A DNA stretch of 64,000 nt, from the NCBI GenBank assembly GCA_037043015.1, contig CM073324.1:3403413-3467412 (forward strand), given 5' to 3'. Each line of letters opens with the position of its first letter. Positions within the stretch are counted from its first letter, which is position 1. The DNA comes from Bryum argenteum. Its lineage: Eukaryota > Streptophyta > Bryopsida > Bryales > Bryaceae. Positions 1-64,000 of the stretch are shown in pieces. Below the pieces are notes generated by a model, which searched no databases, had not been told where the DNA came from, and was given only the letters and a program-made list of their open reading frames with translations. Position numbers and translations under genes: made by a program.

Positions 1-2
1 AG

Positions 3-251
3 CGCGGGGTTGCGAGTGCTGCTTCGCAGGACGGATCCTGCGAAGAGGATGGTGCTGATGACGGAGCGGGGCTTTATACTGAGCAAGAGAACCCAGGAAT
101 AGGGGGTGGGGGGGGCAGTGTGAATGGAATTGAGAACGCGGCGGTGGTGTTCTTGGTGCGCGTTTCCAATTTATGGGGGCGTCACTCGGTGGTCGCTGAT
201 TTGTGCTGTAGATTCTGCCTCTCCGGCCACGCCATGGTCCCACTTCGGTGA
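3..251 (+). CDS. Possible 3'-terminal exon of a gene entering from the left edge
   Basis: One frame is open from base 3 to a TGA at 249-251. It is GC-rich and gives an acidic, Ser/Gly-rich peptide (RGVASAASQDGSCEEDGADD, then a run of five glycines). Base composition drops sharply to AT-rich DNA after about 320, as expected at the end of a gene. No domain is recognised. The coding strand is uncertain, because only this short stretch is visible and the last 30 residues look less protein-like. It could equally be a 5' UTR or a promoter CpG-rich stretch of a gene lying to the left. Confidence 0.25.
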   Translation, partial: RGVASAASQDGSCEEDGADDGAGLYTEQENPGIGGGGGSVNGIENAAVVFLVRVSNLWGRHSVVADLCCRFCLSGHAMVPLR

Positions 252-339
252 TGCTACGTCAAGCTTCTGTCTCATAGGTTCGCCACCCTCTCTCCTTGTT
301 CCTGACTTGGTCAAGGTCCAACCCTTCCTTCTAGATTGA

Positions 340-1338
340 CAACTGAAGTCTTTGATGTTCCAAGGTCCTGGCTTGAGTAGAATGGATTTTTTGTATTTTC
401 TAGACCAGCAAGCTCATTGATAGGACTGGCCAAGGGAATCAATTATTGGAAATGTGTCAAGTCTGTAGAAGATTGCACCAATTATGTAGTAAAGTTTTGG
501 TAGAAAGAGCGGTCGGTGTTTCTAAAATTGCACACTCTTACAATGTACGCACACCATCCATACATTAAAAATCAAAGTTGGAAGCTACAATGTACCTTTT
601 CTTGGATGTATTCAGTATACATTCTTTGGTCTTGTGCAGTTTTCAAGCATCCTACGAAAGGCTGAAGTGCTTCAAGTTTTTGGACAACTTATAAAAATGT
701 GTGATAAACTTCAAGTCTTCTAACTTCCTGAAATCTTTATCCAAAGAGATAGTTACTGTTATTTGTCTACTTATATAGCACTCTTTTGGACGAGATTTAA
801 TTTACTCAGTGGCATACTTTCTTCCAATCAATTTTCTGTGATTAGTAAATTTATAATGCTTAACATTTTGTGTATTCTGCGTTAAAACTATTGATTGCAT
901 CAATTCAAAATCAAGGGATGAGCTCCTCCCCATTTAATGTGTAAAATACTGAAAGGTATTGGGGATTTATGCATTGCTTTGAAAGAGTGGCAGTAAAGAC
1001 TGTTACTTGGATAATTGAAAAGTCTGGTATTGAATGTTACACAAGGCAGTTGCTTTGCTCGCTTCGTAATCCAAGAGACTACAGTGGCAATTAGGATTTG
1101 GGCGGTGAGCCTTTACTTGGAGAAGATTCTACACAAGCATGATTTTTCTTATTGGCAATTGTTTTACGACAATTTTACGTCAAACTGGACTTGGAGGATA
1201 ATATCTCAACAAGTCATCATTTAAGGTTAAAGCTTTAGGAAAGAGTAGCTAAATTTTGGTAAATCTTCAATATTCTAACGTTGTTTTATTTTTTATTTTT
1301 TATATAATTTTATTTTAATATTAAACACCATGCAATGA
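340..1338. other. AT-rich intergenic stretch
   Basis: No convincing exon, RNA gene or element boundary was seen. The short ORF at 1015-1224 has no recognisable domain and its composition matches the surrounding non-coding DNA. Confidence 0.4.
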
Positions 1339-1435
1339 ATGGTCCGCTTACATCCCACAAGTACACCCCTAGTGACATAGTACACCTAACTACTAGGGTG
1401 TAATGTGGGTGTAATGTGGGATGTATGCGGACCAT
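1339..1435. repeat. Short imperfect inverted repeat (hairpin, MITE-like)
   Basis: The left arm starts ATGGTCCGCTTACATCCCAC and the right arm ends with the near-perfect reverse complement (GTGGGATGTATGCGGACCAT). The right arm carries an extra copy of a TGTAATGTGGG unit. The whole structure is 97 bp and would fold into one long hairpin. No clear target-site duplication was found, so it may be a worn MITE or a palindrome of another origin. Confidence 0.5.
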
Positions 1436-1944
1436 GTTCCACTCCACAAGACATTGTTGATCAATGTTACAAACATTAATCGTAAACGGTAACAGTAAAT
1501 GTCACGTGTCACCATAGTGTTATAACACTAATTTTCAAACCATAACACAAAATGTGAGAGCATTGCGAACTTTCATGCAAGTGGAAGAATTTACTGGAAG
1601 GGGTGCAATTGGTGGCTTGAAGGAAAGATAAGGGACATTGATTGCAATGGCAGCCCAAAGTGAAAAGAGAGTTGAGGAGTAGTATTATTTACCAAAAGTT
1701 TTTCATTACACTGATCTCCACATAACACTAATCAACAACTCCTCTCTAACGATGGCAGGAAAAGAAACATATGAAACAAGGACTTCTTGCACCAGATTCT
1801 CAGGCCAGATCTTCATACCATCTTTGGAATAGCTGTAATTTCTTGCATCTAATTTCTAATTTCAACATACTAAGGTACGTCATAGTAATTCCGTACTTGC
1901 AAACAAGAATATTTGAAATCTCAGCAATTATAGTGATCCCATAA

Positions 1945-2246
1945 GAGCATCTCCACCCCTACTCGCCTAGTGTCTGACACACGCAATAAGTGGATGAGAA
2001 ATGCTAAGGTCCCTTCAAAAATGTCCTGTGACTCTTTACTATGGCGCGTCAAGAAATGGCCCTCCAAATCTAAGTTTAGTTGACTAAATCTGACATTCTA
2101 CTTGCTATTGGTGCATTGACTATTTCACATGCACTTTTGGTGCTTGAGGAGCCTTTAAGGGTGGGAGAGTGTGATTTCAAGGGCTCTTCAAATATAGATG
2201 AGCTTTTTTAGCGAGTCACCTTTAGCGAGTTTGGGTGGAGATGCTC
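1945..2246. mobile_element. Tourist-like MITE (PIF/Harbinger type), 302 bp
   Basis: The terminal inverted repeats are GAGCATCTCCACCC at the left and its exact reverse complement at the right. Subterminal similarity continues for about another 15 bp (CTACTCGCC against AACTCGCT). The element is flanked on both sides by TAA (1942-1944 and 2247-2249), the 3-bp target duplication typical of PIF/Harbinger elements. It has no coding capacity. Confidence 0.8.
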
Positions 2247-2333
2247 TAAGGGCTAAGAACAAAAAAAATATTTCGGTGCGCCTATCTTAGGTCATCTACA
2301 TTCCTGTTTCACGATCCTGTTTCACTACACCCA

Positions 2334-2538
2334 TGGTTACAGGAGTACAGGAGTACAGAGAATATGTCGTATTTGTTCCAAAAATCTTTCACATATATAC
2401 AAATTTTTTGTACTTTTAAAATATCTAGACAATCTTCTTGTGATGGGTATTTACAAGTACGAAAAATAGTTTGTAAGTGCGCATAAATTTAGCTAGAAGT
2501 ATTAAAATACAGGAATATTCTTGTACTCTGGTAACCTC
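2334..2538. repeat. Imperfect inverted repeat, possible old MITE
   Basis: GGTTACAGGAGTACAGG near 2335 is mirrored by CTTGTACTCTGGTAACC near 2521-2537. The arms match imperfectly and no target duplication is clear. Direct copies of CTGTTTCACTA lie just outside both arms (about 2317 and 2569). Confidence 0.25.
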
Positions 2539-2549
2539 GACGACACCCC

Positions 2550-3199
2550 CGGAAGAGATTTACAAGGAATCTGTTTCACTATTCTTTAAATTGACAGCGA
2601 TTTGGAGCAGAGTGTTATAAAAAAAACCCAAACAGGTTTTTTGAACAAGTCCACATAATTCATAGTGTGAACTGTGAAGTGCAAGAAGGGGCAGGTTGTG
2701 TTTGCAAGGCGGTCATATTCATGTGATTAACTACAGACATTTTCCTGCACCTCATGTTTCTTACATGCAAATCCACACATCATGTCCTTTTTATATCATT
2801 TTTTATTCATGTCGCTGCCGGGCGTGCGATGCAAGGTTGACTCAGTTTGTGTTGTTCTTTGGCAGTTTGACAAGCTAACTAGATTTCCATTGAGAAGTGT
2901 ATGAAGTTAGCATGTCAACTTGCATTTTCATGGAAGCAATCCCTCATGGATCTTGCGTTTGGAGTAGCTACACTCATGGGCTTGTTATGGATCTAAGTTT
3001 ACCAATATTGAAGGTACTTCTTGATGAATCCAAGTCTTGTTACTTGTGGTTCTTACATTCAAAGAGACCTCTTATTGAAGCTTTGAATACAAGTGAATTG
3101 GTCTTGTAAAATCATGTGACCATGGTATTGAAGTAAACATCAATGTCCATATATCATCAATAATTTTGTTTCTTGAGTCAAGCTCTCGCTTATAGAATG
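2550..3199. other. Intergenic stretch, no gene recognised
   Basis: Two short ORFs (2696-2878 and 2897-3109) are open but show no domain, no splice context and no codon pattern unlike the surrounding DNA. Confidence 0.35.
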
Positions 3200-3211
3200 T
3201 AGTTTAGAAGT

Positions 3212-3348
3212 CACCCTCGAGAGGGGGAAGTAGTATTGTTCTAATTTTCCTTTGTCTGGTGACCATCGGGATATTAGCATTACGAACGGACACTTCACTC
3301 ACGCCGACCCCTTAAAAAGGACCGGAGTTTCTATCTATCTATCTCATC
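3212..3348 (+). mobile_element. SINE-like retroposon, 5'-truncated copy
   Basis: The 137-bp unit starts CACCCTCGAGAGGGGG and ends in a (TATC)n tail. It is flanked by a perfect 12-bp direct repeat, TAGTTTAGAAGT (3200-3211 and 3349-3360), which is a target-site duplication. The same sequence forms the 3' half of the longer copy at 54462-54733, so this copy is 5'-truncated. Variable-length target duplication, 5' truncation and a simple-repeat tail indicate insertion by target-primed reverse transcription. No tRNA-type promoter boxes are evident, so it could also be the 3' end of a LINE. Confidence 0.75.
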
Positions 3349-3360
3349 TAGTTTAGAAGT

Positions 3361-5280
3361 TGGCTTGAGATTTCCGCCTTTGGATTGCTCAATAAAAAAC
3401 GATGGTGCCTAGTTTGTGTTTGGACATATGAAGAGATAACTCATGAAAGTGAATGAAGTTTTGTAAGATTAAGATGCTTTATGACTCTCCAAACTAGTGA
3501 ATAAATGCTAGTAGAAGTGTAAATACATAAGTGAAAACAAAATTGTAATAAGGTGGCTGATTTAAAAATTCACACCACAAACAACAATAATTGGAGCAAC
3601 CGGCAGATAATTGGAACATTAAAGCGTAACATAAAGTGTTGTAAGCCATAGTTGTTGTTGCAATTGCACTATATGAACTCTAATTGAATTACTCAAAGTT
3701 ATGAGAAAGAAGAAGAAGCCACGTAAGTAACTTGACGTGCAATGAAAGGCAAGAAACTAGGCAAAGAGCACAAGTATGAATGCACAGCTGTAATGGAATT
3801 GTAATGCAATAAAGCGTAGAGCTCAATTATTTTTAAGAAAAAGATACAACAAAAGTGTAGGTGTCACGGTGAAAAAGGAGCGCTTGTAAAATAAAAAATA
3901 AACCCGTGAAAAATAATGACAAAGACCTTAAAGAGGAGACAACGTTTTGGAACGAGGAAAAGTCTTGAACAGGAGGAGAACACCAATAATCCAATTAGGG
4001 CTTGACACAAGATTGTGCATTGGTTTGACGCTTTCTGCCCTCAAGTGTAATTATTTATTTATCCATCAAACCAATGTAAAATCTTATACATAAAGACAAT
4101 GATGTGGTCATGACCTCATGGCTAAAATTTATGAATAAAGACATATAAAGTAATGGTGTTCTACCTTATGACTCATTTTGAGAAGCAAAATGATGTCAGT
4201 ATTATGAACAATTGCCCATTATATATGAATTTTAACAAACATGTAAAAACTCAAACTTCTCTCTTCATTTTATGTCCTGTGAAAATAAAAATTACGTAAA
4301 CATATATCTAATTTACCAAGGACCAAGAATTTGCAAAATCTCCATTTTCTATCATTGCTATTAAATATAGTATTGGCTTGCCAACTATACTATACTAATG
4401 ATCTCTTCTAATTTTGAACATTATAACCTCACGGGAGGTGAGAAGTTTGATGCTAAGATTCATTATACAAAATACATGTACAAGGTAGGTACTCATTCAA
4501 CGGTACAATCCTTAATCCCTAAAGATCCACGAGAACCAAATCGGGCTTTTGTTATTTTGGGCAACCTAGATAAATAGGTTTAGAGTAATATTTTTGCCTA
4601 ATTTTTTTGATGAGTGCTCCTTATACTGCAAAGTGTATGTGGTAAAATTTCCAAAGCCAAATTCCAATCTTTGAGTCTTCTATGACAATTCTTGGTTTGT
4701 GAGCCGAACTTGGGCAGTTTAAATTTAGTATTTTTTGAGATTTTTTTGGAAATATGTTCATAACCAAATCAGTACTTAAGTTCCAAAGGGCCCAAAGTCA
4801 CAAAGAGTACCAATTTTACAAGGGCAACCTCCAAAAGTGTCAAAAATAATCTCAATAATGCCCAAAAAAACTTCGAAGACAAACTTTGGATGTTATGATC
4901 TCTCAAATGGTAAACATCCAATGGTCAATTTTTTAAATCAGATACTAAAAATTGTCTTTTAGGTACAAGATCTTATGGTTGGAAGTTAAAAAAGAATAAA
5001 ATAAATCGGTTACCACCCCTTGAAGTGCAGAGGTAGAAAATTGGAGGTTTAAGGTTTCAAGCTCCCAAAAACACACAAGGATCTTCAGGGGTTAAAATAC
5101 TTCACAAATTGAACAAAGACACTTTCAAAGATTCACTCTAGGATTTGGGCTACTTGATTATCAAGATTCAATACCATTAGTTGTGTCCTTTAGATTGATC
5201 ATTGATTAGACACAATCAACTTCAAGACTTTGAGTTGCAATCGACGAGAATGAAACCACCATGAAGAGAAAGTAAGGGAC
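3361..5280. other. AT-rich intergenic stretch
   Basis: No gene, RNA gene or bounded element was recognised here. Confidence 0.35.
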
Positions 5281-5282
5281 GC

Positions 5283-5668
5283 TTTACATAGGGAGTCAAG
5301 GCCAACAAATCTCCAAGCATTTTGCTCACATTCTGAGCTTAATGGGCCACTTGGAGAACACATTAAACAACTGATAAAGTATAAGCCAATTCCCCCAAAT
5401 AAAAGGCTTTGGGCCGATTTCTAAAAGGAAAAACAATGCCATGGGACCAATTCATATTATTAGCTAGATTCCATGCTTTTGATTTGATCAAATTCATTAT
5501 TTTAGTAAAATTATAATATTGTAATGAAATCAAGCAACGGTCCCTAGGCCATGAATTGACCTTCCCATTCTTCTATCCTTCAACTTTTCGAGCACGGGTC
5601 GTGTCATAACTTGTCTCACACCCATTATGATATAATTTCGTAATATTGGCCTTGACTCCCCATGTAAA
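5283..5668. repeat. Inverted repeat pair, possible MITE
   Basis: TTTACATAGGGAGTCAAGG at 5283 is mirrored by CCTTGACTCCCCATGTAAA ending at 5668, with about 340 bp between the arms. There is one mismatch in the 19 bp quoted. No target duplication could be fixed. Confidence 0.4.
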
Positions 5669-6229
5669 ACCCTTCGGGTCAATTTCAAGAAATGGACCAA
5701 TCACAAATTGAGAAATCGGCCATTTATTGGCTCATCAATGGCTTGGCCCCTTATGTAGAGCAAACCTAAGTCAATGTAATTGATTGGTTGTGAAGTGTTT
5801 GAGAATGGAGAGAGAACATTGAGATCAGTTTGGTGTCATGTCTCAACACCTTGATATTGCACAAATAGATTATAGAGCTACAATAATCCTTACTATCTCT
5901 GCATACAATGATTGTCAAAATTGAGTACATGCATTCAATACTGAAGTTCAACAAACAATGTAAGAAAATTGGATACATGAAAAATGAAACCATAAATTGC
6001 ATAGGATTACCATTGCAATTAGTCATACTTCCATGAAATTGAGAGCTATTGCACACAACTATGCACGTACAAACATAAATAAAGTAAAATTCAATCTCAA
6101 ACTAAGTTTTGCTGACACAAGTTGAAATAAAGCTAAGAATTTGTCCACCTACCTTTAGCTACTATGATAGTTGCAATGCGCTTAAACATGCTCCTATACA
6201 AGTTATGACACTCATTGGGAGTAATTGAA

Positions 6230-6960
6230 GTTCAACAACCTTCAACATGCTCTTACAATTCTATCATTCTTTTGGGAGGTCTCTCATATTGGTTCATTTG
6301 GAGTTTTAAAGTTCCTCACGTGTTCCATTGGATTCAAGTTTGGAGATTGCGCCGACCACTTCAAAACAACAAATTCTTGCAAATTCAGCTAAAGACGCAC
6401 ACTCTTGGATGTATGTTTAGGATCATTATCATGTTAGAAAATCAATTGACAAGATCCAAAGCGTATGTATGTAACATATGAATCAGCTCCCGCTCTAAAA
6501 TTTCTCTTTACATGTACTGATCTATTCTTCCCTCAATCCTACACATCATACCAAGGTCACTTGAAGTCATGCAACCCAACATCATCACCGCGCCACCTCC
6601 AAACTTAACAGTTTCTTGTACCATTCCTACACTTCTACTTTGTTCATTACGAAAGCAATACCAATTGTGACCATCAGAGCAAAATCGGTTGATTTTAGTT
6701 TCGTCGAAGAATACTACACGATCCCAATCATCATCACTCAATGGCAATGATCTCCAACAAATTTTAAACGCTGCTTAATTTGAAGAAGTGTAAGCTTTGG
6801 TTTCTTTTGCTTCACTTTACATTTCAAACCTCCTTTTCGTAACATTCTCCTTACAGTACTATCCCTCATACCAACATGATGCTCTTCCCTCAAGTATTAT
6901 TCAACTTGGTGTGGAGTTTCTAAGGCACCCATAGTGATTGCCTTGACACGAGTTGCATTG
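6230..6960 (-). pseudogene. Tc1-type (DD34E) transposase pseudogene
   Basis: On the minus strand the conserved blocks of a Tc1/mariner DDE transposase appear in order. They are an N-terminal block (ATRVKAITMGALETPHQVE), TVRRMLRKGGLKCKVKQKKP, the first catalytic Asp in VVFFDETKINRF, KFGGGAVMMLGCM, the second Asp in HDNDPKHTSKS, and the Glu in SAQSPNLNPMEHV. Counting a TAG stop as one residue, 34 residues separate the second Asp from the Glu, the DD34E spacing of Tc1. Several frame changes and stops interrupt the reading frame, so the gene is dead. The longest intact piece is 6508-6747. Terminal inverted repeats were not found. Confidence 0.8.
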
Positions 6961-7800
6961 ATACGGAATCCCGAGGGTGAGACTTGGGAAGACCCACGAC
7001 TTGGACTAACCCAACTAGTGGCCTTGCAAGGATGCCTTTGCTTGTGTTGCAGTGGTGACTATGTACTTGTCTTGTGCAGGTACTTAACTAAGCTAAGGGG
7101 CAGCGTATGAACAACTTGAGGGAGCCAGGTGTAATGCAGAGGTAGAGGAACGTTACATGTGGTAGTTGAGTGCAATGTACATTTCTGACCTACCACCAAA
7201 ATTTTATCAACATCACTCAATTCACTCAAATGTTGCTAACGAATTTTTGCAACCCAACTTTGGAATAACTGTAACTTTAACAACATTTCATCACCCCTCT
7301 TCAACTTCTCTAAAATAGCTTCTTCTACTTGCTTTCTATTAGCAACATAGAGAGATCTCAATAAAACTATTTTACTCAATTTGCATACATGATGTGCACT
7401 ATATGGGAGACATTATAAATGTAAACACGCTCACCCAAAGAATCAAATACAAAAAATATCACCAGTACATGTCAGATTTGTAGCATTAGTTGCTTAATCC
7501 AAGTGTGAGCATAAGTGAGTTTTGGAGCTAATTTACTTTGATCTGGAAATTCTCAAATTATTTAGCATTACTGGACTTACAATTTGGTAGGCACATCATT
7601 TACATGTATGTATACTTGCGCCGTCAATTGATTTCATATTAAATGCAACACATTATAATATATGAATGACTAAAGATAAACTATGTCTTTCTGTACTTAG
7701 TTTGGCAGTCACTGTAAATACCATACTTTCTCATAGGACAGATTAAAAGATGACAATGAGTTCGACACACTTTGTCTCACAAGGCTGCAATCAAGACTGC
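6961..7800. other. Intergenic stretch downstream of the PLC-X gene
   Basis: No gene is recognised. A lysine- and glutamate-rich open stretch on the minus strand (about 7200-7340) could belong to the neighbouring transposon relic but matches nothing known. The last part probably holds the 3' UTR of the minus-strand gene at 7855-8938. Confidence 0.3.
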
Positions 7801-7854
7801 AATCATTTTTATATACAGGACAGCGGCTAACAAACATGAATTGTCATCTGGGTT

Positions 7855-8938
7855 TCAACGCTTCTGCTCGCAATCCGCAAACCTGGCGATGGTGACCCCG
7901 ATGCACGCATCCACAAAGTCATTGGTAACGAAATCCTCAGAGAATACTTGAAGTCGGTCACCAAGGCCGAGCCTGAAGACCTCCGCCAAAAACAAGCGCC
8001 CATAGCCACGAATGCGATTTGTCACAGGAAACACACACCAGAGTCCATTGCCTTGCGGCGTGGCCGTATTCTCCACACGATAAAAAAAGTTCCGAGCGGC
8101 ATTCGGCGGCTGTTTCTTCAGATACTCCAAGTTGGAAATGAACTTCGTGAGAGGCAGGTCCGTGTCTATCCAGTTATCCAACAACTGATCACCGCTCCAG
8201 AGCCGGCTCCCTGCACCAGAAAAGCTTGCAAACGTTCAAAAACCGAAAGGAATGGTGAGCTTCGACTGATGATACATCGATTGATTCAAAAACAACTGTG
8301 AAATACTGCAGCTTTGGAGAAATCTGACCAGAATGGCGGATACCTGGAGTGGGGGCAGGGGCGAGCCTGGGCTTCCAGACACAGAAGATGCGGCCGGGGA
8401 GAAGCTCCCGAAGAGGTTTAGAGAGCAGGTCTTCGTCCTGTGGGATTAGGGTTTCGCCAAACTGCGAGATGAGATACTCGTCGAAAAACAAAGGATCCAG
8501 CTGCTTCCACTCCGTTCGAATCTCAAGCACGACAAATTCCAGCGAGGTCTCGTCGAGGAACCGTTTGACGTCGTTGATCACGACGTCGACATTGTAGGTG
8601 CTGAGCACGCTATGGCACACGCGCCGATCTTGTTGGACGCGGATGTCCAAGACGCGCACTCCCATCACCAGCTGCTCGTATACCGAGAGCTTCTGGCATT
8701 GGAAGTAAGGTCGTGTTAGCACCGGGATGCCGATCTTGTCAGTGGCGGAATTGTGCGTCCCCGGCCACACCACATCGCGCGCCGTAATTTTGTCCATGTC
8801 CAACGATTCCATCCATTCTTTGTGCCTCGGGTGCTTGCAATCGGAACCGGGAAACGATGCGCCTCGAGATTCTTCCAAGCTCTGCAGCTCTTGTTCCTCT
8901 ACCAGTACCAAAATTTCGCGAGATATGCACGCCCCCAT
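7855..8938 (-). CDS. PLC-X-domain phosphodiesterase-like protein, two exons
   Basis: Exon 1 runs 8938-8344 and exon 2 runs 8210-7855. The 133-bp intron has GT/AG ends and the join restores the frame through PTPG-SRLWSGDQLLDNWI, giving 316 residues. It is clearly homologous to the plant PLC-like phosphodiesterases of about 318 residues. Two histidines at catalytic positions are visible in WPGTHNSATDKIG (about residue 62) and DRRVCHSVL (about residue 109). LDIRVQ, VLEIRTEW and ENTATPQ are also conserved. The chosen start gives MGACIS, a likely N-myristoylation and palmitoylation signal, so membrane association is expected. The family lacks the Y, C2 and EF-hand parts of classical plant PI-PLC, and its true substrate is not settled. 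The gene appears intact. Confidence 0.92.
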
Positions 8939-9603
8939 GCTTCTCAACTCCCTCTCAAAATTGTCATACCATGATTACCGACTGCACTCCCCACGATCCC
9001 GGCTACCGATCATCTATTGTATCAACTCTCTTTGGTGTACATTCTGCTGGCTGTCGCTTCTATTAAGCAGAAAGAGTCAAAATCAGCCCAAAAAGAGTTC
9101 AACAGAAAGGAAAAGAGTTCTCAGGTTGACCGCGATGAGAGCACAGCTGTGAAACCTAATGTTTTGAAAGCCTGCCTGACGAGAAAGATGACATGATTAA
9201 CGATTACTCATCGGCCTGGAGTGCGAGAAAGGCAACAATGCCGATAAATTGCGGCATCCATGTACCGGCATATACTCTACTGTAGTAGTGCTGTGAAAAG
9301 AGCATTTGGTGAAAGAATTGGTGACAAAAGCAGTTGTGAATATGCCTTTTCCCATTCACGCACCCGGAAGCGTCTCGTGCATGCTTGCATCTGAGAAAGA
9401 GTGCGATTGCGATTTCCGATTGCAACCTGCACGCCGGCGCTGAAAGAGAAACACCCCCACCCGGGAAGACCTTCCAAGTCTCCGACGATCAGGCTTCATG
9501 CGCGAGAGACTTCACGGGATCTTCGTCAAGATGTGGTGGAGAAGAATACGTCTTGTTGACGTTGGAAGGAGAATCTAGTACCTATCATAAATTAGTTGTT
9601 TAG
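8939..9603 (-). promoter_or_regulatory. Probable promoter and 5' UTR of the PLC-X gene
   Basis: This moderately GC-rich stretch lies directly upstream of the minus-strand gene and ends where the Harbinger element begins. ORFs within it are short and lack domains. No TATA box or start site could be fixed. Confidence 0.35.
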
Positions 9604-10248
9604 TGAGGGTCCCTTTACACGATGGACCAAGAGTCATGACCAAGAAAATTAAAATCATTTTCATGCTTATGGCTTTTAGTCAAGAGCCACGATCATCATA
9701 AATCAAAAATGAATTTTTGTGTGACTTGGTCATTCTTGTAGTCTAAAGTGGATTTGGATCGGCTCAACTTTGGGCTCATTTTTTAAGTATAAAATAAAAA
9801 ATGGTTGATTACCTTCTCATTTACCTTCCTATCATTTTTCTCTTCCACCTTGTCTTTCTTCCACCTTCTCTCTTCCACCTTCTCTATCTTCTACCTCACT
9901 CTTCCACTCCTCTCTTCGTCCTCTCTACTTCCTCTTATTTCTTTAATTCATCTCCTCTCCTAGAAATTTCTCAATTTAAGGTAGCAATCGAGGACAGGAG
10001 GTGGGTCCCAGTTTTGAAGTTAAGCTTGTGCATGTGCTTGTACATGCTTATTTTATACATTGTTAACATACAAGCCTTGATTTTGCATAGAGAGTGGGAG
10101 AAAATGACAATTTTTAGCATCTCTTTAGAGAACATAGGGAGAGAGACACAAAGTTTTTAGAGTATTCGAAGACAAGGTGGATTTACAAACCGTTTTTTGC
10201 TAGGATCACATACGGAAGGACAATTCAAGCAAAGAACACGAGTTAAGT

Positions 10249-11010
10249 TTGCCACTTTCATATTTTTCAGAGAAATTAGAGCCGTTTCTGCACAAACAAG
10301 GTACCGTTGTAAGGAATGTCATTTCTGTGGAAACAAGAATTCCAATCATATTATTTGAGTCAAGAACTAATAATGGTCAATTGCTTATTGATGATCTTTA
10401 TGGAGTTGTCAAATCTACGGTTTCCTTGATCGATATAGAATTCTACAAGGCCATGAGGCAACATTTGCAAAAAGTTCTATTTCAAATGCCTAATGAATTT
10501 GAGTTTAGGATTTTGGCCAAAGAATTTGAAGCCCTCTACGGAATTTTATATGTAGTAGGTGCAATTGATGAGTCACACATTACCGTTTTGACTCCGAGGT
10601 TGAAGGAGAGTATTATTATTGTCAAAAATCGTTTTATTCAGCAATTCTTCAAGAAATTGTTAATGTGAATTGTAAATTCTTGGATTACGAATGTAGTTGG
10701 GTTGATAGTCTACATGATCGGCTTGTTTTCAAATTACAAATAGTGGACGAGCATGTATAGGGAAACATTACATCCGTAGAAATTGATAGGTGATGGATCA
10801 TAGCCGGTTAAAAAATTAAAATGTCCCAAATTCAAGCTACTTCGAATTTTATTTAATCATCTACCCGGATGTGCGTGGAAATAACTTTTGGATTTCTTAA
10901 TGAGAGGTGGGGAATAATTATGAAGAGATGTGTTGTTCTTTTGAGAAGTGTGTCAGACCTTGTGGCAACATGTATTATTTATACAATTTGTGCATTACAA
11001 TAAAAAACGG
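10249..11010 (+). pseudogene. Harbinger transposase pseudogene
   Basis: The open part (10249-10668) aligns by eye with the plant Harbinger/HARBI1-like nuclease: LSYFSEKLEPFLHKQ, the HTH-like ISVETRIPIIL, then VVGAIDESHITVL, where GAIDGTH normally holds the first catalytic Asp. A frame change near 10660 restores NCKFLDYECSWVDSLHDRL, which carries the second Asp. After more stops, SSTRMCVEITFGFLNERW corresponds to the family's HSSTR-VERAFGRLKGRW block, followed by SDLVATCIIYTICAL. Stops and frameshifts make it non-functional. The element could only move with transposase supplied by another copy. Confidence 0.8.
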
Positions 11011-13929
11011 TTTAATAACGAGTGTATTTTTGAAGTAGAAAAGCAATTACAGAACCGAATTGAGAATGGTGCATGTAAGGATGGACAAAGACGACGTGGT
11101 GAGAGGGTATCAATACACGAGGTGAAAGGTAGAATTTGAATAAAGAAAATTCAGTCAATAGCAATGATGTATATAATAGGGACGTTGAAACATTTCTACT
11201 GAAGGAAAATGAAAAGGCAGAAGATCTACGTCGAGAAGCTTCTAGAATGCATTAAATTTTATTCATGAATCTGTAGCATTTTGAATTACAAAGTCAATCG
11301 GCTCAAACATTTTCAGAGTGAAATATGATTCAATCGAGGATTAGCACTTTTCTAGGAGGGCTCCAAAGTTTTTATCTATATTTTTGAGCAAATACATAGA
11401 CTACTGAAAAATGAAAATAAATATGATAGAATTCCCTACCACTTGCTGCAAAGACCTTTAATCTTGTTATCAGTCTTTTTTTTTTGTTTAGCGTAGATGG
11501 TGTTATAGAAGAGCTAGGTACAACAATTTTTAGTAATGTAGGTTCTCTACCAAAAATTTCTTCTCCTTCCTGGGCACTTGCTGGAATTTGGTCGTGCACA
11601 CTTGCACGCTTAAAATTCCAAACATCCATTTTGTCAAATCACCTGCATTTTAACTTTACATTTGTACTCGAAATCTCGTTTGCATTCTTGTCATTTCCAT
11701 ACTCCACTAAAAAAAACTTGTACTTTTCTAGCAAGATAATCAATAGCGATTAAATCCTCGAATTCCAACCATCATTCTGGATTGTAATTTGACCACATGT
11801 TCATCCTACAATTAATATGAAGGAATGAGAAGAAAATGATCATAAATGAATATCAAAATATTCAGAGTGAAGGATATTAAAAAAATTCAGCATAGGAAAG
11901 AATCATAACTTGAGTATATGGGTTTTTCCAAATATGTTTAGATGCAAGAAACGTGTAGTGGAGAATAATATATGGTGAATCGAAGGCTTTGTATTTTAGT
12001 CACGAAGAATTACATTCTTTAGCATTGTCGTGATGATATGACATACATGTTGTAAAAATTAAATATAATTTGATAACTTTAAAGTTTTTTATGTATTTAT
12101 TACATGGTAAATATGTAAGTGTATTATTACATTAAAAATGTGTTTTGTGGTGAGATTTACAATATAGGCTTGAAAGATTGAAGAATAAATTCTTTGTAGA
12201 AGCCTATATCTTGGAGATACTGCATCTTGTCACAGTCAGAAAGTAAGAGGCATTATTTCATGTCGTTCAGTCTCACTAGTAGAGCCAAGTTACGAACTTG
12301 TTAAGTCGCTCAACAGGTGCAGCGGGGTCGAATCTGGACGGTCAGAACGCAACATCAACTTTTAAGTCAATCTACTAAGTCCGCGACTTAGACACTATAT
12401 TTCGAGGAGCGGCGGATTTATTCAACCGTCGAGAGAACTACGAGCTCAAGAACGTGATGGAGTAAGATAATTCTAGTGGGAATTCATATTATTGAGGTAA
12501 ACTTGAAGTTAGTGTTGAGTTTCTTATAATGTTAATAGTAAGAATAATTTGGTGAAAATCCAATCATTTGATTGGTAGCCGGGTAGGTAGAATGCAATTA
12601 TTTGTATTTAATTAGTTTAAAGAGATAATAAGTCATAAGGGGCAATATGGCGCGACCATCTATGCCCAATGACATGAGAGATGCCACATGGGCATGGTAT
12701 GGGCCTTGGTGACACCCCCTTTCTCTCTCTCATTTTCCCTTGAAAACTGTTGGCTTCGGGGGCGTATAGCATTTTGAGTTTTGTGAGAGACTTGCGAAGT
12801 TTTGAATATGTTGTAAAACATTAAGTAAGCTTGTCAAAACGGTATCAAGTGCATTCATACGTTTTGTGAGGAAAGAGAACACTCTTTTAGTGCAAAAAGG
12901 TATGTTGTTTTATGTTTTTGTTAACTGTGACTTTGGGAAGTCACTATGTTCTGTAAAAACCGTTTCCAAGTATAAAACTTCAAGGAGTTGTGTATTTTGA
13001 GTTTGTCTTTATATGAAATTATTAAATATACAATTTGGAGTTAGTATAGAGCCGTGATATTGATTTGAAAAAGATAAGTTATTTTACTCTCTCAACATAG
13101 AGGCGTTGCTAACAAGCGTATTTCAAATTGACACTATAATTTTTTGTATATATTTTTTGGTGTTGAAGTTCTTTATAGTCTGTTACATATAAAGTTAGTT
13201 TTTTTATAGAGCTAACACTCATCACATTTACAGTTATTAAGAGTTGTTAACACTCTTTTAGTAAAGGGAGGTTTGCTGCCTTCAAATTTTGAATGCCTAA
13301 TTTCTGCTGACGATGGCGTTTTGTGTATTAGTCTGTGATATATGTGTTTTGATATGATTATAGAGTATTGTATTAGCTTTCCAATAACGTATCACTTGTA
13401 TGATTCTAATACCATATGAAACCGTGATGTTTGTTTAAAGTAAGAAGTTTATAACTATTAACGTTTGTTAAAATTTAACAAAGAATCTACCAATTGTATG
13501 TTTAATAGATGAGTATCTAGAGAGAGGGTATCATGGAGTCAGGGTATTGAAGGGTTATGGGTAATTAAACTCAATTACCTTAATAATGTTTGTTAACACT
13601 AATCATAATTACAAAAATAACCTAATTTTAATTAAGATTTACTTAGCACATTAACATTAATCTTTTAATTTATCTTTAATAGTGTTTAATGTTATTTATT
13701 ATGATTTTTTTTTACATAGTTTGATTAGTTCTCCTACTTCTACTTTGATTTAGGTGCAGCCAAAATCCGAAAGTTTTTCTAAGGCTAAATTTTTCTACCC
13801 GACACCTTGCGAGGCGGTGGGACTCTCAAAACACAAAGCCCCCGTAGCAGCGGCCGCTCACGTTTTAGAGTGAGGAGGAAGGCAAGAGTAAAGCCAAGGT
13901 CATTTTCAGCCTCATCATACGGCCCATAA

Positions 13930-14280
13930 AAAACCTCATGCAACCTCATTCATCTCATTTGCTAGATTTATTTTGCAAAATCCTACGATGCCTTTGAAAG
14001 AAAAATAAATTAATTGCATACATTGTTTATATGCTGCCTTTGCAAACTCCTCATCAATTTCTACCCTCAAAGCAATCAAAGTCTTTAATTCAAACTCCTT
14101 TCACTTTCGTTTCATATCTACCTCACCATCCGGGTGTTCAATATCTATAATGCTCATTCTTGATTTCTTCGTAAGAATTTTTTTCTTTAGTGAACAACCT
14201 CTCTTTTTACGAGCATATATGGATGTCTTTCCTTCAAAATCTTCTTTCTTCTTTTAAATTGATTGTACGGGATCTACTAG
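13930..14280 (-). pseudogene. Lys-rich coding remnant, possible Harbinger ORF2 (Myb/SANT-like)
   Basis: One minus-strand frame reads KKRGCSLKKKILTKKSR, a nuclear-localisation-like basic cluster, then a helical stretch ELKTLIALRVEIDEEFAKAA. One stop lies between them. Harbinger elements usually carry a second, DNA-binding ORF. Position and basic character fit that, but no Myb motif was recognised. Confidence 0.3.
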
Positions 14281-14941
14281 AATGAGAAGAAAATGATTCG
14301 GAGTATACTGAAATTGCAAGGGAGGGATTTCAGCACATACATGACTACATGGTTTGAAGTCATTGAAAATTTTACCTACTCGTAATTTTGTAACCAATTA
14401 TGTTCTCCACAATTTCTAATTTTTCAATCTGCACCATACCTATCGATTGAATTTTTTTTTGACAAAACAAGCAAAAAAAAAATTAGCACAAAAATAACAG
14501 TGCATACTGAGAAAAAACAATAAGGAGAATGAGAGAGAGAAGATAAGAGAAAAAATTTGTTCCTTTCTCTACAATCCAATAATTTTAAAAAGATATGTAA
14601 AGAAAATTCTACCTCAACAGTTCACAGTACCGTCACAAAAATCAAGAAAAAAAATTTCAAAAAAAATAAATCGGCCAATGGCTGATTTTCAGACTAACTA
14701 CTCGTTTGATATCCGTTGAGTCAAGAATTTTGCCTCGACTTAATGGAAAACCCGTTGGACCATGGCACATTATCCATTTGGCTGATTTTAGTAAGTTTTG
14801 GTAACCTCAAAGTTAGTGGTCATTCTCCTTTTTTGCAGGTTGGTGTAAAGCCATGTTGGACCAAAAACACTTTCCTCTCCAATAACATATTTTAGAGGGC
14901 CGTGGTCAATTTTTATGGTCCATAGTGTAAAGGAACCCTAA

Positions 14942-17900
14942 AATTTGGATCAATATTATATTCAATTTGTTTAAGTTTTTGCAAGGTTATTACCTTGATA
15001 ATATATTTTGTGATTTTTGTATTAATAAAAATTAATATTATTTAAAATCAATAATCGTAGCTTGAATTGATCTCTAATGTCAAAAGCTTTTTCAGGTGCC
15101 AAGAAACATCAAAAGTATATTCTATCAATGCAAGGGCAAAATTCTTAATTTTTGTATCTATTTAGAGGTTCATAATAATAATTTCTTGTATCAACTTACT
15201 TATAGACACTTGCACCAAATCTTAGGCTCAAATGCAAATGAATTAAAGGTGGTAAAGAAAGTTACAAACACAAAAGTATGTTATTGAGTTTTAAATAACA
15301 TTAAAAAAAATGAAGAAAAAAAAAGAAAAAAAAAAGAAAAAAAAGACAAAAGTATCTATATTTTTTTCATGTTAAAATAAAATAAAATTAATTCGGAAAA
15401 AATCAAATTTGAATTAAATATAAAATTCAATAGACATAGTGCATAAAGCATGAAATCAGGGCACATAAAAAATGAGTGTAGTAAAGAAATATTTTTTCCT
15501 AATAATACAAATCACTGACAATTAAAGTCAAGTGATGCAATTGAATTTAGATATTCATCTATGACGTCTTTCAATTTTTGCTTATGGAAAATATATAAAA
15601 AATAAAATTAAAAATCCATATTAAAATTAGGTGTTTTGGTGAATCAAAATATTTGGAATATCCTGCCATCCGAGCATACTACTTTGCAGCACATAATATC
15701 AGTAATGTCATAATGAGAACAATATTTGAATTATTGACATGGTATATGAGGTCACCCTCTCTTTATTCCACAATACACAGACTTATTGTTTCAAAAAAAA
15801 AACTCACTGCACTTTATGTTTTAAATACAAAGTTTGCATGAATTTATATTTTTCATTTACTCATTTCTCCATGATATTCCCAATTCTTTGTGCTACACAT
15901 TGTTTTTTTTTTGTTTTTTCTCGTAAAAACTCAATATCACTTTTATTTATAAATTTTTTTAAGATTAGCTATCACATTTCAACACTATAATATCAAAATA
16001 TAAGTACAAGACATGTTAGAATCCTAATAATATACACAAAGTCTATATCAATCTCTCCAAACCAAATTTAAAATTGAAAAATACAATTCTTACCATAGAA
16101 AATATATCAACCCAAATGAATATTAATGCAAATAACTAAGTTTGGGAAGAATAAAGTCACTTTAAATTAATTTTAACAAGAATTTGTCACTCCAACTATA
16201 GATTTTCTTGAGTAGTTCAAATTTTGCTAACACATAATTTTTGCTCCCCAATCAAAACAAAGTATATATTTTTAGATAAAGTGTGCAATTCGCACAAATG
16301 TGCTTTGAATTGAAGCAAATTATCATATAACTTAATAAATAAAAGCGGATTGTTTTTCCATTACATAACAATGAATAATTTACAAAAAATATTCACAAAG
16401 TTTTATTGAAGAGTCTAATTGCGTTATTAGGCTAATATCAGACTGATATTAGTAGTGAACATTCATTTATATAACTAATATACATAATTGAAACTGGAAC
16501 GTTTATCAAAACCAAAAAAGACTTAATGTCCTCATTTGTGACTTGATTACAACGTATAGTTTAAATCACTCACATCAATTCAAAACTTATATTTTACATA
16601 CTAAAATTAATTCAAACATAATACAAATACGCTTATATTTTATATACCAAATCAAATTAAACAAAGTACAAATGTTCCAATCGCTATAAGTTTATGCGGA
16701 ACAATCGCTCATAGATTATTTTTATTAAGGTTAAACATTTGCATTATAATAAAACGGTCGTTTCTCCTTTCCCATACTACACATTATATTTCTATTTTTA
16801 TATGTATATGTATATTCTACTAATAAAAACCTTGTGAAGATCAGTTAAAATTCTTTTTCGTTATTAAATAACTTGGTAGCTTCATTCAATTTGCATATGC
16901 TATAACGACTACATACATTTCATTCAGTTACAATTCTTTGAAGAAAAAAACCATATCTTAAAATATTCATTGGTAACAAAAAGAAAAAAAAAAACCAAAA
17001 ATTAAATTGATTAAAAATTGATTAATATTTTTATGCCCAATCATTGATAAATCTAAAGTTTATTGATCGTTCTCATTACTGCAATATACATTAAAATTGT
17101 GAATATACTGCAATTCACATACACTAAGCACTGAGCCTTCATGTCCCGTTTTTGCCCAAGTAGTTTGCATGAATTGTCTTGGAGGAGAATATGTTCTTCT
17201 GTATCATACCTTCATTTTGTCTCTAGTTAAAATTTTACCTAGTTGTAACACTCTAATGCATATATGAATATAACATTTATCAATTTTTATACTTGCTTCA
17301 TCACAGTATAACTTACTTAACCTTCAAATTGAATAAAGAAATCATTAGATTATTAATATGTTTGCATTGATGTAACTTTTTAAACCAATGTTACTTTCTA
17401 TAATTTAAAATTGGTGAACAATAAAATATATAAGGTATTTTTTTCAAATATTTTCTTGTGTTAAAAATATTTTAACATGATTTTAAAATATATCAATGAA
17501 CGTTTTTAACCTCATTTATACTTAAAAGTTTTCAATATTGACCATCCATTGTGCCTCTCATTACATCAATGATACAATTTTCATATCACTCTGTTTCATA
17601 TTTGATTTTTTGTAAAAAAATATACAATATAAGAATAATTATTTTTCATATGATGTTCAGTATGCGTTTAGATAAGTTTAAATATAATTTATGAGATCTT
17701 ATTCAAATCAAACATTTAAAAAAAAATATAAATGATTCAAAATAACAACACAGTACAAAATATACAAACAATACTTAATTGATATATTTTATACTTGCCA
17801 CAATATCCCACATGAAATAAATATTAAAAAATAACTCATATAAATAAATTTGATACAATAACCTACATAAAAATAATAATAATCTTTGTAACAAAACATC

Positions 17901-18638
17901 ATGGCGCATTATAATTAAACGATTATATAACATTAAAATAAATAAACCACCATAAATCTAGATAGATAGAAATAATAATATAATTTTACTTAATTTATGA
18001 TATGCATGAACTCTTTGAAACCCTTCTTTACGTTTTAACTGCAACAATTGATTAATTTCTATTTTCTTTTGATTGTCCACACTAAATTTTTCAGTGTATT
18101 AGTTTGTTGACAGCCTTTTTTATTGTTAGCCTATACTAATATAATCAAGATTTCTTAAATAAAAACTTACATTCATCTGTTGCGGTAAAAATTTAAAGCA
18201 TGTCTTTGTTTGAATGCAACTTATGCTCAAGGTTTTAAAAGAGTGGGTCTTATTTATCTTTGCAGTTCAATTATTCACATTAGAATTCACTCCTCGCGAA
18301 TTTCATTTATATGATCTGACACCACTACAGTTTATACCAACCTTTAGTTGAGAGAAAAACCATTCTGTTGAACTATCATTAAAATCCTTTTGAAACACTT
18401 TCACAAGAAAATTCTCACATTCTCAGAAATTCAAAGATGTACTTGAAAAATTATTATCATATTTTCGATTATTCGATTATACTTGTTGGAACTACGGAAA
18501 AAAAAGTAAAGTAAAAAAATGATTGTACGTGAAAGATTCTTGACACAAGTACAAAACATTCCTTCTACTCTAGTCTGCATTGCACAAGGGTAGGAAAACG
18601 AAAACAAAAAGAAAACAAAAAGTAGAGGGGGACGATGG
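14942..18638. other. Very AT-rich intergenic DNA
   Basis: Simple A/T tracts dominate, including an A-rich GAAA-type run near 15300-15350. ORFs here (15096, 15653, 15739, 18431) have no domain and look like chance. No element termini were recognised. Confidence 0.4.
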
Positions 18639-19287
18639 AGAGGATTGAAGGACAATGAGTGGGTGGATGGTGCGAGACATTTGCCTGCAGACGCGCAAGA
18701 TCCCACTGGGGCAACCACATAGAAGGCGCCACCTGCTGCTACTTTATTACAATATTGTTTCTCCCCAAGTAAAAAGGAATGGATCTCAATGGGGGGTAAT
18801 GTCCTGAGGCGACGACCTCCGCTACCATGTGAGCGGCGACAAGTCCGGCATAGCTGCTCGCGTCCTCGAGCTGGCTCGTGGTAACAGGGCTTCTTTCTTC
18901 GTTACCAAAAGTGCCCTGCCTGCACTATCGCCTCGCCGCGTATTCTCAACCGCACTTTGCCATCATCCCGCCTGGGTATAGCTTGTACCCCGCACCCACA
19001 TTACCATAACAATCGTACACTGCCACTCAACTCCTACCTGCACGTGCTCTCAACGCGCGCATTGCTCATACATCAATCGATATCAGGTGTTTGCTCAATT
19101 CCCCTCTTCTCACATTCCGAGACAGTGCACTGCGTGCGGTAGTGGGATAGAGAGCAGAGTGTTGTTGTGTTTCGGGTCTTGACTACAGTTAGTAGTGAGA
19201 GTTTCTACAGGTTGGGGGTTGTGGAGGTTTTAAGCTGATTTGGTGAGGTTGCTGCAGGTTGCGGGGAATCGTTTGGGAGTGGGTGCG
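18639..19287 (+). promoter_or_regulatory. Nitrite reductase upstream region (promoter and 5' UTR), copy A
   Basis: This 649-bp stretch is shared, with one substitution noticed, by both nitrite reductase copies. Everything further upstream differs. Both genes therefore share only this proximal control region, and any distal elements are private. No nitrate-response element could be assigned with confidence. Confidence 0.5.
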
Positions 19288-21510
19288 ATGCAAGGTGTGA
19301 TGCAATCCCAGTTGTGGGGAGGGCAGTTGACGGGTGCGTTCACTAGTACCGGGGTTCGCAAGCAGCAGGATGGGTACCTGGTCGTTCGTGCTTCAGCGGA
19401 GCGGGAGGTGAAAGCGAAGGCTGTCGCAGCTCCACCACCCGCGCTCACCGAGGACCGACTGGTGTCGCGTGTAGAGGAGCGCGACGGGTACTGGGTTTTG
19501 AAAGAAGAATATCACAAGGGCATCAATCCTGCTGAGAAGGTGAGAGTTGACCAACCTGGATCGAATTTTCTCGTATCGTAGCTCGAGTAGGATTGGTTGT
19601 AACGTGGTTAATATCATCGTGCAGATCAAGCTTGCGAAAGAGCCGATGAAATTCTTCACGGAGAATGAGATTGAGGAGCTCGCGAAGACGCCCTTCGCCG
19701 AGCTCGATTCCTCGAAGCCTGGCAAGGATGACATCGACGTGAGACTCAAGTGGTTGGGCCTATTCCATCGCCGCAAGCATCAATGTGAGTACCGGAAAGC
19801 TTACGTCTTGTCGATTCGTTCGAGTAGCTGCGGTGGCTGATGTGATGGCGGTTGTTGAGCAGATGGGCGATTCATGATGCGGTTCAAGCTTCCGAACGGA
19901 ATCACCAACAGCACGCAGACTCGTTTTCTGGCGGAGACGATCACGAAGTATGGGAAGGAGGGGTGCGCGGATTTGACGACAAGGCAGAACTGGCAGATCC
20001 GAGGGGTTGTGTTGGAGGACGTACCTGCGATTCTGAAGGGATTGGACTCAGTGGGCTTGCCGTCGATACAGACCGGCATGGACAATGTCCGGAACGCAGT
20101 GGGTAATCCTCTCGCAGGAATTGACCCTCACGAGATCGTCGACACTGCTCCGTTTTGCAAGGCCCTGAACGACTACATTATTAACTCCGGCAAGGGCAAC
20201 ACGCAGGTCACCAATTTGTAAGCCCCTCGAATCTCGACACCAGTGAGTGCGTACATGTCGTGATTGACCATTGAAATTCTAACTGATTGTTGTTGCGTGG
20301 AGCAGGCCGCGGAAATGGAACGTGGCCGTGGTGGGTACGCACGACCTCTTCGAGCACCCACACATCAACGACCTCGCGTACATGCCTGCAACGAAGAACG
20401 GCGTCTTCGGCTTCAACATCTTGGTAGGAGGCTTCTTCAGTGCGAAACGATGCGCGGAGGCCATACCCATGGACGCGTGGGTGCCAGAAAAGGACGTCGT
20501 GCCGTTGTGCAAGGCAGTTCTCGAAACGTATCGAGATCTTGGAACACGCGGCAATCGACAGAAGACTCGCATGATGTGGCTCATCGATGAGATGGTAAGC
20601 TGAGCTCCAGTCTCGAGCACGAAGCGCTTGAGATTCATCGACCATTCGCTAACGAGGTTGGGATTGTGCAGGGAGTCGAGGAATTCCGAGCGCAAGTAGA
20701 GAGCCGAATGGACGGCAAAATTGAGAGAGCAGGAGAGGATCTGGTGGACCCATCGTGGAAGAGACGGACATTTTACGGAGTGAACCCGCAGAAACAAGAG
20801 GGGCTGAACTTCGTGGGCCTTCACGTGCCAGTGGGCCGTCTGCAAGCGCCGGAGATGTTCGAGCTCGCCCGCATTGCGGACGAGTACGGGAACGGGGAGA
20901 TTCGCATCACCGTGGAGCAGAATCTCATCTTGCCGAACGTTCCCACGGAGAAGGTGGAGAAGCTGCTGAAGGAGCCCCTGCTGGAGAAATACTCTCCGAA
21001 CCCTACTCCTCTGCTTGCGAATCTGGTAGCGTGCACAGGCAGCCAGTTCTGCGGCCAGGCCATCGCCGAAACCAAAGCTCGCTCCCTGGAGCTCACCCAG
21101 CAGCTGGACGCCACCATGGAAACGTCTCGCCCCATTCGGCTCCATTTCACCGGATGCCCCAACACTTGCGCCCAAGTCCAGGTCTCGTCCTCTTCTCCCT
21201 CTGTTCAATTCCTCGACGCCTCGTGTGAACGTAGAAATCCGAAGTCTTTGGATCCCTCAAAGCTTGTGGACATGAAAAGCTGAAGTGGATGTTGTTTTTT
21301 GGCCAGGTTGCGGACATAGGATTCATGGGCACAATGGCACGAGACGAGAATCGGAAGCCGGTGCAGGGCTTCGACATTTACCTCGGCGGTCGCATCGGCA
21401 GCGACTCGCATTTGGGAGAAGTGATCCGGCCCGGTGTACCCGCGACCGAGTTGCTTCCTGTTGTGCAAGAGCTCATGATTGAGCATTTTGGTGCGAAGAG
21501 GAAAGCTTAG
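19288..21510 (+). CDS. NIR: Ferredoxin-nitrite reductase, plastid, copy A
   Basis: It reduces nitrite to ammonium in plastids with electrons from ferredoxin. Six exons join cleanly with GT/AG introns: 19288-19539, 19625-19784, 19863-20217, 20306-20594, 20672-21181 and 21307-21510. The product is 589 residues, the usual family length. The start is the first ATG of the frame and gives a Ser/Gln/Gly-rich transit peptide ending near VVRASAE. Family blocks visible include RQNWQIRGV, GNPLAGIDPHEIVDT, LPRKWNVAVVGTHDLFEHPH and GTRGNRQKTRMMWLIDE. The four cysteines for the 4Fe-4S/siroheme centre are in ACTGSQFCGQA and TGCPNTCAQ, both in exon 5. The introns are short (78-125 bp). The gene converges on the glucanase gene 1,044 bp downstream. 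It appears intact. Confidence 0.97.
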
Positions 21511-22554
21511 GGTGCGGAAAACATAGTGTATAGCATGTAAAAAGAGTAGTGATTAGCATGGTCCAGAAACCTCACCATGTTCGTGATTTCGAAGTCGCAC
21601 GTTTGCTGCGCGAAGATAAATTTTCTACATCAATATTATAACATATGTGGGATCATAGAGCCCTCAGTGTACAATACTTTCTAAGAATTCTTGCATCTAG
21701 TTCCCTGGAGTCACTTGTGATTGTTTATGATTGATATTCAGATCGTGGTGGAGAAACATGAGGCAGAAAGGAAGGCATTGGCAGGTTGAACTTTGATGTA
21801 CAGTACAGGAGTTTTAGAAATACACACCTTTTATGCTTGTGATCTCGAACAGTATGTGAGCACATGCGAACATGCCGTGCTCTTCAGGTTGTAGTGAGCG
21901 TCCGGGCCCAATGAATGGAAAAGATTCCACTCTCCAGCAAAGAGCAAGAATTTCGGAGACACCTCGTCCACAAGTTTATGGTTTTTACATAAACTTGGTG
22001 TCGCTTGACGAGTCACAGAATAACCTTGTCCACCTTGTCCACGTTATCCGAAGCCGAAAGAAGAAAGTAGAAATCCTTGGTATTGCTTGGCAAAGAGGCG
22101 GGACTCATGAGAGCTGTTTGAGTAAGAACATACAATTATGCGACCTTGTAACCCGTCATAACCCGTCATAGGTGCTAAGGGGCACTCATGTTGTTGAAGC
22201 TCATTACTGCACACTATATACCTCTTACCGATGAATTTTACGGCTCATACATAGCGGATGCTCTTCGAATCATCAGAATCGTTCAGAGCACTCTCCACAT
22301 TTATGTTTGGTGCTCTGCATCTAGATCACCTGCCTGATCAATACCAGCACCTTCCTCCCCACACACCCGACCAGGTTCGAAGATAACGGTAGAATTTGTG
22401 CTAGAAAACTGATCGAACAACATCTTGAAAGCTAGCGGTGAATTACTTCACAATATAAAGTCCTTGAATCAAGTTGCAAAGGTCGCATTCCAGAAACCCC
22501 AAGGTAATGTAATACTCTCTGAGCACTACAATAACAGCCTCCTTCGAAGCTTCA
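21511..22554. other. Convergent intergenic region between nitrite reductase and glucanase, copy A
   Basis: It holds the 3' UTRs of both convergent genes and no further gene. The ORF at 21872-22171 is repeated unchanged in copy B but has no domain, and its conservation follows from the identical tract. A short direct repeat (AACCCGTCAT twice) lies near 22149-22170. Confidence 0.4.
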
Positions 22555-23927
22555 TCAAATTCTAAGATTGAAAAGAGAACCAAGGATCGAAACAGACATG
22601 GGAAGTACACTAGGTTTGTTACGACAAGTGTTCTCCGCTTCTTCTTCACCACCACCAGGCGAACCACCAGAGCTCGTCGACGTAATCTCGATCGGATACA
22701 CAGGGCTACCACTCGGGTACAGAAGGCCCCAGTTCCGCTCCGTCGAAGCCCCAGGCTTCAAGTTTTCATTGTACAGCGCGAAGATGAATGTAGGTATGAA
22801 GATCCCCGGTCGCATCGGCGTGCCCGGCGTCGGAGTATTGAGCACATGCCGCACCAGATTCTGGTTATAAGTCTGTGCATTCGAGATGCTCGCTCCGAGC
22901 TCGTTTGAATCGCCCGCTGTCGGCCACCCTGTTTCACTGATCGCAATCCGGACGTTCCCATACCCGACTGCGGCCATAGCTGCCACCATTGCATCCAACT
23001 GAGCATCGAGCAGATTGTAATACTGATACTGCGAGTCGTTGTAAAACGAGGTACTCCGTGTGAACAAGGCATAGTCCAAGGGGATGTACTGGGAGTTTGA
23101 AGCCCAGCCGAAGTAGGGGTAAACATTGATAAACAAATACGAGCTTGTGGAGTCAAGATGCTGCAACAAGGGTGTTAGCACTTGGGTTGCAATGTCCGTG
23201 CGAAAGACGCCTTTCGATGGAGGGTAGGAGAGTGATAAGATGCTATACTCCGCGGCAGTGGAGACTTTGATCGCCGACAAGTTGCGATTCTCGAGGCTCG
23301 TGTGGAGGTTTTGGATGGCCGGTACGAGTTGGACCCAGGTGGCGCTCAGAGTTGAGTCCGCGAACAGCTCGTTGCCTACTAAGATGTAGACGATGTTGGT
23401 TGCTGGGTAGTAGGGCACGATGTTCGCCACCACCCACGCGTCTGCAGCGCTCGCATCCACTAGCGGCGCGATCTCGTTGTTTCCCAGTCCGATCACCAAG
23501 TCCAGGTTCGAGCCTGCGAACGCCTCGATCGTTGGCCCATCGTGGTCGAATATCCTGACGCGCCCGACTCCTCCTAACCCCTGGATTAGCTTCACAATCG
23601 CGTTTGCTGACGGCAGGTTGTCTCCAACTCTTCCATAGTTGATTCCTAGCGTCCGGGGCTCTGGCATCGACATCACCCATGCATTTCATTAGCCCTACGA
23701 ACTAATTCACTTTGAGCTTGCCTAAATTTAGCACGATAGCAAAGTGAAAGTTTCGCACCATCGGGATAGTTGGCGGCAGCTGTGACAATGGATGAAAGTA
23801 GAATCAAGATACAAATCGTGCTCCAGTACCCATTCCCTACACACGAACCGCCTTCACCGCAAGAAGAAGCTGATCTCTGACCTTGCCCAAATCGTCTCAA
23901 CCTCGTGTTGTCATCACCTGGCAACAT
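22555..23927 (-). CDS. Glucan endo-1,3-beta-glucosidase (GH17), likely GPI-anchored, copy A
   Basis: It is a secreted GH17 enzyme acting on 1,3-beta-glucan (callose-type) wall polymers. The main exon (22555-23660) holds the whole catalytic domain: LGINYGRVGDNLPS near the start, the acid/base Glu in ILVGNELFAD, and the nucleophile Glu in AISETGWPTAGDS. It ends with a Ser/Gly/Glu-rich linker and a weak hydrophobic tail, as in GPI-anchored members. GH17 genes usually carry an intron just after the signal peptide. Here an upstream exon 23927-23759 with the hydrophobic stretch STICILILLSSIVTAAA joins in frame through a 98-bp GT/AG intron, giving about 424 residues. The upstream ATG is a choice; another in-frame ATG is at 24026. 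The main exon is certain, the first exon probable. Confidence 0.85.
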
Positions 23928-24440
23928 CTCTCTCGCTCCAGTAACGATCGACACACAACTGAGGGCGATCGACACACAACTGACGGCGATCGACAAGCAA
24001 CTGAGTGGCTTCTCCAAGTCGACCATTCAGCTTGCGCAATCAGAGGTACACAATGTTCACAACAACAAGCTCGAAGTTCACACTAAATTGGCCACAGATG
24101 CTTTAACTCACGGCAGTGAACTGAAAAATCTTCAACTACAAATCCACAAGCTTTAATTTGTGATATACGAATTACTGCTAATGAGGTGAGTAAACTAACC
24201 CAATAGAATGATCAGTTTGTCGAATCAAACCTGCAATATCTAACATGGCCCAGTACTGAAGGTCTGAACGACAGAAGCTCGCACTTGCTTGACATCAAAG
24301 TGTGAGACAACCACGCTAATGTCTCGATCGATCGCAGTGCAACAGCAAAAGCAATCTTCGGGCACATGCATGGAAAAGGTCGCTCCAATAATGGTGCTCG
24401 CTTCAAAAGTTGAATTCTTTGTGCGACGGTTCTGCACGAT
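23905..24440 (+). pseudogene. Relic ORF with heptad repeats, copy A
   Basis: The plus strand reads IDTQLRAIDTQLTAIDKQLS, a coiled-coil-like heptad encoded by three 21-bp tandem units (about 23946-24008). After a frame change it continues QYLTWPSTEGLNDRSSHLLD and then DNHANVSIDRSATAKA, with TAG and TGA stops between the pieces. Copy B keeps the same pieces and the same stop positions at lower identity, so decay began before the copies diverged. It overlaps the first glucanase exon on the other strand. No family was recognised. Confidence 0.35.
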
Positions 24441-25252
24441 GCATGAAGGACTTGCCCGACCTCTTTCCCGACCCCAAGCTGTATATCAGCTCGAAGCTAA
24501 ATATCGGAGCGCTAAGGATTGAAGCGCGAACTAGCGCTAAGGATTGAAGCGTGAACTAGCTGCAACGGACTTGGAGCTAGTATTGAATGGAGATGAGAGG
24601 AGTGGAGTGGCAAAGCACGATTACCGATGCGGCATTTCACGTGCACTTGGTCGAAGAGTCGATTGCCAGAGGGAAGCATTTGTGCCCACAACGAAGCTCA
24701 CAGTCTGCGGGTCCGGTCCGGCACTCCAGCAATGATATGATTGTCTGCCGTTCTGAGGAGTTGTGCCTCAGCCAGCCAGAGCCTGACTGCCTGCCATTAT
24801 GTATATGGTTTCGTATGCGTACGATATTTTGGATACGGTTATTGTTGGATGCTTTTGAATTGGTCGTGTTGACTGGTAACTTTCTCACAGCTTCCAAGAC
24901 TGTACAATTACCCCTGCAGGTCCCTAATTGTGAGTAAACTGTGTCGTTGCCATCGTAGCTTGAATGAGCAAGGTTCTCTATGATTCCCGCTTTAGCTTCA
25001 AACACTCGTAGAAATATGGCTTGAGTATACCAACCATTATACCAAGGAGTACACTTTGGATGTGGATCACCAATTTTGGGTGTCTTTGTGTGGTCTAGTA
25101 AAGCCCCTTTTATACGAGTGAAAGGAGATACGGAATTTGTATGGCAGGAATCCAAACCCCACATTTGAGGAACGTTCATTGTAAATCAGTAAGTATTTTT
25201 TGCAAGGCAGTGTTTTTCTTCAAGGTATAAGTCTATTGTCGGCAACCTAGTA
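24441..25252. other. Diverged duplicated non-coding DNA, copy A
   Basis: This is homologous to about 53300-54320 in copy B at roughly 85-90% by eye. ORFs at 24544, 24587 and 24637 are not conserved in frame between the copies. The stretch contains the empty site TGCAGGTCC (24915-24923) of the MITE present in copy B. Confidence 0.45.
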
Positions 25253-25395
25253 GTAGTATGCGTTGGAGGTAAAAAGTTGTAGTGTCTATTGGAGGTAAGT
25301 AGTTATGGTGTCACTTGGAGCTAAGTAGTTGTAGTATCCTTTGGAGGTAAGTAGTTGTAGTAACCGTTGGAAGTCAGTAGTTGTAGTGACCGGTG
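25253..25395 (+). repeat. 26-bp minisatellite, copy A
   Basis: About five to six diverged tandem copies of a roughly 26-bp unit built on GTAGTTGTAGTGTCCGTTGG plus AGGTAA. The same array occurs at 54320-54461 in copy B, where the units are more regular. Confidence 0.7.
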
Positions 25396-25619
25396 TGTAG
25401 AGTGTGCGTTGGGAAAACGGAGTTCTATTATTGGAAGTCCATAGGTATGTCCGTTGGTAACACTGTGTCTGTTGAAGAGACTGAGTTAGAAAATACAATG
25501 GTTTAATCAAGACCATTGAATTTGGTACACTCACTTCATTTGTAGATCAAGGAGGTACACACCCAGACCAATATAAGGCCAATTTTGAAATTGTGTGTGC
25601 AAATAATTTGATACATTAA

Positions 25620-28600
25620 GTAAGATTTTTGCTCACATCTCCGACAACTCTAGTTTGAATTTCAAGAGTAGTATAGAACCCGTGGACCCTTTACTTGAGA
25701 AATGTCTTTCGGACACGGTTTGATCTTTAGCTTTCAAGGAAAGTCTACAGGAATGATTAAGGACAATATGAATGGGTGTTAGAAAATCCAGAGATTTGTA
25801 ATACGGTAGAATAAAGAATTTGTTGCAGCATTAGAATAATCACCAAATGCGTGATGATTACCTCACCATAGTATTCATTGGAGGTTTTGACCGCTCTGAA
25901 TTTAGAATTGCAATAAAAGAAAAGAGTCCACATGATTTAGCAACTGCATTTAGTTATGCAAAGGCCTATGAAGAGGCTAGAATTTGCGATCATAGACAAT
26001 TGACATCTAAGAGAGATTAACTAGAGATTAAAGATGTACAAGTTCAAGACCAGGATAACTTTTGGCCTTCAAAAGACAAGAAAATAATAGTAAACAGGTA
26101 ACTAGCCAAAATAATTAGTCAAACTTGTAGAAAGTCAATATCCCCATAGATGTTCTACTGGCATCAATCTGACAACCGTTAGAAATGTTTTACCATATAT
26201 GATCCAAAAGAGCCAATGATAAGGAAAACCCTTGACATCCACCAAAAAGAATGATGAAATTAGGAGAGGACATGGAATCCTACAATTTGTTAGCAAATCT
26301 AGACACCATTCAACCTCAAATAACTATAAAATAGTTATTAGCAATATCAGCAAAATGCAAAGTGATTTGAATACCTAATTTGTATTAAAAAAGCGGTTAA
26401 ACCAACAAGTATCTAACAAATCTCTATACATCCTAGAGCCCCTACAGTGGATGCTATGATAGATGGGTGATTGTTCATGAAGTAAAAATTGATAATGGTT
26501 CTAGTGTGAATCTTATGATCCTTGAAATAATGGAAGAATTGGGATTAAAACCAATCAACCCAACCCCTATTATCTTAAGAATGACCAATCAAAGAAGAGT
26601 AAAAACTTAAGACATATTCATGCAGATTGTAACAACGATAGGTCAAATTTATTACAATATTGAATATAAAATATTTAAATTTACTGAATTTATTTCATCC
26701 TATTCCATTTTACTGGCAAGACGATAGTTATATTGGAGAAAAGCGAAAGAAGATTGGAGAAAAAGAACTTTAACAATTGGAATTGAGAAAACACCGAATT
26801 ACCCTACTCCTTTATTGAACAATTTATTATGGGAGACCCAAGATGAGAGTACCGGTGGAACCTTTGAATATGAAATAATACCTGAAACCGATGAGGAAAG
26901 ACAAACCCTAAAAGTTACCATAGAAATACCAAAAAAATAAAATGTTTTGGGGAGTATTTTACACTTTTAACAAATGTAGAAGATTATGATGATTCAATAC
27001 TTGCATTGGAGAATTTTGAGGTATTAAACATAAATTTAGACCATAATTCAAAACTCAAACCTAAATTAAAGTAAAACCTCGGAGAAGTAGAAATTTGTAA
27101 GCCTATAGTGATAATGCCCCGTTGAAAAGAAAATGTTTAGAGAATCATTGAAAACACATGTACAAGATATTAATTTAGGAACAAATGAAAATCCAATAAT
27201 TATTGAATTTTATGATAAAATAACAAAAGAAGAGTTTTAACTATGAGGATAAATTCTTTTCAAAACACAAAAGGATGTTTGCTTGGAACTATGAAGATTT
27301 GAATGGAGTTCCTCTTGAAATCTATGAACAACATCAAACTAGCCTGAAGGAAGTTACAGGCCGTTTTTGAGACTACGACACAAAAAAGGGTGGTCTTCTA
27401 GAATTCTCCCTCCTTACTTGACATGGTGATAAGGAGAGACGGGGTGGCTTGAGGGTGTAAGGCTTGGAATGTGGCCTCACTCCCGCACCTTGGGCATTAT
27501 GGGATGCTTGTGTGCATTCCAAAACATTGAATAGGAAAAGTGTCCCGCTCCAAACTAGTCCCCATTCTTGGTAGTGTCCCGAATGGAGTGAGAGAGTTGA
27601 GTGGAAGGGTACTAGTGGAGAATTGGACAACATGTAAGGGGCCAAGGGCGGTTGGCTCTGAGTGTGAGTAGTGCCACCCTTAGAAGCTTGGACATTTTTG
27701 CAAGGTCGCCTATGCGACCAAGTAGCACACTCATGTGTTTTGTAGGAGTTTTGGATTACAAATTTAGGGAAACAAGTTAGGGAAGTCAAGATGGGTTGGA
27801 TACTTTAACTACAAGTGATTCTAATATTGAGTTTGCATGACATGTGCAGTATTAGCTAAGTTGTAGTCGATTGCTACCAACAAAGTGAGGCCTCATTCCG
27901 CTAACAAGTAAGATTTGGTAGAGGAAAACAATTCGGAGTAATTAAGGCCGCAATAGGAAAAGTATTTTATCCTGTGTGAAACACATGGAATTTCTATCAA
28001 TACTCCAAAGTCTTAATTTGTCGTACCATATGGAAAACTAGACGGTTACAATGTCTCCAATCAAGGAAGTGCTACAGACCCGGATAAGCTTACAAGAATT
28101 GAACAATTATCCGAATCCAATAAAGTTACAAAAATTAGAGCCTTTCTAGGCCATGTTGGATACTATAGCAGTTATATCTATTAATATCCAAACACATAAA
28201 TCCTACTCACAAAATTGACTAAGGAATCGAATATTACTCCAGTTTTGTTACGAGAAGACACTTGTCTGAACTTACTACTCCTTAGCAATGGAGTAGTTAG
28301 GGCAGTTGAGGTGTCTTCCTTATAGCTAGGGAGAGAAGACCTTCCTTCTCACTTATTTGGTGGGTTATAAGTTAACTTTTCATAATGCTCATGATGCATT
28401 AAAAATAATTTTATTATGAATTGAAATTTATAGTAAACAAACTCCAATTGAGCGGAAGGGTAGCAAGATGGATCTTCGTACTTGAAGAATTTAATTTTAC
28501 AATTTAGTTTAGACCTAGGAAATCCTGTGTTGACGCTGATCATCTTCCACGTAACAACGATGAAGAAGGTAGTGAACTTATTGATGATAGTTTTATCAAA

Positions 28601-29760
28601 TTGACATGATTTCCACTGAATATGCAGATATTACTCATTTTCTTTCTAGGATACAATTTCCTTTAGAATACTCAAAAAGAATAAAAAAGAAATAAGTTTA
28701 TAAAGTAAGTCCTAATATGTTGATTAATGAGGTCCTATATAATTAGAGAAAGAATAAAATTTTGAGAAGATGCATCAGCCTCAACAAAGTACCATTTATT
28801 CTTGAAGGATGTGGTAGTGAAGTGTGCGGCGGACATTTTGCAAGATTGTTTACAGCTCAGAAAGAATTGCACTGAGGCTATTAGTGGCCTACTATGTTCA
28901 TTAATGCTATGAAATTTGCAAAAAAATGTGATCCATGTTAAGAAATTAGTTGCTAAAGATTACATCACAAAATGGGATGAAGCAGCTTCATGAAGGACAC
29001 ATAATGCAAATACAGTAGCCAAATTAATTTATGAAAATATAATAACTAGATTTGGTTGTCTTTAAGAACCGTATGACGACAAAGTAAGATATTTTTTACA
29101 TGAAACAATTGCAAAATTAGTTAAAAAATATTTAATGAAATATAGATTGACTAGTCCTTCTCACACGAAAGCTAACAAAAAAACTTAAAAGACTAACAGA
29201 GTTTTATGCAAAATCATTACTATAACCGTTCAAGAATCCAACATTGACAAGGATGCTAGAATATTTGATGCTTTGTAGGCTTGTATGATATCTCATAATG
29301 TAACAACTAAACATACACCATTCCAACTAGTATATGGTCAAAAAGCTAACTAGACCAATTCAATTGGGAATTCAATCTTTGAGAATAGCCATGGAACATA
29401 CACTTAGAAATTAGGAATCCTTAGCAGAGAGATATTCAAAGTTAAAAACTAGATGAAACTAGCAGACAAGCCTATTCAAATTTATGGGCAATATAAAATC
29501 GCATAAAAAGTTATTGTAATAGCAAATTAAAACCCAAGAAACTAAAACCTAACGATTTAGTATTATTATATAACAATTGATTTCAAAAGTTTCCCTAAAA
29601 ATATAAAATTAGATAGTTTGGACCATACAAAGTTCTTAAATCCAATCCTGATGGATCACTTGGATTCCAAGGTTTTAGAGGAATGGTTCATAAAACTCGA
29701 TACAATGGATATCGCCTTAAACCTTACATAACTTGATGGCAAGTGCAGTGTGAACTTGAG
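25620..29760 (+). mobile_element. Heavily decayed Ty3/gypsy retrotransposon
   Basis: Protein blocks in retrotransposon order are visible through many stops and frameshifts. There is Gag (GGFDRSEFRIAIKEKSPHDL and YAKAYEEARICDHRQLTSKR, about 25870-26020), aspartic protease (KIDNGSSVNLMILEIMEELG, about 26490-26750) and pre-RT (HKRMFAWNYEDLNGVPLEIY, about 27270-27330). Further on are the RT C-terminus (VTKIRAFLGHVGYYSSY, about 28125-28180), RNase H fragments (CVDADHLPRNNDEEGSELID, about 28525-28590), a zinc-binding-like integrase piece (CGGHFARLFTAQK, about 28825) and an integrase region (TKHTPFQLVYGQKA, about 29305). The catalytic RT core is missing where GC-richer DNA is inserted (27365-27835). 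No LTRs were recognised. Confidence 0.8.
27365..27835. other. GC-richer insertion inside the decayed Ty3 element
   Basis: About 470 bp of roughly balanced composition interrupt the AT-rich retrotransposon exactly where the RT core should be. An open minus-strand frame (27373-27789) has no domain. The stretch may be a solo LTR or another non-autonomous insertion. No target duplication was identified. Confidence 0.4.
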
Positions 29761-32496
29761 GAATTTTCAACTAAAAATGGAAGTAAAATGTGAAAACACA
29801 TGATTATTATAGGATAGATTAGAAAAGACAAAGTGAAAAGAACCAATTAGAATTTAGAATAAAAAAGGCAAGTCTATGAAGGCATGACCTTTGAATAGGA
29901 CTAGTGTCTTTTTGTATAGATAAAAAGAGAAGATGAACATAATTACAATATTACACAGTTTCTTTTTTGTGTAGGTCATTGGTATTTATTGTGAAACTCT
30001 TGATTGCAAATAAAACTTCCTTATCCTAACAAAGTTTCTTTGCGTGCTTGGTGCAACACATTCATATCATTATTAGTCACTAGGAGCAGTTAAAAAGAGG
30101 ATTGGATTGATTGTATAATTTGAATATTGTTTCTAAATGACTTCTTTTGCATTGAATAAATTCATTCATATAAATTCATTTACATTCATACATTAGGCAT
30201 TTCAAAAATAGAATTGGTAAGATAGAGGAATTAGGAAGAGAAGTAAAGAATGTCAAGAGATTTACAAGAGAAATAGGTTGAACGTATAGCCATGTGAATG
30301 AAATTAATATAAACTATATGTTTAGTGTAGTAAATTTCCAAGTGAAATAGGATTGAGAAAGAGATTATTATGAGGAAATGGATTGTTTAAAAGAATGAAT
30401 TAAATACCTAAAGTGCAAGTAAATGTGCATAGTTGTAATTATATAGGAATTTTAAAAATGTTGAGAATTTAGCTATCTCTAATATTTGGAGAAGAGGAAC
30501 AATGGTAAGAATTAAGTAAACAAGCATGTAGGAAATCTCAAGATTGATCAACTTGAGTAGATTCTTGTGTTTGTTATAATACTTAAGTTAAATGCTCTTT
30601 ATTTTTAATATGTTTCCTTTGAAAGTGTGTTGTTGTAGATTATGTGAGTACGATGACTACGGTACAATAGAGATGGATTCTCTCGGAGTAGTTGTTGGAG
30701 ACGACTGACCAGATAAGATATTTCCTCCCTTTGAATTATGGTCCTTTTATGATAATTAGTCTGAAGTCTATTTGACCTACATTTATAAAGAATAGGCAAC
30801 TGGATGATACATGTCAAATAGATCTTCGAGCAGAAAATAGGTAATGAAGATTGTCTATTGGACCTAAATATAATTGAAAGAAACAGATGTCAATGTGACC
30901 CAATGATCTTGAAACTCCTTTTGGTAGATTCTTGATATTCATATTTTTCAACTTAACTAGTGACTTGTAGAGTGTAGACACGCTTTTTATTTCTTTTTAG
31001 TCTTTTTCACAGAACATAGTGTAAAGAAGCATTTAGATCTTTACAAACTAGGAATGAATTGGAATATTTGCACCTTTAGGCTTTGAAAGGCAAAATGGTA
31101 GTTTAAGTGTGAAAAAGGTTTAAAATGGAAAATGCACTTTTGGTAAAAGGTGCAACTCTTAGAAAATATAACTATATCTTCTTATTCTTTGTATTTATTC
31201 TTACCACATCTTATGAAAAAAATGTGAGTCCTAGCTTGGAGTGCTAGTATTTGAAGATTATATTGGTGAATTGGACCTTCTTTCAAGGGATTTGTAAGAA
31301 GTATCTTGCATTGTGTTTGTTTTTTGTGTTGAATTTTATACATTTTCATATACTTGGGACAAGTAATGATTTGTATTAGCAATAAAATATAATAAAAATA
31401 GTTCTTCATTGTAAAATTAAAGAAATACTTTAATTTATTTAAGAAATTAAATCATTTACCAAAAGAAGGAATGTAAGGGTGACACTAATTCCTTCAGTCG
31501 AGTAGAAAAGCTGAAGTTTATTCATAAGAAAAGAACTCACCTTTTTTAATTGTAAATGATTGCGTTTTACACTACATTAGTCGAACTTGACCCTCCCTAG
31601 AACGAACTCAATAAGGTTTGAATGTACCTGGGTGTTTTGTTGTGAATCGGAATTCTCACACCACATGACTTTAGTTGCTATAAAACGTTAAACTATAAAC
31701 CCTCCTTGTAAGACTTCTAAATAATAGTTCAACATTAGATAAACAAGAAAACATACTACAACAAGTTATGAATTAGCAAAGGAAATTTTTTAAAAGATTG
31801 ACAAAAAAAATTAATTTCTTATAATTTAAATCCAAAATATAGTTAAAAATATGAAATCAATTACAATTAAATAAAAATGTGTCAAATGATACATGTAAGT
31901 TAGTCTACTACATATAGCAGAGATATTTGTTCAAAAATAGTACATTAATGGGAGTATTGCACAACAAAAGTGCATTGCATTAATCGTCAGAAGTTAGTTT
32001 ATGCAGTTACAGAGGAATGAAAAAAAGATAGGAGAAAAAAATATACATTCATGCCAAAAAGAGAAGATTGAAGAGTCAAGGGTACGCAAGCATTCACGTG
32101 CAATTTATTAACAAACACATTTCAAATACAAAATGCATTTTAATTATCCACTAGTATGCAATCGACCAACACAACAAATGTTATTAAATAAAAATGTAGA
32201 AATTTTGAAAAATGCCTAAGTGTGAAAAGAAAAATAAGAGAGAACATGATAAAAAGTTGAGGGTACTTATACTTATACAACTTCTTGGAAATAGTAAAAG
32301 AATCTAAGCAAAATAACTGCGGAGTAAAATCTCTAAGTTGCAAAGTAATTGAAAAGAAAAATTGGCTTAGTGCCCAGTCAATATTATTTCGGATAAATTT
32401 ATCAAAAAACATGATAAACAAGGAATCAAGTCAATAATAAGAGAGAACACTTAAACAAGATAAAGAGAAACATGATAAATAAAAACACCTTAATAG
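29761..32496. other. AT-rich intergenic DNA
   Basis: It probably includes the 3' part of the decayed Ty3 element. No gene, RNA gene or bounded repeat was recognised, and the ORFs at 30605, 31182 and 32140 look like chance. Confidence 0.35.
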
Positions 32497-32500
32497 TTAA

Positions 32501-32760
32501 CCCCTAACTCTCCTTAAAACCCGAAACGGGTTTTGGAGGTTCCCGCAGGAGAAAAACTCAGCCAACTTTGACCATTACAATCTCACAAATGAAGAAGAAT
32601 GCACAGTTCAAATTTGGTATGTGAGATGAATGTCAAGTGAACTTTGAGATCTTACGGTTGAAACTTTCAAATAATGCTTAGATTGAAATTTTTTGAGCTG
32701 AATCTAAAGGAAGGTCAAATTTTGTGACTTAGACCGTTTTACAACAAGGAGAGTTAGGGG
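32501..32760. mobile_element. 260-bp MITE with TTAA flanks (piggyBac-like termini)
   Basis: The termini are perfect 15-bp inverted repeats, CCCCTAACTCTCCTT at the left and its reverse complement at the right. TTAA lies on both sides (32497-32500 and 32761-32764). TTAA targets with CCC-starting termini are the hallmark of piggyBac. A perfect hairpin (AAAACCCG, AAA, CGGGTTTT) starts at about 32516. Harbinger-type ends with a TAA target are an alternative, but would leave the two termini unequal by one base. Confidence 0.65.
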
Positions 32761-33305
32761 TTAATAGTGAAGATAAAGAAAATATAGAATAAAGTCAATT
32801 CCAAGAGAAAGTGCATATTTTGATACATCTCATCTATCTCTTTAAACATCTAGTTGAGAAGATTTATAAGTCATACTTTCTCATTGCATCCTCTGAGCAG
32901 ATCTCAAGTGAGAAAGCATTAACAATCTTTTGAAAAGAATCATGCTCAAACACATATATTGCATATAAGATTAATAAAGTCAATAAATAAGTTTGAACAA
33001 GTTGTCTGAGCGATAAAGTAAGGAGGTTAGGAAAAGCACAACTAAAAAAAAATTATAATAAGATTAGCTTAACACCCAAGAAATAATTGTTCATGCATTG
33101 TAATGTCAAAATAAGTCAATGTTGAAGAAAACAAGTAGGCAAATCATATACTTACGCTTGATCAACCCAATTTTTTGATAAAGTTTTGTCTGAAAGAAAA
33201 GATAGTGAACTTCTAAATCACTCAGTTTGAATCATCTTATGTCTCTAAGCTATATTATCATATACAGTATAGGTATTGTATGGTCTAATAAATAAAATGT
33301 AATGT

Positions 33306-33752
33306 TTGATTGTCTATAGATTCACATTATGGGTACAAGACACTTACCATTATTCCGGTACCATGATACAAGTTTCCATATCGATTTTTGCTAAGCTGCC
33401 AGAGCCAAGGAAGGAGTTTTTCAAACAGACAAGAATATGGGAGAGCATGACCTTGGGGTTGCCGCCTCTTGACTTAGACATTAAACGAGACTTTATCATT
33501 GTCACTGATTACGACAAGTTTATACATGTGGTGTTGGATGGGAGACCAATGAGCTTGATGTCCGAGATGATAGCCGGAACCCTTCACCTACCATTAGGTG
33601 GGACTCACACTACTTTGGCTAGGAGAATTTCTACAGAAGTTAAGATTCCTATGTTTCGACCTAAGACAGGTGTTGCTAGGACATTTCAAAGATGGAACTT
33701 GAGACAGATTAGAGAAGAGAATATAGATATTTTGATGACATATCTAAACTAG
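33306..33752 (+). CDS. Unrecognised ORF, possibly transposon-derived
   Basis: This intact 148-codon frame, nominally starting at an ATT/ATG-like codon, encodes an ordered-looking protein. It includes KEFFKQTRIWESMTLGLPPL, KRDFIIVTDYDKFIHVVLDG and SEMIAGTLHLPLGG. The pattern hydrophobic-DGR-hydrophobic followed by an LHLP turn is loosely like the putative plant transposon protein domain found in Ty3-like elements, which is a guess. More coding-like pieces follow to about 34200 in other frames (SSCRTYFLSGIQWCL near 34110), suggesting decay. No intron signals were evident. Confidence 0.35.
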   Translation: MIVYRFTLWVQDTYHYSGTMIQVSISIFAKLPEPRKEFFKQTRIWESMTLGLPPLDLDIKRDFIIVTDYDKFIHVVLDGRPMSLMSEMIAGTLHLPLGGTHTTLARRISTEVKIPMFRPKTGVARTFQRWNLRQIREENIDILMTYLN

Positions 33753-34204
33753 AAGATCTTTTGTTTGTTCCAACGTGAGCTAGACTAAATGTATACGAAG
33801 GTACTAGTTCGAGGATCTTTGCTCACTTGAGGATAGTATGACCATATGTTTGAGAACATGGCGGCAAAGAGACTTGTACCTTCTTGAAAGGCGCTAGAGT
33901 TGTTATTAGAAGATTATAGATTATTACTTGTGGAGACGGAGTCATAAGACAAAATAAATCCCAGGATTTCCAGTGATTTGAGCATAAATCCACCAGCTGC
34001 AGTAACAGAGACCAATTGTCACTTTTGTCCTACGCGAGGAGAGATAAGTGGAGACCAGACGCCACTATCGACTCAATAAAGTACAATTGGCCAGAAATTA
34101 TAAGTTCTTGCCGAACATATTTCTTATCAGGAATTCAATGGTGTTTAATCAACAACTTTCTTGATGCTCGTTATCTTTTAGAGACTACTTGGTTGCACAA
34201 CTGA

Positions 34205-34711
34205 GGAATGGAGAACCTTGCTTTGTTGAATGAGCATGAGGACAAAAGAAAAATGTCTGAAAATGAGTATCTATTTTTATCCAATTATAGGGCTATTTTT
34301 AAAACTTTTTATTTTTGGGCAGATATTATATCATAGATGCAAAAAAGTATCAAAAATCACCTAATAAGTTATAAAAAGTAGACTTATTTTAATAAAGGCA
34401 AGTAAATAGAAATTAGTGATTGGTATAATAGATAATTAGTAGAACCTAGAGGATGGATGTAGCGTAGATGGATGAAAATGTAATACATGGAGTTTGAGAA
34501 AAATTTACGCCTCTTTGCATGAGGCACGACTCTTCTCTCTTGCAGCATAGCAATCTCTCTTCATTCTAATTTAACACGGCAATATTCAAAATTGTAAGTC
34601 ATAATTGTATTTTCTCGTCTTCAATTGTGTCGATTTTTTTTGCAATTTGCGTATATTGTATTGCATGTATGTAAGTTGTAGTGAGGGTGGCGCTTCTAGT
34701 TCGAGAGGATC
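34205..34711. other. AT-rich stretch, no gene recognised
   Basis: Nothing was identified apart from the tail of the decaying ORF region upstream. Confidence 0.3.
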
Positions 34712-34712
34712 T

Positions 34713-34968
34713 AACCCCAATTCCGTTAAAATGGCATTATTCCGGTAAAATGACACACCTCAACTTTCTGAACTGTAGTTCAAAAACCATGTGATATAAC
34801 AGAATTTTTAGGTGATATTAGGAAAAATTAATGACAATGTATGTAAAGAAGTGATATTACAAAAAAATTGTGATATTACAGAATATACCATTTTATATGA
34901 GCACAAATGTAAGATTTGGTGTGACAAAATCGCACATGGCATAGTGCCATTTTAATGGAATTGGGGTT
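34713..34968. mobile_element. MITE, 256 bp, family uncertain
   Basis: The left terminus, starting AACCCCAATTCCGTTAAAAT, is matched by the reverse complement of the right one with a single mismatch over about 23 bp. ATCT lies directly outside both ends (34709-34712 and 34969-34972). If the element is trimmed by one base on each side, TA repeats flank it instead, which would make it Stowaway-like. It has no coding capacity. Confidence 0.65.
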
Positions 34969-34972
34969 ATCT

Positions 34973-36198
34973 GGAGTAGTAGTAACAAATTGAAGTGAGA
35001 GTGCCAGAGTACATGCTGATATGCCTGACGACAAAGGTGTTTTTTTAATTTAATTACGGCATTGGTTGAGTCAATGCTCATCGTCTCAATGTGATTTTGT
35101 CATCTCTTTTGTTTCTCATGGTCCTCCAGTAAGTAACATCAAGAACAAGAACTTTACCGAAAGGGACCAACCCTTATACTGTACTGAAGTCTCGGCCGCT
35201 CGCAAGGGACGTCGGGCAATTTCGGCGAGAACTCAAGGGTCACAGAGGATTTACTTACGGTGTAAATGTTAATATTTTAGTCTTGTGATTATTTGTTTGT
35301 CAAATTGTCGCGTCCGCATATGCGCGCCTTTAGTTGTTGTGAGAAGAACTCAAAAATCAGAGTGCCGAACCAAAGAGGAGTTTAAGGCGTGAGCTAAGGC
35401 GTAGGAAGGATGCCAAATCTATAGCATGAAATTTCTTAAAAAGAGTAACATTACTATTTGGATTAAGGACTTCTTAAAAGAGTAGTTGATTGAAGTTTCA
35501 TCAACCAACCACCACAGTTCTTTCCACCTTTCTTGTATTACGTGATTTGGTTTGAGAATAGATTGTCCATTGAGTACAATCGTTGAGGATTTGATAGAAG
35601 TGAGCATTAGTGATCAGAATGGTGTAAGCTATAAAATTCATATAAGAAGAATGCTTTACGAGTGGAATTACAGAGATGGTGATCATTGAAGCTTTCCGTA
35701 AAAAACTGGAATTTCATCTTGTAGGAACGGAGAAATCGACCACGACAAAAGTAAAAGTATCCAGCAGTAAGTGTCATAGGGCGAAGTGTGGACCAACTTT
35801 GAGGCTCATGACGAGTGGCTAGAATGCTGCTATCTTTTAAACGAAGTAGGAGCCAGTAGGACAAATGTGAGTTGCACGGTGAGTGAGACAAGTTTGGTGA
35901 AGAAGCTTGCGAGAAGTATAGAGCAGAAAAGGAACCAAATGAAATAGGGTATGAAGCCAAGTTATATTGAACTACACAAATCGAAGGTGTACAGTAGCGA
36001 AAGAAATCAATGGGAAGTTTCAGATCATTGATATATACACTGTACATGAGTCGCAAAGTTTATAGAAGTAAAAGAATACGAGGAATGAGGTTGTTGATCC
36101 GAAGAAAGAGATTAGAGAGACGAGGAACTTGATCAGGAGAGTATTTAGAATCAATTAAGTCTTTGATCGAAGTTGTAGTTGTCATCATCAAAAGCCTT
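34973..36198. other. Intergenic DNA left of the solo LTR
   Basis: Before the LTR inserted this was continuous with 45590 onward. Minus-strand ORFs (35607-36056, 35501-35686) lack recognisable domains. Confidence 0.3.
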
Positions 36199-36408
36199 GA
36201 AGCTGTTGCGGACAGCAACTCCAAGACAAGATCAAAGACAAGATTGAGGGGAGACTCCAAAAGGAGACCAAGATAGACTAGAAGTGAGGGGATTCCTCAC
36301 GCAAGATTCAAAACGACACTCAAAGTAAGAGAACAGAGAGTAGTATTGATAACTGGAAGAGTAGGTACAACTGGTGTTGAAGAGAGTGAAGAACAACGAC
36401 CTTCAACT

Positions 36409-36650
36409 CTTTATATATACTAGGCTAGAAGAAACTTCCGGAGTAAGGTCCTAGAGGCCTTGGGAAGCTCCTATGGAACCTTCCGGAGACTCGTGGGAGC
36501 TTCCGGAATCTAGGAAGGTCAAACGGAACCTTCCGGAAGTTTATGGAACCTTCCGGAAGCTTAGAGGAGCTTCCGGAAACTATTAGAACTATCTGGAAGC
36601 TTGTGGAAGCTTTCGGAAACTAGTGGAAGGTTCTAGAACCTTCCAGAAAA
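36409..36650 (-). promoter_or_regulatory. Heat-shock-element array plus TATA box in the solo LTR
   Basis: Between 36427 and 36650 alternating GAA/TTC units, spaced by two bases, recur many times. One run at 36626-36648 has five perfect alternating units. Two perfect trimers (GGAACCTTCCGGAAG) lie near 36526 and 36545, with several more partial sites. On the minus strand the array lies directly upstream of TATATATAA (36411-36419), the usual order of heat-shock promoters. Transcription would start near 36385, inside the LTR. Activity is inference; the motif arrangement is seen directly. Confidence 0.7.
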
Positions 36651-36745
36651 CTTAAACTTGCAAAATATACGGAATCTAGGAAGTCTTTGAGAAGTAGGGC
36701 TGATCACGATAAACTCATGGGGTGTGCATAATACCCAGTATGGCA

Positions 36746-38264
36746 TGTGAGCCATCTAAATGACTCATTAACAAAGATTTGCTTAACTTTGCAAATTTTG
36801 AGTAAATGTTTTATAAAAAACTTCTAAAAACTCTAATTCATTTTACTTATGTTCTTTGATTATTTAAGCGACTCTAAATTCTAATCCTAGTTTCCATTTT
36901 AATTTAATTCCCCATACTAATTCTCTAATTTTAGTATTTGGTTATATAGCCATTTCAATTCAATTCCCATTCTAATTTTCTAATCTTATTATTTGGGTAA
37001 AAGCCATTTTAATTTAATTTCTCATACTAATTTTTTTGATCGTAGTATTCGGTTAAATAACCATTTCATTTTTATAGCCTCTACTAATTTTCTAACCATA
37101 TAATTAGTCTAATAGCCCATTTCCGTTTATTCGCCCATACTAATTTCTACTCGCAGTAATTAGTTAATAGCCATTTTCCATGTTCCGCCCATACTAATTT
37201 CTTAACGCAGTAATTAGTTAATAGCCATTTTCTCATAACCTCAACCCATACTAATTTCTGGCCACACTAATTAACCTCCGCCCACACTAATTAAGTGCCG
37301 CCCACACTATATGGTGCGGCGACTACACTAAGTTACATAAAAATGATCTGATAAGTATGAACTCCAATAATTCACCACTACGCCGCCTCCCTCACTTAGT
37401 GAGTTGAAATTGTCTTCAACTTGATGCTATAAGTAGTTTTCTAGTTTTGCAATTGAGACCACACACACAATTTATCATTACTAGTTTTCTTGATGATCAG
37501 TAGAAGTTCGTTTTTTTCCGTTTCTCTTTTTTCAGCGTGGTTTGTGAATCTTCATCTCTGGTGGCTGAAGCGTTGAAGAATTACCGGTTGTTGCAACGAT
37601 ATTAGTTTCTTCCCGGAGGTGCAATTGCCGCGGCGACAAAGACAATGACTCGTGGATCGGCGTTGTTGATGTGAGTCTTTGGCGTGTATGTGGTCGGTCG
37701 GATTGAAGCCGGAAGAGAAGTCGTTGTTGAAGTGCACGGGGTTTGTGAGACGATCCTGCCGAAGAGTGATGGTGTGACGACGGACAAGGTGTAGGAAGTC
37801 GTGACATCTCGAGCTCGCCGGTGTTGTTCTTGATGGACTGAGATCCGGAAGCGCTCGTAGAAAATTTGGTCTTGAAGGCGAAATTTAATTTTTACTTGTT
37901 CATTGTGTAGATGTAGGATAGTAAGGTGAGACACAAAAATGATCAAAATCGGAGTTAAAATGAGGAAGTTATGAAGGTTTTTAGTTAGGAAGTTTTTTTT
38001 TCTAAATCATCTCCAAATCTGCTTTTTCTCAAAACAGTCATCCAATTGTTTTCATCCAGCAATATTTGTTTTTCATCCACAAGCGTTGTTTTCATCCGAA
38101 GCGTTGTTTTCATCCAAAGGCGTTGTTTTGATTCAAAGAAATATTGTTTTTCATCCAAAGAAGAAGATTGTTTTCATCCTCCAACATTATTTTCGTCGAT
38201 CTTTTCAACTCGTTGTGTTGTTATTAATTCCTCGAAAGACGGTGGGAGGATTTTTTAGCTCACA
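36746..38264 (+). repeat. 5' LTR of the nested Ty3-type element
   Basis: 1,519 bp, TGTGAGC to GCTCACA. It differs from the 3' LTR mainly in the GC-richer second half (37370-38160). That half includes an array of short TTTTCATCC-type repeats (about 38045-38180). Confidence 0.92.
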
Positions 38265-38266
38265 TT

Positions 38267-38283
38267 TGGTGCGTCTGCCGGGA
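38267..38283 (+). promoter_or_regulatory. Probable primer-binding site
   Basis: TGGTGCGTCTGCCGGGA starts two bases after the 5' LTR and begins with TGG, complementary to a tRNA CCA end. The tRNA species could not be assigned. Confidence 0.55.
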
Positions 38284-38595
38284 TAATCAAACCATTGCTT
38301 GGAAGGCAATTTAGTCATGTTGAAGGAGCAATATAGTGTTGAGTAGGTATGTTGAGATCATTAGTTAGATAAACTAAAATTTTCTTTTAGGTTAGAAGTT
38401 TTTCAAAGTTAAGTTAGTTAGATACAAGTCAATTTAGGTTTGAAGTAGCTCAAAATTAGGTCTAAGTCAAGTATTCAACTTAATCAAGGCATGTTGAGAA
38501 ATAGCCTTGGTAGACTTAGATTAGATTTAGAACACTTCTAGCACATAGATTAGTAACAGTGTAGAGTAGATAGTAAGTTTTTAGATCAAAGGGAC

Positions 38596-38644
<49 letters not shown>

Positions 38645-39422
38645 AAAGAAGGAAAGTACTTGAAGGGATTACAACAAATTGGAGCATGGAGTAAAGCTGG
38701 GATTTGGGGTCGTGATTGGATTGCAATATCCGGGTAAGTAAAATTTCTGCATATGGCAACAGGTGTAAGGGTTAGAGACCTTAGAACCGTGATCGCTAGG
38801 CATTGATTAATGTTTGATCTTCTTCGACATCCAGGTAAATGTTCTTCAAAGTGTTTTATGTGTAAAATTCACCAAAGAATGGATTTTGTACCGTAATTTT
38901 ATGTCGTTTGCTATTGTAGTGGGTAAATCCAGACCTATCAATTGTGGAGGAAGCGAAAGTGGGTAGGCTCCCCTGCTGCCGCGGTGGCAGAGTTTTTTCT
39001 TCACAAATTGGTAGTATAAGGTCAGCCCCACACGTTAGTTGTCTGTATAGCATCTAGGTGGTCTTGGACAGCCTTGCATTGGGATTACCATGCAGTTAGG
39101 TGTTCAAGCAGCCTAGGTGTTGTTTGCCGTTTCCTTTCCCTGCCGGAAAGTTTTATAAATCTAAGTGGGTTGCAGATTCTCTACTTAATTAACCTCCAGA
39201 ATTTTTTTACTAAGGTGAAACTTAAAAGCTTCCAAGTGTGTAGGGAATTTAGAACTTAGTTGAGGAGTTTAGACTTAAAGCAGCTATAGTTACTAGGACG
39301 TGATCGAATAGATTAGAGCAGTACCTATGTTACTTATTGGGATTATACGGGTTACATTCTACATTTGGAAACCTTGGTAAGTTTAATATCCTAACTAAAT
39401 TTTTTTTTGAAGTTATGGTTGA
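38284..39422 (+). other. 5' leader of the nested Ty3-type element
   Basis: Untranslated internal region of about 1.1 kb containing a long A tract (about 38601-38647, interrupted by G). ORFs here on either strand are not supported. Confidence 0.6.
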
Positions 39423-42400
39423 ATGCAACGATCAACTAGGTCACATAAACCAATCTTAGTAAGGCCTTTACAACGATTTAGAGCACTACCTAATACTGCT
39501 TCGCGTTTGAGATCTGTTGGAAATTTAGACACAAACGTTAATTCACAAGTTCAAGCTATAGACGATTTTATAGAAGTTAACTTAGACAATTTAGAGGTTC
39601 TTGCAGATACTGGATCTCCATCAAACCTATTTCCGGTGTTCAACCAATTTGATTTGCCGTTAGAGTTTGAAATCATGGAACCACCCGAACCTCCACCAAT
39701 TAACCCCTTGGTTCGACCAAGGGGTTTGCCTATAGTTGTGCCAGAGGGCCTTCAAGCCGCGCCTATGCCTCCAAATCTTCCCATTTTTAGAGGTTCTAGA
39801 GATGAAGATCCCTCGGCTCATGTTGAGCAATTTATCGAGATGCTCACAACGTGTTTGATCACGGATGGTAGGTATTATTTGGTGTGGTTTCCGACCACAT
39901 TAAAAGATATGGCTTATGAATGGTATTGCAATCATCCCGCAAATACGTTCATCACATGGGACATCGCAACGAGCATTTTGGAACACTTCGGACCGAGGTA
40001 GGTCAAAGTGCGGCATTAACCGCTCTATCATCGCTTAGGCAAGGTCAAGATGAAGACATTTCGTCTTACATTCGCCGGTTTGAGTTAGTGGTCACTCGAT
40101 TTGTCGGTAACTTGTTAACCGATGACACTCTCCAACATTTCTTCATTCAAGGTTTTTGTAAAGAAACTACGATTAAAGAAGTATTGCATGCCCGACCTAG
40201 GAATCTAGCCGATGCCAAAGAGGCCGCTAGGTTGGTTGAACAAATTAACAAACAACATGAACGATTATGGAGAAGAGAGGACCAAAACATACCAAGTTTT
40301 ATACCAATTCACGCTAGGCCCTTACACGAGAATGTACAGCGTGCAACCACTCACAAGCCGGTGGTAAATCCATCCTACCCCGTGCCTTTGAACACGAGAT
40401 TTCCAACGGATACGTTAGCATTGACATATCCGGTTAGCAATGATAGATGGAAGGAAGAGATTAAAGCCGAATTACAAGCCTCTCAGAAGGGATTTCATGA
40501 TCAAATTGCTCAACAACTTAAGTCTATGACTGAACAAATGTCTATGATGATTAGGAACCAACAACCAAATTCCGTTCCTCCTCCAATAGAATCCGGCCAT
40601 CATGCTTCCGGTTTGTGGTGCACAAACTGTGGGCAACCAGGTCACAGTGACCAATTCTGCCAAGTTGCGCCAACTTTGCGCCCGTCACAGGGTAAACAAC
40701 CGTTTAATAGCATTCAACCATATGGTGAGTCAAATCGTCAAGATCGTGGTTATGAGTCTCAAAATCAAGGTCCTAGAGGTCAACGACGTTTTAGACACGA
40801 AATTCATCCATTTTGCGGTAGAAGGCATCCACCCGGTAGTTGTTGGTTAGAGAATGGTGTGATTTGCGGTAATTGTGGTGGAAATCACCCTACCGATGTG
40901 TGCAACCGGCCAGATAAGGTAATTCCCCTGAATATGCCTAATTACGATTATGCTCGTCAAGCTCAAGAAAATTTGAGGGGATCTCGCCAACCTTCGGGTT
41001 CTAACAACCTAAGACCGCCCAATTTGTTTTATGATTATGCCCAAAATAGGCAAAATCATAATTCTCCGTCGGCATTGCAAACAAACCGTGGTACAATTCC
41101 TTTAAATCAGGGGACAAATCAAGGGGTAGGACCATCTCAATCTAATGCAAATTTTGCCCATGGTACGCAAGATGTTAGATTTTCGACCGAGCCATTAATA
41201 CCACCAACCATTAACGGCGGACCATCTATTGCTTCTACCTCACAAGTGCCTTCTCAAATGAACCTAATTCTACACGAACTCGCGATGGAAGAACCGGTAC
41301 AAGGTGCCAATGTACCAACGTTAGCAGTTATGACTAGATCGCAACACACGAAACCAATTCTAACATCAATTGATGAAGAAAGTGCTTCGGAAGATTCACC
41401 GCATTTATCAGATTTAAATCATACATTGAAAAATGCGGTAGAAGACACTTTAAAAGAAGGTGTCCAAAATTCTATACTCCAGCCAACTCTGCTTCCATTT
41501 GATCGATCGCCTAGGGACGAGGAAGAAAGGCTAGGTGAATTCTGGGAAGGACCAACAATACCGGAGTTGGAAAAGTTTCCCCCTCCGTTATTGGAGGAGC
41601 CAACCATCGTGACATCGTACGATTTGATATCGGATCTCACTCGCCTTAAGGCAGACATTTCGATTGCTCAATTGCTAGAGCTTGTCCCAAAGCTGTTAAA
41701 AGGGTTCAAAAAACAATCAACGACAAGACGAAGGCAGAGGAGGCCAATCGCAAGAACCGGTGCTAATTTGGTTAAAATCAAACCTTTTGCTGTAAAAGCT
41801 ATCGAGATTGAGGCGTCCATAGTAGATAAGGTTATACCCAATGTGGTTGTCGATAGTGGTAGTGGGCTCAACATTATGCCTCTTAACACTATGGAGAAGC
41901 TAGGATTGTCTATTACCGGCAAATCTCCCTATATTATTAACATGGCAGATCAAAGTGAGGATAAGCCGTTGGGAGAGATCAAAAATTGTAAAGTAACCTC
42001 GGGAGGAGAGGAATACTCCGTTACTTTCCAAGTCGTTAGAATGAAAACCAACAAGCATGGTTATCCTTTATTGTTAGGGCGTCCATGGTTACGACTTGCG
42101 GCCGCTAAGACCGATTGGGGAGGAAACAAACCACATATGTTGTATGGACCCCCTCACAACATCACCAAGGTGAGAATTAAACCTGAGAACGCTTTTTGTG
42201 ACGATTGGGACTCTTCAAGTGATGATGAATTACCGGTAGCAATTTCACGAAAGGATAAAGGCAAACAAGTTCAATTTCCAAAACCGGAGTCTAGTGTCAT
42301 ACCTCAACCCGAAACTACACCAATTCGTTGTTTAGGCCCGGCTTTGTACGATTGGGAAGATGAAGGGGGTTTTGCCCAATGGTTGGCAAACCACCCCAAC

Positions 42401-42877
42401 TCTAATTCGGACGTTAGTGTTTCTATTAACTTCATTGAAAAATTCACCTTAGTTCCGGAAGACACGAGAGGGTCGAACCTTGTAACCTTTCTAGATGATG
42501 TGCGTTACGAAGATGTGTTTGAATTGAGTATGGATGGGCGATTGTCAGATAACGCATCTTTGAGTCATAGGTTGGGAGTTCTAGAAGGTTTGAATGAAGC
42601 AAGGCGTACAAGCGCCCAACATGTGGAAGTCATCCAACGGCGAAGGAAACTAACATATGACAAAAGGAACAAAGTTAGAACCCTTCGACCGGGTATGTTG
42701 GTTTTATTACAAGATGCGCGATGCTTGGACTTTCCGGGTAAATTTGATGCTCTATGGATGGGACCATATATTGTGAAGGAGGTGTTTCACAACAACACCG
42801 TTCAATTACAAACTTTGAACGGTGAAGACTTCCCTACCCGAACCTCGGGAAGTCGGTGCAAAGAGTACAAAGTGTGA
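39423..42877 (+). CDS. Gag-protease-integrase C-terminus polyprotein of the Ty3-type element, one frameshift
   Basis: It starts at ATG 39423. The Gag core runs NLPIFRGSRDEDPSAHVEQF to ATSILEHFGPR and then shifts by one base near 39996, continuing GQSAALTALSSLRQ in the frame open from 39920 to 42877. The break is inside the conserved Gag fold, so a mutation or sequencing error is more likely than programmed frameshifting. Zinc knuckles are visible as CTNCGQPGHSDQFC and CGNCGGNHPTDVC. The protease has VVDSGSGLNIMP and ends PLLLGRPWLRLAAAKTDW. After an acidic linker the frame runs directly into an integrase C-terminal region (KLTYDKRNKVRTLRPGMLVL, then FDALWMGPYIVKEVF). There is no YxDD reverse transcriptase motif and no integrase HHCC or DDE core. 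Confidence 0.85.
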
Positions 42878-44027
42878 TTTTAAAATCGCAAGTCTTATAA
42901 ATTTTTAGCACTAATTTTCTTTAGTCTACGTCTAGGTCTAGGATATCATTTTCCCACATTAATTTTGGTCGGGGATATTGAAGGTCTTAGGCTCAAGGCA
43001 TAGGCGTAGGAAAGCACTTAACTTCCTTTAACTCCTAATTCTTTGTTCCTTTTTTCAATTGCGACATCTTATGATGAACAAGTTAGGTGATTAGAAGGGG
43101 AAGTGTCTATGATAACCTTACTTACTAATAGGTATTTAGTAGTATTATTTCCTATTTTCAATTTTGACTTTCTTAGCCTTCTATCTAATATGTTTTCTAT
43201 TCAGTAGTTTCAGTTCAAACCATTAGAGGGAGAATTTTGTTTCATTAACTTCTCTTTTAGAAAGTGATAATTATATTATTTGGAGTTAGCTCATAGTTAC
43301 TAATTTTTAATTTGTTTCCAAATCAAGTAGTGAAGAGGAAACCTTGAATTTTAATTTTGACTCGTAAGCCTTTCATGGTTTACAATTTCTTTCTCTTAGT
43401 CCAAACCCACTCTATTGGAGGAGGTGTAATCTACTCTTCTAAACTCTAATATAGGTCCAAGTCATTTTTACATGAGGCGGACAAGTAACTTTCTATGCTA
43501 TAATTTTATTTTTAATCTTTTTATTGGTCGCTTCAAACTAATGTAGGAAGTAGGAAATGTCGAGTATACTAGGGTATTTTGCGGAGCAAAGAGCATCCCG
43601 TAGCGGTCTTGGTTAATTGACATAGCCGGTCGAACGACGTGCGTTCGAACCCGGTAGTTGGTAGCGCTATTCTCACTGAGCTAGTGGTTAGGCAGGAATT
43701 TAACCGATTGACCCGGGATATATATATTAACTATCCCAAACCGGTATTCCGGGGAGGTTATATCTACTTACTTTTATTTCTTTTTCTTTTCCATTTAAAT
43801 TTTCTTTCTTATAGACTACTAACTAGACACTCTTTTTCCAAGCCAAATCCATTTGCGTAGGGATTTCTAATTCTTCCACTCAGCCTCTATCTCCTTTTTC
43901 CGGTACTAATATCAACTTTCTTAACTATTAGTATAGACCGTGTGCCTCTAATCTTGTAGAGCGTCGTAGCAAGAGATTCTGGATTCGTTTTACTTGTTTC
44001 ACAAGTAACCCCAGATGGTGCGCCATG
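42878..44027 (+). other. 3' untranslated region of the Ty3-type element, with a tRNA-like stretch
   Basis: Non-coding sequence of 1.15 kb. At 43601-43652 a box-A-like TAGCGGTCTTGG is followed 31 bases later by GTTCGAACCC, which matches the RNA polymerase III B box. A second box-A-like CTAGTGGTTAGGC follows at about 43681. The stems do not fold into a full tRNA, so a captured SINE fragment is the likelier reading. Confidence 0.4.
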
Positions 44028-45568
44028 TGTGAGCCATCTAAATGACTCATTAACAAAGATTTGCTTAACTTTGCAAATTTTGAGTAAATGTTTTATAAAA
44101 AACTTCTAAAAACTCTAATTCATTTTACTTATGTTCTTTGATTATTTAAGCGACTCTAAATTCTAATCCTAGTTTCCATTTTAATTTAATTCCCCATACT
44201 AATTCTCTAATTTTAGTATTTGGTTATATAGCCATTTCAATTCAATTCCCATTCTAATTTTCTAATCTTATTATTTGGGTAAAAGCCATTTTAATTTAAT
44301 TTCTCATACTAATTTTTTTGATCGTAGTATTCGGTTAAATAACCATTTCATTTTTATAGCCTCTACTAATTTTCTAACCATATAATTAGTCTAATAGCCC
44401 ATTTCCGTTTATTCGCCCATACTAATTTCTACTCGCAGTAATTAGTTAATAGCCATTTTCCATGTTCCGCCCATACTAATTTCTTAACGCAGTAATTAGT
44501 TAATAGCCATTTTCTCATAACCTCAACCCATACTAATTTCTGGCCACACTAATTAACCTCCGCCCACACTAATTAAGTGCCGCCCACACTATATGGTGCG
44601 GCGACTACACTAAGTTACATAAAAATGATCTGATAAGTATGAACTCCAATAATTCAGCTCACGGCCGCCCTCCCTCACTTAGTGAGTTGAAATTGTCTTC
44701 AACTTGATGCTATAAGTAGTTTTCTAGTTTTGCAATTGAGACCACACACACAATTTATCATTACTAGTTTTCTTGATGATCAGTAGAAGTTCGTTTTTTT
44801 CCGTTTCTCTTTTTTCAGCGTGGTTTGTGAATCTTCATCTCTGGTGGCTGAAGCGTTGAAGAATTACCAGTTGTTGCAACGATATTAGTTTCTTCCCGGA
44901 GGTGCAATTGCCGGCGACAGTACAACAGACTCGTGGATCGACGTTGTTCAGTGACGGTGCTGGCGTGTATGTGGTCGGTCGGATTCGAAGCCGGAAGAGA
45001 AGTCGTTGTTGAAGTGCACGGGGTTTGTGAGACGATCGCCAAGAAGAGTGATGGTGTGACGACGGACAAGGTGTAGGAAGTCGTGACATCTCGAGCTCGC
45101 GGTGTTGTTCTTGATGGACCAGATCCGGAAGCGCTCGTAGAGGGTTGGTCTTGAAGGCGAAATTTAATTTTTTACTTGTTCATTGTGTAGATGTAGGATA
45201 GTAAGGTGAGACACAAAAATGATCAAAATCGGAGTTAAAATGAGGAAGTTATGAAGGTTTTTAGTTAGGAAGTTTTTTTTTCTAAACTCGCTCCCGCTCT
45301 GCTTTTTTTTCTCAAACAGTCATCCAATTGTTTTCATCCATCCAGAATTTGTTTTCATCCACAAGCGTTGTTTTCATCCGTAAGCGTTGTTTTCATCCAA
45401 AGAAAGCAGCGTTGTTCCAAAGAAGAAATTATTTTTCATCCAACAGACTGACTGTTTTCATCCAAAGAAGATTGTTTTCATCCTCCAACATTATTTTCGT
45501 CGATCTTTTCAACTCGTTGTGTTGTTATTAATTCCTCGAAAGACGGTGGGAGGATTATTTAGCTCACA
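44028..45568 (+). repeat. 3' LTR of the nested Ty3-type element
   Basis: 1,541 bp with the same termini as the 5' LTR. Differences from it cluster in 44655-45480 and include several short indels. Confidence 0.92.
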
Positions 45569-45589
45569 TGGCACGTCCGTGACAGAAGC

Positions 45590-47504
45590 AAATCAACAGA
45601 TTAAATATAACTGAAACACCGATGAATTTATGAACCGAGAGTATTCACATTAAGTGAGGAACAAAGTTGATCATTGAGGGTGAAGATTGAGGAAAACTTG
45701 TCCAAGCATATGGTGAGTATTAGATTATTTTATTTCGTTTTGTAAAGTTGTAAATCTAACGCAGAAGAAATGACTCCTCCACCAACTTTAAAAATCAGTG
45801 CCGAATCAGATTGCAGACTCGAGGCGTTAGCAAGGATTGAAATAGAATTCTATTTTGTAAAACAACTGATTATAAGCAGTCAGCTCTTGCATTTGCATAG
45901 CATTGAGATCGAGGAATGATTGAACAATAGGATTCAAATGCATTCGCAAAAACTTGAATGGATTCTGATTAGAAAGCAGTTACGAGAGTTGTTGGAAAGT
46001 TTGGGATTTTGGCGTTCATGTCACCACTGCAAAGTTTGCACGGTGATAGGGTGCACCACAAGGATTTAAGTTTTGTAAACCACTGAAATATGTTGACAGT
46101 ATACGGTATCTATTTGCAAAACTATCAATTAAAAAGTATTTGTAGAGTTTGATTAGAACCTATGTTTATAGTTTTAAATTTGGATATTACCCTTGACTTT
46201 GAGTTTGATATTTGTGTGTTTTTAGAGACGTTACGCAAGTTTATAAGACTTATTGACATAAGTTGGATCCTAAGGTTTGTGTTTTTACCAAATTTAAGGG
46301 TTATACTAAATTCTGAGTGTACAAATTTCCGATCCTTAAAGTTTGAGCTGAGTGTGTCTTTGGGTTGTACGACATATTATCATATGAAAAGAATCAATGA
46401 CGTGAGCCGATTGGAAGTTGCATAGTAGTATATAGATTATAATCATGCCTTGCATTTGAAAATATTGACACACTACTCGATAGGCATTATGTGTATAAGT
46501 GCGTATACATATAGTGGGACTGAACCTACTAACCTATACATATTTCTACTATTTCAAATATCATCTTGGCATTCTGATTATATAATAGCCACCATTGCAG
46601 TCTATTGACATATCCTGACTTATTGACCACAACTATGGACTACCCTTAAAACATTAGATAGGACCGAGACAACATTGTGTATAGAATTTGGGTAATGGAC
46701 AGTCACCCAAATCAAATTCTGTGATTTGTGAAATAAGAGTAAAATCCGCAAGCCGAGTTGCACGCAAGTTTATACTATTATATATAGAAATAAATACATT
46801 TGATTGACATGTGACCTTAAATACAAATACAATAGACTACTTAGCTTTTCTGTTGATAAACTACACTATACTATAAGGAGTTTTGAATAATGCTAAAACC
46901 TTATGAGAACATTGTCTTCAATAGCGCCATAGAAATGTATAGTGGTGTGAAAAATGCTACATTTAATTGTAAGGTTGCACCACACCACTTTAAGCTATGG
47001 AGTAATTGATATTTGAGAAAAAATAATGTAAATTACACTACTTACTTATACCCTTATTGATGCTAAATTAATATACATTATACTTATGTAATAATAACTT
47101 ACTTACGTACGCTCACGTATAATAATATACTCTCAATAAAATAATAAATAATAGAACCCTTACTAGAGATACTTTTAGAGGTTATGTACATATTAAAGAA
47201 TAGGACTATGAACAAATTTCCATAACTCCTAAGAGCCCAATCAACCATTTTATGTTAAATACCAAATTTCGAGGAGTTGCACCACACTAGAATAATAATA
47301 ATTTTTGAATTCTTTTCTACTTTGCAGAAACACGGTGCCTTGAGAACATTGCCCAATTTGGAGAACCTCCTTTGGATTCACAAATTTATCACTATAAACC
47401 TTCAAACACAAACAGGGCAATGATTCCTTTGTGCACGAAAACATACTAATTTGGGAAACTAGTACTGATTCACTTAGGCAGAAACAGGGAGTGGCGGAAG
47501 ATGC
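45590..47504. other. Intergenic DNA between the solo LTR and duplication copy B
   Basis: AT-rich; no gene or bounded element recognised. The ORF at 46162-46425 has no domain. Confidence 0.35.
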
Positions 47505-48153
47505 AGAGGATTGAAGGACAATGAGTGGGTGGATGGTGCGAGACATTTGCCTGCAGACGCGCAAGATCCCACTGGGGCAACCACATAGAAGGCGCCACCT
47601 GCTGCTACTTTATTACAATATTGTTTCTCCCCAAGTAAAAAGGAATGGATCTCAATGGGGGGTAATGTCCTGAGGCGACGACCTCCGCTACCATGTGAGC
47701 GGCGACAAGTCCGGCATAGCTGCTCGCGTCCTCGAGCTGGCTCGTGGCAACAGGGCTTCTTTCTTCGTTACCAAAAGTGCCCTGCCTGCACTATCGCCTC
47801 GCCGCGTATTCTCAACCGCACTTTGCCATCATCCCGCCTGGGTATAGCTTGTACCCCGCACCCACATTACCATAACAATCGTACACTGCCACTCAACTCC
47901 TACCTGCACGTGCTCTCAACGCGCGCATTGCTCATACATCAATCGATATCAGGTGTTTGCTCAATTCCCCTCTTCTCACATTCCGAGACAGTGCACTGCG
48001 TGCGGTAGTGGGATAGAGAGCAGAGTGTTGTTGTGTTTCGGGTCTTGACTACAGTTAGTAGTGAGAGTTTCTACAGGTTGGGGGTTGTGGAGGTTTTAAG
48101 CTGATTTGGTGAGGTTGCTGCAGGTTGCGGGGAATCGTTTGGGAGTGGGTGCG
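47505..48153 (+). promoter_or_regulatory. Nitrite reductase upstream region, copy B
   Basis: Same as 18639-19287 except C at 47748. The duplicated upstream sequence ends at 47505, so distal control sequence differs from copy A. Confidence 0.5.
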
Positions 48154-50376
48154 ATGCAAGGTGTGATGCAATCCCAGTTGTGGGGAGGGCAGTTGACGGG
48201 TGCGTTCACTAGTACCGGGGTTCGCAAGCAGCAGGATGGGTACCTGGTCGTTCGTGCTTCAGCGGAGCGGGAGGTGAAAGCGAAGGCTGTCGCAGCTCCA
48301 CCACCCGCGCTCACCGAGGACCGACTGGTGTCGCGTGTAGAGGAGCGCGACGGGTACTGGGTTTTGAAAGAAGAATATCACAAGGGCATCAATCCTGCTG
48401 AGAAGGTGAGAGTTGACCAACCTGGATCGAATTTTCTCGTATCGTAGCTCGAGTAGGATTGGTTGTAACGTGGTTAATATCATCGTGCAGATCAAGCTTG
48501 CGAAAGAGCCGATGAAATTCTTCACGGAGAATGAGATTGAGGAGCTCGCGAAGACGCCCTTCGCCGAGCTCGATTCCTCGAAGCCTGGCAAGGATGACAT
48601 CGACGTGAGACTCAAGTGGTTGGGCCTATTCCATCGCCGCAAGCATCAATGTGAGTACCGGAAAGCTTACGTCTTGTCGATTCGTTCGAGTAGCTGCGGT
48701 GGCTGATGTGATGGCGGTTGTTGAGCAGATGGGCGATTCATGATGCGGTTCAAGCTTCCGAACGGAATCACCAACAGCACGCAGACTCGTTTTCTGGCGG
48801 AGACGATCACGAAGTATGGGAAGGAGGGGTGCGCGGATTTGACGACAAGGCAGAACTGGCAGATCCGAGGGGTTGTGTTGGAGGACGTACCTGCGATTCT
48901 GAAGGGATTGGACTCAGTGGGCTTGCCGTCGATACAGACCGGCATGGACAATGTCCGGAACGCAGTGGGTAATCCTCTCGCAGGAATTGACCCTCACGAG
49001 ATCGTCGACACTGCTCCGTTTTGCAAGGCCCTGAACGACTACATTATTAACTCCGGCAAGGGCAACACGCAGGTCACCAATTTGTAAGCCCCTCGAATCT
49101 CGACACCAGTGAGTGCGTACATGTCGTGATTGACCATTGAAATTCTAACTGATTGTTGTTGCGTGGAGCAGGCCGCGGAAATGGAACGTGGCCGTGGTGG
49201 GTACGCACGACCTCTTCGAGCACCCACACATCAACGACCTCGCGTACATGCCTGCAACGAAGAACGGCGTCTTCGGCTTCAACATCTTGGTAGGAGGCTT
49301 CTTCAGTGCGAAACGATGCGCGGAGGCCATACCCATGGACGCGTGGGTGCCAGAAAAGGACGTCGTGCCGTTGTGCAAGGCAGTTCTCGAAACGTATCGA
49401 GATCTTGGAACACGCGGCAATCGACAGAAGACTCGCATGATGTGGCTCATCGATGAGATGGTAAGCTGAGCTCCAGTCTCGAGCACGAAGCGCTTGAGAT
49501 TCATCGACCATTCGCTAACGAGGTTGGGATTGTGCAGGGAGTCGAGGAATTCCGAGCGCAAGTAGAGAGCCGAATGGACGGCAAAATTGAGAGAGCAGGA
49601 GAGGATCTGGTGGACCCATCGTGGAAGAGACGGACATTTTACGGAGTGAACCCGCAGAAACAAGAGGGGCTGAACTTCGTGGGCCTTCACGTGCCAGTGG
49701 GCCGTCTGCAAGCGCCGGAGATGTTCGAGCTCGCCCGCATTGCGGACGAGTACGGGAACGGGGAGATTCGCATCACCGTGGAGCAGAATCTCATCTTGCC
49801 GAACGTTCCCACGGAGAAGGTGGAGAAGCTGCTGAAGGAGCCCCTGCTGGAGAAATACTCTCCGAACCCTACTCCTCTGCTTGCGAATCTGGTAGCGTGC
49901 ACAGGCAGCCAGTTCTGCGGCCAGGCCATCGCCGAAACCAAAGCTCGCTCCCTGGAGCTCACCCAGCAGCTGGACGCCACCATGGAAACGTCTCGCCCCA
50001 TTCGGCTCCATTTCACCGGATGCCCCAACACTTGCGCCCAAGTCCAGGTCTCGTCCTCTTCTCCCTCTGTTCAATTCCTCGACGCCTCGTGTGAACGTAG
50101 AAATCCGAAGTCTTTGGATCCCTCAAAGCTTGTGGACATGAAAAGCTGAAGTGGATGTTGTTTTTTGGCCAGGTTGCGGACATAGGATTCATGGGCACAA
50201 TGGCACGAGACGAGAATCGGAAGCCGGTGCAGGGCTTCGACATTTACCTCGGCGGTCGCATCGGCAGCGACTCGCATTTGGGAGAAGTGATCCGGCCCGG
50301 TGTACCCGCGACCGAGTTGCTTCCTGTTGTGCAAGAGCTCATGATTGAGCATTTTGGTGCGAAGAGGAAAGCTTAG
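48154..50376 (+). CDS. NIR: Ferredoxin-nitrite reductase, plastid, copy B
   Basis: Exons are 48154-48405, 48491-48650, 48729-49083, 49172-49460, 49538-50047 and 50173-50376. The encoded 589-residue protein looks the same as that of copy A, and introns as well as exons appear unchanged by eye. The metal-centre cysteines (ACTGSQFCGQA, TGCPNTCAQ) are present. Two intact genes for one enzyme suggest extra dosage or differently regulated copies, since only about 650 bp upstream is shared. It converges on the broken glucanase copy downstream. Confidence 0.97.
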
Positions 50377-51420
50377 GGTGCGGAAAACATAGTGTATAGC
50401 ATGTAAAAAGAGTAGTGATTAGCATGGTCCAGAAACCTCACCATGTTCGTGATTTCGAAGTCGCACGTTTGCTGCGCGAAGATAAATTTTCTACATCAAT
50501 ATTATAACATATGTGGGATCATAGAGCCCTCAGTGTACAATACTTTCTAAGAATTCTTGCATCTAGTTCCCTGGAGTCACTTGTGATTGTTTATGATTGA
50601 TATTCAGATCGTGGTGGAGAAACATGAGGCAGAAAGGAAGGCATTGGCAGGTTGAACTTTGATGTACAGTACAGGAGTTTTAGAAATACACACCTTTTAT
50701 GCTTGTGATCTCGAACAGTATGTGAGCACATGCGAACATGCCGTGCTCTTCAGGTTGTAGTGAGCGTCCGGGCCCAATGAATGGAAAAGATTCCACTCTC
50801 CAGCAAAGAGCAAGAATTTCGGAGACACCTCGTCCACAAGTTTATGGTTTTTACATAAACTTGGTGTCGCTTGACGAGTCACAGAATAACCTTGTCCACC
50901 TTGTCCACGTTATCCGAAGCCGAAAGAAGAAAGTAGAAATCCTTGGTATTGCTTGGCAAAGAGGCGGGACTCATGAGAGCTGTTTGAGTAAGAACATACA
51001 ATTATGCGACCTTGTAACCCGTCATAACCCGTCATAGGTGCTAAGGGGCACTCATGTTGTTGAAGCTCATTACTGCACACTATATACCTCTTACCGATGA
51101 ATTTTACGGCTCATACATAGCGGATGCTCTTCGAATCATCAGAATCGTTCAGAGCACTCTCCACATTTATGTTTGGTGCTCTGCATCTAGATCACCTGCC
51201 TGATCAATACCAGCACCTTCCTCCCCACACACCCGACCAGGTTCGAAGATAACGGTAGAATTTGTGCTAGAAAACTGATCGAACAACATCTTGAAAGCTA
51301 GCGGTGAATTACTTCACAATATAAAGTCCTTGAATCAAGTTGCAAAGGTCGCATTCCAGAAACCCCAAGGTAATGTAATACTCTCTGAGCACTACAATAA
51401 CAGCCTCCTTCGAAGCTTCA
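50377..51420. other. Convergent intergenic region, copy B
   Basis: Equivalent of 21511-22554 with no difference noticed. It holds the 3' UTRs of the flanking convergent genes. Confidence 0.4.
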
Positions 51421-52789
51421 TCAAATTCTAAGATTGAAAAGAGAACCAAGGATCGAAACAGACATGGGAAGTACACTAGGTTTGTTACGACAAGTGTTCT
51501 CCGCTTCTTCTTCACCACCACCAGGCGAACCACCAGAGCTCGTCGACGTAATCTCGATCGGATACACAGGGCTACCACTCGGGTACAGAAGGCCCCAGTT
51601 CCGCTCCGTCGAAGCCCCAGGCTTCAAGTTTTCATTGTACAGCGCGAAGATGAATGTAGGTATGAAGATCCCCGGTCGCATCGGCGTGCCCGGCGTCGGA
51701 GTATTGAGCACATGCCGCACTGCATTCTCGGTTATAAGTCTGTGCATTCGAGATGCTCGCCCGAGCTCGTTTGAATCGCCCACCGCCGGCCACCCCGTTT
51801 CACCGATCGCAATCCGGACGTTCCCATACCCGATTGCGGCCATAGCCGCCACCATTGCATCCAATCGAGCATCGAGCGATTGTAATATCGTCTGCGAGTC
51901 GTTGTAAAACGAGGTACTCCGTGTGAACAAGGCATAGTCCAAGGGGATGTCTTTGGGAGTTTGAAGCCCACCAAGTAGGGGTAAACATTGATAAACAAAT
52001 ACGAGCTTGTGGAGTCAAGATGTCGCAACAAGGGTGTTAGCACTTGGGTTGCAATGTCCGTGCGAAAGACGCCTTTCGATGGAGGGTAGGAGAGTGATAA
52101 GATGCTATACTCCGCGGCGGTGGAGACTTTGATCGCCGACAAGTTGCGATTCTCGAGGCTCGTGTGGAGGTTTTGGATGGCGGTGACGAGTTGGACCCCA
52201 GGTGGCGCTCGAGTTGAGTCCGCGCAACTCGTTGCCTACTAAGATGTAGACGATGTTGGTTCTTTGGGTAGTAGGGCACGATGTTCGCCACCACCCACGC
52301 GCGTCTGCGGCAGCTCGCATCCACTAGCGGCGCGATCTCGTTGTTTCCAGTCCGATCACCAAGTCCAGGTTCGAACTGCGAACGCCTCGATCGTTGGCCC
52401 ATCGTGGTCGAATATCCTGACGCGCCCGACTCCTCCTAACCCCTGGATTAGCTTCACAATCGCGTTTGCTGACGGCAGGTTGTCTCCAACTCTTCCATAG
52501 TTGATTCCTAGCGTCCGGGGCTCTGGCATCGACATCACCCATGCATTTCATTAGCCCTACGAACTAATTCACTTTGAGCTTGCCTAAATTTAGCACGATA
52601 GCAAAGTGAAAGTTTCGCACCATCGGGATAGTTGGCGGCAGCTGTGACAATGGATGAAAGTAGAATCAAGATACAAATCGTGCTCCAGTACCCATTCCCT
52701 ACACACGAACCGCCTTCACCGCAAGAAGAAGCTGATCTCTGACCTTGCCCAAATCGTCTCAACCTCGTGTTGTCATCACCTGGCAACAT
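51421..52789 (-). pseudogene. GH17 beta-1,3-glucanase, copy B, frame broken as given
   Basis: The 3' end (51421-51720) and the 5' end (52400-52789) match copy A. Between them several one- to three-base indels shift the frame repeatedly, so the catalytic domain is spread over at least three frames. The nucleophile motif persists as IGETGWPAVGDS, whereas the segment around the acid/base Glu reads in different frames. Nearly every difference from copy A falls on a CTG or CAG triplet of A (for example CACTGATC against CACCGATC, and CAGCCGAAG against CACCAAG). This could be true decay or miscalling at methylated CHG sites. The first exon with the signal peptide is preserved. Confidence 0.75.
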
Positions 52790-53290
52790 CTCTCTCGCTC
52801 CAGTAACGATCGACACGCAACTGAGCGCGATCGACACCCAACTGAGCGCGATAGACACACAACTGAGCGCAGCAGCCCAACAACCCAGGGGCTACTCCAA
52901 ATCCACCATTCAGCGCGAGAGGTACATAATACTCACAGCAACAAGATCAAAGTTCACACTGAATTGGCCACAGATGCTTTCACTCACGGAAATAAACTCA
53001 AAAATCTTCAACTACAAACCCAAAGACTTGTGTGAAATACGAATTATCGCTAACGAGATGAGTAAACGGACCCGATAGAATGATCGTTTTGTCGAATCAA
53101 ACTTGCAATATCTAATATGGCCCAGTACTGAAGGTCTGAACGACAGAAGCTCGCACGTGCTTGACATCAAAGTGTGAGACAACCACGCTAATGTCTCGAT
53201 CGATCGCAGTACAACAGCAAAAGCAAATTTCGGGCACATGCATGGAAAAGGTCTCTCCAATAATGGTGCTAGCTTCAAAAGTTGAAAGCT
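52767..53290 (+). pseudogene. Relic ORF with heptad repeats, copy B
   Basis: Three 21-bp units encode IDTQLSAIDTQLSAIDTQLS (about 52808-52870). Later pieces QYLIWPSTEGLNDRSSHVLD and DNHANVSIDRSTTAKA match copy A, with stops at the same places. Identity to A is only about 80-85% here, in contrast to the near-identical sequence just to the left. Confidence 0.35.
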
Positions 53291-53768
53291 AAGTGCGACG
53301 GTCCTGCACGATGCATGAAGGACTTGCCCGACCTCTTTCCCGACCCAAGTTGTATATCAACTCAGAGCTAAAATCGTAGCGCTAAGGATTGAAGCGCGAA
53401 CTAGTCGCAACGGACTAGGAGCTAGTTTTGAATGGAGATGAGAGGAGTGGAGTGATAAGGCACGATTACCGATGCGGCATTTCACGTGCACTTGGTCGAA
53501 GAGTCGACTGCCAGGGGGAAGTTTCCGTGCCCACAATGAAGCTCAAAGTCTGCTGGTTCGGTACGGCACTCCAGCAATCATATGATTGTCTGCCGTTCTG
53601 GGGAGTCGTGCCTCAGCTAGCCAGAGCCTGACTGCATGCCATTATGTATATGGTTTCGTACGTGTACGGTTTGTTGGATACGGTTATTGTTGGATGCTTT
53701 TGAATTGGTCGTATTGACTGGGAACTTTCTTACAGCGTCCAGGAGTGTACATTTACCCTTGCAGGTCC

Positions 53769-53986
53769 GGGCAATGGTTAGTGGCAGCTACCAAGGAGGC
53801 ACCCTAGAATCCGTGGGGACCTCCCAAAGTCGTTTTTGATAATTTTGAATTCAAATTTGAGGTTTGCGACCCCAAGTTACCTACGAAAGCCAACTCCTTG
53901 GCATTTAATGTCTATACACCCAAAAATTTAGGGGGCTCATTTACCCCTCCTCTATCCTCCTTGGTAGCTGCTACAAACGCTTACCC
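53769..53986. mobile_element. Mutator-like MITE, 218 bp, present only in copy B
   Basis: The termini begin GGG and share GCAGCTACCAAGGAGG in inverted orientation, with about six mismatches over 31 bp. The 9-bp duplication TGCAGGTCC flanks it (53760-53768, 53987-53995). The matching position in copy A (24915-24923) has TGCAGGTCC once and no insert. Terminal GGG with a 9-bp duplication fits the Mutator superfamily. Confidence 0.8.
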
Positions 53987-54319
53987 TGCAGGTCCCTACC
54001 TTGTGAGTAAACTCTGCCATTGCTCCTGTAGCTTGAATGAGCAGGGTCCTTTGTGATTCCCGCTTTCAAACACTTGTAGAGTAGTGGCTTGAATACACCA
54101 ACTATTATGCCAAGGAGTACACTTTGGGTGTGGATGGCCACTTTGGGGTGTCCTTGTGTGCTCTACTCAAGCCCCTTTTTTACGAGTGAAAGGAGATACG
54201 GAATTTGTATGGCAGGAATCCAAACCCCACATTTGAGGAACGTTCATTGTAAATTAGTAAGTCTTTTTTTGCACGGCATTTTTTTTTCTCCAAGGTATAA
54301 GTTTGTTGTCGGCAATGTA

Positions 54320-54461
54320 GCAGTAGTAGCCGGTGGAGGTAAGTAGTTGTAGTATCTGTTGAAGGTAAGTAGTTGTAGTGTCCGTTGGAGGTAGGTAGTT
54401 GTGGTGTTTGTTGGAGGTAAGTAGTTGTAGTATGCGTTGAAAGTTAGTAGTTGTAGTGACC
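54320..54461 (+). repeat. 26-bp minisatellite, copy B
   Basis: About five regular 26-bp units, each starting GTAGTTGTAGT or GTAGTTGTGGT. The array is interrupted at its right end by the SINE-like insertion. Confidence 0.75.
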
Positions 54462-54733
54462 GTCACCACTATAGTCTTCCCAACTATTGTGAAAGGTCCT
54501 TGGACCTTTTTGTATGGTACCTCAAAGCCCTTTGGGGGGATACTATGTCAAGTATCTTTAAGGCACTAGTAACTAGGCTAGAAACCAGCGTAGTTATAGT
54601 GTCCACCCTCGAGAGGGGAAATTAGTATTGTTCTAATTTCCCCTTGTTCGCTGGCCATCGGAATATTAGCATTACGAACGGACACTTCATTCACACCGGC
54701 TTCTTAGAAAGGACCAGAGTTTCTATCTATCTA
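54462..54733 (+). mobile_element. SINE-like retroposon, longer copy
   Basis: The 272-bp insertion starts GTCACCACTATAG and ends in a (TCTA)n tail. It is flanked by TAGTGACC (54454-54461, 54734-54741). The empty site is seen in copy A near 25385, where the flanks are joined. Its last 130 bp match 3212-3348. No RNA polymerase III boxes were recognised. Confidence 0.75.
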
Positions 54734-54815
54734 TAGTGACCATTGGAGATGTGTAGAGTGTCTCTTGGGAGAACGTAGTTCTATTCATTGGTGTGTCCGT
54801 TGGTAATATTGTGAC

Positions 54816-55786
54816 GAGCGCTATGAATTGGAGGAACGTAGTTATAGCGGCCGTTAGAGGTACGTAGCTCTATTCTCTCTTGAAAGCACTATAATTGTGG
54901 CGTCCATACTAGTATATTCGTTGAGATTATTTATTTGTGTAGAAGTTGAGACAAGTACTTGGTGTATTTATTGAGGCCACATACTTATAGAATGTTTGGA
55001 CAATGTTTTGTAAAGTCCATAGAGATATAATACTTGTAATAACCAATGAGGCTATATAGTCATGATATCTATTGAGAGAACATGATATATCGTCTGAAAA
55101 CAACATAATCTTGATGTCTCTTAAGGTATTTACCTTAAAGTATTTGTTAAATGCGATACAAGAGGAAGAACTTTGGGCCCATTTTAAGATTGCCGTAAGT
55201 AGAATATTTCTACCCTTGATTTTATGGCCTAAGTGTTGAAGCACTCAATGATTTACATGTAATGAAGTATTTTTCATGTTGTATTGTCAACCTTTCGGTG
55301 TTGAATATAGCTTCTTTTTCTCATTTAGAGATACAAAATATAGTGGTCAAAATTTAATTAAATAATATATATATGGTGGTACTGAAAATAACCTTTCTAA
55401 TTAATTGCAACACTGATTTTTTGTGATTTTATATATTTAAGATGAGTTCCTACCTTCTTGAAAATTGGCCTAAACTTTAGAATCAAGTGATTGATATGTG
55501 ATTTTTTTGCTTTATCTTAAGTACAATAGACTCTTTGATGTGATGATAGTTTGATAAAACATATTTTTAGAAAAATTGAAGGGAACTTGTGTAAATTACA
55601 CTTTACAAAATACCCTATAAAGAAACATTAATTGTGGATGTAGATTTACTCAACAATTATCATTGTTACTAAGAAGACTGTATGAAGCAACAAGGTTCTT
55701 TTTCTTAATCTTGATATTGTGAAAATTTTGTTGACCATAATGTCTTTCAATTGCCATCATATCAACTGAAGTCAATTTATTTACAA
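54816..55786. other. AT-rich intergenic DNA
   Basis: No gene recognised. The last part may hold the 3' UTR of the minus-strand gene that ends at 55787. Confidence 0.35.
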
Positions 55787-57159
55787 TTATTTCTTTTTCT
55801 TTTTGGAATCTTTAGCACTTTTTATGCTAGATTTTTTTCTAATTGATCCTCTTTCAGCTTCTTCCTGGGCAGCAGCTTCAGCATCTGCTAATTCTTTTGC
55901 TGCCGCTTCTTCTGCAAATCTTTGAATGTTTCGGGGACTTTTGGGATCCATCCACAATAGAAACTTTGCTAATTCTTCAACTGGATCATCTTTCCTATAT
56001 TACCCTTTTAATTTGAGATAATATTTTTATAAATAAATTTCAATTGAGTTTCTAGTAGCTATATGTTTGATAGTTAACCATGATGCGCCTTAATATGTGA
56101 GATGCTACACTTTAGACTCTTTTTTCTTTTTTAAAATTTTCTTCCCCTATAATGTGTTACACATCCCACTTAGTACAAGAAACCTTGCACTCATCATAAT
56201 TGTTCACAAGAGACATCACCTTGGTATTTCAGCTATCAATCGACATCCTTCTTCGAGAAGAGGTACCAAAGCTTCTTCCTAGAAACATTTATTCCACTAT
56301 GAAGTAGATGTAAAATAATAACATGATATGACCAATATGATGACTTCTATCATAAGATAAATTCTTATTATAGTGGTATAATATTTTAAGATTTCAAAGT
56401 GTACCAGATAGTCTTGAACGGGCATATCTTTAACATCTAGAGGGGGCAATGGCTCCTCTTTTGGTTCTTCTTCCTGATATACATTTAAATATTGAAATAA
56501 TTGTGATTCAATTAATTAATTAGCAATAGATTGTATAAAAGTATTTTTAATTCTGCAATTGAGTATAGAATAAAGAATAGAAGTAAACAATCTAAACTTG
56601 GATAACTTGGAGAATATAAAACTTATAGCATACTAAGATTGTAGATCAAATTACCTCTATTTATGTTTTTATTGTCACCCACGATGTACATGAACAAACA
56701 AGCAATTAATTCTTCATTGTACCAATTTAGAGTATATGGTCATTTTTACTTCATCTAAACACAAAATGTGCATAAACTTTGCAAGTTGTTCTTATTTACA
56801 GTCACATTCATGGCACTTTCATCTGAAGGCAAGCATTTGAAATGGACAATATGTAAAACGAAGAAAATTCCAAAAGCTCTATACTAGATGATTATTGTAG
56901 ATTTAAGTTGGTTTTTTAGGATGGCAAAGGTTCATACAATAGTTTCATGAACAATTATTGATTTGTTTGGGTACAATTATACTTGCAAATAATGTAGTAC
57001 TTGCAACTTATTTAAAATCCAAAAAAGCATGTTCTAATCTTTTGAAGTATATCGGTTGTATTGAATACCTTCACTTTTACTTCCTCGTTTACTATCACGC
57101 TTATCATCTTTCTTCTTCTTGTCATCTTTCTTATCTTTATCTTCTTTTTTTGGTGCCAT
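55787..57159 (-). CDS. Small DPY30-like domain protein, four exons
   Basis: Assembled by hand from minus-strand exons 57159-57069, 56469-56405, 56278-56220 and 55994-55787, with introns ending GT/AG and phases that agree, giving 140 residues. Exon 1 encodes a Lys/Asp-rich start (MAPKKEDKDKKDDKKKKDDK). Exon 2 ends DVKDMPVQDYL. Exons 3 and 4 join as EEALVPLLEEGCRLIAEIPR and KDDPVEELAKFLLWMDPKSP. That pattern (YL, VPLLEEG, then P, DPVE, LAKFLL) is the helix-turn-helix of the DPY30/RIIa dimerisation fold. An Ala/Glu helix and a basic tail follow. DPY30-type domains occur in chromatin (COMPASS) and axonemal proteins; motile sperm make the second plausible in a moss, but this is inference. The exon 2 acceptor (AAG) is the least certain junction. 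Confidence 0.7.
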
Positions 57160-60100
57160 TAGATATACAATATAGAATCTTATTCCATATGAGGCTCAAT
57201 GGGTGCTCTATTCAACTTGTTATAATTAGGTACCAATAGGTTTAAATACCTTTTCTTGAAAAAGACCATTGTGTTATGATTGGAAGTAATCATGACTTCA
57301 TAAAAAAATGTGTATGTTTGCTATAGGTATCAAATAAATTGTTCTCCTTTAAGTTTTTGAGCAAATCAAGCTAGTTGTTTAAAATTAATATCCATTGAAG
57401 ATATATTGAAGTCTCTATGGATCCATAAGCTTGTAAAGAATTAATAAATTTTTTATAGCAATATTATGTTAGGTTTTAGAGAGAATCAAATTAGGACCAT
57501 CTATCAAAGCTCCAAGAAAATGTATTTTTGCTTGTATGTATAGCATATTTAAGTTTGAGCAAGAACGAAATTTTATACTATTCTATTATGTTTGTATAGA
57601 TATTGACTATACTATATCTCAATGAAATAAACATTTGAGTCCTATAGATTTTGAGATCTAGTCAACGTTAAAATTAGTCACATCTGAAAAATTTGATCTT
57701 TATCAATTCAATCATATTGGACAAGTCAAATTCGACGTTTCTAGTTATATTTTGGTGTTTTCTTTGCAGTATGGATTCATTCTTGGATTTTAACCCTTGA
57801 GTGCTCACAAGATTTTGAAAATTCAGTTTAGATGACATAATAAAACTTTGTAAGTTGTATATCCTTCATCCAATGATTATTCTTGAGAGAATTTGTTGGG
57901 ACCTATATTAGATCAAGTTTAGAGTTGGAATACAAATCTTTGATCAATCCTAGATTGAATGAAGTAATGGAATTTCCTTCTTTGCTAGTAGCATTTAATA
58001 TTGATATGTAAAATAAAAAATTATTTTTGCTTCTAATTTGTAAGCGCTTCTTTTGATTACTTTTTTGTGGTATTTTTTTTATCCTAGTGCAACCTTAGGA
58101 TGAAACTCAAGAAATTCTAGCAAAAATAAATAAATTACTTTGAACTATTTTGGTTGTAGATTCGAATGGATATTTCTATATTGGAAAAATGAAATGACAC
58201 ATGTTTTTGAAGGAGGTGTATCTCCTTCATCAACCTATAGATTTCAGGGTTATTCATCACATTGGTTTTTAATCCAACTTTAAGTTCTTGTCGTGAGAAT
58301 GTTAGCTCAATCTTAGCTGTTATGAAGATATGGTATCCATTCTTGTGTAAGATGTTCAAGATTCATGTAGGCAACGTTAGTGTATATGTATGCTTGGGTG
58401 TCCTTTTAGGAAAAATGAGGATGAGTTAGTGAGGCCGTGAGGGTCACCAATAAGTAACGTTGCAACGCATTTAATTTACCGAGAGGCTTGTGGATGCCCA
58501 AGATCAGTTATCGATTGCATGCACCAAGAAAACTAACAATTTACTATGTGAAGCTTCAAGTCTTACATAATTTTAGAACCGATTGCTCCAAATTAGAACC
58601 AATCAAAACAACTCAAACTTGACATATTGCTAAGTGCCCACGTAAAGAATGGTGACTACATTTTGATACAAGTACAAGACAACATAGTCTCAACTTTACA
58701 ATACAAAAAGAATTTTGAAAAACGTTGTATGTTCTAGATTGTACAAATATATAAGGATCAAAAATCATTTCAACGCTTGGTGTTACTTCTTGAATGTTCT
58801 AAATTTCCCTATAAAATCTTTGACATAGAAAAGTTTAAGAACCATCTTTATTTCCAATTTTACCTATATACATGGATTGTGACATACACCTAAAGTGGGA
58901 CATATAGATGTCAAATGATTGAAATAAACTTTGCAAACAAAATTTATTTCTTTGACAATGTTATTTTAGTATATTCCACTATTTCTTAATATTTTTTCTA
59001 TACAAGTGCTTGTTTCTCCTTTTGTGCAAACTTTTAAAGTTTTGGAGATGGAGTATGTGTTGTTTTGTCCTAAATATTTAAGTGTGCATTAACCCCTTTA
59101 AACTTTTATCATAATAAATTTATCTGTATGAAAAATTGGGCTAAAGGACTCCATCCTTGCCACATACGCATGAATGCTAGAAAAACATAAGTCTGATTAC
59201 CCTTAAAGTTTCATGCACACTCCAAACTTGTAAACAAACGTGTGAAGAACTCAAAATTTGATGAGTATTTATGGATATTTTGACGTGACTTTTTTGTAAC
59301 ATTCATGTACCCAATCTAGTGAAGCTCAAAGGGGTTTGGATACAACAACACTTGAATATCTATTATATAGTTTGTTTGGTGAGTGAGTGAGTTACATTAT
59401 GATCTTGGGAACCACCGATCGGATTTGGGCACATGAGGTGTTGTTGGAAACGAATTTTTTTGAAAGGTGGAGGCAACGATCAGATTGTGATCATCCCGAG
59501 ATGTGGGATTTCTTATTATATGGCCCCCAAATCACTAAAAATTACAAAAATGCCCTTAGTTTAGATATAGCAGAAAAACAAGAGGCACATGGTTAAAGTA
59601 TCTAAGTGTGCGTAGCAACGCCGCGAGGGCATACTAGTCAATATTGAATTCAAAAGTTTGAGAATAAACAAAAGAAATGTCACAAACTTTGGCTTCTACT
59701 TACATAAATACATTTCATAATTTTCAACATTGTCACATAGAGGCTAGTTTGGGGGTCCTTTACCATACTCAGGAGGACGGGGCTCAAGCAATGAAACATC
59801 AGATACAAGCTTTCTTGTGCGAGTGATTTAGGGTTTAGGGTTCAAGCTTTGGCGCCACTACCATTTGAATTTCATCACATTGCGTCAGGGTCAAGCAATT
59901 TGTGGTGGGAGCAAAGCTTGAGCTAATTTGCTGAAGACCGCGCTTGATCGACGCATTGCGTGAGCTACTCATTGATATCAGTAAATACTATTGTAAGTGT
60001 TTTGCACCAATTCTCAAATCAATTGCACTGATTACATTGGTACTTGTAGGTCCTCGATTTCGTTCTGGCAGTTGCAATTTCACGACATCTTGTATCTGAT

Positions 60101-60521
60101 CGGGCGTCGCTTCAACAATGGGTCAATAACAGAATGATTCTGTTCATGAGAAAATTTTGATAGTCGATGAGTCAGTGACAGGGTTTTTATTGTTCTCTGT
60201 ATGACCTAATTGGCTTAGGAATTGTCAGACCTTGAACTACTAAGGGGTTTAGGTTAGTGGATTTTGTAAAGTTATTGAAGATTGTGTTCGGCGTGCCAAT
60301 TGTGCTCCAGTTCCGTTCTGATCGAGGATTGATAATCGAAGCTTGCCACTGGAACAGGGGACCGTGTTCATGCTGAAAATTTACCAGCTTCATCGCCATC
60401 GCCCGGCACTGTCCTGCTGAATTGTTGTTTGAGAAGAGAGAAAGCATGACGTTGTGACGAAGAGCGGAGATGCTGAGTTTGACTAGAACAGCCGTGTGAG
60501 GCTTTAGAAAGCGGGAGCGCC
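57160..60521. other. AT-rich intergenic DNA, becoming GC-richer before NUP214
   Basis: A minus-strand open stretch at 58135-58390 includes ILHKNGYHIFITAKIELTFS, which slightly recalls a nucleoside diphosphate kinase N-terminal strand; unproven. From about 59750 composition rises toward the NUP214 start, and this part probably holds its promoter and 5' UTR. Minus-strand ORFs at 60187-60447 and 60368-60796 look like shadows. Confidence 0.3.
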
Positions 60522-63500
60522 ATGGAGGTGACAGAAGCCGGACGGGTGTCCAAGGACATTCTGTTTCGCCGGATTGGCGTGGATCTGCCTTTGAGCGAGG
60601 GATCGGAAGCTTTCAATGATTCGAATGCTCCTGTCAGAGGGCTGGCGGTCTCGAATCGCTTCGGTATCTCGATCTTCGTGCACTCAGCAGGTGAGAGAAC
60701 ATCGTTTACAGCTGTTTGTGAGCATAGCGATTCTGGTTCCTTGTGATTCGGATGTCGCCAGTCTGATTGTGAATTTTTCGTCTGCGTTCGGTTCACAATA
60801 TTCAGTACCCCCCGGTGAAGAGGTAGCCAAATCTCTCTTTGTGTGACAATTGCTCCTGGTTAGCTTCTTCTCATTGATTCCTTATCGATGCTGCTCAAAG
60901 ATCAATTGATTGATTTTGCCTGAGTGTTCTCGACATCGGAAATCTCATCTAGGGCGGGAGTGGCACTGGTGCTACGGACCTCTGGAATCATCTAGGCACC
61001 GTGTCTATTGCTGTTTGGTGTAAATATGTTCTCTTCCCTCAGAACGATATTGTAGCATTTAGAGCATACTTTAATACAGTTGTACACCATTGTAGCTGTG
61101 GACTATCCTCGAGTTGCACTATCATCTCATTGAGACTGCTGCTTAATTCTTTCCACATAGTTCTGATGAGCACTCGCAGCTTCCAACTTTGTCTCTGCCA
61201 CATGTGTCAGTAAGATCTTGCGAATAACATCAGGATGACGCTTATTGTTGGAGCAGGTTTTGTCGTCACGCAAACGTCTAACCTTGTCGAAGTTGCTCAG
61301 CAAGCAAAGGATGATTCGAATGGTAAAACGGCCAAACAGGGCTGTTACTTAAATGTACCAGTATCTGGCGTTCGTATATTGTCCCTTTCGAGGGACGAGC
61401 TGACTTTGGCTGCATGTGTCGGGGACCAGACTGTGCAATTCTATGACGTTCCTACTCTCGTCCATAAGGTAAGCTCTGCACAACGAAGTGCCCATGTCTG
61501 CGTCCACGTTGGAGGATTTTAGCGTTTGACATTGCGCTCGTAAACTGGAGCGAAGTTTTTAATATACCATGATGTACCGTTGTAACATATCGTCTAGGTC
61601 TTCGTCGTCATCTTCACGCATTTGGAAAAACTCAGCAATTAGTAGAAGCATAGTAAGACCCCTTTTCTCTTAGCCTTGATATGATGCTTTGTATGACGCA
61701 GTTGGACAAGACTTCACTGGAGTCGAGGGATATTCCTGAGGGTCATGTGAAAGATTTTAGATGGAGTCCTGCCGATGACGAAATCTATCTGCTTTTGTCG
61801 AGAGAAGGTCATCTATACTCGGGGTCTGTTGGGAAAGTGCCTTCGCGCGCTGTGAACGACGGTGTTGTTGCTGGTATTGCCGAGTCACTGGCCTTGGAAT
61901 GGTTTGATGTTTTATCAACGAGCAGCCATGCGATCGTATTGGTCATTTCTTGATGTGCCTAGTTGCATTCTTATATAATTCGCTCGTGCTCTTGCACAAC
62001 CTAAGCTTGACGGAAGATAGCGAGCTAAGTTTGCCTCGTGACTGCAGTGTCATGGAGTCCAGATGGAAAGTACGTAGCGTATCTAACTAAAGAGCGTGCT
62101 GTTTGCATCTGCAATTCCAAGTGCGAGTTACAGCATACTTTCAACCTTCCTGCTGAAATTGGTGACGTGACCGAAAATTTACAAGGTAAGAACAAGTTGT
62201 AGATGTCAGATAACCTGGTCTTAGTGCAATAAATTTTTGCAGAATCTTAGAGCTCTTGTCTCACTTGTCAATCACCAATGGGAATGTCGATAATTCCTTC
62301 CTACTTCTGGCTAGTTTCTACGCAACAATTGCACTTCTCAGATAGGAGGCAATTTCCAGGATGAGCACATACTTTTGCTTAAGAGCTCAATCTAGAGCAT
62401 CCTACGCTCATTGTTTAGGAAGCTTTTGCTTCAGTTTCGAAGAGGAGTCAAAAGTTTGAATTGCAAAGGAACAGGACTTCGAAATAGTGCCGAAGTCATT
62501 ACTCACCTGATTTTCTCCCACTCGCTAGTACTTCGAGCCGCTCTCACAGTGAAAGAAGTGTGGGCTTCGTCTTCATTAATTCCCTACTCACGCTTGGATG
62601 TCTCGAATTGTTGACAGTGGAAAGCTTACAATGGGCTCGCTCTGATTCTATGCTGGTTTCATACACTCAAACCAATGAGGATGAAGAGGAAGAAGAGTGC
62701 CCTCTTATCCTAGTGACCGCCAAGGATGGAGATCTCTCAAAGGTGAAGCTTGTTTCAGGTCTTTTCTGTTTGACAACAAGTTTTGACCTACATTGTGGAC
62801 GACCGTTCGAGAACAACATGTGGGATTGCCTGGCTCGATATAAATTTATCCGAACCTTTTTTTTGCAGGAAGGTGGCACAGTTACAGGCGTTTTTTTCGA
62901 CAGCACGTTTCCGTCTATTGACTCTAGGGTGCTCCCGGCAGGAAGTGGGCCCTATATGCTCGCCGAGTACATTAAACCTTGGTAAGGATGAATTTGTGCG
63001 AGAATTTGAGATTGTTTGTATAACAGGTTATGTGGTCATGATGTGGTCTATTCAATTGCCAATTGGATACATTTGCAGCTGAACCTTTCTTGCTATGGAT
63101 TCCTGATATGTGAGCTGCAACTTGATTCAGAAATACTTACGCTAGGGCAGTCTCTGGTTGAGTTTTGTTGCATATGGTTTATGTTTTTATATACATCCGT
63201 CATGATTTTGCAAGTGGGACTTACCTGTCTTAAAGGGAGATGGCGATCGCGGCAAGTAGGCTCAGTGTGGATGATCACATAGTCATTTTGGGATGGTCTT
63301 CAGAGCAGAAGGAGGATGGTCCTTTTAGCATTGAACTGATCAATGACAGCTGGCTTCCTCGCATTGAACTCCAAGGTGATTAATTTGGAGTCTTATTAGA
63401 CATATTGCTCCAGTTGGGCTATGTCAAGGTGACTGAATGTTTACTTCGAACTTACACCGAACTTACTTCGAACTTTTCCTTTATTTGCATTGATGTTTTG

Positions 63501-64000
63501 TGAGGTTGCGTATATGTTCCATGTTGAAATTCTGATACTAACTAAGCTTATGGGTCTTCACCAAGAGCAGAGAATGGCGATGACAACCTTCTACTTGGAC
63601 TCGCTGTCGGTTTGACAACCACTGAGCTACAAGTTACGGACCCCCGTGACTCCAGTGGAGACACGATACTCCCTCCTTGCCCAGTATTGATGTGCTTATC
63701 ACTTGGAGGGAAGATTAGTCTTTACTCGATGGCTAGGTGGGTGTTCTTTCCTATTCTAGACATTAGATGTTGCTGATGGAGGGCGCTGTTTGGGGTTTGT
63801 CGCATTGTAGTTTGACATTGAGTCGATAACACAGAGAATTCATCGTATTCTATCTTGAATTTTTTGCAGATGTTGAGTTGGTTCGACTTGGCGATTGCTT
63901 GTCCTTCAGTTGAATTTCTGTGTGAGGTATTCTTCATCTTTTTGACATTTAGTAGCGTGTTGCAGGCTTGACGAGAGTGCAGCTTCTGCAACGTTGGTTT
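60522..64000 (+). CDS. NUP214: Nucleoporin NUP214, N-terminal half, runs off the right edge
   Basis: Plant NUP214 (the Arabidopsis LNO1 family) is an FG nucleoporin of the cytoplasmic face of the nuclear pore, needed for mRNA export. Exons are 60522-60690, 61257-61468, 61702-61873, 62048-62185, 62618-62742, 62869-62981, 63236-63375, 63571-63736 and 63967 onward. All introns are GT/AG and the phases agree. The product is the N-terminal seven-bladed beta-propeller. Blocks shared with the plant family include PVRGLAVSNRFGISIFVHSAG, VPVSGVRILSLSRDELTLAA, VKDFRWSPADDEIYLLLSRE, VSWSPDGKYVAYL, VESLQWARSD, LSVDDHIVILGWS and LPRIELQENGDDNLLLGLAV. The coiled coil and FG repeats would lie beyond the window. 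The start is the first ATG of the frame (MEVTEAGRVSKDILF). No disruption was seen. Confidence 0.92.

Follow-up and report, generated by a model that had tools for sequence, protein, structure and literature searches.

Retrotransposons driven by heat-shock elements (HSEs) in their long terminal repeats (LTRs) are already known, namely ONSEN and other Copia elements, and so is a heat-induced Gypsy element of a moss, RLG2. For ONSEN (COPIA78) of Arabidopsis, both binding of HSFA2 and activation by heat have been shown, and the promoter is described as free of CG and CHG (PMC3907296). In the Brassicaceae, the Copia elements COPIA37, TERESTRA and ROMANIAT5 gained HSEs in their LTRs repeatedly and in part independently, and LTR elements with HSEs of at least four units are reported with up to thousand-fold heat induction, those with three units with up to hundred-fold (PMC5059998). 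In the moss Physcomitrium patens, the Gypsy LTR element RLG2 is strongly induced by heat and by ABA in RNA-seq, and RLG1, also Gypsy, is repressed by heat shock (PMC7466625); the available text of that study mentions no HSEs. In the fungus Cryptococcus, the LTR elements TCN3 and TCN12 carry putative HSEs (two and one, respectively) and move only or almost only at 37 C (PMC12810828). Heat-induced Gypsy elements are also listed in a review and in a bamboo study, with no mention of HSEs in the available text of either (PMC9780303, PMC8656106). Finally, the Tcn1-clade chromoviruses, found only in mosses and club-mosses in one survey, carry a chromodomain and are related to Tf1/Sushi, for which self-priming is known, and self-priming is predicted for most of the moss and club-moss elements (PMC6317226). 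For the Selaginella element SM-Tcn1, the authors found neither a tRNA site nor self-priming (PMC2864245). The available text of these two papers mentions no HSE or heat response, and the word heat is absent from that of PMC2864245. A search of the open-licence literature, as far as its text was available, found HSE arrays reported neither for self-priming chromoviruses nor for LTRs of mosses.

Here we describe such an array in a solo LTR located in a 64-kb stretch of a moss-like genome (the window, meaning the whole stretch of DNA that was analyzed). The array resembles ONSEN in placing HSEs in an LTR, but it belongs to a Gypsy chromovirus and not to a Copia element, it is longer, it has a self-priming layout next to it and CpG within the HSE spacers, and its heat response is putative. 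The repeated and partly independent gain of HSEs recalls the Brassicaceae elements, all of which are Copia elements of flowering plants, whereas the elements described here are mainly Gypsy and come from a moss-like genome. A chromodomain and a predicted self-priming layout are shared with the Tcn1 clade, and the long array differs from the one or two putative HSEs of the fungal elements. We read the feature, with a probability of roughly 0.75, as the U3 promoter of a chromovirus with self-priming layout, on which trimers of heat-shock factor (HSF) would switch on transcription upon heat or other proteotoxic stress.

The main part of the feature was found to be one LTR of a repeat family, hereafter family A, with 46 matches from 40 scored of 403 candidates in a search of the genome (258.8 Mb, 25 contigs). 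The original prediction of a solo LTR of 553 bp was borne out on both counts, since the two parts of 542 and 11 bp have TG...CA ends and a 5-bp target duplication, and internal element sequence is absent on both sides. The solo state is considered genuine because the flanks differ from the internal ends of full-length copies. These copies (for example L009) were recovered by the genome search for full-length relatives that the same prediction had proposed, and their purine tract and frames place the sense of family A on the minus strand of the window. The coordinates of all features are given in Table 1.

Table 1. Features of the family A solo LTR and of the element nested in it (window coordinates)
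Feature	Position	Strand	Basis or remark
Solo LTR of family A, main part	36204..36745	- (sense = minus)	TG...CA ends and matches to full-length copies
Last 11 bp of the family A solo LTR (sense 5' end), severed by the nested element	45574..45584	-	CGTCCGTGACA after the nested duplication
Solo-LTR target site duplication GAAGC, left copy	36199..36203	.	
Solo-LTR target site duplication GAAGC, right copy	45585..45589	.	
Younger nested LTR element	36746..45568	.	own duplication TGGCA at 36741-36745 and 45569-45573
HSE array	36409..36650	-	21/27 GAA/TTC triplets in one 10-bp register
Perfect five-unit HSE	36626..36648	-	
Perfect three-unit HSE	36546..36558	-	
Perfect three-unit HSE	36526..36538	-	
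TATA box TATATATAA	36411..36419	- (36419-36411)	
Predicted RNA 5' end ACTCTCTTCAA, start site 36387	36377..36387	-	exact complement of the primer-binding site of full-length copies

The nested element inserted 11 bp within the sense 5' end of the family A LTR, that is, upstream of the HSE array, and left the HSEs, the TATA box and the start site whole. Its own 1.5-kb LTRs (36746-38265 and 44028-45568, 94.5% identical) contain a repeat of roughly 55 bp and no HSE run of three or more units. Repeats at 36889-37224 were considered as part of the family A LTR and rejected, as they are located in this nested element. Between its LTRs lie frames of 192 and 985 aa; in the latter, gag and protease are matched weakly and short of the Pfam cut-offs, and reverse transcriptase (RT) is not matched in Pfam. 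Downstream of the solo LTR, the region 28-36.2 kb has eight listed frames of at least 75 aa, of which six are on the minus strand. None of the eight matches a Pfam family at E 0.01, so there is no sign of a host gene driven by the window LTR, and this possibility was rejected as unsupported; genes in short exons could be missed by such a scan. Scans of the window with Rfam (gathering threshold) and for tRNAs found nothing. The window also contains a 6.3-kb direct repeat, 97% identical between its copies at 18625-24923 and 47489-53768, behind which lies a stretch that is 85% identical between 24908-25392 and 53981-54462.

The units of the array keep a common 10-bp register and are arranged as both inverted and direct repeats. 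In the window copy, 21 of 27 triplets fall into this register, as compared to a best value of 7 among 2000 shuffles. The five-unit run, the two perfect trimers and the TATA box immediately downstream on the minus strand, all of which had been called from the letters beforehand, were each recovered, and together with further dimers the HSEs are located upstream of this TATA box. The window copy, having five units, thereby carries an HSE of at least four units in its U3. None of 5000 dinucleotide shuffles of the LTR had three runs of at least three units or any run of at least four. When the whole 64-kb window was shuffled 200 times, a five-unit run never appeared and a run of at least four units appeared in 6 shuffles. 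Runs of at least three units had a shuffle mean of 1.1 and a maximum of 5, the same number as in the real window, so trimers alone are within reach of chance on the scale of the window. The family A array holds 9 CG and 8 CHG sites, several of the CpG lying within HSE spacers.

Pfam searches with three open frames of one full-length copy, L009, identified gag, protease, RT, RNase H, integrase and chromodomain, and the integrase also matched a Tf2-1-like SH3 domain. Judged by these domains, family A is a Ty3/Gypsy chromovirus. Membership in Copia, and with it in the ONSEN group, was rejected on the Gypsy domain order of L009 and on the CG and CHG sites of the array. In the translated chromodomain, inspected by eye, F, W and Y occupy what we take to be the spots of the aromatic cage. 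The earlier suggestion of a possibly independent case in a bryophyte is kept in a modified form: the element is Ty3/Gypsy and not Copia like ONSEN, and a bryophyte fits the Tcn1 clade as described for mosses and club-mosses (PMC6317226).

The full-length elements also revealed the probable mode of priming. In five of five family A elements, TTGAAGAGAGT is found just inside the LTR, after GT, and its exact complement, the 11-mer ACTCTCTTCAA, begins 32 nt after the start of the TATA box. One element of family B and one of family D have the primer sites TTGTCGAGACT and AGTCTCGACAA, respectively, with the same spacing. A complement between primer site and start site was therefore present in 7/7 elements (five of family A with an identical primer site, one of B and one of D), 11-13 nt long and 2 nt after the LTR, with the start-site sequence 30-32 nt after the TATA box. 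In all seven, this complement is longer than in any of 200 LTR shuffles. Between A and B/D, three two-sided changes keep the complement, which counts as one independent contrast. As a layout, this corresponds to self-priming of the Tcn1/Tf1-sushi type in place of a tRNA primer site. Because the complement sets the position of the start site, transcription of the window copy is predicted to begin at 36387, which supports the minus-strand promoter starting at about 36385 of the original prediction.

Exact cassettes were found 150 times genome-wide for family A and 231 times for families B, C and D (defined by their LTRs alone, with at least one cassette counted twice), while the reversed-pattern controls gave 0 and 0. 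Perfect five-unit HSEs occur at 797 places versus 200 for the reversed pattern, a comparison in which long runs are counted several times and the reversed control is itself repeat-rich. The first 100 listed of the 797 places, all on contigs C1 and C2, represent 42 loci, of which 30 lie at most 400 bp from an exact cassette. Among the other 12, four are LTRs by matching or reading (C1:39357149, C2:10635316 and the two ends of the Copia element described below), five lie 5.5-5.9 kb from a cassette, i.e., about one element length, and two carry the 23-mer of family C; we infer an LTR origin for these last seven. At the twelfth, C2:10383622, no sign of an LTR was found around the perfect five-unit HSE, and no frame in the surrounding 6 kb was recognisable by eye as a heat-shock gene.

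The arrays differ in their design. Family B has nine perfect HSE units in one run, and each of its 40 scored LTRs (the best among 473 candidates) shares at least 99% identity with the query. The HSEs of family D are built from 24-27-bp repeats. Among the arrays read, CpG were counted 0 times in D, 2 times in B and 9 times in A. A small Copia element with a YVDDL motif and the duplication CTATA is bounded by identical LTRs of 95 bp, in which a five-unit HSE precedes TTATATAT, and in those of its relatives that were checked and had both LTR halves listed, about 100-116 bp lie between the halves. At L048:447-541 and L070, this LTR contains hardly anything besides an HSE and a TATA box. The primer site of the same element, GTTATCAGCACGAG, may fit half of what we take to be the edited tRNA-Ile. 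A primer site fitting half of an edited tRNA-Ile has been reported for Bianca elements (PMC6317226).

Among 20 diverse cassettes, 12 have a run of at least three units within 400 bp and 8 have no strict run of that length there, so strong HSEs are not universal in the lineage. A related cassette at L057 has a short U3 without an HSE dimer and the near-HSE letters GAAGCGTCTCGAA, possibly a decayed or nascent array. Family A cassettes also follow one another every ~5.9-6.0 kb at C6:11223312-11287323, seven in one direction and then four in the other, and the same pattern occurs at C1:19777637-19829995 with five and then three in the opposite direction; by their arrangement, both chains are tandem LTR elements in opposite orientation. 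Five HSF DNA-binding matches were found in the genome, each a partial one over profile positions 1-59 of 100, and HSP20 genes at 43 places.

A shared register could result from repeat duplication alone, and conservation of the array was therefore tested among 37 family A LTRs (the window copy and 36 others, including six pairs). Matches that were truncated or split were dropped from this set, which affected every L013 match except one, the L015 matches of this kind and one end of L016; L001-L008, which repeat the window or later loci, were dropped as well. A run of at least three units was present in 37/37 LTRs, one of at least four in 33/37 and one of five in 30/37, and the TATA cassette in 36/37. 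With every column masked that is CpG in any copy, nucleotide diversity was 0.022 in HSE cores, 0.079 in spacers and 0.041 in the rest of the LTR (core vs spacer p 2e-4, core vs rest p 0.002, both rough because the copies are related by descent and the columns depend on one another). When each pair contributed one LTR and the window copy was excluded, the values were 0.022, 0.075 and 0.044 (p 8e-4 and 0.003, equally rough). Core bases are three- to four-fold less variable than the intervening spacers. When the register was shifted by 2-4 bases the difference was reversed, and when it was shifted by 1 the difference was kept (0.030 vs 0.069). Across the whole family A array, clearly higher variability is confined to a single spacer phase (0.078), with 0.037 in the second spacer phase and 0.022-0.035 in the cores. 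The control triplet pair CTA/TAG, the sole pair with enough sites, showed no difference (0.041 in cores, 0.028 in spacers). In six promoters of the B/C group, cores were again less variable than spacers (0.153 vs 0.249, p 0.012), but relative to the rest of the region they showed no reduction (0.153 vs 0.142). We read the conservation of the cores as the likely result of selection that once acted on active elements to keep the HSE letters and left the spacers freer, as HSF sites require.

These patterns also bear on the possibility that the array is an ordinary short tandem repeat of 10- or 20-bp GGAAG/CTTCC units that arose by slippage, with the HSE match as a by-product and no binding of HSF. 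Such an origin would be in line with the common 10-bp register and the inverted and direct repeats, and the 200 occurrences of the reversed pattern imply that repeats of this kind are common in the genome. However, slippage alone predicts equal variation in cores and spacers, which is not what was observed, and HSEs also arise from the different repeat of family D and stand before the TATA box in a Copia LTR of just 95 bp. We consider this explanation unlikely. We regard it as distinctly improbable that HSFs bind the array but respond to a physiological trigger other than heat, such as drought and rehydration, ABA or development, via other HSF members. The induction of RLG2 by ABA as well as heat in P. 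patens, that of other elements by dehydration or rehydration (PMC7466625) and the five HSF matches speak for such a trigger, but in LTR elements of the Brassicaceae it is the long perfect HSEs that are found with the strongest heat responses (PMC5059998). A role of the array in silencing, or as the site of a different factor, on a promoter that is dead in its host is very improbable, for although the CpG of the family A array and the eight diverse cassettes without strict HSEs would agree with it, the six family A LTR pairs differ at 1-6 of 567-615 sites (in one pair, L017/L018, the LTRs are separated by 14 kb and perhaps do not belong to a single element) and the 40 B copies with the best scores are nearly identical, which indicates that A and B promoters worked recently.

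The reading as a heat-activated chromovirus promoter starts from what the sequence itself holds, namely the conserved array, the TATA box, the complementarity of 11 nt and the coding domains of a full-length copy. From these, HSF binding, heat induction and self-priming in the cell would proceed as follows. Upon heat or other proteotoxic stress, HSF trimers would bind the GAA/TTC array and the RNA would begin 32 nt downstream of where TATATATA starts. Where the element is full-length, the leading 11 nt of this RNA would then anneal to the primer-binding site at the inner edge of the LTR and serve as primer for reverse transcription, and heat would in this way trigger transposition. The intact promoter of the window solo LTR could drive a minus-strand RNA from its predicted start site, and heat-triggered copying is to be expected of its full-length relatives. 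Taken together, the anatomy of the promoter and the conservation of the HSE cores make heat-responsiveness likely. Methylation could silence the family A array, given its CpG, whereas the promoter of ONSEN is free of CG and CHG.

The recurrence of this design in related families suggests that heat turns these elements on. Tentatively, and with somewhat less than even confidence, we propose that several LTR families, comprising one lineage of Copia and two promoter lineages that have the self-priming layout, convergently built HSE arrays, that the heat-shock response is their shared switch and that perfect long HSEs reside mainly in LTRs, as is the case in the sampled part of the genome. HSE-driven activation has been worked out in Copia elements of flowering plants, as far as the available text of the cited studies goes, and here it would concern Gypsy chromoviruses with a self-priming layout in a moss-like genome. 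Owing to the self-priming layout, the transcription start is predicted with single-base precision, and the promoter is for that reason easy to test. Likewise, several families with different array designs open the question of how frequently, and for what reason, the heat-shock response is captured by retrotransposons. If this proposal is true, a single heat wave could set several families moving together and disseminate heat-responsive promoters via solo LTRs.
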